Virus record (IMG/VR): IMGVR_UViG_3300044511_000070
Span: 1 to 35,365 of that record
Strand: one strand, 5' to 3'
DNA: 35,365 nt
DNA from: a virus
Shown here: positions 1 to 35,365 of the stretch, piece after piece
Layout: each line of letters opens with the position of its first letter
Position numbering within the stretch: the stretch's first letter is position 1
Program-made: the position numbers and the translations under genes
Notes under the pieces: generated by a model
Told to the model about the DNA's origin: nothing
What the model saw: only the letters and a program-made list of their open reading frames with translations
Database searches by the model: none

Positions 1-1350
1 TTTGGAACAGCAAATACTAGATATTTGTATTATGATGGAACAAACTATAACTTAGCTGGTGGCGGGATGATCATCGGCACCGACCCGAACCCCGGCGGCA
101 GCGAGAAGCTGCGGGTTGGTGGCGGGATCTTCTCTACCGCTCAGCAGACGATTGACCTTGGCACCGGGGCGCTGCCTGCGGAGTTGGGCGCCGGACACCG
201 GAAGCTGGCGCTTGCTGGCGCAGACGGGGAGCCGGTTAACATTGAAATGTTCGGGATTGGGCAGTCACCGGTTATTCGCGGGAGGGTATCCAACGGCACC
301 CGCGCAGCGCCGACCGCGACAACCGATGGGCTCATATTAATCGGTATGGCAGGCCACGGCCACGACGGTACCGGGTGGACGACCGGCCCATCGGCGGGGT
401 TCTATACACTTAACGCGGACGGCCTTTGGTCTGGAACGAACAGAGGAATCGGCCACGTCTGGACCGGCACGCCAAACGGCAGCACGACCCGCGCCGAGTG
501 GATGCGACTCCGAAACGCATCGCTGATCATCGGCACCGACCCGAACCCCGGAGGCAGCGAGCTGCTGAGGGTTGGCGGGACTATTCGGCAATCATGGAAC
601 GGGGCAAGCCCATACGCTCACGATGCCGCAGGGCTTAGGCTATCGGGCGGTTACGGCGGATTGATTACGCTGGAAAACACCGGATTCGGCAGCTGGTCAA
701 TGTGGTGTCAAAACGCAGGGAACGATCTGTATTTCGGAAATGGTGCTGCCGGCGCGGCTCGAACCAGTAGAGTGATATTTGATGGCTCGGGAAACGTCGG
801 CATCGGCGTCACCCCAACCGCTGGCAACGGCAAGCTGCAACTGCCGGCCGGAACAGCCAAGGCCGATGGCATCGGGTTCGGTGGTGATACGTTCCTGTTC
901 CGCAACACCGGCGACTCGCTGATGTTGGCCGGATCTTCAGATACCGCCTTTGTCTTACGAAACACCTCAAGCGGTGGTAACATCCACGTGGAAGTCGGAA
1001 CCGGCGGGACAGGGAACCGGTCCGCGTATATCGACTTGGTTGGCGACGACACCTATACGGACTACGGACTCCGTATCATTCGCGGAAACACAGGGGCAAA
1101 CGCCAATAGTGAAATCGCGCATCGCGGAACCGGCGGATTGCGTATTTCAACGAGCGAAGCTGCTTTTATTGAGTTCTTCACCAACGGCATCAGTCGTGGC
1201 TCCTGGTCAACCTCCGGTGCCCTGATCGTTTCGGGGTCGGCAGACGGCATCCTCGTCGTCAACGGCAAGATCACCGCCAAGGCAGCCGTCCCGGCCAGCT
1301 TCGCGGACCTCGCCGCAGTCCGCACCTACCTAGCCTCCATCCTCACCTGA
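1..1350 (+). CDS. Tail fibre-like protein, 5' end outside the window
   Basis: The frame is open from the first base, so 449 C-terminal residues are visible and the true start lies to the left. The protein is rich in Gly, Asn, Thr and Ser and carries the repeated shaft motif of phage tail fibres: IIGTDPNPGGSE followed by LRVGG near residues 23 and 175, and a related NVGIGVTPTAGNGKL near 264. The N-terminal piece RYLYYDGTNYNLAGG is also a common fibre element. The last ~30 residues are probably helical, as in a trimerisation or capping segment. No enzymatic motif is seen. It probably acts outside the cell in host attachment. The first ~60 bases are strikingly AT-rich (about 30% GC, with AGA and TTA codons) compared with the GC-rich remainder. 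Fibre-type identity is from repeat style only. Confidence 0.7.
   Translation, partial: FGTANTRYLYYDGTNYNLAGGGMIIGTDPNPGGSEKLRVGGGIFSTAQQTIDLGTGALPAELGAGHRKLALAGADGEPVNIEMFGIGQSPVIRGRVSNGTRAAPTATTDGLILIGMAGHGHDGTGWTTGPSAGFYTLNADGLWSGTNRGIGHVWTGTPNGSTTRAEWMRLRNASLIIGTDPNPGGSELLRVGGTIRQSWNGASPYAHDAAGLRLSGGYGGLITLENTGFGSWSMWCQNAGNDLYFGNGAAGAARTSRVIFDGSGNVGIGVTPTAGNGKLQLPAGTAKADGIGFGGDTFLFRNTGDSLMLAGSSDTAFVLRNTSSGGNIHVEVGTGGTGNRSAYIDLVGDDTYTDYGLRIIRGNTGANANSEIAHRGTGGLRISTSEAAFIEFFTNGISRGSWSTSGALIVSGSADGILVVNGKITAKAAVPASFADLAAVRTYLASILT
68..105 (+). repeat. Direct repeat copy 1 inside fibre gene (copy 2 at 524-561)
   Basis: Bases 68-95 and 524-551 are identical over 28 nt, and the match extends to 38 nt with one mismatch. 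Both copies encode IIGTDPNPGGSE in the same frame, so this is an internal duplication of a fibre shaft repeat. The near-identity at DNA level, including third codon positions, indicates a recent duplication or gene conversion. Confidence 0.85.
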
Positions 1351-1360
1351 AGGATAACAA

Positions 1361-1645
1361 ATGCCCCTCCGTCACAATTACATTCAGATCCTCGACATCG
1401 CCGGGCCGGACGCCACCGCCGTCGTCCAGCTTGTCGATACCGACGACATCGGCCGCGATGCGCCGCCGATCAACGTCCAGGTGCGGATCGACGCTGCCAC
1501 GCGCCAGGCCATCAAGGACGGGCCGCTGGCCGACGCCAAGCGCCGCCTTACCCGCCGGCTGAACAAGGCCAAGGCCGACCGCCAGGCCAACCCGAACGCA
1601 CCTGTTGACCTCCACACCGAGATCCCCAACGAGGCCGCCCCGTGA
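1361..1645 (+). CDS. Unknown small protein downstream of fibre
   Basis: 94 residues, not recognised. The ATG follows a good Shine-Dalgarno (GAAGGA, about 1349-1354), ten bases after the fibre stop. The N-terminal half looks like alternating beta strands (YIQILDIAG, AVVQLVDTDD, INVQVRIDA). The C-terminal half is basic and helical (KRRLTRRLNKAKADR). It shares its stop with the next start (GTGA overlap), so it belongs to the same rightward transcript. The position suggests a fibre-associated or virion accessory role, but nothing in the sequence proves it. Confidence 0.6.
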   Translation: MPLRHNYIQILDIAGPDATAVVQLVDTDDIGRDAPPINVQVRIDAATRQAIKDGPLADAKRRLTRRLNKAKADRQANPNAPVDLHTEIPNEAAP

Positions 1646-1836
1646 GCCAGATAGATCCATCTGATGTCGATGATGATCTCAAGAAATTTACCGTTGCCCT
1701 CAATGCTGCCATGGAGCATTGTCCGCCGCACACGTCTTCCGTCATCAAGACCGTAGCGGAACCCCTACTCACGACGATAAACTATCGTCTTCTCCGAGAG
1801 GCCAAGATATGCCCTGCCCCGACTGCGAACGACTGA
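1642..1836 (+). CDS. Unknown 64-residue protein
   Basis: The GTG start overlaps the previous stop by four bases, with a GAGG motif about eight bases upstream. The N-terminus is acidic (DPSDVDDDLKKF) and the rest appears helical, without a membrane segment or recognisable domain. The 3' end overlaps the next small gene by 28 bases, which is unusual in this block, so either this gene or its neighbour may be marginal. No function is assigned. Confidence 0.45.
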   Translation: MSQIDPSDVDDDLKKFTVALNAAMEHCPPHTSSVIKTVAEPLLTTINYRLLREAKICPAPTAND

Positions 1837-1979
1837 AGCTCGCCCTGCAACGAGAGCAAGCGATTGCTCGTCATTGGGAGCGCAATGCGAAATCACTTCG
1901 CAGGCAACTTAACTGCATCAGACAAGATAAGTCGGTTGAAACCGACACCATCGAACTTCCTGCCAGGATCCACGGATAA
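1809..1979 (+). CDS. Small Cys-pair, coiled-coil protein
   Basis: 56 residues from ATG at 1809, chosen because an AGAGG element sits just upstream. The protein begins with a single CPDC knuckle and continues as a charged helix (LKLALQREQAIARHWERNAKSLRRQL), a pattern of many tiny phage proteins of unknown role. It lies between a short unknown gene and a holin-accessory-like gene, all rightward. One cysteine pair cannot form a complete zinc site, so it may dimerise. Function unknown. Confidence 0.45.
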   Translation: MPCPDCERLKLALQREQAIARHWERNAKSLRRQLNCIRQDKSVETDTIELPARIHG

Positions 1980-1982
1980 ATC

Positions 1983-2315
1983 ATGCCGGCCCGCGACCAT
2001 CACCCCTGCGATGAGCACGACACTCGCATTTGCGCTCTGGAGAAGAGAGCAGACGAGCACAGTGCCTCTATCCGCAAGATGAACTCTGACATCTCGGAGG
2101 GTCGTGTCTTGTTCGCTGAATTGAAGAAAGACATCTTCGCTGTGACTAAGGCCATCAACGACCTGACCGTCGAAGTCAAAGCGGTGAACGCATCCAAGCC
2201 GACCAACATGGATAAGGCGGTTGACGCAGCGATCCATTGGCTGGTCCCTGCACTCATCGTCGCTGCTTTGTGGGTGTTCTCAAAGGCCGGCATCATACCC
2301 GGAGCTACGCCATGA
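1983..2315 (+). CDS. XhlA-like holin-accessory membrane protein (putative)
   Basis: 110 residues. The N-terminal ~70 are hydrophilic and heptad-rich, predicting a coiled coil. They are followed by one transmembrane segment at roughly residues 82-105 (IHWLVPALIVAALWVF) close to the C-terminus. This layout, a soluble coiled coil with a C-terminal anchor, is that of haemolysin XhlA-type proteins found in phage lysis cassettes. The next gene, also membrane-bound, starts inside its stop codon (ATGA), supporting a functional pair. No endolysin lies next to them, so the lysis role is inference from topology and pairing. Alternative: a structural membrane-interacting protein. Confidence 0.55.
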   Translation: MPARDHHPCDEHDTRICALEKRADEHSASIRKMNSDISEGRVLFAELKKDIFAVTKAINDLTVEVKAVNASKPTNMDKAVDAAIHWLVPALIVAALWVFSKAGIIPGATP

Positions 2316-2764
2316 GACGGTTACTTGAACTCATCGTCGTATTGCTCATCTTGCAAGTTGTCTTCTCGTGTTCCGTGTCGTCGGGGGTACGAACTCCCCC
2401 CATCGATCCAGGACAAGCCACTCCCATTCTCGTCGGACAACTCCAATCCGTCGGACAGATCCTCCTCTGGTCTGGAGCAGGCATCCTCGCTCTTGGGGTG
2501 GGAATTAGAATTGCCGGCGTCCTCGGCATCCTCGGCCCCATCGCCATCGTCTCCCGTCTCGTCCCCTTCCTCCCCGGCATCGGCATCGCAAACCTCACCA
2601 TTGGGTGCGCTCTGGTCTGGTTGTCGGACAATCTATGGGTACTCGGTGTCTCGTTTGCGCTTACCGCTCTGGCATTTGGTTTCCATTACCGTCGCCACAT
2701 TCGGCGTTGGTTGGTGGCTGGGCAGGAACTTAGGTCGAAAAGATGCTTAGATTCCAAGGGTTGA
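2312..2764 (+). CDS. Multi-spanning membrane lipoprotein, holin-like (putative)
   Basis: 150 residues from ATG at 2312 (ATGA overlap with the preceding gene). Residues 1-19 form a basic-hydrophobic signal ending in VVFS before Cys20, which fits a lipobox, so the N-terminus may be lipid-modified. After a short Pro/Thr linker there are about three hydrophobic stretches (roughly 47-80, 82-104 and 107-125) and a basic tail (HYRRHIRRW), as expected for a positive-inside end. Together with the preceding gene it resembles a holin or lysis-membrane module. No holin family is recognised with certainty. Confidence 0.5.
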   Translation: MRRLLELIVVLLILQVVFSCSVSSGVRTPPIDPGQATPILVGQLQSVGQILLWSGAGILALGVGIRIAGVLGILGPIAIVSRLVPFLPGIGIANLTIGCALVWLSDNLWVLGVSFALTALAFGFHYRRHIRRWLVAGQELRSKRCLDSKG

Positions 2765-2796
2765 CCCCTCCTCTCTAACCCCTACCATGGTATCCG

Positions 2797-3213
2797 ATGG
2801 GCCTGACATCCTCCATCCGTACCACGTTGTCAGGCATAGCAGTTAAGTTTGCTGACGGGGTTGTTGAGTATCGGGTTCTCACGTCTGCCCCCAACGCGAC
2901 CCCTCGCACCTACGGCAACTGGACGACCATCACTGGTGCACGCTGCTGCGAGTTCTCCGAGACGCAGACGCAGGACAGTGAGAGTGGGCTGTGGTTTAGG
3001 GAAGAGACGTGTGAGCTTCGCATCCCTTACCAGGCGAACGTCTCTCTGACGATAAAGGACCAAGTGCGGCAGGGTCCGTCTGCTGGTCCTGGCGTAAACG
3101 ACATCATCTGGTCTGTCAGTCATCAGAAGGTATCCGGCGCTGGCTCGGTGTCCCCTTACCATCTCTATCGTCGCACCCCGATGATGCAGAACCCGCGCAA
3201 GGGTGGTGTCTGA
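2797..3213 (+). CDS. Putative head-completion / head-closure protein
   Basis: 138 residues, beta-rich, in the classic position just before a tail-terminator-like gene and the tube gene. The C-terminal part (DQVRQGPSAGPGVNDIIWSV followed by HLYRRTP) resembles small beta-barrel neck proteins that plug the portal and join the tail, where an 'xDxV...y.V' strand pattern is usual. The start at 2797 lacks a strong Shine-Dalgarno; an earlier ATG at 2786 is out of frame. The stop and the next ATG overlap (TGATG). The assignment rests mainly on gene order. Confidence 0.5.
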   Translation: MGLTSSIRTTLSGIAVKFADGVVEYRVLTSAPNATPRTYGNWTTITGARCCEFSETQTQDSESGLWFREETCELRIPYQANVSLTIKDQVRQGPSAGPGVNDIIWSVSHQKVSGAGSVSPYHLYRRTPMMQNPRKGGV

Positions 3214-3665
3214 TGTACGCCAACGCACCTCCCGAAGTCGAAGCAATCAAGAACATGCTGCTTGCAAGTTCCACTTGGGTTGCGCTCACCGGGACGATCC
3301 ACTACCCCTCTGTCTCGTCTGGTGACTCGGTTTCCCCGGATGCTCCACCTACTATCCTCATCGAACCGGTAAAGAACAACCCGACCGTGCTCGCTCCCAG
3401 CGTGATCCTTCCCGGCGGTACGTTGCAGTTGCAGCTCACGTTGGTCGATTCAACCGGGTCAGATATCGAGAAGAAGGCACGGGCGATTGGCGATGAGTTG
3501 ATCGCCCTGCCGACCGGTCTTCCGCTCCTCTCTGTGGAACTCGGCATGTGCTCTGAGCCGAACGCAGGCGAACGCGCCTCTCAGGCCTACTCCGACGACA
3601 ACTCTCTGGGTGACTACAACGCCACCAGAACCATCGCCATCATCGTCACTTACGGATTAACCTGA
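3213..3665 (+). CDS. Putative tail terminator protein
   Basis: 150 residues. The N-terminal helix (EVEAIKNMLLAS) followed by PPTILIEPVK, a strand pair (TLQLQLTLVDSTG), a helix (DIEKKARAIGDELIALPTG) and a final strand (TRTIAIIVTYG) is the usual alpha/beta order of tail terminators, which cap the tail tube and fix its length. It sits between the head-completion candidate and the tube gene, with one-base overlap upstream and a single-base gap downstream. Family membership is inferred from secondary-structure pattern and position. Confidence 0.55.
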   Translation: MYANAPPEVEAIKNMLLASSTWVALTGTIHYPSVSSGDSVSPDAPPTILIEPVKNNPTVLAPSVILPGGTLQLQLTLVDSTGSDIEKKARAIGDELIALPTGLPLLSVELGMCSEPNAGERASQAYSDDNSLGDYNATRTIAIIVTYGLT

Positions 3666-3666
3666 C

Positions 3667-4587
3667 ATGGCCATCACGTTCAACATCAACGGGCTTGGGT
3701 TCGCCAAGCTCAACACGACCACGATGCCCGTCACGAGCATCGCTTACACGCCGAATCTCGGCGTCGAGCCGTTCCGCAGCGGTGGCGACATCAACGCCAG
3801 CATGGTGCGTCGAGCCGGCAGCCGGCCCGTGTACCGGTTCACCGCCCCGCTCGCGTCGGTGTGGGGCGCTCTGTCGAGCTTCCTCCCCGTCACGCTCACC
3901 GCGTTCGAGATGCACGCCGCAGCGTTCAGCGGCGGGCTGCGTCTCGCCACTGGTGCCACGCAGTGGAAGCTCAACACCGTCACCGGCACTGCCTACGCGG
4001 TCATCTCCTCGATCTACCCCACGTCTGGTCCGGTGCCGGTCATGATGGCCGACGTGCTCGTCTACATCTGCGCCATCGACGGACTTGCCGACCCCGTGAC
4101 CTCCTCGACCGGCAGCCTGCCGACCCTCGGCGCAACTCCCGACCTGCACACCCTTGGTCCGGTCGTGGACAACGCGACGGCACAGTGGGGCGTCAAGTCG
4201 TGGCGCATCGATGCCGGCGTGCAGATGGAGCCGATTCAGGCCGATGGGTTCTTCTACCCGAACAGCTATCGGGTCGGTGCCGTGCAGGCGTCGGCAACGT
4301 TCGCTCACACTGATGCCGTCACCCTTTACAACGCTCTCACGAGCGATGGTAAAGATGCGACTGGTGCCGGTATCCTGTTGTACGCTCGTGCCTACAACAT
4401 GACGACCAAGGTGCTGACCACGACCGGGTACTCGTTTACCTTCGCAAACTGCTTCGCCAGCCTCGATCAGATTCTCCTGGCTGAGACGAACCTCCCCGAG
4501 ACTGGCGTCACGGTCACGTCATACGCCGCGCCCGGCACTCTGACGCACCCCATCACCGTCGCCACCAGCGCCACGCTGCCGACCTAA
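3667..4587 (+). CDS. Major tail tube-like protein
   Basis: 306 residues, rich in Thr, Ala, Gly and Val with predicted beta strands throughout, beginning AITFNINGLGFAKL. It follows the terminator candidate by one base and precedes neck and tape-measure-type genes, the expected place for the tube subunit that polymerises around the tape measure. The protein has two similar-sized halves around a Pro/Thr-rich middle (VTSSTGSLPTLGATP). No immunoglobulin-like extension is evident. The identification is positional and compositional; a different virion protein is possible. Confidence 0.6.
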   Translation: MAITFNINGLGFAKLNTTTMPVTSIAYTPNLGVEPFRSGGDINASMVRRAGSRPVYRFTAPLASVWGALSSFLPVTLTAFEMHAAAFSGGLRLATGATQWKLNTVTGTAYAVISSIYPTSGPVPVMMADVLVYICAIDGLADPVTSSTGSLPTLGATPDLHTLGPVVDNATAQWGVKSWRIDAGVQMEPIQADGFFYPNSYRVGAVQASATFAHTDAVTLYNALTSDGKDATGAGILLYARAYNMTTKVLTTTGYSFTFANCFASLDQILLAETNLPETGVTVTSYAAPGTLTHPITVATSATLPT

Positions 4588-5174
4588 TGCTCTACTACCG
4601 CACGCATGCGAGTCGCACAGGGGAACGCCCGCCTGAGTTGGTTGGGTGGGAGTCTCCGTCTGTCGATGCGCAACTGAACGAGAACATCGTCGGGGACTAC
4701 CGGGTGATGGGCATCTGCCCGCCGTTCGGATTCGCTCCCCCGACGGCGGGCTGGCTGCCGCTGGCGAACGGGTGGGAGATCGCCAGCGTCGGCGATTTCT
4801 CGCCTGTTGCGCATGCGAAAAAGTCCTCGTCGTTCCGCTGCATTCCGCACATGGTGGAGGGCGTACATTGGCTCCTGCCCTCCGTGCTCACTGAGGAAGG
4901 GACTCGTAACTTCAAAGTCCGCTACTGTGGACCGGATTTCGCTCCGACGCTCACGACCGAGCAGAGCGCGGCCTTGGTCATCGCCAACGAGATCCGCGCT
5001 GCTATCACATCAGGCACCATGCCTGAGCCCTCGATCTGCGCCACTTGGGCGGCTGATCTACTGACGCTGACTCACTGTCTCAGCAGGGTGTCGCTTGGTG
5101 TTGTCGGACTGCATGAAGACCTCATCGACAAGACGCTCCGTGTTGCCGGGGGTTGCGATGACTACGCCGACTAG
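4587..5174 (+). CDS. Unrecognised tail/neck module protein
   Basis: 195 residues. The start overlaps the tube stop (TAATG). The sequence mixes aromatic and Pro-rich segments (GICPPFGFAPPTAGWLPL) with a central block (HWLLPSVLTEEGTRNFKV) and a helical tail (TTEQSAALVIANEIRAAI). It lies where tail-assembly chaperones often sit, between tube and tape measure. However, the downstream frame is +1 relative to it and no slippery heptamer is visible in the 17-base overlap, so a classic G/GT frameshift is not supported. I do not recognise the family and assign no function. Confidence 0.55.
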   Translation: MLYYRTHASRTGERPPELVGWESPSVDAQLNENIVGDYRVMGICPPFGFAPPTAGWLPLANGWEIASVGDFSPVAHAKKSSSFRCIPHMVEGVHWLLPSVLTEEGTRNFKVRYCGPDFAPTLTTEQSAALVIANEIRAAITSGTMPEPSICATWAADLLTLTHCLSRVSLGVVGLHEDLIDKTLRVAGGCDDYAD

Positions 5175-5838
5175 CGGAACCACCGATCTATTCTTCTACG
5201 TTGACGGCGTTGGTTTCTGGTCACAGACCATCCCCTACGATCTAAGCGGGATGAACCCGTCCGAAGTCACTGCGCTGGTAGCAGCCATGATGGCCGACAC
5301 TGGTAAGTGGTTCATCAAAGAGTACATGCCGATGCGGTTCCACCCCGGCTATGCTCGTGCGCAGTTGGGATACAAAATCAAGGCGAAGACGATAAAGGAA
5401 AAGCAACGCCGGGCGCGTAACGTCAATGCCGATGCGATCAACCCGAACACCTGGACGGGTGAGACGAGGAAGGCAGCGGAAGCTGCCTGGCCCGAGACGA
5501 GTGCTGTGACAGGCACGCGCAGCCGCAAGGTGAACATGAAGATCCGCATGCGTCTGCCGCAGCATGCGAACAATTCAAGCACGAACAGGATCACTCGTGA
5601 GACTCTGAGCAAGGTGACGCAGATTGAGGCCGAACGCATGGCGCGTAGGTTCTTCAAACTGATGCTTGATGCCGCGTCTCGCGTCTCGACAACCGTTGTC
5701 CATGGGAGGGGGAAAAAGCTAGTCCCTCGGTTTACATTGTCGCAGCAAGATCAGAAACTACTCGGCAGTTCCAGTCGAGCTACACTTACTGCCGCCAGGG
5801 CGGCCAGCAAGCGAGGAGCACAACGTGGCGTTGCCTAA
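5158..5838 (+). CDS. gp10-like tail-completion / neck protein (putative)
   Basis: 226 residues from ATG at 5158, chosen for the GGGGG Shine-Dalgarno at 5148-5152; it overlaps the preceding gene by 17 bases. The region FHPGYARAQLGYKIKAKT, a basic stretch (KEKQRRARNV) and NPNTWTGETRKAA match the layout of HK97 gp10-like neck proteins ('...Y..R...Y...K......L..TG'). The C-terminus is Ser/Arg/Ala-rich and basic. Its job would be joining tail to head or completing the tail. The rest of the tail block surrounds it. Moderate confidence, from motif layout only. Confidence 0.5.
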   Translation: MTTPTSGTTDLFFYVDGVGFWSQTIPYDLSGMNPSEVTALVAAMMADTGKWFIKEYMPMRFHPGYARAQLGYKIKAKTIKEKQRRARNVNADAINPNTWTGETRKAAEAAWPETSAVTGTRSRKVNMKIRMRLPQHANNSSTNRITRETLSKVTQIEAERMARRFFKLMLDAASRVSTTVVHGRGKKLVPRFTLSQQDQKLLGSSSRATLTAARAASKRGAQRGVA

Positions 5839-6976
5839 CATGATGGCCGGCGTCGGGGACGCTGAGAAGGAACTCATTGAAGCGATCCGTAAGAAAACGG
5901 CAGCGGTCAATGAGGAGCGGGCGCTCATCGAGGCCAGGAACCTGCGCAAACGCATGCGCGGGATGTCCGTATCGGATTTCACAGAGATCGACAGGTATCA
6001 GGCGTCCCTACTGGAAGGCGGCGGGGATTTTTCATATATCCCGAATCGTCTGAAAGAAAAGCACGCGGCGGCGGTCCAGGCCGCGCTCGGAGACAGACCG
6101 TCCCCTATCGCAGCCGCGATGACGCGGGCACAGGAAGCGGAGGCGGCTGTCAGGGAGGCCAATCGACAGGCCGAGTCCGATCCGAAGGGACTGGAGAAGG
6201 TCATAGGAGAGGCAAAGACGGCTCTCGCGGCGTTGCCTGTGCCAGTGGTTGCAGCGGTCGCAGCCATCAAGTTGTTCGGAATGTCTGTCGCGGAATCTAA
6301 CGCCAACATTCAGAAGGGTGCGACAGATATAGGTCAAGGTCGCGTGAGAATGGGGCAAGCGATGCGCGATCTTGGATTTAGCCCAGCAGAGCAGGACATC
6401 ATCAGGACAAAGGCAGAATTTGCAGGATTCGGAAGAAACGTAACGCTCCAAGGCGTAGAGCAGTTCTTCTCATCTGCCGCTCGCGGATCAAACGTACAAG
6501 GATTCCAATTAAAGACACCGGAGACGCGCAAGCAGTTAATGGACCTGTTGGAACAAGTTAAGAGCGGCAAACTGGACATCGGTACTGCTTCGGAAATTGC
6601 AGGAGCAGGTCCGTTTCCTGCTGTCAGTGCTGCTATGCGTGGTGTTTTCAGAACCGACAGGGGAATGTTGTCGGAACAAGCCCAAACCACAACTGGTACT
6701 GTTGCGAATATCACGACATCTGCCCAGGCCGCGAGCTATGTGCAGGGAACCCGCATGTTGACAAAAGAGGCAGAGGCAAGCGCCAATGCGATGGGGTCTG
6801 TACCGGACGCTGTTGCCTTGTGGGTCGCTCAGAGGCTAGGCTTGTGGGATTCCGGTCTAAGATTATCGACCGGAGGGAAAGAGGATCCTGCGCTCGATGC
6901 GCTCAGGAAAATAGAACAGAAGACACCAGGTCCGCCGCCTCCATCAACTAACTCAGGAGCAGGAAACGTCAGATGA
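5825..6976 (+). CDS. Short tape-measure-like tail protein
   Basis: 383 residues from GTG at 5825, preceded by GAGGAG at 5813-5818. It is almost entirely helical and Ala/Glu/Arg-rich (EKELIEAIRKKTAAVNEERA and similar). One hydrophobic stretch (ALPVPVVAAVAAIKLFGMSV) near residue 140 resembles the membrane-active segment of tape measures. The C-terminus is Pro/Gly-rich. It lies before the tail-tip genes, as tape measures do. At about 0.15 nm per residue the tail would be near 55-60 nm, short for a siphovirus. Alternatives are an internal virion or ejection protein. Confidence 0.5.
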   Translation: MALPNMMAGVGDAEKELIEAIRKKTAAVNEERALIEARNLRKRMRGMSVSDFTEIDRYQASLLEGGGDFSYIPNRLKEKHAAAVQAALGDRPSPIAAAMTRAQEAEAAVREANRQAESDPKGLEKVIGEAKTALAALPVPVVAAVAAIKLFGMSVAESNANIQKGATDIGQGRVRMGQAMRDLGFSPAEQDIIRTKAEFAGFGRNVTLQGVEQFFSSAARGSNVQGFQLKTPETRKQLMDLLEQVKSGKLDIGTASEIAGAGPFPAVSAAMRGVFRTDRGMLSEQAQTTTGTVANITTSAQAASYVQGTRMLTKEAEASANAMGSVPDAVALWVAQRLGLWDSGLRLSTGGKEDPALDALRKIEQKTPGPPPPSTNSGAGNVR

Positions 6977-7452
6977 TCCCTGTATTGCTCACTGTGAAAT
7001 ATGAGGGCAGTCTCCTGACTGACGTTCTCACCACGTCGTCTTGGGACTGTGTTCACATGCAGGTGCAAGGTCATGGCGCCTTGCCTGTTCGTCCGCAATT
7101 CCACCTCGATGTCCTCACCAGCAAGAACATCGACGGGGCGCGTTACCGCATCGGCGGATCGCATTTCCCAACCTTCCGCATGACCACCATCGTTGCCGTG
7201 CAAGATTTCAAGAGCGCACAGATTGTGGCCAGGGACATGGAGAGCATCAAGGGCGAGAAAGTCAGACTGAGCAGCGTCGAGGTTGACGGGTTCGATTCGT
7301 TGTGCTGGGTGATCGACGTTATCTCCCAGGCGTCTCCGAAAAGGGTCGTCAACGCTTCGCCGATTGTCGTTCCAGGAATAGAGACTATTTCCGGAGCAGC
7401 GCCAATGGCGAGCGTCGATACCGTCTGGACGTTGCAGGTGGTGCCGGAATGA
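6973..7452 (+). CDS. Tail-tip protein, Dit position (putative)
   Basis: 159 residues, beta-rich (MIPVLLTVKYEGSLL, YRIGGSHFPTFRMTTIVAV, VDTVWTLQVV). It sits between the tape-measure candidate and the large hub-like protein, with ATGA overlaps on both sides, which is where distal tail (Dit) proteins are encoded in siphoviruses. It is shorter than most Dit proteins and has no recognised motif, so only a tail-tip role is suggested. Confidence 0.45.
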   Translation: MIPVLLTVKYEGSLLTDVLTTSSWDCVHMQVQGHGALPVRPQFHLDVLTSKNIDGARYRIGGSHFPTFRMTTIVAVQDFKSAQIVARDMESIKGEKVRLSSVEVDGFDSLCWVIDVISQASPKRVVNASPIVVPGIETISGAAPMASVDTVWTLQVVPE

Positions 7453-9803
7453 TCTCTCTCCCTACAACCCCTCGCCAGCGTCCGCTCTTCCGCATTCAGA
7501 CGATGCCGGAAGGCACTTGGAACTCTCAGACATGGACGACGCTCCCGATCCCTATGATGATTTCCAGGGAAACTGGAAGTTTAATTAGCGGAACTGCTAC
7601 GTGGGGCGGGTTCGTTGTGGATTCGATTTCTAGGTGGTGCATCCCTGATGAAGACAGGGCACAGTTCCACGTCAAGACCGGAACGATTAGCGGGCAACAG
7701 GTTGACATGGACCTGGACTCTGGCGGAATACGTGTCAGCGGGTCTATCATCCCCGGTACGAATTTCACAAACCTTGCTGTCCGCATCCAGGTGTACGACG
7801 ACGAGTCGTTTCCCGGTAAAGCCACGGCGGTGCCTACAAGCGGCTGGAAGACGGTATTCCTCGGAACGGTGATCTACACCGAGAACACCAGGAGCGTCGG
7901 ACTTGACGAATACGGGACGACGACGGTGTACTGCGCCGGGATCCTCACGCGCACACGCTGCTGGCCTATGAACAGGCACAGCACGGTTGACAACATCCAT
8001 GCAATCGGAAACCCAGGATACAACATCCCCCTTCACGGTTATTTCCGCCAGGTGATCGGCAACAGGGCGTCGAACGGTGCCCCAGGGACCGACCCATACG
8101 GGGACATGGCAGGGAAGCTGGATGTGCAGGGTCGTGATTTCAGTGACTACTATTTCAAGCATGCTCTGCCAACTGACGCCACCGGTTACAAGTGGACGGA
8201 CATGGATGTTGTCCGCCATGCGCTCACCTCAAGTCGGGCAGTCGGTGAACCCCTCATCAGTGTCAGCATGGAGGGCGGGTTGTTCGATGGAACGTACTCC
8301 TGGCCTGTCTCCCCGTCCGAGACGTGTTGGGACGTGATCCGTCGCATCTGCAACCGGGGTCGCGGCAGAGGCGCGTGCTTCATGAACTATCAGGACAACA
8401 TGGACGGCAGCGTTACGCCGATCCTGGTGGCTAATCGTCCTAATCTGGAAGACATCTACTATTACAGCCAGGGGACGACAGATAAGTTGCAGATGTTGAC
8501 TTCGCACAAGATAGATAAAGCCGTGTCCGGTGTCGATGCTGTGGACGTTGACATAAATAACGACCATCGCGTTACGGACGACGGATTTAGGTTCGACAAC
8601 AGAGAATCCGCCGTGTCGGATTGCGTTGTCGTGCAGGGCGAGCCGATACAGGTTCTCACGAATCTGTCCTTCAATGACGGAGGTCCGTCGTTGGTCAAGG
8701 CGTGGAGCAATGCGGACGAAACCGCGTTTGAGACGATAGACATCAAAAACACTCGCTGGGCAACGTCTGCAAGATGGAGGCACGTTTATCGGCGGTTCAG
8801 AATTGATCCGTATGCGATGCTCGACACATACGCCAACAATCCGCAGACGATCAATTTCCGTACCGACCAATTCGGAAACGTCGTGCGCGTCGAGGGTGGC
8901 GAGGGCGGTTCGTCGGCCATGACGGTCAGGGTTCTTCCGGATCTTCCTATCTACGAGGGATGGCGATACGATATCGTCCCGCCTGATAGGTGGGACGGAG
9001 GAAGCGATTACCTGCCGCCAGCCAGAATGCCACCTGTTGTGATCTACAAGACGAAGGACACTGGAACGACTACATGGTTCCCGCTGACGCAATACGGGTT
9101 CAGCATCCAGAGCGATGACTTCGGTGTACTCATCTGTCATTCGGCAGAGGATGTTTCCGGATTCCGGTTCCTGATCTCCAATCCCGCATCCAAGTGGTTC
9201 GCCTCGCTCCGCAAGGCAGGTGTGCCGATAACCGCAGCCGACACGTCTTCCGGAATTGTTCTTGATAATCTCAAAGTGATCGCTGGTGTCGAGCTTGGGG
9301 CGAGGGTATCGATCTCGAAATCTCTGACTGGAACCTATCTCACCAACGGTCGCCGCATGACGATGACAGTCAACGGAGTTCATCTCTGGCTCGGAGCACC
9401 AGGGATGATATGGGATATGGACCTCCTAAACGCCGCACAGTCAGGCTACACACCCGGCCTCACATTCCCGAGCGGGGTAATCGCCAACCTAATCCGAGAC
9501 GACCGTGCCGAGTTGTCGTTCATCGCGGCTCTTGCGTATGAGTATTATGGCAAGGTCCACAACCCATCCACCTGGACACTGAGGGATTGCGGACTTTTAA
9601 CATCTTTTTCGACTCTTGAGGGGGCAACGATTGCTTACCCGACACTCGGTCAGATTGTCGGGAACGTCACTTTCGCAGGACCACAGAACTTGGAAACGAC
9701 GGTTGCAATCAACACGCCGATAACTAGCATCCATTACGACCACGAGCAGGGAACCACAACGTGGAGAACCGACTATGTGTCGTATGACGGGAACATGCAA
9801 TGA
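7449..9803 (+). CDS. Tail hub / tail-associated protein (putative)
   Basis: 784 residues from ATG at 7449, which overlaps the previous stop (ATGA); an upstream in-frame extension exists but would run deep into the preceding gene. It is rich in Trp, Tyr, Asp and Thr with mixed beta structure. The segment SETCWDVIRRICNRGRGRG near residue 290 resembles the helical part of baseplate-hub proteins. The size, and the position after a Dit-like gene and before a fibre, match a Tal/hub protein that closes the tail tip and carries fibres. No peptidase or lysozyme motif was seen. Assignment is by position and layout. Confidence 0.5.
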   Translation: MISLPTTPRQRPLFRIQTMPEGTWNSQTWTTLPIPMMISRETGSLISGTATWGGFVVDSISRWCIPDEDRAQFHVKTGTISGQQVDMDLDSGGIRVSGSIIPGTNFTNLAVRIQVYDDESFPGKATAVPTSGWKTVFLGTVIYTENTRSVGLDEYGTTTVYCAGILTRTRCWPMNRHSTVDNIHAIGNPGYNIPLHGYFRQVIGNRASNGAPGTDPYGDMAGKLDVQGRDFSDYYFKHALPTDATGYKWTDMDVVRHALTSSRAVGEPLISVSMEGGLFDGTYSWPVSPSETCWDVIRRICNRGRGRGACFMNYQDNMDGSVTPILVANRPNLEDIYYYSQGTTDKLQMLTSHKIDKAVSGVDAVDVDINNDHRVTDDGFRFDNRESAVSDCVVVQGEPIQVLTNLSFNDGGPSLVKAWSNADETAFETIDIKNTRWATSARWRHVYRRFRIDPYAMLDTYANNPQTINFRTDQFGNVVRVEGGEGGSSAMTVRVLPDLPIYEGWRYDIVPPDRWDGGSDYLPPARMPPVVIYKTKDTGTTTWFPLTQYGFSIQSDDFGVLICHSAEDVSGFRFLISNPASKWFASLRKAGVPITAADTSSGIVLDNLKVIAGVELGARVSISKSLTGTYLTNGRRMTMTVNGVHLWLGAPGMIWDMDLLNAAQSGYTPGLTFPSGVIANLIRDDRAELSFIAALAYEYYGKVHNPSTWTLRDCGLLTSFSTLEGATIAYPTLGQIVGNVTFAGPQNLETTVAINTPITSIHYDHEQGTTTWRTDYVSYDGNMQ

Positions 9804-12034
9804 GTATTGAAGACACCCGCCAGATCCTCAGCCAGCTTTCCCAACTGCGGACGCAGATTGCTGTTCTTGAGGCGCGTGCGCGGCAGACGTTCATCAACAC
9901 GCCGACGAGCGGGTTGCAAAAGTCGTTCACCGTGACGATCAAGAAAACGGCACACGGCTTGTCGGTGCATGACCCCGTTGACCAGACCGGGACGGAATGT
10001 TTGTCGGTCGATTGGGCCTATTTCGGAATCGTGTCTCGGGTGTTCTCTCCCGATGAAGTGGAGATCACATTGCCGGGAGGGGTGTATTATAGTGATTCCT
10101 CGCCATCGTCCACCGTGATCGGCGCACCATACATTACGTTCGTTAGAACATATCCTGTCGGTGACCCCGATACCTACGTATATGCGACGGCAGGTGTCAG
10201 GACCATTATTCAAGATAATTTGGACGACTCCTACACCGTTTGCAATTCCTTCAATGTCGATGTGTTGCGCTTGGCTGGTGAGGGGGAGTTTGTATGGAGG
10301 ACGGGGGGCGGTACATTGCCTCCAACATCAGCACAAGGCGACATAATGTCGTCTGACGGGATGAGTTTCCCGAGCGAGACAACCGGCGTTAGCGGCATAT
10401 TGTGGGCAAAGGGAATGACGAATGGTGGTACTCCTGACGACGCAGTATTGCTCCAACTGAACAAGGGGTCGGTTAATTACGTCGGGACAGCGCCGAGTAT
10501 CGGGGATGCGCTCTACCTCTCCGCTACGCCGGGGAAGGTTACAGCGGATGCTCCTGTGTCTCCTGCTGTTCCGTTCATTGTCGGTAGAGCACTTTCAGGC
10601 GGGGTATCTGGAAAAGTTGGCATGGAGATTTGCAAGTCTCCTGTGGTTGATCTCTCTTCGGACGTAACTGGTCTGCTACCGTTAAAGAACGGAGGCACAG
10701 GACGAGACTTCACAGCGGTCACCACCAATGCGGTCGTCTACAAATACGACGCTACCACCCTCGGCGGCACCATCAACCCGAGCGGTCCAGGAGTGCTGAC
10801 GCAGGCGGCATCCTCCACACCATATTTCCTTGCCTCGACAACCAACAGCACCGTCATCCGCCGCAACAGCAGCGGCGGTCTGGAGTGGGGCAAGGTCAAC
10901 GTCACCGACGATCTCAGCGGGCCTGTTCCGCAGGCCAACGGTGGCCTCGGCAATGACGTGTCGGCAGTTACGACCAATGCCGTCTGGTACAAGTCCGGAG
11001 CAAACACTAGCGGCGGTACAATTAACTCTAGCGGAACACTCGGCGCGTTGGTTCAGTCCAGCAGCGGCGTGCCGTACTTCCTCAACTTCGACGCCGGTAA
11101 CACCATGGACGTGTCTGGCGGCAACATCAAGTCCGCAATTTGCACCAAGATCAGCAACTATGCAACGGTGCCGTCGTACAACATGGACTTGTTGAAGTAC
11201 AACACCTCGTCTCAGAAGTGGGAGCCGTTTAGGATCATAACGACAAAGGGCGACATATCGACAACAGACGGCACTGATTTTATTAGGCTTCCGGTTGGAA
11301 CGAACGGTCAAGTATTGGTCGCAGATAGTACACAATCGAGCGGGCTAAAATGGGCTAGTTCTGTCGGACAATTATTGTCCGGAAGCCTCGGCAACGGGAC
11401 ACTATATAGTAAAACGACCGATGGGTCATACTCCTTTACGACTACGAAATCCATTGTGGCTGTGAGACTTATAGGTGGCGGAGGAGGGGGAAGCTCGTCG
11501 TCTGGTATCGCTGGTAGCTTTTACGCCGCGTCGTACTCTGGCGGGTCCACCACTTATCTGCTGAAGACGGTCGAAATGTATCCTGCGGGAAGCCCAGGGG
11601 CCAGCGGGTACGTATTTCTTAAACTACCCATCGGCACGGTTGTGTCTGGAACAGTAGGAGCCAGAGGCGCAGCAGACACCGCAGGGACGGCAACTACACT
11701 ATCCTTTACCATATCGTCAACTACGTACACATATACCGCTGACGGGGGGCCACACGGTGGCGATCCGACCGGTCTTCGTACTCGCACGCTGGTAGCGACC
11801 ACACCGTATACCGCTGGTCAAATTTTGATAATCACAGGAAGTCAACCAGATGTCATGGATAGGGCGTTCGTTACATCTGTTGGTCTTTCATACACGAGAT
11901 ACGGTATGCGTGTATTGTTTCCAAATGACGCCAACTTGGGTAACGGGCGCGGAGGGCACTCGATGTGGAACGGGGTGTCCGCTTCCGGCGATATTGGGGG
12001 GCACGGAGCTGTCGATGCTTGGGAAATGGACTGA
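9800..12034 (+). CDS. Long tail fibre with glycine-rich C-terminal head
   Basis: 744 residues, ATGA-overlapped with the hub-like gene. The first ~40 residues form a coiled coil (TRQILSQLSQLRTQIAVLEARAR), probably the trimeric attachment stalk. The middle has typical fibre repeats: LPLKNGGTGRDF and VPQANGGLGNDVSAV (both 'NGGTG'-type), and KGDISTTDGTDFIRLPVG followed by NGQVLVADS. The C-terminal ~190 residues are Gly/Ser-rich (VRLIGGGGGGSSSSG), resembling fibre-tip domains that bind host surfaces. It ends the rightward structural block. Receptor binding is known for such fibres generally; the receptor here is unknown. Confidence 0.8.
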   Translation: MSIEDTRQILSQLSQLRTQIAVLEARARQTFINTPTSGLQKSFTVTIKKTAHGLSVHDPVDQTGTECLSVDWAYFGIVSRVFSPDEVEITLPGGVYYSDSSPSSTVIGAPYITFVRTYPVGDPDTYVYATAGVRTIIQDNLDDSYTVCNSFNVDVLRLAGEGEFVWRTGGGTLPPTSAQGDIMSSDGMSFPSETTGVSGILWAKGMTNGGTPDDAVLLQLNKGSVNYVGTAPSIGDALYLSATPGKVTADAPVSPAVPFIVGRALSGGVSGKVGMEICKSPVVDLSSDVTGLLPLKNGGTGRDFTAVTTNAVVYKYDATTLGGTINPSGPGVLTQAASSTPYFLASTTNSTVIRRNSSGGLEWGKVNVTDDLSGPVPQANGGLGNDVSAVTTNAVWYKSGANTSGGTINSSGTLGALVQSSSGVPYFLNFDAGNTMDVSGGNIKSAICTKISNYATVPSYNMDLLKYNTSSQKWEPFRIITTKGDISTTDGTDFIRLPVGTNGQVLVADSTQSSGLKWASSVGQLLSGSLGNGTLYSKTTDGSYSFTTTKSIVAVRLIGGGGGGSSSSGIAGSFYAASYSGGSTTYLLKTVEMYPAGSPGASGYVFLKLPIGTVVSGTVGARGAADTAGTATTLSFTISSTTYTYTADGGPHGGDPTGLRTRTLVATTPYTAGQILIITGSQPDVMDRAFVTSVGLSYTRYGMRVLFPNDANLGNGRGGHSMWNGVSASGDIGGHGAVDAWEMD

Positions 12035-12043
12035 TAAACGACT

Positions 12044-12068
12044 CACCCCGGGGTGCGAGCCCGGGGTG
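12044..12068. terminator. GC hairpin between convergent transcripts
   Basis: CACCCCGGG at 12044-12052 pairs perfectly with CCCGGGGTG at 12060-12068 around a 7-base loop, just after the fibre stop and before the end of the leftward operon. No long U-tract follows on either strand, so it may work as a transcript-end stabiliser or weak bidirectional terminator. The rest of the gap to 12150 shows nothing clear. Confidence 0.6.
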
Positions 12069-12149
12069 GTGTGGCCTTGACGGTGGATCAGATCGGCTCG
12101 GCCTACGCTTTCGAGACCCGTACTCCCAGCCGGCGGGAATCGTGATCTA

Positions 12150-12404
12150 CTACGGCGATGCGCGGGATTGTTTAGGTTTCTTGGAAATAGCAAGAGGATT
12201 CTTGCTTGACTCTGCTTTCGCCAGTAAATGTCTGTGGTTTTCTGCGCAGGTTATTGAGCAGTACCGCGCCCTTTCAGTCAGCCCCCCGACCATCCCGGCC
12301 TGGCGGACGCAGCCAGGATGGGCGCACTTGGGGACGTTATCCTTCATCCTCTTGACGCCGTAGCGGATGTCCTCCATCCCCGGCTTCCGTACCCAGGCGG
12401 TCAT
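12150..12404 (-). CDS. Cys-rich mini-protein, possible zinc finger
   Basis: 84 residues. The ATG at 12404 overlaps the stop of the dNMP kinase gene (ATGA), so it is the last gene of the leftward operon. Cysteines at CAHPGC and later CSITC with nearby His (ENHRH) form a plausible zinc site of the Cys2-Cys2 or Cys2-Cys/His type. A basic tail (KKPKQSRASP) could contact nucleic acid. No family is recognised. Confidence 0.55.
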   Translation of the reverse strand: MTAWVRKPGMEDIRYGVKRMKDNVPKCAHPGCVRQAGMVGGLTERARYCSITCAENHRHLLAKAESSKNPLAISKKPKQSRASP

Positions 12405-12937
12405 TTGTAATTTTCCATGAGCCGATCGACCTTGGCGTGCAGGTCTTCGACGGTTCCCTCGTTACGGATCGTCGCTGTGAAAGGGAAGTTGTCCAAGCCA
12501 CCCTCGCTCGCGTGCGCGATGGTGGTTGCGGCGTCTGGTCTGATGACGCGGAGCATGATCCCACCGAGTTCCATGATCATGTGTGCTTCGTTCTCGAAAC
12601 GAACGTCGTCACAGACGATGTGGTGGTTGTACCTGAGTCGCTTAACCTTGCCGCGCCATACGTCTGCCCACAGGTCTCTCCCGACAATGTTTCGCCCCCA
12701 TTCAGTGCCAAGAGTCTGCAATAGTTCCCGCACCGTCTTCCCATTGTAAATCACCCGAGATTTGTCACCGGTGTGGAGGTAGTAGTCGTCAATACCGAGG
12801 TCTTCTAACAGCACAGCCACCATCCCCTTGAGAGTCCCAGCCATCGGAAGAGACACGAAATTGTGACGCTGTATCAGTCGCGTTGCGACCGTGGACTTCC
12901 CGGACTGTGGTGCCGGGGAGTATATTCCTATGAGCAT
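12401..12937 (-). CDS. Deoxynucleoside monophosphate kinase-like
   Basis: 178 residues. The N-terminus GIYSPAPQSGKST is a P-loop with GKST at 13-16. Further on, LLQTLGTEWGRN and CDDVRFENEAHMI are characteristic of the phage dNMP kinase family, which phosphorylates dNMPs to dNDPs to feed phage DNA synthesis in the cytoplasm. The length is somewhat below T4 gp1. The start is supported by AAAGGA nine bases upstream; the gene begins one base after the helicase stop and ends overlapping the Cys-rich mini-protein. The P-loop is unusual in having Pro-Ala-Pro before the Gly-Lys. Confidence 0.75.
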   Translation of the reverse strand: MLIGIYSPAPQSGKSTVATRLIQRHNFVSLPMAGTLKGMVAVLLEDLGIDDYYLHTGDKSRVIYNGKTVRELLQTLGTEWGRNIVGRDLWADVWRGKVKRLRYNHHIVCDDVRFENEAHMIMELGGIMLRVIRPDAATTIAHASEGGLDNFPFTATIRNEGTVEDLHAKVDRLMENYK

Positions 12938-12938
12938 G

Positions 12939-14300
12939 TCATCCTTTCAGTGCTTTGCGCAGGTCTAGCTGCGCTAGTTCTTTCTTCGTGATGGCCGCTG
13001 CCACCTTGGCATCGACCGTTTTCTTTGTAAGAATGCGTATTACCCGCACCGGCTTTGTCTGTCCCTGCCGGTGCAGCCTGCCGACCATCTGCCGGTATAG
13101 CTCGTTGCTCCACGGCATGGTGACGATGACGAGGCACGACCCGCCGTGTTGCAGGTTGATGCCGTGGCCGACACTCGCCGGGTGCATGAACAGGACGGGG
13201 ATCTTGCCCGCGTTCCAGTCTGCGACCACCTCGGTGGCGGCCTTGTCGCTCATGCCGGGGCCGAGGATCGGAGCGGAAGGCCAGCGTTTCCTGATCTCTT
13301 CCATCTCGTGCTTGTACCAATAAGCGACCAGCATGTTCTCGCTGGCGTCTTCCAATATCTCCTCTAACCGATCCATCTTCTCACTGTGGACAGGGTGTGA
13401 CTTCTTCTCCTCGTCGTAGACCGCACCGGAGCACACCTGTCGGCACTTCTCCGTCTTGCTGCCAGTACCGAACGCAGTGATCGTGGCCCCGTCCTCCAAC
13501 TCCGCAGCGGCCTCCTCTGCCAACTCGTCGTACATGGTGCGAGCAGCAGGCGGCAGCGTCACGAGGTCGTCGATCTCGGTCATCGGAGGGACCGACAGGT
13601 AGTCCTTCGCCTCCAGGGAGATCGTGATATCCCTTATCTTGCCCTGGATGGCAACGTCTGCCCCGTCTCGAAGCGTAGTCTCGAAGCGGTTGTAGGGGTT
13701 CGTCTCGAAGTATTTCTTGAGGTAGTGCGTCCAGTATTTCTCAAGTCTCTCACCGCCGTCAAGGATGTGGTACTGCGACCACAAGTCCTGGTAGCGTTCC
13801 GGCATTGGCGTGCCGGTTAGCTCGACAATGCGCGGGAACATCGGTGACTTGCTGATCGCTTTGAACATCTTGAACCGACCACTGTTGTGCGCCTTCATGC
13901 GGCTCGACTCATCGAGCACGATCATGTCGAAGAACTCAGGTGTCCAGTGCTTGTACAGCCACTCAACCAACCATGTCGTCATCTCGTAATTTATGATGTA
14001 AATGTCAGCAGGACGCAGGAGTGCCTTGTGGCGCTCTGCTGGCGTGCCCCTCACCAGGGACACGCGCAGGCCACGAGCATGGTCCCACTTCTGGATCTCG
14101 TCAGGCCATGCAATCGTTGCCACTTTAAGCGGGGCCATGACGAGCGCGGAACGAATAGCGAAATTGTCAATGAGTCGCTTGATTGCTGTGAGGGTGACGG
14201 CTGTCTTGCCCAAGCCAACATCCATGTGAACTGCGCACCTCGGCGTATTCACAATGAAGTCGGTTGCCCGACGTTGGTATGCGTGTGGAGTGAAGATCAC
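12939..14300 (-). CDS. Snf2-type SF2 helicase/ATPase
   Basis: 453 residues from GTG at 14300, overlapping the nuclease stop (GTGA). SF2 motifs are in order: Q-like YQRRA at 8-12, Walker A DVGLGKT at 27-33, DES at 130-132 (DExx box), LTGTP at 161-165, and QMVGRLHRQGQ (motif VI) near residue 413. The small helicase lobe is present, so it looks complete and lacks accessory chromatin domains. Phage homologues of this kind are usually paired with a VRR-NUC nuclease, as here, and are thought to act in replication, recombination or DNA branch processing. The substrate is not shown by the sequence. Confidence 0.9.
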   Translation of the reverse strand: MIFTPHAYQRRATDFIVNTPRCAVHMDVGLGKTAVTLTAIKRLIDNFAIRSALVMAPLKVATIAWPDEIQKWDHARGLRVSLVRGTPAERHKALLRPADIYIINYEMTTWLVEWLYKHWTPEFFDMIVLDESSRMKAHNSGRFKMFKAISKSPMFPRIVELTGTPMPERYQDLWSQYHILDGGERLEKYWTHYLKKYFETNPYNRFETTLRDGADVAIQGKIRDITISLEAKDYLSVPPMTEIDDLVTLPPAARTMYDELAEEAAAELEDGATITAFGTGSKTEKCRQVCSGAVYDEEKKSHPVHSEKMDRLEEILEDASENMLVAYWYKHEMEEIRKRWPSAPILGPGMSDKAATEVVADWNAGKIPVLFMHPASVGHGINLQHGGSCLVIVTMPWSNELYRQMVGRLHRQGQTKPVRVIRILTKKTVDAKVAAAITKKELAQLDLRKALKG

Positions 14301-14557
14301 AGGGCAATCTTGCTGACGTATTCTCTGGCACCGTCAACAGTTGACACCATCCCGACATTGGCCCCGTGCCTCCGGAGGAGATCAGCACAGCGGCTCTGTA
14401 ATTTCCTCAGCGTCTCATTCGGTCGCTTCACTTCGACAAAATGCACGATACCATCTAGGATGACGATGCGATCCGGCACACCTGCGTGCCCAGGCGAGAC
14501 GAACTTGAGGCACAGGCCGCCTGCGGCGGTGACAGCATTCACGAGAGCAGATTCCAC
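14297..14557 (-). CDS. VRR-NUC domain nuclease
   Basis: 86 residues from GTG at 14557, preferred because AAGGA lies 7 bases upstream, directly over the polymerase stop. An ATG at 14611 in the same frame would overlap the polymerase gene by 44 bases. The VRR-NUC core is clear: early Glu (ESALVNAV), GLCLKFVSPGHAGVPDRIV with the PD acid, and HFVEVKRP with the E-x-K pair, then Leu/Gln-rich helices. This PD-(D/E)XK family cuts DNA, often at structured or flap substrates. The coding overlap with the Snf2 helicase gene suggests they work together. Confidence 0.9.
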   Translation of the reverse strand: MESALVNAVTAAGGLCLKFVSPGHAGVPDRIVILDGIVHFVEVKRPNETLRKLQSRCADLLRRHGANVGMVSTVDGAREYVSKIAL

Positions 14558-14567
14558 GGTCTTTTCC

Positions 14568-16403
14568 TTACAATTCCGTCGTGGCAATGAGATCCCTGGC
14601 AGCCCTGACATAGTAGTCTAAGTCTAGGTCAGGAGGGAATCCCGTCAACCATAGGTCTGAAAGGTCCATAGCCAGCACTGCGTTGCTGCCGTTCTCAATG
14701 CCGGTGAACGAGTCGTCCTTGTCCTTCCGCTGCAACTGATCGCCCGATTTTCCAACGTACCAGCGGGCGATGGTGCCGATGTGCTTGTCACCGTGGTACA
14801 TCTGCCCGCCATTCTTGATCTTGGCGTAGTACAGGAACTTGTACAGATCCTTGCACGACCGGATGGTCTTCTCGGGATCCTTGCCGTGCAGCAGGTATTC
14901 CTGCGCGGCCTGCTTTACGATGATCTGTTCCCATTTCCCATTATCCGGAGCATGGTGGAAGTCACCCTTGAGCTTGACCTCACCTTTCGTGTCGAGTGCG
15001 ATATAATTGTTCACGTCCTTGCGGATGAACTTGACGTACTCTTTCTCCTCCAGCGTGTGCCCGGTCGCCTTCTCCCAATCGTGCATGTCGTCGCGCATGC
15101 GACCCATGTTGTCGGGATGGACGCACACGGTCACACCGTCTGTGTTCGCACTGATGACCTCAATGCCGTCCAGCGTCAGGGCCTCGATCAGCATCATAAG
15201 CTGCAACTGCCCGTTGATGACGACGCGCAACTGCGACTTGTGGCTGCGCATCATGGAGTAGGGATTGCCCATGACTCCGTAGGATGCGTTGAGGATGATC
15301 TTGTAGACCTCGGCGGTGGCCTTGTCGCCTGCGCGTTTTGCGGCCACACGCAGGTCGCGCATCTGCCGGTAGTTGTCGAGGAACACCCCGCGCAACTGTT
15401 CCGGCTCGATCTCTTCGTTGAGGATCAGCGACGGGTAGTAGCTCGCCACGTCCATGTCGATGATGCGCTTGTTGGGATGCGTCGTCATCCTGGAAGGCGC
15501 GTCGATACTGTGTATCCCTCCGACACCCAACTGCAACTCAATCGGCCCAATCTTGACCGGCTTTTCAAAGGTCTTGTCGCTGTACTTCCACGACGTTCGC
15601 GCCTCGTCTCCAATAAGTGAGCAGTTGAGGAATCTGTCCAGCCACTTACGCATCGCATCGCTCTTATATGCAACTCTAGGAGATACGATTTCGGACAGCT
15701 TCCACTCTTTGGTTGTGTTTTCCTCGCTTTCGTCTGCCACGCTGCGAAGGTACGATTTCTTGGATCCCGACAGGTTCGTGAACACCTGCTGGGCGATGCC
15801 AGCGTCACCAAGAACGTAAGCGTCAGGTCCAATATCGGTGATCGGGTTCTTGATAAGATCAGCACGCACGGCGACGAGGTTTTGGAACTTTTCATAAAGC
15901 GCAAAGGTGGACTTCGCATCGTTGATGCAGTATTCGATTGTCTGTGGGATTTTAGACACTGGGAGCGGCTTCTCGAAGTCAACAGGCGACTCCAACACCC
16001 GCTCGAACCCGATGCGGCATTGCCACTCTTTGAGCGAGTTTTTCTTGTTCAAAAGCTGGAAAATGTCGATGTGGGCGAACGGCTTTTTCCCGTAGGCCAG
16101 CGCCCGCACCTTGGGGTGTGCCATGCTACGGGAGATGATGTTCTGGCTGCACGTGTGCAGATCCGTGCGCGTGCAGCGCAGCCCCTTTTCGAGAAGATAG
16201 GCCAGCAGCACGCAGTCGTAACCGAACCCGTTGAAGCTGACGAACCGCTGGTGCGGGCGACAGATGAAGTTGATGATTTCCTTGAGACGAGCCTGTCCGT
16301 AGTCGCCCTCACTTAGCTCGAACGAAAGCGTCTCTTCTGGGTTGTAGGCAACCAGGAGGAAGTAGTTGGAGAAGCACTCGGTGTCGATGGAGTAGGTTTT
16401 CAT
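14568..16403 (-). CDS. Family B DNA polymerase
   Basis: 611 residues from ATG at 16403, which overlaps the previous gene's stop (TAATG). The exonuclease motifs are DTE at 7-9, FNGFGYD at 57-63 and YCINDAKS near 158-165. The polymerase motifs are MDVASYYPSL near 317 (motif A), KIILNASYGVMGNP near 367 (motif B) and NTDGV near 420 (motif C, where many family B enzymes have DTDS). It is compact, and motifs A and B are only ~40 residues apart, so the TPR2 insertion of protein-primed enzymes is absent. With a primase-helicase elsewhere in the window, RNA- or DNA-primed replication is more likely. It should be the replicative polymerase with proofreading. Confidence 0.92.
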   Translation of the reverse strand: MKTYSIDTECFSNYFLLVAYNPEETLSFELSEGDYGQARLKEIINFICRPHQRFVSFNGFGYDCVLLAYLLEKGLRCTRTDLHTCSQNIISRSMAHPKVRALAYGKKPFAHIDIFQLLNKKNSLKEWQCRIGFERVLESPVDFEKPLPVSKIPQTIEYCINDAKSTFALYEKFQNLVAVRADLIKNPITDIGPDAYVLGDAGIAQQVFTNLSGSKKSYLRSVADESEENTTKEWKLSEIVSPRVAYKSDAMRKWLDRFLNCSLIGDEARTSWKYSDKTFEKPVKIGPIELQLGVGGIHSIDAPSRMTTHPNKRIIDMDVASYYPSLILNEEIEPEQLRGVFLDNYRQMRDLRVAAKRAGDKATAEVYKIILNASYGVMGNPYSMMRSHKSQLRVVINGQLQLMMLIEALTLDGIEVISANTDGVTVCVHPDNMGRMRDDMHDWEKATGHTLEEKEYVKFIRKDVNNYIALDTKGEVKLKGDFHHAPDNGKWEQIIVKQAAQEYLLHGKDPEKTIRSCKDLYKFLYYAKIKNGGQMYHGDKHIGTIARWYVGKSGDQLQRKDKDDSFTGIENGSNAVLAMDLSDLWLTGFPPDLDLDYYVRAARDLIATTEL

Positions 16404-16912
16404 TACTTCGCTTTCTCCAGCAGTGCGGCGATGCGAGCCTCTAGGTCGAAGTTCCGGCGCCCTATCTTGCCGTCGTCCCACCTGTCTAGTTCATCGTGTG
16501 CCTCCCGCAGCAGCGCCATGGCGGCGTCACGCTCGGCTTCCGCCTTCTGCCACCGCTGGATCTCGTCAGCCACGCCGCTACCGTCGCGGAGATTCTTGAA
16601 CCCCCGCTCCGCCTTCTCGGCCCGCTCCGTCATGGCGGCGAGTTCGGCGCGGAGGCGGGCGATCTCGGCACACGCTGCCCTGACTCGCTCCCGGCAGGTG
16701 GTCAGTGGCCCCATGTCGAGTTCCTTTCGAAGTTCCTTCCAGTCGTCGCCGGTCGGATCGTCGTCGTGGCTCTCCTGGCAGATCGTCTCGTCACCTGGCA
16801 GCATCGCCAGCGACACAGGAAGACCGTTGCCGTCAGGTGGGCTCGGCATTAGGTGGTAGTGCTGGCGCAGGTCTGCTTCCAGGCGGGCGAGGCGTTGTTC
16901 GATGGTGCTCAT
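16403..16912 (-). CDS. Coiled-coil protein upstream of polymerase
   Basis: 169 residues, not recognised. The start MSTIEQRLAR is preceded by AAGGA, seven bases from the ATG. After a Pro/Asp/Glu-rich linker (residues ~22-60) the remainder is a long heptad-rich helix (RVRAACAEIARLRAELAAMTERAEKAERG... and EAERDAAMALLREAHDELDRW). The stop overlaps the polymerase start, which suggests coupled expression. Its first ten codons and leader are almost identical to those of the methyltransferase just upstream in the operon. It may be an oligomeric accessory or scaffold protein; function unknown. Confidence 0.65.
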   Translation of the reverse strand: MSTIEQRLARLEADLRQHYHLMPSPPDGNGLPVSLAMLPGDETICQESHDDDPTGDDWKELRKELDMGPLTTCRERVRAACAEIARLRAELAAMTERAEKAERGFKNLRDGSGVADEIQRWQKAEAERDAAMALLREAHDELDRWDDGKIGRRNFDLEARIAALLEKAK

Positions 16913-16932
16913 GGTGATTCCTTGTTGGTGGC
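16884..16932 (-). repeat. 49-bp direct repeat, copy at coiled-coil gene start
   Basis: 47 of 49 bases match 17559-17607 in the same orientation. The unit covers the Shine-Dalgarno, the ATG and the first ten codons (MSTIEQRLAR) of the coiled-coil gene. The two copies flank the methyltransferase body and are 675 bp apart. Confidence 0.95.
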
Positions 16933-16954
16933 GTAGGTTTTCACTGGGTTCGAT

Positions 16955-17587
16955 CTAGGGTAAAAGCTGTTGTTCCAGACGACGAGCGGCAATCCTGCAA
17001 TACTTTTCTTCTCTTTCCACACCGATGGCTCTTTTCCCTAATTTCTTAGCTGCAACCAGGGTCGTGCCGCTGCCCATGAATGGGTCTATGATCGCCCCTT
17101 CCTTGTGGAAACGAGTAATCACCGCCTCCATCAACCCGACTGGCTTACTGCAAGGGTGGCCAGGGTAGCGTTTCTCCATCTTGCTGTACTTTATTGTGTC
17201 TAGACCATACCTGTTATTGTTCTTGCCGTAGAACAACATTGGCTGCCATGAATTGTACCCTATCTTCCCCCACGACCCCGTTGTGCCGTAAAACCAGCAA
17301 GCGATCCAATCGGCTTTTGGATACCTCCACACATTATGGATGCCTGGGAAAATTACCGATCTTTCCGCTTTAGCAATGTATTCACTTATCGTCGGGATAA
17401 GTGCTTCTAGATTGCTCACGCTATCGTCGTATCCGATGTAATCTATATCCAGCCCATACGGCGGATCGGTGAGCAGGAGATCAACGCGGTCGAGAAATGG
17501 AACAACATCGGCACAATTGCAATTATATATGGTGATGCCGTCTTCATCGTAGTAGGGACGGGCGAGGCGTTGTTCAATGGTGCTCAT
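16955..17587 (-). CDS. Beta-class DNA methyltransferase (N6-adenine or N4-cytosine)
   Basis: 210 residues. The catalytic motif TDPPYG is at 40-45 and the SAM-binding motif DPFMGSGTT at 168-176. The order catalytic motif, target region, then SAM motif is that of the beta class (N6_N4_Mtase). Residues 1-10 are copied from the downstream coiled-coil gene; the conserved core starts around YYDEDGITIYNCNCADV. No restriction enzyme lies nearby, so this is an orphan enzyme likely protecting phage DNA from host restriction or marking it. The target sequence cannot be read from the gene. It is compact, with a short target-recognition region. Confidence 0.92.
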   Translation of the reverse strand: MSTIEQRLARPYYDEDGITIYNCNCADVVPFLDRVDLLLTDPPYGLDIDYIGYDDSVSNLEALIPTISEYIAKAERSVIFPGIHNVWRYPKADWIACWFYGTTGSWGKIGYNSWQPMLFYGKNNNRYGLDTIKYSKMEKRYPGHPCSKPVGLMEAVITRFHKEGAIIDPFMGSGTTLVAAKKLGKRAIGVEREEKYCRIAARRLEQQLLP

Positions 17588-17607
17588 GGTGGTTCCTTGT
17601 TGGTGGC
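17559..17607 (-). repeat. 49-bp direct repeat, copy at methyltransferase start
   Basis: Second copy of the repeat at 16884-16932 (two mismatches), supplying the methyltransferase with its ribosome-binding site and first ten codons. Recombination between copies would remove the methyltransferase and leave the coiled-coil gene with an intact start. Confidence 0.95.
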
Positions 17608-17638
17608 ACGACTATTGCCCGTCGTGCCAGTGGGCGGA

Positions 17639-18244
17639 TTAGAAGGGAGCCGAGTCGTCATCGGACTTGCGACCGCCAATCGGCGCAGGGTCGTCAAAGT
17701 CCACGTTCGCACTCGTGCTGCTGGCCTCGCCCTCTTCGATGAACAACACCCCGTCGAGGTAGAAGTTCAACGCCGGGTAGTACGCGTCCACCAGCCGACC
17801 GTTCTTTTTCTCCTGGCCGGTACGCCAGAAGTTGCCGACAGTGACACGACACTGCACGACGTTACCGTGGGAGATGATGTCAGGGTCAGCAGGCGTTTCC
17901 CAGTCGCCCTTGTAGACCTTCGGCGGGTGCTGTTCGTTCGACTTGGCGTTGAACGTGTAGAACCCCTCAGACTTGCTGTCAGGGTAGAAGGGCATGGACA
18001 CGTCGGAGATGTTCTTGATGCCGGCTTCGGGGAACGCTTCCTTTGCGAAATTGAGCAACATATCCTCGATCTTGACGACCGCAGGGTGGTCCTCATCGAC
18101 GAGCACCTTGATCTTGAACTTGTTGCCTCCGTACTTCGGATCGCGGTCGGGGGCCGCGATGCTCGGGAACTTGCAGATGCCGCGAGGCATCTTCACGTTC
18201 TTCAAGTACCTCTTGAGGAGCTTGGGTTGGGTGGATTCTGCCAT
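17639..18244 (-). CDS. Single-stranded DNA-binding protein, T7 gp2.5-like (DUF2815)
   Basis: 201 residues from ATG at 18244, which has AAAGGGAAACC just upstream; the frame extends further but without a comparable start. The core (KYGGNKFKIKVLVDEDHPAV, then GFYTFNAKSNEQHPPKVYKG) and the acidic C-terminus ending DDDSAPF fit gp2.5-like binding proteins. Their acidic, Phe-terminated tail contacts the polymerase and helicase. It would coat single-stranded DNA during replication and assist annealing. It is transcribed with the exonuclease upstream and the methyltransferase and polymerase downstream. Confidence 0.85.
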   Translation of the reverse strand: MAESTQPKLLKRYLKNVKMPRGICKFPSIAAPDRDPKYGGNKFKIKVLVDEDHPAVVKIEDMLLNFAKEAFPEAGIKNISDVSMPFYPDSKSEGFYTFNAKSNEQHPPKVYKGDWETPADPDIISHGNVVQCRVTVGNFWRTGQEKKNGRLVDAYYPALNFYLDGVLFIEEGEASSTSANVDFDDPAPIGGRKSDDDSAPF

Positions 18245-18272
18245 GGTTTCCCTTTCTCGGGGTGTTTTGGCG

Positions 18273-19463
18273 TTACAACGGTTTGTCAAAGTCGAATGAC
18301 TCTGACGTGACCGCAGGGCGTGGATCGTCGGCACGGGCCAGCGAAATCTTACCGGGTCGCTTGGTCGTGTGCGCGTCGATGAAATCTTTTCTGGCTTTCT
18401 TGTCGTCAAACAACTCCCCCACGACCCCCAGGCCGGCAAGGGAGCGAGGGGCGAACGAGTCTGCCGCGTAGCCAAGGGCGATCAGATCGTTGTACGTCTT
18501 GGTCTCATCGGTCCACTGTCTCATGGGCTTGCCCTCAACCAGCTTCCAGCCGGGCATGCTCTGACCAGCCTCCAGCCGATCACGGGCGAAGTCGCGCAGG
18601 CTCTTGATGAACCCCTCGACGGCATCGACATTGCTCAGGTACGCTCCGATCTCTTCAAGACTGAGCGTTGAGCAAGAGGGCGTGCGTCCGGTTCCGGCGG
18701 TGATGCCGTCGAAGTCGATGCCCGCCTGCTTGTTCGCCCACACCGCGTGCGCTTTGCATTGCGCTTTCGCAACGCACCACTGACATGCCTTCTCCCCAGG
18801 ACCGAAGTCGAGAGCCGTTTTGCCCTTGATGCGGCGCACGACATCCGCCACCGTATCGCGAAAAGTCTTGATGCCGTCAATCGAGTCGTCCCATTCCTGC
18901 GGCTCGGGAGTGCTGCGGGGCTGGATGATGCAGAGGGTGATGCGGACGATGCGGTTCCACAGCTTGAACGTGTCGAGCGCACCCAGGACGTAGAGGCGCA
19001 ACTGCTTGTTCTCGACGGGCGAGACGACAACGCCGCGCCCGTGCTTGTAATCGGCAATGATGAGATGGCTGGTGGACTTGTTGTAGAGGAGCACGTCAAC
19101 AGTGCCGAACTCACCAGTAACGGCTAAATCCAGGCGAATCTCGTGCTTGAGCGTGTACCCTTCGAGCACTTTGCCCATCACGTAATCGAACGCGATGGAC
19201 ACCGCTTCGATTGCCTCTTGCGTGACCGTGACACCACCGACCTCTTTGCCTTTGAACTTCTGAGGGTGCGTCTTCAACTCAAGACAGAGATCGAGCAATT
19301 CGTGTGCTGCGGTTCCCTCGGCTGCCGCTGGTGATTGCGGCGGTTCGGGGAGGTTCAGCGACTCGACGTAAGAGGGCTGGATTGTACAGTTAATCCAGGT
19401 GTCGCCCTTACTGCACGAGAACGTCTTTGCATGCGCACGCTCTGAGTGCGGGGTGTCGGCCAT
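18273..19463 (-). CDS. PD-(D/E)XK exonuclease, DUF2800/Cas4-like
   Basis: 396 residues from ATG at 19463, preceded by GAGGAATACAAC; longer in-frame starts lack a Shine-Dalgarno. The nuclease core is GTAAHE at 50-55, D123 in GTVDVLL, and D138-Y-K140 in IIADYKHGRG. Cysteines near the N-terminus (C17, C26) and the later cluster CQWCVAKAQC resemble the iron-sulphur site of Cas4/AddB-type nucleases. Phage members of DUF2800 are taken to be recombination exonucleases working with an annealing SSB, and the SSB gene follows directly. Activity direction is not shown by sequence. Confidence 0.85.
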   Translation of the reverse strand: MADTPHSERAHAKTFSCSKGDTWINCTIQPSYVESLNLPEPPQSPAAAEGTAAHELLDLCLELKTHPQKFKGKEVGGVTVTQEAIEAVSIAFDYVMGKVLEGYTLKHEIRLDLAVTGEFGTVDVLLYNKSTSHLIIADYKHGRGVVVSPVENKQLRLYVLGALDTFKLWNRIVRITLCIIQPRSTPEPQEWDDSIDGIKTFRDTVADVVRRIKGKTALDFGPGEKACQWCVAKAQCKAHAVWANKQAGIDFDGITAGTGRTPSCSTLSLEEIGAYLSNVDAVEGFIKSLRDFARDRLEAGQSMPGWKLVEGKPMRQWTDETKTYNDLIALGYAADSFAPRSLAGLGVVGELFDDKKARKDFIDAHTTKRPGKISLARADDPRPAVTSESFDFDKPL

Positions 19464-19512
19464 GTTGTATTCCTCGGTGTCGCGGCGGTGCCGCAGGGTG
19501 AGAGATGTTTGG

Positions 19513-19540
19513 TGGAACGGCTTTAGCGCCCGCCGTTCCA
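19513..19540 (-). other. Hairpin in the leader of the exonuclease gene
   Basis: TGGAACGGC at 19513-19521 pairs perfectly with GCCGTTCCA at 19532-19540 over a 10-base loop. It lies in the 174-bp gap between an AT-hook gene and the exonuclease gene, about 50 bases before the exonuclease start. No U-tract follows in the transcript direction, so an RNA-processing or translational role is as likely as termination. Confidence 0.4.
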
Positions 19541-19637
19541 ATGGGGTTCCTTGCCTGGCCTGACCAAGCCGGGACAAGCCTAGACGCTCCGTGACGTGAC
19601 CCGCCATGCCGCGCCTCGACGTGCCACCAACTAAAAA

Positions 19638-19877
19638 TCAGAGCGCAGCGTCTTCGGCAGCCGGCTCGACAGCCTTCGGCGGGCGACCACGACGCTTGGG
19701 GGCGGCGGCAGGCTCGGCCTCGGGCTCGGCCACGACCTTGCGAGGCTTGCGAGGCTTGCGGGCTTTCTTCTCCGGCACGATGAGCGCCTGGATGGTCAAC
19801 AGAGCACTGTTGGCAGCGGTGATCTGCGACAGCAATTCCTGCTGCTGCGCAACGGTGAGAACGACGTAATCGGACAT
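19638..19877 (-). CDS. Small AT-hook protein
   Basis: 79 residues. The N-terminal 35 residues are a helical segment (AQQQELLSQITAANSALLTIQALI). A Lys/Arg/Pro-rich linker (KKARKPRKPRK) follows, then the AT-hook core KRRGRPPK near residue 63. AT-hooks insert Arg-Gly-Arg-Pro into the minor groove of AT-rich DNA. The start has AAAGGA eight bases upstream. A second AT-hook protein with a similar N-terminal helix is encoded two genes upstream, so the two may be paralogues. The AT-rich tract at 25170-25310 is a possible target, which is inference. Confidence 0.75.
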   Translation of the reverse strand: MSDYVVLTVAQQQELLSQITAANSALLTIQALIVPEKKARKPRKPRKVVAEPEAEPAAAPKRRGRPPKAVEPAAEDAAL

Positions 19878-19898
19878 GATTGATCCTTTCTGGATCGG

Positions 19899-20129
19899 TT
19901 ATCCCGCTTGCGCGGGGGGTGGGGTAAAAGCAGCGATATATTCCTCATGTATGGCGCCGACAGGTGGCAACTCGAAAACCCGGTAACGGTTCTCCCCGCC
20001 CTCACGCCAGTAGTATTTCTCTACACAGATATCTCGGACCCGTTCGGCCTCTTTCTCTGTCGAGAAAAGGCCGACGACGTTAGACGAGACACCGCATTCG
20101 ATACAGCCGATGTTGACGACCAAATACAT
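19899..20129 (-). CDS. Unknown small protein with Cys pair
   Basis: 76 residues from ATG at 20129, immediately after the stop of the upstream AT-hook gene; no strong Shine-Dalgarno, suggesting translational coupling. The sequence starts MYLVVNIGCIECGVSS, with a CxxC pair, and continues with a helical EKEAERVRDICVEKYYW segment and a Pro-rich end. The fold may resemble small 'Val-Gly-Phe-Ser' signalling-like domains seen in phage proteins of unknown role. No function assigned. Confidence 0.6.
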   Translation of the reverse strand: MYLVVNIGCIECGVSSNVVGLFSTEKEAERVRDICVEKYYWREGGENRYRVFELPPVGAIHEEYIAAFTPPPAQAG

Positions 20130-20131
20130 GG

Positions 20132-20611
20132 TTACAGAGGTTCTTCGGCCTTCTCGGCCTTTTTCTTCGCGTTCTCGACCTTGGTCTGAATCGCCTTGAT
20201 GCACTCACCGAGCTGCGCGTCGGGCACGCTGGCGCTGCCCTGGCCGCCCTCAGCGAAGAGGGCGATGGTCGCCACCACCTTGGCACGGTCCAGAACCGCG
20301 CAAGCCGCCTTAGCAACCTCCTGGAGCTTGGCACGCAGGGGGTGATCGGGCGTGATGGCCTTGTCGTCCTTGGGCTTCTCTTCCTCGACCTGCGCCTCGA
20401 CCTCGGGGATCGTCTCCTGCTTCGGGGGACGACCGCGACGAGGGGCGGGGGCTGGGTCGGCGTCAGAGGCGGGGGGCTTGGTGTCGGCCTTGGCCGCTGC
20501 TGCGGCGGCCTCCGCTTCGATGTGTTCGCACAGCAGCTTGACCTGCTGGCTGAGAGTGGCGAGGGTGGTGGAGATCGACATCAGAGTGCCGATTTTGGTG
20601 CCGGTTGGCAT
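20132..20611 (-). CDS. AT-hook protein with C-terminal helical domain
   Basis: 159 residues from ATG at 20611, with AAAGGGAAACC just upstream, nearly the same leader as the SSB gene. The N-terminal helix (STTLATLSQQVKLLCEHIEAE) resembles that of the other AT-hook protein. After an Ala/Pro linker comes RRGRPPKQ near residue 59, then an acidic stretch, and a C-terminal helical domain (LRAKLQEVAKAACAVLDRAK). The last part is very Lys/Glu-rich. It probably binds AT-rich phage DNA and oligomerises through its helices, perhaps as an architectural or replication factor. Confidence 0.75.
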   Translation of the reverse strand: MPTGTKIGTLMSISTTLATLSQQVKLLCEHIEAEAAAAAAKADTKPPASDADPAPAPRRGRPPKQETIPEVEAQVEEEKPKDDKAITPDHPLRAKLQEVAKAACAVLDRAKVVATIALFAEGGQGSASVPDAQLGECIKAIQTKVENAKKKAEKAEEPL

Positions 20612-20639
20612 TTGGTTTCCCTTTCTATGGGAGGTTGGG

Positions 20640-20918
20640 TTAGTCTCTTGGTTCGCAGACGAGGTACGTGACGTGCCAGACGACAGCCACGCCAGCGAAC
20701 GCTGCGAGGTAGACGGCAGGGGTGTAGGCTGAGAGGAGGCACATCACAGCCGACGCGACGATAAAGATGATCGCGCAGATGAGGGCGTAGTGCTTTTCTT
20801 CCTCACGATGCCGGGTGCTGACCTCTTCGGTGCGTCCGCAGACACGACAGGTGAAGATGCTGCTGTTCTCCGTGTGCCTGATCTCGCAGTCAGACGTTGT
20901 GCAGTCGTGACGCCTCAC
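20640..20918 (-). CDS. Zinc-ribbon membrane protein
   Basis: 92 residues. Residues ~5-30 have CTTSDC and CRVCG, a likely zinc knuckle facing the cytoplasm. Two strongly hydrophobic segments follow (ALICAIIFIVASAVMCLLSAY at about 45-65 and AVYLAAFAGVAVVWHVTYLV at about 68-87). It overlaps the upstream RHH-like gene by ATGA. This combination of zinc ribbon and two membrane helices has no family name I recognise; a membrane-attached regulator or anti-host factor is possible, but not shown. Confidence 0.65.
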   Translation of the reverse strand: MRRHDCTTSDCEIRHTENSSIFTCRVCGRTEEVSTRHREEEKHYALICAIIFIVASAVMCLLSAYTPAVYLAAFAGVAVVWHVTYLVCEPRD

Positions 20919-21112
20919 AGCGCCCCCGCACAGTGCGCACGAATGACGCGGATCAGATAGGCTGCCACCGACCGGTCGTCCTCCTGAGCCATCTTGGACA
21001 CGACAGCATACTCCGCAGCCGTCATGCAGAGCTTGACGGCCCTGGAGCGTCGGGCGGAGGGGGGAAGGGGAGGCCGACCGGATGGCGGGGCGGAGGGGGT
21101 TTTCTTGCTCAT
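20915..21112 (-). CDS. Small RHH/helix-turn-helix-like protein
   Basis: 65 residues from ATG at 21112, with AAGG in the leader; a longer in-frame start exists but lacks a Shine-Dalgarno. After a Pro/Ser/Lys-rich N-terminus, AVKLCMTAAEYAVVSKMAQEDDRSVAAYLIRVIRAH has the strand-helix-helix pattern of ribbon-helix-helix (CopG/Arc) DNA-binding proteins. It could repress phage promoters as a dimer. It overlaps the membrane-protein gene downstream. Two other RHH-like proteins are encoded in the window. Confidence 0.6.
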   Translation of the reverse strand: MSKKTPSAPPSGRPPLPPSARRSRAVKLCMTAAEYAVVSKMAQEDDRSVAAYLIRVIRAHCAGAL

Positions 21113-21182
21113 GGGCGGAACCTTAAAGGGCTTGTAAGGGGCGTCAAGGGGTTTCTTGGGACTGACGAGATTGCTTGTGTTT

Positions 21183-21410
21183 TTACTCGGTTTTGCTCGC
21201 GTAAGCATCGATCTGGTCCAGCGAAGTGTTCACCGGCCCCCTCCAGAAAGGCCGGCACGGCCACCAACTGGTGGGCGGATCTCCACGCAGGTGAGCCCAT
21301 GTCTCACGGTCGAGTGGCAGTGGCGGGATGATTCGGATGGACTCTGGCGTGCGGTGGAGGGTGTGCAGCGTCCAGCCGTCGCCGGAGGCGGCGTAGGGGG
21401 AGGGGGTCAT
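21183..21410 (-). CDS. Unknown 75-residue protein
   Basis: The ATG at 21410 overlaps the stop of the zinc-ribbon gene upstream (ATGA), which is the main support for this gene. The protein is Pro/Trp-rich (PPTSWWPCRPFWRGP) without clear secondary structure, and ends DQIDAYASKTE. A 70-bp gap separates it from the next leftward gene. Not recognised. Confidence 0.5.
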   Translation of the reverse strand: MTPSPYAASGDGWTLHTLHRTPESIRIIPPLPLDRETWAHLRGDPPTSWWPCRPFWRGPVNTSLDQIDAYASKTE

Positions 21411-21598
21411 GGTGCGTACTGCCCATTCACGGAGTTACCACATTCCGGACACTTAATGGTGTTCCACTCGCAACCAAACGACCTGCAATGTTCTCCGTCG
21501 CTTTTATTCCATCGCATGACGGCGAGACACTTGTTGCAGGTGCCCTCGACCTTGCGGTCTTGAGGCTCGATGCCTTTTTTGATGATTTCAATGGTCAT
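21407..21598 (-). CDS. Zinc-ribbon mini-protein
   Basis: 63 residues from ATG at 21598 (AAGGAAACC in the leader), overlapping genes on both sides by four bases. Cysteines come as CNKC, then C, C, and CPEC toward the C-terminus, giving two possible zinc sites (EGTCNKCLAVMRW ... EHCRSFGCEW ... IKCPECG). Such tiny ribbons often bind nucleic acid or partner proteins. Specific function unknown. Confidence 0.65.
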   Translation of the reverse strand: MTIEIIKKGIEPQDRKVEGTCNKCLAVMRWNKSDGEHCRSFGCEWNTIKCPECGNSVNGQYAP

Positions 21599-21825
21599 GT
21601 GGTTTCCTTGGCGCCGGCCCGCTGATCGCTGGGGCTGGGCGGAAACGGCAGATCGTTGTCCGCGTAGTCCTTGCGCCAAATCTCCATGACCGCATCAGAA
21701 TGCTCACGCTCGAACAGATACGCAGCGATGGTGTCGATGAACTCGTCGGCGGGCATCTGCTCGAACGCTGTGTGCAGGAGATCATACAGCGTGTGCTGCT
21801 GTGTCATTTCGATGACGGTGCTCAT
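21595..21825 (-). CDS. Unknown acidic helical protein
   Basis: 76 residues from ATG at 21825, overlapping genes at both ends by four bases. The composition is acidic and helical (LYDLLHTAFEQMPADEFIDTIAAYLFE), with a Pro-rich C-terminus. It has no cysteines and no membrane segment. Its leader contains the 23-base sequence also present in front of the next gene upstream (22178-22200). Not recognised. Confidence 0.6.
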   Translation of the reverse strand: MSTVIEMTQQHTLYDLLHTAFEQMPADEFIDTIAAYLFEREHSDAVMEIWRKDYADNDLPFPPSPSDQRAGAKETT

Positions 21826-22184
21826 GGTTTTCTCTCCGTGGTTTCCCTTGTCTTCCTCAGCACAAGCTCCCGCTGCCAGGCAGTCCACAATTTCGCCTGC
21901 GCATCCTTCGCCGCTGGTCCAGGCGAGGCACGGAACCACGCGCCAACGGCATCAGTGAGATCGTCCAGCCTCTTCTCAGTTGATGGACGTTTTGCGTCTT
22001 CCTTGATGCGATTCCTAGATTTGCCCTTGATAAAATGCACACTGCACCCGTCTTCACGACTGAAAGGCAAGCAATTACTGGCCGCGCATTGGGTCGGTTT
22101 GTTGCAAAATGCGCACTTGAAGCAGTCACCGCCACGAACGGCAATGTACCCCTTTGGTGCTTCGTTTGGGTTTAATTTGCTCAT
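21822..22184 (-). CDS. Small zinc-binding-type protein
   Basis: 120 residues from ATG at 22184 (MSKLNPNEAP), overlapping the RHH gene upstream by four bases. Cysteines cluster early (DCFKCAFCNKPTQC, then SNC and GCS), consistent with a compact zinc site; the rest is basic, then helical (RLDDLTDAVGAWFRA, LWTAWQRELVLRK). It is the second gene of the leftward operon. Function unknown; a nucleic-acid-binding role would fit. Confidence 0.6.
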   Translation of the reverse strand: MSKLNPNEAPKGYIAVRGGDCFKCAFCNKPTQCAASNCLPFSREDGCSVHFIKGKSRNRIKEDAKRPSTEKRLDDLTDAVGAWFRASPGPAAKDAQAKLWTAWQRELVLRKTRETTERKP

Positions 22185-22339
22185 GGTTTGCTCTCCGTGG
22201 CCTCGCGCTTGATCTGCGCCGCGATGACGCGCCGCAGGAACTCGCTGATAGTCACGCCGGCCTCCTCGGCGCGGCGAACCAGCCATGCCCGCTGCGCTGG
22301 CGTGACGCAGACCTTCTGGCGGTAGACTCGTGTGCTCAT
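22181..22339 (-). CDS. Ribbon-helix-helix DNA-binding protein, first gene of leftward operon
   Basis: 52 residues. MSTRVYRQKVCVTPAQRAWL gives a short strand, then RRAEEAGVTISEFLRRVIAAQIK forms the two helices of a CopG/Arc-type RHH fold. The ATG at 22339 has no Shine-Dalgarno; a promoter-like element ends only eight bases upstream, so a leaderless start is possible. The stop overlaps the next gene (ATGA). Being first in the operon and next to a divergent promoter region, it could autoregulate both directions. Confidence 0.7.
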   Translation of the reverse strand: MSTRVYRQKVCVTPAQRAWLVRRAEEAGVTISEFLRRVIAAQIKREATESKP

Positions 22340-22347
22340 GGGTGGGC

Positions 22348-22375
22348 ACAGTAGGGCCACCTATGGCCGGGTCAA
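22348..22375 (-). promoter_or_regulatory. Putative leftward promoter
   Basis: On the minus strand TTGACC (22375-22370) and TACTGT (22353-22348) are spaced 16 bp, resembling a -35/-10 pair. The -10 box ends eight bases before the RHH ATG, so the transcript would begin at or very near the start codon. The -10 match is weak. Confidence 0.4.
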
Positions 22376-22378
22376 GTC

Positions 22379-22406
22379 TTGATTCGAGGGGCGGGCTGAC
22401 TAGGGT
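22379..22406 (+). promoter_or_regulatory. Putative rightward promoter for primase-helicase
   Basis: TTGATT at 22379-22384 and TAGGGT at 22401-22406, spacing 16 bp. The -10-like box ends nine bases before the primase-helicase ATG, which also lacks a Shine-Dalgarno. This mirrors the leftward promoter geometry. Box quality is modest, so it remains a prediction. Confidence 0.35.
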
Positions 22407-22415
22407 GCCCGGCCT

Positions 22416-24722
22416 ATGTCACTCGCACACGCCTGCCGCGATCTGGTGGTCGCCGGCCTCAACGTCCTACCCGCACACCCAGTCGAAAAGCGGCCTTTGG
22501 CCGGGGACTGGACTCGATACCGAGACCGACCGATGGGAGGCGAAGAGGCGGTGACGAGGGTCCAGGAGGCCGGGGCCGTTGGGATTATCACAGGAAACGG
22601 CATCGAGTGCATCGACTTCGACCTGAGCGGCGCAGCATGGCCCGAGTGGAGAAGGCGGGTGATGGAGGCCGACCCCGACGCTCTCGACGGGGTGTACGTC
22701 GAGCGGTCGCAGTCGGGCGGGTATCACGTCGTGTACAGGTGTCAAGAGGTCAGCGAGTCGAGGAAGCTGACCACCTGGGTTACGCAGGCTCACAAGGTTG
22801 CAAAAAAGTCCTTGACACGATTCTCTAAGGAAATCCCACTGGAAATCTTCGCAGCCGACGACGGCTCACTCTCGTGGCGTGTCGTCGGTAAGCGAAAGTC
22901 GTACAAAGTCAACAGCTATGGCATGGCCGAGCTGATCCCCATCGAGACGCGCGGGGATGGCGGGTTTCTGGTGGTGGCTCCGTCACCAGGTTACACGCCG
23001 GTTACGGGGTCACTGGCCGAGATGGCAGAGGTGACGGTCGAGCAGCGGGACTTGTTCATCAGGTCTGCGGTCGAGATGTCTGACGGGGATGTCGAGGGGA
23101 GGGCAGAGGGAGATGGGCGTGTCACGCTAAAAGACGAGGCCACGCGCATCGGTGAGTGGTACACCGCCAACGGGGACCATACGGCGCTGCTGGAGGAGGC
23201 AGGATGGACCCTCAAGCGCGAGCACAGGGGCCGGGAGGAGTGGGTGCGGCCTGGAAAGGGGGAGCGGGATGGTATAGGGGGCACGTGGACGAAAGAAACG
23301 AGGCTGTTCCATGTCTTCACGACCTCAGACCCGAAACTTCCCGCCAATGGGCAGGGAAACGGGGATTACACTCTTTTCAAACTTTACACGTATCTCAAGC
23401 ACAATCGAGACTTCAAGAAAGCAGCACGAAAGCTGAAAATTGAATACCCCGAGGCGGCAGCAGAGATCAAGAACCACAACCTGATGGCTATTAGTGATAA
23501 GCTGTCGCCAGAGACGAAGGCTAAGGTCTGTTCGGACTTGGATGGCGTGCCTTGGAATGAGGTTCCTATGGACTACCTGCATGTTGTGGTGTCTGTTCGG
23601 ACTACAATGGAGAAGGGTGGACTCAGCTTCAACGCGGTGGGAGGGCTGTGCGTCGAGGGGGCGATCAACGCCAAGACGACGGTGAACTTGAGCAACGATG
23701 CCTACCACGCTTTGAAGCTGGAGCACCTGGAGGTGTCCTACGCCGACGTGTGCAGAAGGGTTGAGCAGGTGCAGCACAAGGATGCGTTGCTGCGACGGGC
23801 GAGCATCGTGGGCGACATGTGCGGCCTCGATCGGTTGGAGGAAGGGGAGGAGGAGTTGAAGAGGTTGATGGTTGCGATCTCGGGGGAGTTCAGGGAGGCA
23901 GACTACCAGGCCATGAGGCACCTGATGTGGAACGTCAAGTCGAAGGCCATGGGGAAGGGCGGCTGCGATCACCATTGCATTATTTTCACCAACGTCGCCA
24001 ATGGTGGCGGCAAGAGTGTCATGGTGAGGAAGGTGATGAGCCCGTGGCAGGAGTTGGCAGAGGGAAAATTGGAGATCAAGGCGATCGTGGACGAGAAGCG
24101 CACTCGTATCTTGGCGGATTTATTGATTGCGAACCTTGACGAGATGTCGGGTATGGAAAAGGCAGACCTTGATGAATTCAAATCCAAGATCACGGCTGAG
24201 ACGTGCACCTATCGTCCGATGCGGACGAACGACTCGTGCCAGATCAAGGTGAACTGTTCCTTTTTCGGCACGAGTAATAAGCCCGTGTCGATGCTGGTGC
24301 GTGACGTGACGGGTAATCGGAGATTTTATCAGATCGACACGTTAGCCAGATTAGATTGGGACACGATAAATGGGATCGATTACAATCTGATCTGGCGGGC
24401 GGTGGATGAACGGGAGGAGGCACCTGGGGTGGTTCACAGGGAAATGGTTTCGGCGGTTAAAGCGGAGCAACGCTGGGATAGCACGGTGCTGGAATGGGTT
24501 GCTGATGAGGATGCCAAGGGTTGGATCTCGGATGCCGAATTTGGGGCCTTGGACGTGACCCAGGTGGTGCCGACACGGGAGCTTTACCGGCGGTACTGTT
24601 CCTGGTGTTTAATTAACCACGAGAAAGCGGAGTGGATTAACAACATGGTCTTGACGTTAATGGCGAGGGGGTGGAAAAATGTGCGCACGATGCACGCAAG
24701 GGGCATGTGTAGGTCTAAATGA
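22416..24722 (+). CDS. Primase-polymerase / SF3 helicase
   Basis: 768 residues. The N-terminal prim-pol domain has CIDFDL near 69 (metal-binding DxD) and RSQSGGYHVVYR near 98-109 with the catalytic His. A linker with a PriCT-like helical region follows (TLFKLYTYLKHNRDFKKAARKL, ~325). The C-terminal ATPase has Walker A NGGGKS near 529, Walker B LIANLDEM near 571, FFGTSN near 615 and GNRRFY with a likely arginine finger near 631, typical of DUF5906/VirE-like SF3 helicases. It should prime DNA synthesis and unwind the fork. It is the only gene rightward from the divergent region and is followed by the iteron region and a terminator. Confidence 0.88.
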   Translation: MSLAHACRDLVVAGLNVLPAHPVEKRPLAGDWTRYRDRPMGGEEAVTRVQEAGAVGIITGNGIECIDFDLSGAAWPEWRRRVMEADPDALDGVYVERSQSGGYHVVYRCQEVSESRKLTTWVTQAHKVAKKSLTRFSKEIPLEIFAADDGSLSWRVVGKRKSYKVNSYGMAELIPIETRGDGGFLVVAPSPGYTPVTGSLAEMAEVTVEQRDLFIRSAVEMSDGDVEGRAEGDGRVTLKDEATRIGEWYTANGDHTALLEEAGWTLKREHRGREEWVRPGKGERDGIGGTWTKETRLFHVFTTSDPKLPANGQGNGDYTLFKLYTYLKHNRDFKKAARKLKIEYPEAAAEIKNHNLMAISDKLSPETKAKVCSDLDGVPWNEVPMDYLHVVVSVRTTMEKGGLSFNAVGGLCVEGAINAKTTVNLSNDAYHALKLEHLEVSYADVCRRVEQVQHKDALLRRASIVGDMCGLDRLEEGEEELKRLMVAISGEFREADYQAMRHLMWNVKSKAMGKGGCDHHCIIFTNVANGGGKSVMVRKVMSPWQELAEGKLEIKAIVDEKRTRILADLLIANLDEMSGMEKADLDEFKSKITAETCTYRPMRTNDSCQIKVNCSFFGTSNKPVSMLVRDVTGNRRFYQIDTLARLDWDTINGIDYNLIWRAVDEREEAPGVVHREMVSAVKAEQRWDSTVLEWVADEDAKGWISDAEFGALDVTQVVPTRELYRRYCSWCLINHEKAEWINNMVLTLMARGWKNVRTMHARGMCRSK

Positions 24723-24746
24723 ATAGTAGTTTTGACGCTTAGAACC

Positions 24747-25120
24747 CATGACGCACCCGCTTTGAGGGGTGCGTCATGCGAAAAACCCTAGTATTTTTAC
24801 TAGGGTTTTTTCATTTTTAGACCCCATCCATGACGCACATGACGCACTTTTCCCTATTCCCCTACCGCCACTATACGGCCCCCACCCCTTTTCTGCCTAT
24901 GGCCTTTTTGCTAGCCGGTCGGTAAAGGAGGAAAAGTGCGTCATGCCTAGTGCTAAAATTAAATAAATGCTAGCATTTCTACTACGATTTTTGCATGACG
25001 CACCCCCCAAAAAAGTGCGTCATGCGTTTCTCGTCAAAAATTAAAGAAACACTAGTAAAAACACTACACTTTTAGCGCATGACGCACCTTTTTCGGGGGG
25101 TGCGTCATGGGTGCGTCATG
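24747..25120. repeat. Iteron cluster: ten copies of ATGACGCAC, candidate replication origin
   Basis: The 9-mer ATGACGCAC occurs forward at 24748, 24830, 24839, 24995 and 25079, and as GTGCGTCAT at 24769, 24936, 15 bases into the 25000s (25015), 25100 and 25111. Three forward/reverse pairs (24748/24769, 24995/25015, 25079/25100) start 20-21 bp apart, about two helical turns, and each can fold into a hairpin. A longer inverted pair (24840-24853 with 24930-24943) encloses ~76 bases. The cluster lies just after the primase-helicase gene and next to an AT-rich tract, as at iteron-type origins. An operator cluster for a regulator is the main alternative. Confidence 0.8.
24781..24810. terminator. 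Rho-independent terminator after primase-helicase
   Basis: AAAAACCCTAGTA (24781-24793) pairs perfectly with TACTAGGGTTTTT (24798-24810) over a TTTT loop, with A-runs before and T-runs after, so it can terminate in both directions. It is placed about 60 bases after the primase-helicase stop, between the first iteron pair and the second. Confidence 0.85.
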
Positions 25121-25310
25121 CTTTTCAAAAAGGGGTGGGGTAAAATAAATGCCCACCCCCCCTAACCCCTTGTCACTACTGAAAATCATATAAAATATTT
25201 TTTTCTAAGTATATAAAAAAAATCATAAAGATACGATTTTTTTAATAGGGTTAAAAATGCCAGAACAATTTATTTTATGGTAAACTTTATTTATTATTAT
25301 CGGACATTTT
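25121..25310. other. GC hairpin and AT-rich tract, possible DNA-unwinding element
   Basis: GGGGTGGG at 25132-25139 pairs with CCCACCCC at 25152-25159. From about 25170 to 25310 the sequence is nearly all A and T, with runs of up to eight T or A (ATATTTTTTTCTAAG, TATATAAAAAAAATC). Such tracts next to iterons are where origins melt. No open reading frame of credible quality crosses it. Confidence 0.55.
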
Positions 25311-25920
25311 TTCAGAGTGTGTCACACAAGTGCCAGTTTCGGGTGCTTAAATGGCGGTTACGGGTTTTTAAGAATGATTTTTTTTTTTAAAGCCGTTGCA
25401 GAATCGAAAACGCATCTTAATGGCGCGAAGTCAAATGGATTCACCTGGAATGCAATTAAATCCCGGGTCCGTATTAACCCGAGAGAGGGGGCGAGCCGGG
25501 GCGGTTTGCCAGGTGATTATGGGTGATTGTGTGCCGGGAGGACTCGGGAGCGGGGCGATTTCGGCGGCTCTCATGGGGGATTATGAGGGACTTCGAACCC
25601 CTTGCAAGTGATTTTTCCGCTGAAAATCAAAAATTTTCGGAAACAATGCCAGAGCATCGATCCGGCCGGAATTTTTAAATTGGGCTTTCGGGCCATTGGT
25701 AAATTAATTGCGTAGTGGTTTTTCAGTACTTGGTAAATAATTTGCTAGTGGGATTTTCCGCTTGCGTTTGCGTCATGATTTTTCGGTACGCTTGAAAATT
25801 GTTTGACACACTTTCGGCCTGGATGGCGGAACCATTAAATAGTGATTTCGTGGCTGGTAATTCCCTGGCATAGTAGGGGCATCACCACAACAGCCGGCAT
25901 GCCCGGCAAAGGATCCGACC
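25311..25920. other. Non-coding stretch with degenerate direct repeats
   Basis: No convincing gene is present. Two imperfect 34-bp tandem units lie at 25696-25729 and 25730-25763, each starting TTGGTAAAT and continuing through a TAGTGG-like core into TTTTC/ATTTTCC. Several other short variants of 'GTGATTTTTCCGCT' occur (e.g. near 25608). One extra ATGACG-like match (TCATGATTTTTC, ~25784) is not a full iteron. The 3' end holds a 5-bp hairpin (GCCGG/CCGGC, 25893-25907) right before the first small gene's Shine-Dalgarno. Confidence 0.5.
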
Positions 25921-26133
25921 ATGTCCCGCCCTAACCCTCCCAGCTATATCCGCGCCCTCAGCCTCTTCCCACGTGAAGCAATCGACAAGCGCACGTCTGC
26001 CGTGTATGCTGCCATTGATGATGCTCGCATGGAGGCCGGCAAGTGCATGTTGCCGTATAGCGTGCGCACAGTCATCAAGGCACATATTGTCGAGCGCATG
26101 ATCGCATCCTGGCAGCTTGCTGATTCCATCTGA
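25921..26133 (+). CDS. Unknown small protein, first of the small-gene array
   Basis: 70 residues. The start has AAAGGATCCGACC, a variant of the array's initiation sequence, directly after a short hairpin that could modulate access. The protein is helical and basic (REAIDKRTSAVYAAIDDARMEA, VRTVIKAHIVERMIASW), possibly DNA-binding, but no family is recognised. It precedes ten more small rightward genes without obvious terminators between them. Confidence 0.65.
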   Translation: MSRPNPPSYIRALSLFPREAIDKRTSAVYAAIDDARMEAGKCMLPYSVRTVIKAHIVERMIASWQLADSI

Positions 26134-26152
26134 GCCACAAGGAACCACCCCC

Positions 26153-26545
26153 ATGCCAACCATCGCCACCCTCCCCACAGTCGCCACCCTGGCCATGGCA
26201 GACTCCATCGCATCGAAGGTGCCGACCTTTTTCACCATCGGCACCTCGGCTGCCGATGGCTACACCGACCTCCGCGCAGGCCGACGCGCATCAGCCACTG
26301 CCGAATGCGTCATCACGGGAGCCTACGCTGCTCTATATGGTGACACTCCGTCAGACCGGGCGGCCGGTCTGATCGCAATGGCAAGGGCGCGTTCCGTGGA
26401 GTCTTCCGCCCCGGTTGATTATTTGACATATGTCACTCGGCACCCTGAGCGCCATGTACTCATGCTCCGGGAAGCGCAGGCACATGGTCGCGCTCTTGGT
26501 GTATGGTCCGGGTCTGTGGCTCGTGCTGCCCGGCGCTGGTGCTGA
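26153..26545 (+). CDS. Unknown 130-residue protein
   Basis: The ATG at 26153 is chosen for the upstream AAGGAACCACCCCC; an earlier in-frame start would overlap the previous gene. The sequence is Ala/Thr-rich with helices in its middle and C-terminal half (ATAECVITGAYAALYGD, AAGLIAMARARSVES, LMLREAQAHGRALG). The C-terminus is Arg-rich. No motif or membrane segment identifies it. Confidence 0.6.
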   Translation: MPTIATLPTVATLAMADSIASKVPTFFTIGTSAADGYTDLRAGRRASATAECVITGAYAALYGDTPSDRAAGLIAMARARSVESSAPVDYLTYVTRHPERHVLMLREAQAHGRALGVWSGSVARAARRWC

Positions 26546-26549
26546 TCTC

Positions 26550-26714
26550 ATGTCCACATCTTCTAACCTGTCCACCATCGCCGCCTGCTTAGCCGGTAGC
26601 GCCGCCCTCTTGATGCTCGCCAGCGACCCCGGCGCCGCCGTACTCGTGTCGGTCGCTGGGGTCGCTGTCGGCCTGTCGGCCCTGTCCCTGTCCTTCCGCG
26701 CTGTCGGGAAATAA
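26550..26714 (+). CDS. Small membrane protein
   Basis: 54 residues from ATG at 26550, with two hydrophobic segments (TIAACLAGSAALLMLAS and AAVLVSVAGVAVGLSALSLSF) joined by a DPGA turn, a hairpin of two membrane helices. It begins five bases after the previous stop and lacks the array's usual initiation sequence. An in-frame ATG at 26484 would add a further hydrophobic segment (VALLVYGPGLWLVLPGAG) but overlaps the preceding gene by 62 bases. Start uncertain. It could be holin-like or affect the host membrane. Confidence 0.45.
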   Translation: MSTSSNLSTIAACLAGSAALLMLASDPGAAVLVSVAGVAVGLSALSLSFRAVGK

Positions 26715-26734
26715 CCCATCCAAGGAACAATCCC

Positions 26735-27058
26735 ATGCCACATGCCATTCAGCGATCCGGCGGAATCCGGAAAAACAACACAACCGTGTACCGACACACT
26801 GACGGAAGCATCCGCGTGCGCTTGCATTCGACCGACATCGTTATTGTGCGACGTGATGACGCGGACCCCATAGGAACAGTCACATACGACTGCGGTGGAT
26901 GGGACACCATGACGACAGCCCGACGCATGTATGAGGTGGCTATCGCATGGTGCCTTCCAGTCTCGCCATCTTGTGCGGAGTTAAGGCGCGATCCGGCGCC
27001 GCGTGTCTATCCCCTTCCTGCTGCTTTCCGCTTTTCATCCATCCATGCTGGAGGCTAA
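26735..27058 (+). CDS. Small phage protein with 'TDIV...GGW.T.TT' signature
   Basis: 107 residues; AAGGAACAATCCC precedes the ATG. RVRLHSTDIVIV and later YDCGGWDTMTTARRMYEV match a small-protein pattern I have seen repeatedly in environmental phage genomes (His-Thr-Asp-Val followed by Gly-Gly-Trp-x-Thr-x-Thr-Thr), whose function is unknown. The last 30 residues look disordered and may differ between homologues. It probably acts early in infection, judging from the array it belongs to, but that is inference. Confidence 0.65.
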   Translation: MPHAIQRSGGIRKNNTTVYRHTDGSIRVRLHSTDIVIVRRDDADPIGTVTYDCGGWDTMTTARRMYEVAIAWCLPVSPSCAELRRDPAPRVYPLPAAFRFSSIHAGG

Positions 27059-27061
27059 CAC

Positions 27062-27352
27062 ATGACTCTTCGCAACGATCGACGCACGGTGGAACAGAAA
27101 AAGACACACCGATACCTTGTCACTGCAACAGACCGCTTCATGAGTGGATGGGGTCTGGCGCGTGACGGTAAGTCCAAATGCGCCTGGGCCTGCGAGACTC
27201 TCACGATTGCAAAGCAACAAGCGGAAGTCTTGCGTGCTCGTGGTGACATGAAGTATGTCCACATTCACCATGGGGCATGGTATCCCAAAGCGGCTCACGT
27301 TTCCATCTATGTTGTGGACTCAGCAGACTTTGAACAAGGAACCAACCCATGA
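27062..27352 (+). CDS. Small phage protein with 'FMSGWG' signature
   Basis: 96 residues; GGAGGCTAACAC precedes the ATG three bases after the previous stop. YLVTATDRFMSGWGLARDGK, then CETLTIAKQQAEVLRARGDM and YVHIHHGAWYP, fits a pattern found in short proteins of many environmental phages: alpha/beta with a conserved Trp-Gly and a 'xxDxK.V.I' strand. Function unknown. The stop overlaps the next start (ATGA). Confidence 0.7.
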   Translation: MTLRNDRRTVEQKKTHRYLVTATDRFMSGWGLARDGKSKCAWACETLTIAKQQAEVLRARGDMKYVHIHHGAWYPKAAHVSIYVVDSADFEQGTNP

Positions 27353-27630
27353 ACTCCACAGAAAAAACATTTCGCATTCTGTCCATCGACGCATGGCGCA
27401 ACGGTCCAGGCTGGGATTGGAACAAATGGTGCCATGTCGGAGACTGTCCAGCCCATGTTGCAGACCTATCACCGCGCCGGTTATTTGCATGGATGCGGGA
27501 CAATGGATACCTGAATGCCCGGAGCATCGGAAAGGTTGAGTTAGAGGATGATATGTACAACGTTGTCATCTGTGAAAGGTCCACCCATCGCCCCATCTAT
27601 GCCATCGAGTATGGCGCAACCATTTACTAG
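27349..27630 (+). CDS. Small phage protein with 'ILSIDAWR' N-terminus
   Basis: 93 residues; start with the full AAGGAACCAACCCATG. FRILSIDAWRNGPGWDWNKW and later RRLFAWMRDNGYL and YAIEYG resemble another small family common next to the previous one in environmental phages, with conserved Trp pairs and a 'Gly-Trp-x-Trp-Asn' stretch. Its function is unknown. Neighbouring genes share the same initiation sequence. Confidence 0.7.
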   Translation: MNSTEKTFRILSIDAWRNGPGWDWNKWCHVGDCPAHVADLSPRRLFAWMRDNGYLNARSIGKVELEDDMYNVVICERSTHRPIYAIEYGATIY

Positions 27631-27640
27631 GAACCAACCC

Positions 27641-28045
27641 ATGAACACCATCACAATATCAGACCGCACCGTTGTCCTAGTGGATTCTGGTTGCGACATC
27701 AGCCCGAGGGTCCACTATGTCTGGCTCGGTCAAATATCGCCCACGTTCATCGCTGTCCTCGGAGGATGCGGCGAGGATGCAATAGAAGAGGCGGCAGACG
27801 CTATTGGATACAAAGCGACAAGCATGGATGACATGTTCACGCTGACCAATGAAATGCTGGCAGACTGTGATGGTGACGAGGAGAAGGCATGGGAAGCTGC
27901 CACAGAGGGCGCGTTTCCCCTCAACGGCGGGGCGGAATGGATCGATGCTGATGAATGGGGATTCTGGACTCCGAGGACCAAAGACGACACAACACAGATT
28001 GCCGATGCGTTGCGTGCGTTGCGCAACGACAGCTTCGCTGATTAA
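27641..28045 (+). CDS. Unknown acidic protein of the array
   Basis: 134 residues from ATG at 27641, chosen because TAGGAACCAACCC lies immediately upstream; the open frame extends further but into the previous gene. It begins with strands (TISDRTVVLVDSGCDI, YVWLGQISPTFIAVLG). The rest is very acidic and helical (EDAIEEAADAIGY, LADCDGDEEKAWEAA, IDADEWGFW). High acidity could mimic DNA, as in some anti-restriction proteins, but no fold is recognised. Function open. Confidence 0.65.
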   Translation: MNTITISDRTVVLVDSGCDISPRVHYVWLGQISPTFIAVLGGCGEDAIEEAADAIGYKATSMDDMFTLTNEMLADCDGDEEKAWEAATEGAFPLNGGAEWIDADEWGFWTPRTKDDTTQIADALRALRNDSFAD

Positions 28046-28058
28046 TAAGGGCCCAACC

Positions 28059-28430
28059 ATGCATTCCATTCCCTCAATCCGTCGCATCGATGAAATCATG
28101 AACACTGTCGAGACCGATGAAGGCACCGATTACGTTTCCGAGCATGACGACCATGGCACCGTGTGGCAAGGTGATCCGGACCTCAGCGATGAAGACAATG
28201 GCACAAACGCAGCTTATGACATTCTGCGGCCTGATGGCGCATGCCACGCATCATCGTCACACTACCATGCTGCTATGTGGTATAGCACCGACGAGGACAT
28301 CTATTGGCACACTGGCGAACGCCGCACGTCCAGCTATTTCCTGGATGGATCAGACGAATTCAGACTTGCAGTTGCTAAGGAATTCGTGCGCCTCGGACTC
28401 GGTAGAATTGTACTCCCATCGAACATCTAA
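28059..28430 (+). CDS. Unknown acidic protein of the array
   Basis: 123 residues from ATG at 28059 with AAGGGCCCAACC upstream. The middle is strongly acidic (DTVE-like runs, DPDLSDEDNG), then Ser/His/Tyr-rich (HASSSHYHAAMWYSTDEDIY), ending in a short helix (FRLAVAKEFVRLGLG). Overall it resembles the preceding gene in charge but not in sequence. A DNA-mimic role can be imagined; nothing proves it. Confidence 0.6.
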   Translation: MHSIPSIRRIDEIMNTVETDEGTDYVSEHDDHGTVWQGDPDLSDEDNGTNAAYDILRPDGACHASSSHYHAAMWYSTDEDIYWHTGERRTSSYFLDGSDEFRLAVAKEFVRLGLGRIVLPSNI

Positions 28431-28441
28431 GGATCCAACCC

Positions 28442-28633
28442 ATGAACAACACTCGATTCACCATACGCGACAGCAGTGGCACCATCATCTACCATAATCT
28501 AACCGAACACACTAAGGTCGACGGTTTCGGTTGGCAGCCTGGCGCCGGTTTCGTCCTATGGGACGACATCCAGCGCGAGGGTTGGACAGTCGAAACAACC
28601 GAAACGCGCGTCAAGGTAACGCGGCACGCATAA
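28442..28633 (+). CDS. Unknown 63-residue protein of the array
   Basis: AAGGATCCAACCC precedes the ATG. The protein is beta-rich (TRFTIRDSSGTIIYHNL, GAGFVLWDDI, VETTETRVKVTRHA), with a central GFGWQPGAGF turn. It has no cysteine and no membrane segment. The sequence suggests a small single-domain fold. Not recognised. Confidence 0.6.
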   Translation: MNNTRFTIRDSSGTIIYHNLTEHTKVDGFGWQPGAGFVLWDDIQREGWTVETTETRVKVTRHA

Positions 28634-28657
28634 TCAACCCATTCAAGGAACCAACCC

Positions 28658-28936
28658 ATGCCATCCCTTCCTATCTCCACCCCTTCCGACCTCGCCAACG
28701 CCGCCCCAGGCCTGTATCGTGTCTACTGCGTCGCTGGTGCCACTGTGATGACCGATCCAATCCAACCCGGTGACAGCCTCCGCGCCATCGACTATATGCC
28801 AAGCGCCATGGCGCTGTCGCTGGCATATGGTGTCCACGATGAGTTTGTAGACGTTGAAATCGTGCGCATCGATGCGCATGGCGATTGCCACCTAATCGAT
28901 TGCGAGACTGTGGATATGGAGCGCATGCCATGCTGA
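28658..28936 (+). CDS. Unknown 92-residue protein of the array
   Basis: The full AAGGAACCAACCC precedes the ATG. After a Pro/Ser-rich N-terminus come strands (GLYRVYCVAGATVMTD), a helix (PSAMALSLAYG) and further strands (FVDVEIVRID, DCHLIDCETVD). The 3' end overlaps the last array gene by seven bases. Unrecognised; it may be a small regulatory or accessory protein. Confidence 0.6.
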   Translation: MPSLPISTPSDLANAAPGLYRVYCVAGATVMTDPIQPGDSLRAIDYMPSAMALSLAYGVHDEFVDVEIVRIDAHGDCHLIDCETVDMERMPC

Positions 28937-29289
28937 TAGACAAGCGTCAATGGATATGGCATACCATGCCACTATATCGGGCATATGATCCGGTCCGTGA
29001 TCGTCGTGGCATTGTGCGCACCGACGTAGGTGATGCACAACGGGATGCCATCGACATGGGTGGCGATGCAGTCGTCGTCCAAAAGACTCTTGCACATACT
29101 TGCGTTGACTTGCATGGCGATCCGGTGCCTCCGTGCGATGAATCCGGAAGACTGGCCGCGCGATGGGATGCCGACTATCACGGATGCCCCATCGCCATCG
29201 GCACCAGGGTGCGCACACCTAGCGGCACCGTGGTCACAATAGGCGGCACCCATGGTCTACGCACGCAATGGACGCACGGTCTGGTCTAG
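28930..29289 (+). CDS. Unknown protein, last gene of the small-gene array
   Basis: 119 residues from ATG at 28930, overlapping the previous stop; translation is probably coupled, as this is the only array member with no initiation sequence. RQWIWHTMPLYRAYDP starts the protein; later GDAVVVQKTLAH and RVRTPSGTVVTIGGTHG suggest beta strands, the last like a small SH3-type barrel. A terminator follows ~95 bases downstream. Not recognised. Confidence 0.55.
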   Translation: MLIDKRQWIWHTMPLYRAYDPVRDRRGIVRTDVGDAQRDAIDMGGDAVVVQKTLAHTCVDLHGDPVPPCDESGRLAARWDADYHGCPIAIGTRVRTPSGTVVTIGGTHGLRTQWTHGLV

Positions 29290-29383
29290 TCGGCGGTGCA
29301 ACTGATGATGGTGACGCTGTCATGGTGGCGGATATTGGGCTGCACGTAGTCTAGCCTCAGCATCCAAGCGTCAGAGCATCGCA

Positions 29384-29412
29384 AGCCCCAGCGTATTCCG
29401 CTGGGGCTTTTT
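29384..29412 (+). terminator. Rho-independent terminator closing the small-gene array
   Basis: AGCCCCAGCG (29384-29393) pairs perfectly with CGCTGGGGCT (29399-29408) over a 5-base loop, followed by a run of T ending at 29412. It ends the small-gene transcript before the packaging block. Confidence 0.9.
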
Positions 29413-29433
29413 CGTGTCATCAATTCGTCATGC

Positions 29434-29497
29434 GTCCATGCTGTCCGCAGTCCATGCTGTCCGCAGTCCATGCTGTCCGCAGTCCATGCTGTCCGGT
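29434..29497. repeat. Four 16-bp tandem repeats upstream of the terminase genes
   Basis: GTCCATGCTGTCCGCA repeats at 29434, 29450 and 29466, with a fourth copy at 29482-29497 whose last three bases differ. The array is non-coding, ends about 150 bases before the first packaging gene, and lies directly after a terminator. Its place is where phages often keep the packaging (pac or cos) recognition site, so terminase binding is a reasonable hypothesis. Confidence 0.9.
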
Positions 29498-29643
29498 GTC
29501 CGAACTGCTACGGGTCCCTATCAACGCGCTCCAGAAACGGGGGGTGCGAATATCGAAGCAAAAATTCGGATAAGTTTCTGAGGGGGTATGGGTTTATTTT
29601 GTCTGCACTTGCAATCTAAGCATTGACAAATAGGATTTCCGAC
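29498..29643 (+). other. Leader of the packaging block
   Basis: No gene. It contains TTGACA at 29623-29628 (a good -35 sequence, but with no matching -10 at 17 bp) and AGGA at 29632, the ribosome-binding site of the next gene. The G-run GGGGGGTGCG near 29538 is unusual for this window. A cos or pac function is possible but shows no diagnostic palindrome. Confidence 0.3.
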
Positions 29644-29841
29644 ATGGTTGTGCGCAAGCCAGCGAACCGATGGCTCGGAAACGGTGCTCCGACGACCGGA
29701 GTTATCCGTCAGTGCAAGACATACTGTGTTGATCCCGACATTCACGCTCGGATCATAAAGTATGCCAAGATAAATAACTACTCGATTGCTCAGGTTGCTG
29801 AGTGTGCGTTCATCGAGTTCTTGGAGAAACGCTGTGATTGA
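29644..29841 (+). CDS. Ribbon-helix-helix protein at head of packaging block
   Basis: 65 residues from ATG at 29644, eight bases after AGGA. After a basic N-terminus (VVRKPANRW), KTYCVDPDIHARIIKYAK followed by NNYSIAQVAECAFIEFLEK has the strand-helix-helix pattern of CopG/Arc-type DNA-binding proteins. It overlaps the next gene by eight bases. Next to the tandem repeats and the small-terminase candidate, it may recognise the packaging site or repress the late block. Neither is proven. Confidence 0.6.
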   Translation: MVVRKPANRWLGNGAPTTGVIRQCKTYCVDPDIHARIIKYAKINNYSIAQVAECAFIEFLEKRCD

Positions 29842-30427
29842 ACCAATCGGTTGCCCTCCGAAACGCAAGATACTCAAGAGCGAATTGGAGCCAGACAGGC
29901 TTATAAATACACCAAGGGAACTCGGCGCTAGACGGGCAAAAACAAAGGAAATACCAACATCCCCCGCGACACCCAATGAAGCCCAACCCATCGAATCCCT
30001 ACTTCCAGGCTCAAATCCCTACGATAAAGCGGTTCAGCGCGGCATTTTCACGTATGCTGAGGCGAAGCAGAGGGAAGAGGCCGCGCTTGTTGGTGAGCGC
30101 ATCAAGCAAGCGCAAATAGCTACTGAACAGGCTCAAATCGCGCTTGACAAGGAAAAACTGGACCTCCAAGAGAAAAAGAGGGATCTGATCTCGGTTTCCG
30201 ACTATGTTGCGCGGCAGGAACTTGTCATCGGAACATTCCAGGAGTTATTGCGATTAGTTGTTAGTGAATCCGTATTAGCTGTACCGGCCAATCAGCGAGA
30301 TGAAATCGAGACGAAATTGGGGGAAAAGGTCCGCGCAGCCATGTCAACCATCGCCCAATCCGTATTATCCATGAAACCGCGCGATGCCGTTATCCAAGAG
30401 ATGCTGGAAGCCTTCAAGAATTCGTAA
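29834..30427 (+). CDS. Putative small terminase subunit
   Basis: 197 residues from GTG at 29834, with GGAG seven bases upstream; overlaps the RHH gene. The N-terminal ~60 residues are Pro/Lys/Glu-rich and probably disordered. The middle is a long helix (EAKQREEAALVGERIKQAQIATEQAQIALDKEKLDLQEKKRD) suited to oligomerisation. The C-terminal domain (ISVSDYVARQELVIGTFQELL, then AMSTIAQSVLSMKP) fits small terminase proteins of the lambda Nu1-like group. Position directly before the large terminase, with an overlapping stop/start (TAATG), is the main evidence. It would bind the packaging site. Confidence 0.6.
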   Translation: MIEPIGCPPKRKILKSELEPDRLINTPRELGARRAKTKEIPTSPATPNEAQPIESLLPGSNPYDKAVQRGIFTYAEAKQREEAALVGERIKQAQIATEQAQIALDKEKLDLQEKKRDLISVSDYVARQELVIGTFQELLRLVVSESVLAVPANQRDEIETKLGEKVRAAMSTIAQSVLSMKPRDAVIQEMLEAFKNS

Positions 30428-32364
30428 TGACCCTACTCGCCGCGCACCCGAGTATCGCCAAGGCATTCAGCGCCCAGCTAATGCCGGCTCGTCGCCCCCG
30501 TTCGATGCTCGAATTTGCCCACACGATGAAGCTGCCGGACGGGCCAAAGGAAGGGCATCAGTTCAGACCCGAAACTGAACCGACCCAAATGCACTTCATC
30601 CGCGCAATGGACAGCGGGGAGTGGCGACGGTTCGTCTATATTGCCCCATCCCAGCGAGGGAAGACCACTGTTGCCATTCTGCTGCCGTGGTTGTACTCGA
30701 TGGTTGAGGAGGGGTACGGGTTCGGCTACGTGCTGCCGGTGCTCCTCAAGCTGCAACAGATGTGGATGTCGAAGCTGCAACCCGGCATTCGTGGCTCGGG
30801 GTTCGGGGCATGGCTCCCGCAACAGGGACCGGGCTCCCGTGACGGCATGCCGCCGGCCTTGGCGATGCAGAATCCCGACAACGGGAAGAACATCATCACC
30901 TATTTCATGGCTGCCGGTACTGGCGGCAAAGAGACATCGGTGTCTGGTGTGTCCCCCGGTCGCATGGGGATTGACGAGGTTGACGACTTCATGAGTGCTG
31001 GACAGGTGGAATTGACGCTCAAGCGTCTTGAATCGTGGGGTAAAAAGGGTCGAGCCTACCTCGCATCCACTGTCAACGAGCGGGTCAACCGAACCGACCA
31101 TCCCGTTCTCGACTTTCACAACCGAACGGACGCAACCGGGTGTAGAATCGCCCACAGATGCCCGCATTGCGGATGGTATCAGGTAATCAAGTTCGACCAA
31201 CTCAACCTCGACGAGTGCCGCTTGGCCTGTTCGCACTGCGGCGTGCTGTGGACCGATGACGAGCGGGCGCAGGCGCTGCAAGACAGCAAATTATGCTATC
31301 GTGAGGGCATTGTTGACGGCAAAATCATGCCGTGTACGCGAAAAACCGAGTATTTTACCTTACTTTCTACGTTTGCCGACTACAACATGGGGGACTTCCG
31401 ATCCATCCCATCGATGTACCGGGCGGCGAAAGAGAAGGAAAGCGTCGGGGATTACTCGCTCGCCAAGCAATTTTACATGAAGGTGCTGTGCGAGGCTTAC
31501 GACACCCCTGCTGATGGCGACACCATCACCGATAGGTACCTCACACTTCGCAGCACAAAGGCAACGACACCTAAAGGCATCGTCCCTGACGACGTTGAGC
31601 GCATCGTCGTCGGTGTTGACGTACAGGGAGATCGCATTTATTGGGTCGCTGTCGGTTCCGGATCCCGTGATCGTCGCTGGATCATCGACTACGGTGAATG
31701 GTTTTGGACTCCAAAGGATCCGGAAACGGGTCGAGCCGTCGAGCCGCAGGACGCGGACAGGCACGAAATCCTTGATAAAATACTAGCAAAAACACGCGAC
31801 GGGTGGCCGAAACAGAACGGCGAAATCATCCGTGGGTCGCTTGTCGCCATTGACATCGGTTACAACCCCAATGGCAGCATCGGAAGGTGGATCTTCGGCA
31901 AGGTCGGCGTTGTGGCGGTTCGTGGCGACCATGAGGGGCGCGTCGTGGCGGAGACGTTGCAGGGCAAGATAAACGCCAGCATGGGTAAGTTCAGTTCCTC
32001 GCTTGTGTCTGACCATGGGTTCTTCGAGATTCGCAAGCAAGAGCACACGCCAGGACAACCGAGCACGTGGTGGTTTGTCAAGGCGCAGACCATGCGCGAG
32101 CACATCTATTCGATGCTGCGGATCGAATACGATGCAGACAATTCGCTCATGCTTCCGTGTGGGATCCCCGAAAAGGATTACCTACTGCAACACCTGTCGT
32201 CGTGGGCCATTGTGCGAGATGGCGATACGAAACACACGAAATGGGTGCAGATACGGAAGCGTGACGATTATTTCGATGCCACCAACTACGCCATTGCCTT
32301 GCTTTCGCAGGGACGTGGTAGTAGAAGTGGCGGCACCGTAGGGAAAATCAAACCCAAGGAATGA
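30427..32364 (+). CDS. terL: Large terminase subunit, GpA-like (lambda family)
   Basis: 645 residues. The ATPase Walker A variant APSQRGKTTV is near 75-85 and Walker B-like RMGIDEVDDFM near 178. A zinc ribbon with CPHCG and CSHCG lies near 245-275, as in GpA-type terminases. The nuclease domain starts with VVGVDVQGDRIYWVAVGSG near 395 (metal-binding Asp), continuing through VAIDIGYNPNGS near 475. It cuts concatemers and pumps DNA into the procapsid. Full length compared with lambda gpA (641 residues). Closely followed by a zinc-ribbon gene and a gpW-position gene. Confidence 0.95.
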   Translation: MTLLAAHPSIAKAFSAQLMPARRPRSMLEFAHTMKLPDGPKEGHQFRPETEPTQMHFIRAMDSGEWRRFVYIAPSQRGKTTVAILLPWLYSMVEEGYGFGYVLPVLLKLQQMWMSKLQPGIRGSGFGAWLPQQGPGSRDGMPPALAMQNPDNGKNIITYFMAAGTGGKETSVSGVSPGRMGIDEVDDFMSAGQVELTLKRLESWGKKGRAYLASTVNERVNRTDHPVLDFHNRTDATGCRIAHRCPHCGWYQVIKFDQLNLDECRLACSHCGVLWTDDERAQALQDSKLCYREGIVDGKIMPCTRKTEYFTLLSTFADYNMGDFRSIPSMYRAAKEKESVGDYSLAKQFYMKVLCEAYDTPADGDTITDRYLTLRSTKATTPKGIVPDDVERIVVGVDVQGDRIYWVAVGSGSRDRRWIIDYGEWFWTPKDPETGRAVEPQDADRHEILDKILAKTRDGWPKQNGEIIRGSLVAIDIGYNPNGSIGRWIFGKVGVVAVRGDHEGRVVAETLQGKINASMGKFSSSLVSDHGFFEIRKQEHTPGQPSTWWFVKAQTMREHIYSMLRIEYDADNSLMLPCGIPEKDYLLQHLSSWAIVRDGDTKHTKWVQIRKRDDYFDATNYAIALLSQGRGSRSGGTVGKIKPKE

Positions 32365-32366
32365 CC

Positions 32367-32639
32367 ATGGACTCTCCTAAGAACCGTATGGACGCTCCCC
32401 GCAGAGGGCAGAATCCCATCATCGAGGCACCTCCTGTCGTCCTCCCCAAAAAGGTGCTCTCATGCACCTGCCCTGGTTGTGGTCGTCGGACACAGCCGGT
32501 CGTCCGTGAGACGGAGCCCGAGCGGGACATGGCCTATGTGAGATGCCAGTATTGCGGGGCAAATATCGCATATTACATGGCAAATGCCGACAACAAGGTG
32601 CCTCGCGTTCGGCTCGTCCGTCGCGGTGAGAAGACTTAG
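32367..32639 (+). CDS. Zinc-ribbon protein between terminase and portal
   Basis: 90 residues from ATG at 32367, six bases after AAGGA; the earlier ATG at 32361 would leave no spacer. CTCPGC near 36 and CQYC near 63 form a four-Cys zinc ribbon; the N-terminus is Pro/Arg-rich and the C-terminus basic (RVRLVRRGEK). It could be a DNA-binding packaging accessory or a regulator of late genes. I do not recognise the family. Its gene lies three bases after the terminase stop. Confidence 0.65.
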   Translation: MDSPKNRMDAPRRGQNPIIEAPPVVLPKKVLSCTCPGCGRRTQPVVRETEPERDMAYVRCQYCGANIAYYMANADNKVPRVRLVRRGEKT

Positions 32640-32684
32640 AATCCAAGCATTGCACCCCGTCGCCCCTGTCCGTAGTCTGTCGGC

Positions 32685-32936
32685 GTGCCTACTGCCGCCG
32701 ACACCCTTTTGGCACAGATAACCGCCCTAGATGCGCGGATAACTGATGTGGCCGGCGCCACGCAGATGCAGGACGGCACGTCGTCCGCGTCGTTCTCGAA
32801 CATCAAGGATCTGATCGAGGCCCGCGACCGGTTGCAGGCTCTCTATGACCGTCTGACAGGAGCACGTCCTCTGGCGATGCGCGGTCGTGTTCTTGGTCTT
32901 CCGAACGGTCCTGTTTCATCCGGCACATACGTCTGA
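32685..32936 (+). CDS. gpW-position head-tail joining protein (putative)
   Basis: 83 residues from GTG at 32685. It is a helical hairpin (ADTLLAQITALDARITDVAGA ... IKDLIEARDRLQALYDRLTG) with a disordered C-terminus. In lambda the order is large terminase, W, portal; here the same order holds, with a small helical protein of about gpW size between terminase and portal. gpW-like proteins add to the portal after packaging. The fold match is not provable here. Confidence 0.6.
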   Translation: MPTAADTLLAQITALDARITDVAGATQMQDGTSSASFSNIKDLIEARDRLQALYDRLTGARPLAMRGRVLGLPNGPVSSGTYV

Positions 32937-32941
32937 AAACA

Positions 32942-34897
32942 ATGCAGAAACCCTCAGTTTTCCGCAACACTATGCGCGAGGAAACGAGGCGGGGTCGCTC
33001 GTTCTTCTCGTCTCTCTTCACGGCAACCTGGAATTCGCTTGGAAGCTGGATCGGCACCTACGACGCCACCGACCCGCGCAACACGGCGATGCGTGGTGTC
33101 ATCGCCCGGCCGATTAGCGCAGCCGATCTCACCGTCGCCACTCCGTACATCCGCAATTTGTGCCGGAACATGGAGCGCAACAACCCGACCGTTCGCTCGT
33201 CGGTCGAGGCACTTGTCGCCAACGTGATCGGAACCGGCATTGCTCTTGAGCCCGATACTGGCAATCCCGAGATCGATGAAAAGCTGCGGGTGGTCTGGAA
33301 TGACTACATCCGCGACTGCTTCATTGATCGAGTTGGGTTGTACGAGGGCCAGTCGCAAGCTTTCCGCGATGTGGTCGTGGCCGGCGAATCCCTGTGGCGC
33401 ATGGTCATCGACCCTGCCCGCGAGAAGGACGGGCTGATCCCTCTCTGCATCCTCCCGCTTGAGGCCGAATGGCTCGGAGACAACGGGCAGACTGTCGTCG
33501 GTCAGGACCAGGGCTACGTGGGCGGTGTCAAGCTGGACGAGTTCGGGCGGCCGATTGCCTATTCCCTCCGTTCTCCGTCTGGGACGCAGGAGGATGTTCC
33601 CGCCCGTCTCATCATCCATTGCTTCGAGAAACGCAGGGCTCTCCAGGTTCGTGGCGAGCCGTGGTTCGCTCCGATCCTGACGACGCTTCGCCAGGAAAAA
33701 GACCTCGTGATGGCCGAGCTTGAGGCAGCGAAGAACACTGCCGGCTATGCTGCTGCCATCACGACGAATGGCGGTCTTCCCCCTGATCTGGACGAGAAGG
33801 GTGAGAAGGTCCGTGACATTTCGATGGGGTCGGTGCTGGAACTCCAGCATGGTGAAGACATCAAACTGTTGTCCCACACGCGCCCATCTCAGCAGATCAA
33901 GCCGTTCCGCGACATGCTACGCGGTGACGAGTGCGCGGCGATGCGAATTGGTCGGCGCTGGTTGGATCGTGACATTTCCCAGGCGAATTACAGCAGCATG
34001 CGGGCTGACATGCTCGACAACGAGCGGTTGCTCGGCCCGGTGCGCGAGTGGACTGGTCGGCCTCTCGCCGGGCGGGTGTACGAGGCGGTTCTCCCCTATC
34101 TCTGCGTCAAGGCCGGTGTTCCTCTCCAGCCCGCTCGTTACCGTCTCGTTCCGGAGGGCCAGCCTTACGTTGACCCCGAGAAGGATGCGCGAGCTGCCGC
34201 TATGGCGATTGCCTACGGCCTCTCGACCTATGAGGCCGAGGTCGGCAAACGAGGCGGCGACTACAAGCAGGTCTGGAAGAAACTGGCCGAAGAGAAGAAA
34301 CTGGCTGAATCTCTCGGTCTTGAGTTGAAAGACCCACAGGGTGTTGCAATGGAGCACGACGAGGAGACAGGAACCGGAGAGAAGACCGACACCTCGTCGA
34401 AGCAGAAGACAGGCGACAAGCCGAAATACACGTCTTCCGACTCGGAGCGATCAAAGGGGAACATGAACGAGCGAGAAATCAAGGCGATTGGCGAAGTCAT
34501 CGCTGCCGCCCTGTCTGCCGGTCGTAGCGCCCAAGCACCAGCGCAACCGCTCGTCGTGCGTAACGAGCAACGCATGGTGATGGACGAGGAGACTGCGAAC
34601 CTCATTGGTGCGCAGCTTGCCAAGGCTGTCTCTGCTGCCTCCCCTCCCGTCGTCAATGTTGCTGCCCCAACTGTCACGGTCCAGGCTGCGCCGGCTCCCG
34701 AGGTCACGGTCAACGTCGAGCCGACGCCGGTCAACATGACGGTCGAAGCGTCCAAGATCGATGCTCCTGTCGTGAACGTGAGCGTCCCGGCTCCTGTTGT
34801 GAATATCGAGAACGAGATCGAAGTTCCGCAGCGCACCATCAAGGCAGTCCAGCAGCGCGACGGCAGCGTGTTGATGACTCCGGTTGGTGAGGACTAA
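32942..34897 (+). CDS. Portal protein, lambda-type, with long C-terminal extension
   Basis: 651 residues. The first ~480 are lambda portal-like: RNLCRNMERNNPTVRSSVEA, VIGTGIALEPDTG, GLYEGQSQAFRDVVVAGESLW, then the stem and wing helices through RRWLDRDISQANYSSMRADML and YLVPEG-like pieces. From ~505 a Thr/Ser/Lys-rich linker leads to a ~130-residue tail with Pro-Val-Val-Asn-Val-type repeats (PPVVNVAAPTVTVQ..., VTVNVEPTPVNMTV). The portal is the ring through which DNA enters. Start at 32942 lacks a strong Shine-Dalgarno; ATG at 32972 is an alternative. Confidence 0.92.
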   Translation: MQKPSVFRNTMREETRRGRSFFSSLFTATWNSLGSWIGTYDATDPRNTAMRGVIARPISAADLTVATPYIRNLCRNMERNNPTVRSSVEALVANVIGTGIALEPDTGNPEIDEKLRVVWNDYIRDCFIDRVGLYEGQSQAFRDVVVAGESLWRMVIDPAREKDGLIPLCILPLEAEWLGDNGQTVVGQDQGYVGGVKLDEFGRPIAYSLRSPSGTQEDVPARLIIHCFEKRRALQVRGEPWFAPILTTLRQEKDLVMAELEAAKNTAGYAAAITTNGGLPPDLDEKGEKVRDISMGSVLELQHGEDIKLLSHTRPSQQIKPFRDMLRGDECAAMRIGRRWLDRDISQANYSSMRADMLDNERLLGPVREWTGRPLAGRVYEAVLPYLCVKAGVPLQPARYRLVPEGQPYVDPEKDARAAAMAIAYGLSTYEAEVGKRGGDYKQVWKKLAEEKKLAESLGLELKDPQGVAMEHDEETGTGEKTDTSSKQKTGDKPKYTSSDSERSKGNMNEREIKAIGEVIAAALSAGRSAQAPAQPLVVRNEQRMVMDEETANLIGAQLAKAVSAASPPVVNVAAPTVTVQAAPAPEVTVNVEPTPVNMTVEASKIDAPVVNVSVPAPVVNIENEIEVPQRTIKAVQQRDGSVLMTPVGED

Positions 34898-34900
34898 CGC

Positions 34901-35365
34901 ATGGCCAACCAGACAGTCAGCGTCGATCGCAACTTAGACGATGCGGCAATCAGCGGATTGCTGAACGGCGAGACCATCACGATAAACACCAACGCAACGC
35001 TGACGTGCGACAGCGATAACCGCTGGTCGCAGCAGGCAGCCGTCGTAGGCTCCATCACGATTGATACCACCAGCGGCGGCAAGGCGGTGGTCGATGGTCG
35101 CAACGTGTGGCAAGTCCCGTTCGCATCGTCCAGCGGCAACGTGCCCACCCTCGGCACGGCAGGCGTCTACGACGCCACGGGCGGAACCTCTGGCTGCCAG
35201 GGCGAGTTCTTGGGCGTGTGGGCCACTGGCGAGATGGCGCCGCGTGCGAGCGGCGGTGCCATGCCCGCCAGCGGCTACGTCAAGTTCCGCCGCAAGAGTA
35301 CCAACTTCACTTCCGGCGAAACGATCACACTGGCTGGCGGTGCCACCATTGTCGCGTCCAACGCG
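34901..35365 (+). CDS. Virion-type protein, 3' end outside the window
   Basis: 155 codons are visible with no stop before the edge. The ATG follows the portal stop by three bases. The protein is beta-rich, Thr/Gly/Ser/Asn-heavy: NQTVSVDRNLDDAAISGLLN, TITINTNATLTCDSDNRW, then Gly-rich segments and SGETITLAGGATIV. It resembles a group of beta-helical-looking phage proteins found in virion modules of environmental phages, of uncertain role. It stands where lambda would have the protease/scaffold gene, but has no Ser-protease motif. A decoration or fibre-like protein is plausible. Confidence 0.6.
   Translation, partial: MANQTVSVDRNLDDAAISGLLNGETITINTNATLTCDSDNRWSQQAAVVGSITIDTTSGGKAVVDGRNVWQVPFASSSGNVPTLGTAGVYDATGGTSGCQGEFLGVWATGEMAPRASGGAMPASGYVKFRRKSTNFTSGETITLAGGATIVASNA

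Follow-up and report, generated by a model that had tools for sequence, protein, structure and literature searches.

In cluster K mycobacteriophages, start-associated sequences of 13 bp are found in 11–19 copies per genome upstream of the start (PMC3203893), and Citrobacter phage Mordin carries a 26-bp repeat in 8 copies upstream of starts (PMC4611695); in both, an identical sequence containing the Shine-Dalgarno element precedes the starts of unrelated phage genes. The PeSL cassettes of T4-like phages (Arbiol 2010, Comeau 2014), as summarized in PMC4503421, consist of a promoter plus a stem-loop and have been proposed as mediators of gene shuffling. Phage T4 under laboratory selection acquires tandem amplifications at microhomologies of 6–10 bp, with deletions elsewhere (PMC9391042). 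Finally, phage morons and orphan DNA methyltransferases (phrog_67, PF01555) are extra genes of deviant composition amid conserved genes. The locus described here has something in common with each of these systems and differs from all of them.

The window, i.e. the whole stretch of DNA that was analyzed (35,365 nt; IMG/VR virus record IMGVR_UViG_3300044511_000070), is a single metagenomic contig. It contains a replication operon with all genes on the minus strand, in the order exonuclease, ssb, methyltransferase, coiled-coil gene, DNA polymerase and SNF2 helicase (Table 1; the listed ORF of the exonuclease extends to 19607, and we placed the start near 19462). The methyltransferase belongs to the N6/N4 class according to its match to Pfam PF01555 (80.8 bits, cutoff 26.7) and to the DPPYG (catalytic) and DPFMGSGTT (SAM-binding) motifs conserved in the alignment; it also matches phrog_67 (1.8e-36). 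For the coiled-coil protein, no relative was found in the databases searched, IMG/VR proteins included. A weak PADLOC match of this protein to LmuB (E 0.0017) was ascribed to coiled-coil similarity and set aside. The six ORFs of the adjoining block (19638–22349) gave no defence-system match.

Table 1. Features of the methyltransferase locus and its operon (window coordinates)
Feature	Position	Strand	Description
Repeat copy 1 (X1)	17559..17607	-	RBS, ATG and codons 1–10 of the methyltransferase gene; 47/49 vs copy 2
Repeat copy 2 (X2)	16884..16932	-	RBS, ATG and codons 1–10 of the coiled-coil gene
Tandem unit 1, 675 bp	16933..17607	-	X1, methyltransferase body and TGAAAACCTAC
Tandem unit 2, 541 bp	16392..16932	-	X2, coiled-coil gene and TGAAAACCTAC
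TGAAAACCTAC, presumed remnant of duplicated polymerase start	16933..16943	-	11/11 vs polymerase codons 1–4; flush with X2
ATGAAAACCTAC, DNA polymerase gene start, end of the coiled-coil tandem unit	16392..16403	-	Directly follows the stop codon of the coiled-coil gene
Perfect hairpin TGGCACGAC-8 nt-GTCGTGCCA	17604..17629	-	9-bp stem, behind the ssb gene
PD-(D/E)XK/Cas4-like exonuclease gene	18273..19462	-	phrog_69 2.2e-79
ssb gene, gp2.5-like ssDNA-binding protein	17639..18244	-	phrog_112 2.1e-12
DNA methyltransferase gene, N6/N4 class	16955..17587	-	210 aa; motifs DPPYG, HPCSKP, DPFMGSGTT
Coiled-coil protein gene	16403..16912	-	169 aa
B-type DNA polymerase gene	14568..16403	-	phrog_1252 1.1e-128
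SNF2 helicase gene	12939..14300	-	

As the original prediction stated, the methyltransferase gene and the next gene share their Shine-Dalgarno element, ATG and the residues MSTIEQRLAR within a direct repeat of 49 bp (X1 and X2, 47 of 49 positions identical, ungapped), and the spacing of 675 bp that it gave is also correct, measured from start to start (626 bp lie between the copies). The repeat is composed of 20 bp 5' of the ATG, with AAGGAA among them, followed by 29 coding bases, which make up nine full codons and two bases of the tenth, an Arg codon in both genes. One mismatch is a single base (C/T) in the interval between the Shine-Dalgarno element and the ATG, and the other (ATT/ATC) is at a synonymous third position. 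This match is far beyond chance: the longest exact repeat across 30 shuffles of the window was 13–16 bp, and the two tandem units (Table 1) were matched by BLASTN with E = 2e-19.

Start-associated sequences are found in many copies at gene starts genome-wide. In the window, every site outside X1 and X2 departs from the 23-nt start signal at 6 or more positions, and with just these two copies a genome-wide start-associated repeat was rejected. It is also improbable that the repeat is a start-signal element of the phage of the kind seen in cluster K, distributed over several genes to serve expression or gene exchange; the repeat does span the Shine-Dalgarno element and the ATG, and in a distant group of lake phages (see below) many genes carry a 19-bp start signal between whose copies genes have been gained and lost, but the 49-bp repeat is absent from the 13.4-kb second contig L047, and its 29 coding bases contrast with start-associated sequences, which have no coding part. 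Compared with the cluster K and Mordin repeats, the window repeat is longer and rarer, reaches ten codons into the genes and is part of a tandem-unit structure. The PeSL cassettes resemble it as a repeated regulatory sequence proposed for gene shuffling and differ in being, as summarized in PMC4503421, a promoter plus a stem-loop, whereas the window repeat is a translation start with no sigma-70-like promoter found.

The N-termini of the two unrelated proteins differ in how well they fit the shared start. Methyltransferase homologues from phages begin with MKPYY, MNPYY or MSLPKPYY in our alignment, and none has MSTIEQRLAR; in the window methyltransferase, MSTIEQRLAR is joined directly to PYY, with no residue between the borrowed stretch and the conserved core, and the homologues' native start codon, which has no counterpart there, is therefore missing. 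The shared start is apparently native to the coiled-coil gene, since in its protein the shared N-terminal residues continue as a regular heptad (I4-L8-L11-L15) into the coiled coil. The donor is a gene of the phage, and not of its bacterial host as the wording "host gene" had implied. In a structure model of the methyltransferase (built from four sequences, of low overall confidence with a mean pLDDT of 53.9, and used for the N-terminal tail alone), residues 1–10 form an unordered low-confidence tail, and a fold is confidently predicted from residue 11 onwards. The methyltransferase gene also has the lowest GC (0.491) and the lowest codon score (-0.057) among 25 genes, with two other genes nearly as extreme in codon score; GC3 by itself is indecisive for a foreign origin, as the exonuclease gene is low too. 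By composition the methyltransferase gene is apparently foreign, and the reading that its start is a duplicate of its neighbour's is supported.

To place the locus among relatives, IMG/VR was searched with the methyltransferase, coiled-coil, ssb, polymerase, helicase and terminase proteins, GTDB genomes with the methyltransferase and the polymerase, and phage and plasmid records at the DNA level. No close relative covering the locus was found in these collections, which yielded distant ones and a contig (L046/L047) that ends short of the locus; a degenerate DNA pattern for MSTIEQRLA had no match in IMG/VR. The operon is most closely matched by that of MW202897 (polymerase 39%), where the exonuclease, ssb and polymerase genes come in the same order, with 122 bp separating ssb from the polymerase and both the methyltransferase and the coiled-coil gene absent. 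A DNA polymerase-like gene comes directly after ssb in three further loci (L013, L014 and L018) and after short ORFs in L040 (the polymerases of these four are of another type than the window's). Because distant relatives have ssb next to the polymerase without the two genes, both are apparently additions in the window lineage; MW202897 and the other loci are too distant to reveal one versus two repeats.

A second footprint is found at the far end of the methyltransferase segment, where a copy of the polymerase start (TGAAAACCTAC) abuts X2 without a gap, the following base on the coding strand being the first base of X2. The original prediction missed this copy, which is new here. It is preceded by G, giving GTG where the polymerase has ATG. 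When the target was dinucleotide-shuffled 20,000 times, a match of 11 bases flush with the boundary turned up twice; with the same geometry, 0.15% of window positions (about 1 in 650) reach such a match. Both figures concern a short remnant spotted post hoc. With this remnant, the locus can be divided into two tandem units, each running from a copy of X to TGAAAACCTAC (Table 1). Outside their shared ends the units have nothing significant in common, and the 3' end of the coiled-coil gene is unrecognisable in unit 1. The hairpin behind ssb includes the first four bases of X1 in its 3' arm, and X2 has no such hairpin; since X1 overlaps the hairpin and X2 does not, this suggests that the position of X1 is old and that the junction at X2 is new. 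We note a frame of 11 codons (MKTYATNKESP, 16909–16944) that begins at the GTG of the presumed remnant and whose TGA overlaps the coiled-coil ATG (ATGA); it could serve as a translational coupler and is possibly accidental.

The ends shared by both units, together with the hairpin at X1 alone, argue for a chimeric gene that probably, though far from certainly, arose by tandem duplication of the coiled-coil gene and later replacement of the interior of the upstream copy by a foreign methyltransferase; the order of events and the replacement step are what we infer. The ancestral order would have been ssb, coiled-coil gene (with start X) and DNA polymerase. The stretch from X to polymerase codon 4 would have been duplicated head to tail, and the part of the upstream coiled-coil copy that extends from codon 11 up to the polymerase start would have been swapped for a foreign orphan DNA methyltransferase without its start codon, which would then be translated from the duplicated RBS and bear a ten-residue borrowed tail. 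Neither an intermediate with two coiled-coil copies nor a one-copy genome was found in our searches for relatives. The original prediction of a cassette made from a duplicated start holds in part: the duplication of the start agrees with the N-termini of homologues, the composition and the distant relatives with ssb and polymerase adjacent, whereas the copy of the polymerase start flush at the other end points away from simple copying of a start signal and towards tandem duplication plus replacement. A rather unlikely alternative is capture in one step, in which a fork copying the coiled-coil gene would, once past codon 10, jump to a foreign template with the methyltransferase and return to the start of X, the polymerase-like 11 bp being due to chance or to the donor. 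It would reach the same end product by one event and fits the lack of any remnant of the coiled-coil 3' end in unit 1, but it offers no reason for the segment to finish, precisely at the junction, with the start of the very next gene.

Tandem duplication followed by replacement finds a parallel in the dmd-tifA amplification of T4 (PMC9391042), in which recombination likewise yields head-to-tail copies of a gene segment, possibly for counter-defence; the T4 copies all remain one gene, whereas at the window locus one copy has a different, foreign gene inside.

The prediction that one recombination would restore the coiled-coil gene exactly was borne out in silico: removal of one unit gives the coiled-coil protein in frame, and the arrangement can therefore in principle be reverted. 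The methyltransferase is the sole gene inside the repeat-bounded segment, for which there is no sign of a recombinase or transposase of its own, and its best terminal inverted 15-mer (10 of 15) was matched by 41% of shuffles. Its loss would have to proceed by homologous or slippage recombination; such a deletion between the repeats would drop the methyltransferase and restore the coiled-coil gene without dedicated excision machinery. The segment also lacks the defining features of transposable elements and insertion sequences. A mobile element that inserted itself and duplicated a 49-bp target site would account for a foreign gene bounded by direct repeats but is very improbable: there is no transposase, terminal inverted repeats do not rise above chance, usual target-site duplications are far shorter than 49 bp, and the repeat falls on the start of a gene. 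Like a moron, the methyltransferase gene has a foreign composition and lies between genes that are adjacent in relatives; it differs from morons and orphan methyltransferases in that a consensus scan (a weak test) detected no sigma-70-like promoter or terminator of its own, and in that its start is borrowed from the neighbour. Orphan phage methyltransferases are usually read as anti-restriction enzymes, and by analogy this one presumably methylates the phage DNA, most likely against host restriction.

That the locus is an assembly artefact joining two variants is very improbable. The window is one metagenomic contig and the locus appears in no second record, but the two copies can be told apart at two positions, neither reading frame is broken, and the repeat is short relative to usual read lengths. 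Contig L046/L047 is 99.98% identical to the window over 29542–35365. L047 (IMGVR_UViG_3300024054_000138) is also 98.9% identical over window positions 1–178 and joins the two ends of the window, with 7381 extra bases in between (179–7559) that contain large structural ORFs; since L047 bridges both ends with these bases, the window is an incomplete genome of roughly 42.7 kb in full. Other repeats were also observed in the window. A 55-bp direct repeat (91%; 68–122 and 524–578) lies inside a 441-aa gene at the window start, has related copies in the part of L047 missing from the window, and is probably an internal duplication in a structural protein. A gene-poor stretch (24735–25300) contains clustered perfect hairpins, the arms of several being CATGACGCACC/GGTGCGTCATG, and is possibly a replication origin or a regulator-binding array. 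A 16-bp tandem repeat (GTCCATGCTGTCCGCA, about four copies, 29434–29497) is found upstream of the terminase region.

A survey for the same pattern covered 0.56 Mb of fetched loci. In a distant lake-phage group (L019–L025 and L041; helicase 35%), a 19-bp element, AAAGGCACAAGAGAAATGA, is found at the starts of many small unrelated genes. Its sequence forms the end of one gene, mostly coding for ...KAQEK, and supplies the next gene with a Shine-Dalgarno element and an overlapping ATGA start. At one site between fixed flanking genes, L025 has 0 genes and 0 elements, L021, L022, L023 and L041 have 1 of each, and L019 and L024 have 6 of each, and a second site combines conserved neighbours with wholly different genes in between (L019 10571–12059 and 1447–1640; L041 492–710 and 10526–10783; L022 1–900 and 10270–10500). 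The group looks like a recombinase-free gene-cassette array, and these comparisons show that gene gain and loss between start-signal copies occurs in phages, though not that it occurs in the phage of the window. It is a speculative and unlikely extension that start-signal copies are general docking and excision sites for in-frame swaps of whole genes without a recombinase, with the window as the founding step (one gene, two copies) and the L019 group as the mature state.

The locus is a genuine and instructive fossil of a gene captured through the borrowed start of its neighbour, most likely via tandem duplication and replacement. How a foreign gene comes to be expressed upon landing in a tight phage operon is seldom visible; here the footprints (the start, the junction and the lost native start codon) are still readable. 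The arrangement predicts that, barring selection for methylation, the methyltransferase would be lost precisely, at a rate set by the 49-bp repeat.

Follow-up and report, generated by a model that had tools for sequence, protein, structure and literature searches.

The ten-copy repeat array that follows the primase-helicase gene of this phage is probably its replication origin, a rep-ori module of the SaPI/PICI type in which iterons are read by the Prim-Pol/VapE helicase encoded immediately upstream. We favour this reading because the layout of the array core and its adjacency to a helicase gene recur in relatives, which gives comparative support from sequence, and because the copies are confined to 374 bp directly past the helicase gene. 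The window analysed is the whole virus record, 35,365 bp in length.

Ten exact copies of the 9-mer ATGACGCAC are present, five forward (starts 24748, 24830, 24839, 24995 and 25079) and five reverse (24769, 24936, 25015, 25100 and 25111), with none elsewhere in the record; 100 dinucleotide shuffles gave a mean of 0.55 copies and a maximum of 2. All ten extend to the 10-mer CATGACGCAC. The array (24747-25120) starts 24 bp past the stop of the helicase gene. The initial annotation had described ten copies, five per strand, within about 370 bp, lying right after this gene and before an AT-rich tract, with three inverted pairs about 20-21 bp apart; these descriptions hold, with start-to-start distances of 21, 20 and 21 bp and a tract GC content of 0.29 (25121-25330), falling to 0.23 at 25160-25310. 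Between the members of the remaining inverted pair (24839/24936) there are 88 bp, and not the approximately 76 bases given previously. The arrangement is that of a core, made up of two forward copies in tandem, a spacer and one reverse copy, with palindromic pairs on either side, and the individual features are as follows:

22416-24722, plus strand: primase-helicase gene (768 aa, Prim-Pol and VapE-like SF3-type helicase), the proposed initiator
24747-25120, unstranded: iteron array, ten copies of CATGACGCAC by count, five per strand
24747-24778, unstranded: palindromic pair 1 (forward 24748, reverse 24769)
24780-24811, plus strand: terminator-like hairpin past the helicase gene, 14 pairs and a T tail, distinct from the iterons
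24829-24847, plus strand: core left half-array, two tandem CATGACGCAC with a start spacing of 9 bp (7-10 bp in relatives)
24848-24935, unstranded: core spacer of 88 bp, starting TTTTCC and ending GGAAAA, the proposed assembly or melting zone
24936-24945, minus strand: core right half-site, CATGACGCAC
24955-25076, plus strand: two AT-rich imperfect repeats of about 40 nt between iterons (24955-24994 and 25037-25076)
24994-25024, unstranded: palindromic pair 2 (forward 24995, reverse 25015)
25078-25120, unstranded: palindromic group 3 (forward 25079, reverse 25100 and 25111)
25121-25330, unstranded: AT-rich tract, a candidate unwinding region

With a GC content of 0.53, the core spacer is not in itself AT-rich; AT-rich DNA sits between the other copies and past the array, and the two imperfect repeats, with a nearby GC content of 0.32-0.35, are possible sites of easily melted DNA. 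As the longest stop-to-stop stretch within 24723-25920 is 80 codons, the region appears to be non-coding. The array DNA has no similarity to that of named phages. GC skew, which had been suggested as a check, follows the coding strand and so cannot place the origin here. Elsewhere in the window, two adjacent ORFs on the minus strand both begin with MSTIEQRLAR owing to a 49-bp direct repeat (16884-16932 and 17559-17607, 96% identity), which is a duplicated 5′ end that takes in the upstream leader.

It had been proposed that an array of the same word be sought in other phage contigs, and roughly twenty of them prove to have both the word and the layout downstream of a related helicase gene. The first search, with a 20-base paired pattern, returned one other viral contig (L009, from Pararhodospirillum oryzae), in which TGACGCAC-like copies in both orientations begin 35 bp past a VapE gene; among 27 genome stretches carrying this pattern, an array was present only in L023, which is the same locus as L009, and the others seem to be isolated pairs. 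A pattern describing the core, TGACGCAC N68-98 GTGCGTCA N0-6 GCGTCA (inverted copies separated by 68-98 bp), matched 21 viral contigs versus 4 for a mirror-image control, all four of which have the same spacing and are therefore perhaps one element. The array lies at the 3′ end of a helicase gene in 18 of the 21. Fifteen of these genes are VapE-type (nine confirmed by Pfam, six assigned by the same C-terminal tail), with the array overlapping the stop or lying within about 40 bp of it, and three are D5_N-type (L107, L118 and L113, the last assigned by a tail nearly identical to that of L107). A Prim-Pol/D5_N gene is present on contig L015, L105 has the array with no helicase assigned on the contig, and the match in L109 falls inside an ORF and seems due to chance. 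Since the contigs were picked by a DNA motif and not by gene content, their helicase adjacency is informative.

Two further loci were noted alongside these contigs. L013 carries a TGACGCA array (6800-6937) 2 bp past the stop of a gene for an AAA_25 (RepA-like) ATPase, a helicase class other than VapE and D5_N. On the Roseomonas plasmid p546-5 (L123, 1379-1540), a shortened VapE gene lies beside an IS21-type ATPase gene with three TGACGC sites nearby, and this locus looks like a decayed copy of the VapE-iteron module.

Comparison of the cores reveals a common architecture, in which forward copies in tandem are separated by 50-100 bp from the reverse copies that face them. For the 21 relatives and the window, the gap between the inner hexamers has the same 50-100 bp range, with a median of 78 bp (92 bp in the window), and the inner sites tend to read RTGACGCACTTYCC going inward. 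In the relatives, the TT..C extension is found at 21 of 42 inner but only 4 of 92 outer sites (p=2e-9). In the window, TTTTCC is present at both inner sites, 24839 and 24936; as 25015 is flanked by a T run and then G, and 25079 by CTTTTTC, the extension is a tendency and not a strict mark. Some relatives (e.g. L009, L104 and L119) also have flanking forward/reverse pairs, but these are spaced by 17-26 bp, so the exact two-turn phasing described in the initial annotation is not shared, and what recurs is the tandem copies and the facing-array core. Searching the viral contigs for cores with exact TTTTCC edges and a gap of 40-70 gave no match, a result which says little because that range excludes the window's own 76-bp gap. 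Many core spacers (L102, L103, L106, L107 and L116) contain alternating purine-pyrimidine runs (GCGCGCACACAC-like), which are absent from the window spacer.

Repeats are also common after VapE genes more generally. A set of VapE loci, identified for the most part from the protein, also takes in the window and the L009 locus. In this set, an 8-mer repeated beyond shuffles (p<=0.004) was present around or downstream of the stop (-30 to +470) at 17 of 39 loci, compared with 1 of 41 in-gene controls (Fisher p=7e-6) and 4 of 32 regions at +800 to +1300. The repeat sequence varies from gene to gene, and some loci have no array within 500 bp. Named phages with an array after VapE include PS3 (GGGGTGACC), phiSP15-1 (GTTGCAACA) and Adelaide (GGGACAACC), as well as LPPA36 (CTGTCCCA), where one gene lies between; VarioGold and BU730P1 have no clear array after VapE. 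An array also follows VapE directly on the plasmids pGO128 and pKNA06. In pGO128 (L121, NC_003374.1, 4.3 kb) no replication protein other than VapE is evident, and VapE is followed by an array around AGTGCTGAA (2684-2960), making this plasmid a compact test case for a VapE replicon.

The window helicase matches Pfam families PF09250 (E=3.3e-8) and PF05272 (E=1.1e-15). Its best solved relative is SaPI5 PriRep1 (7PDS; sequence E=4e-5), which is also the top fold match, albeit for a low-confidence model. Among the helicases compared, TGACGC arrays accompany Q[RQ]R[IL] tails in 5 of 5 cases versus 0 of 60 other tails, a count that includes the close relatives L049 and L050 and is uncorrected for relatedness. 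Four of the five tails were matched by the regular expression, and that of L048 was read by eye as QRRI; L048 is the L009 locus, which had first come from the motif search, and leaving it out makes the count 4/4. A second correlation, of [QE]MR[VI] tails with GGAAC repeats (7/19 versus 4/46, p=0.01), is only suggestive. The window helicase has I-N-N at the position of Q-R-R in the Q[RQ]R[IL] partners, and the partner tail profile detects neither it nor any other window ORF, yet its tail aligns with the partner tails in MAFFT. Models of its C-terminal domain are of low confidence, folding the last 140 residues from the single sequence gave an unusable model (pLDDT 36), and the Pfam tail family Pox_D5 gives a sub-threshold hint (E=0.15). 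Given the different helix, the profile miss and the low-confidence C-terminal model, we infer the pairing of helicase and iteron in the window itself. The viral contigs contain no close relatives of the window helicase or of the window DNA polymerase; the most similar DNA polymerase, at 39%, is that of MW202897.1, where a gene is annotated as VapE but there is no TGACGCAC array.

The departure from the recognition helix common to the VapE partners of this iteron would be expected if the array were an origin at which some other protein, of the phage or the host, recognised the iterons and the helicase was recruited as a second step. We consider this improbable, as the partner tail profile finds no match in the remaining window ORFs, D5_N helicases with tails unlike those of VapE also carry TGACGCAC arrays, and the repeat sequence changes with the helicase between elements, which argues against a single host reader. 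It is similarly unlikely that the array serves as a cluster of operators through which a transcriptional regulator controls a nearby promoter. The window does encode an RHH-like protein (20915-21208; the match is below the curated cut-off), the minus strand has a promoter-like match at 25325-25296, and in L016 (1750-1829) an Arc-family RHH gene adjoins four TGACGCA sites, which are possibly an operator with a similar word. However, the promoter scan used a weak consensus only, the L016 example stands alone and came from a pattern search which yields chance matches as well, and ten copies over 374 bp, mostly past the gene stop, would make an unusual operator. Moreover, arrays recur at helicase gene 3′ ends in unrelated contigs, and the gene that regularly adjoins them is that of the helicase, which lends no support to the AT-hook or RHH binders suggested initially.

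Only a slight chance attaches to the repeats being transcribed hairpins, involved in termination or RNA processing, instead of double-stranded binding sites. The iteron pairs can form hairpins, as had been pointed out, although nothing shows that hairpins are needed, and the strong terminator-like hairpin at 24780-24811 is a sequence separate from the iterons. The tandem-facing layout over 50-100 bp in relatives is not a compact hairpin design, and an Rfam search gave no match.

With respect to known systems, SaPI/PICI logic fits the window best. SaPI Rep and SCCmec Cch2 each read repeats directly downstream of their own genes (PMC7581432), whilst PICI origins have an AT-rich region with an iteron set on each side, and a rep-ori segment is able to replicate when cloned (PMC6092414). 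The window shares with SaPI Rep-ori (especially SaPI5 PriRep1, 7PDS) and PICI pri-rep-ori a self-loading VapE-related helicase (PMC7581432, PMC6092414), short iterons directly past the helicase gene, and facing iteron sets around a spacer. It differs in belonging to a 35-kb tailed-phage record, in its iteron CATGACGCAC, in the extra palindromic pairs that flank the core, and in that its facing sets enclose an 88-bp spacer of GC 0.53 where PICIs have an AT-rich centre. Cch2 offers a further parallel, as this D5-type helicase binds repeats located past the gene that encodes it (PMC7581432), but it has three short iterons in a 23-bp repeat, a separate polymerase-type primase and no ten-copy array. 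ORF904 of the crenarchaeal plasmid pRN1 likewise combines Prim-Pol and an SF3 helicase, with a C-terminal winged helix, and has its origin just downstream of the gene, but that origin is a stem-loop of about 100 bp without typical iterons (PMC4234260). The window contains ten dispersed iterons instead of such a single large stem-loop. Phage P4 alpha, relative to the window helicase, has a Toprim-type primase instead of Prim-Pol, and its repeats and layout are different. As cited in PMC10516667 and PMC4234260, alpha is a primase-helicase fusion with a C-terminal winged-helix origin-binding domain, acting with iterons. Our comparison and the published SaPI, PICI and SCCmec systems support the proposal of an iteron-type origin at which the neighbouring primase-helicase acts, but not the helical phasing and AT-hook/RHH elements attached to it.

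According to the origin reading, the Prim-Pol/VapE helicase would recognise the CATGACGCAC iterons that lie immediately past its own gene, probably via its C-terminal winged-helix-like tail, and would assemble on the two facing core half-arrays (24830/24839 and 24936). It may then melt the spacer or nearby AT-rich DNA and load as two opposed rings, with the Prim-Pol domain priming synthesis. The flanking palindromic pairs could be auxiliary sites, raising the local protein concentration or regulating firing.

A broader and more doubtful idea is that TGACGCAC constitutes a portable origin code, in which at least three helicase classes (VapE, D5_N and, in L013, AAA_25) of unrelated phages and prophages use one iteron, a facing-array core and a common type of recognition helix. 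A shared TGACGCAC iteron family was not found in the literature searched (an open library). If such a code exists, elements bearing it could trigger or inhibit replication from one another's origins, and the helicase tail could be used to predict which origin is recognised. Many phage origins are unmapped. If VapE-type helicases commonly precede their own iterons, and the iteron tracks the recognition helix, then both origins and their specificity would be predictable from sequence for many phages, satellites and plasmids, and such predictions could be checked by simple plasmid and binding assays.
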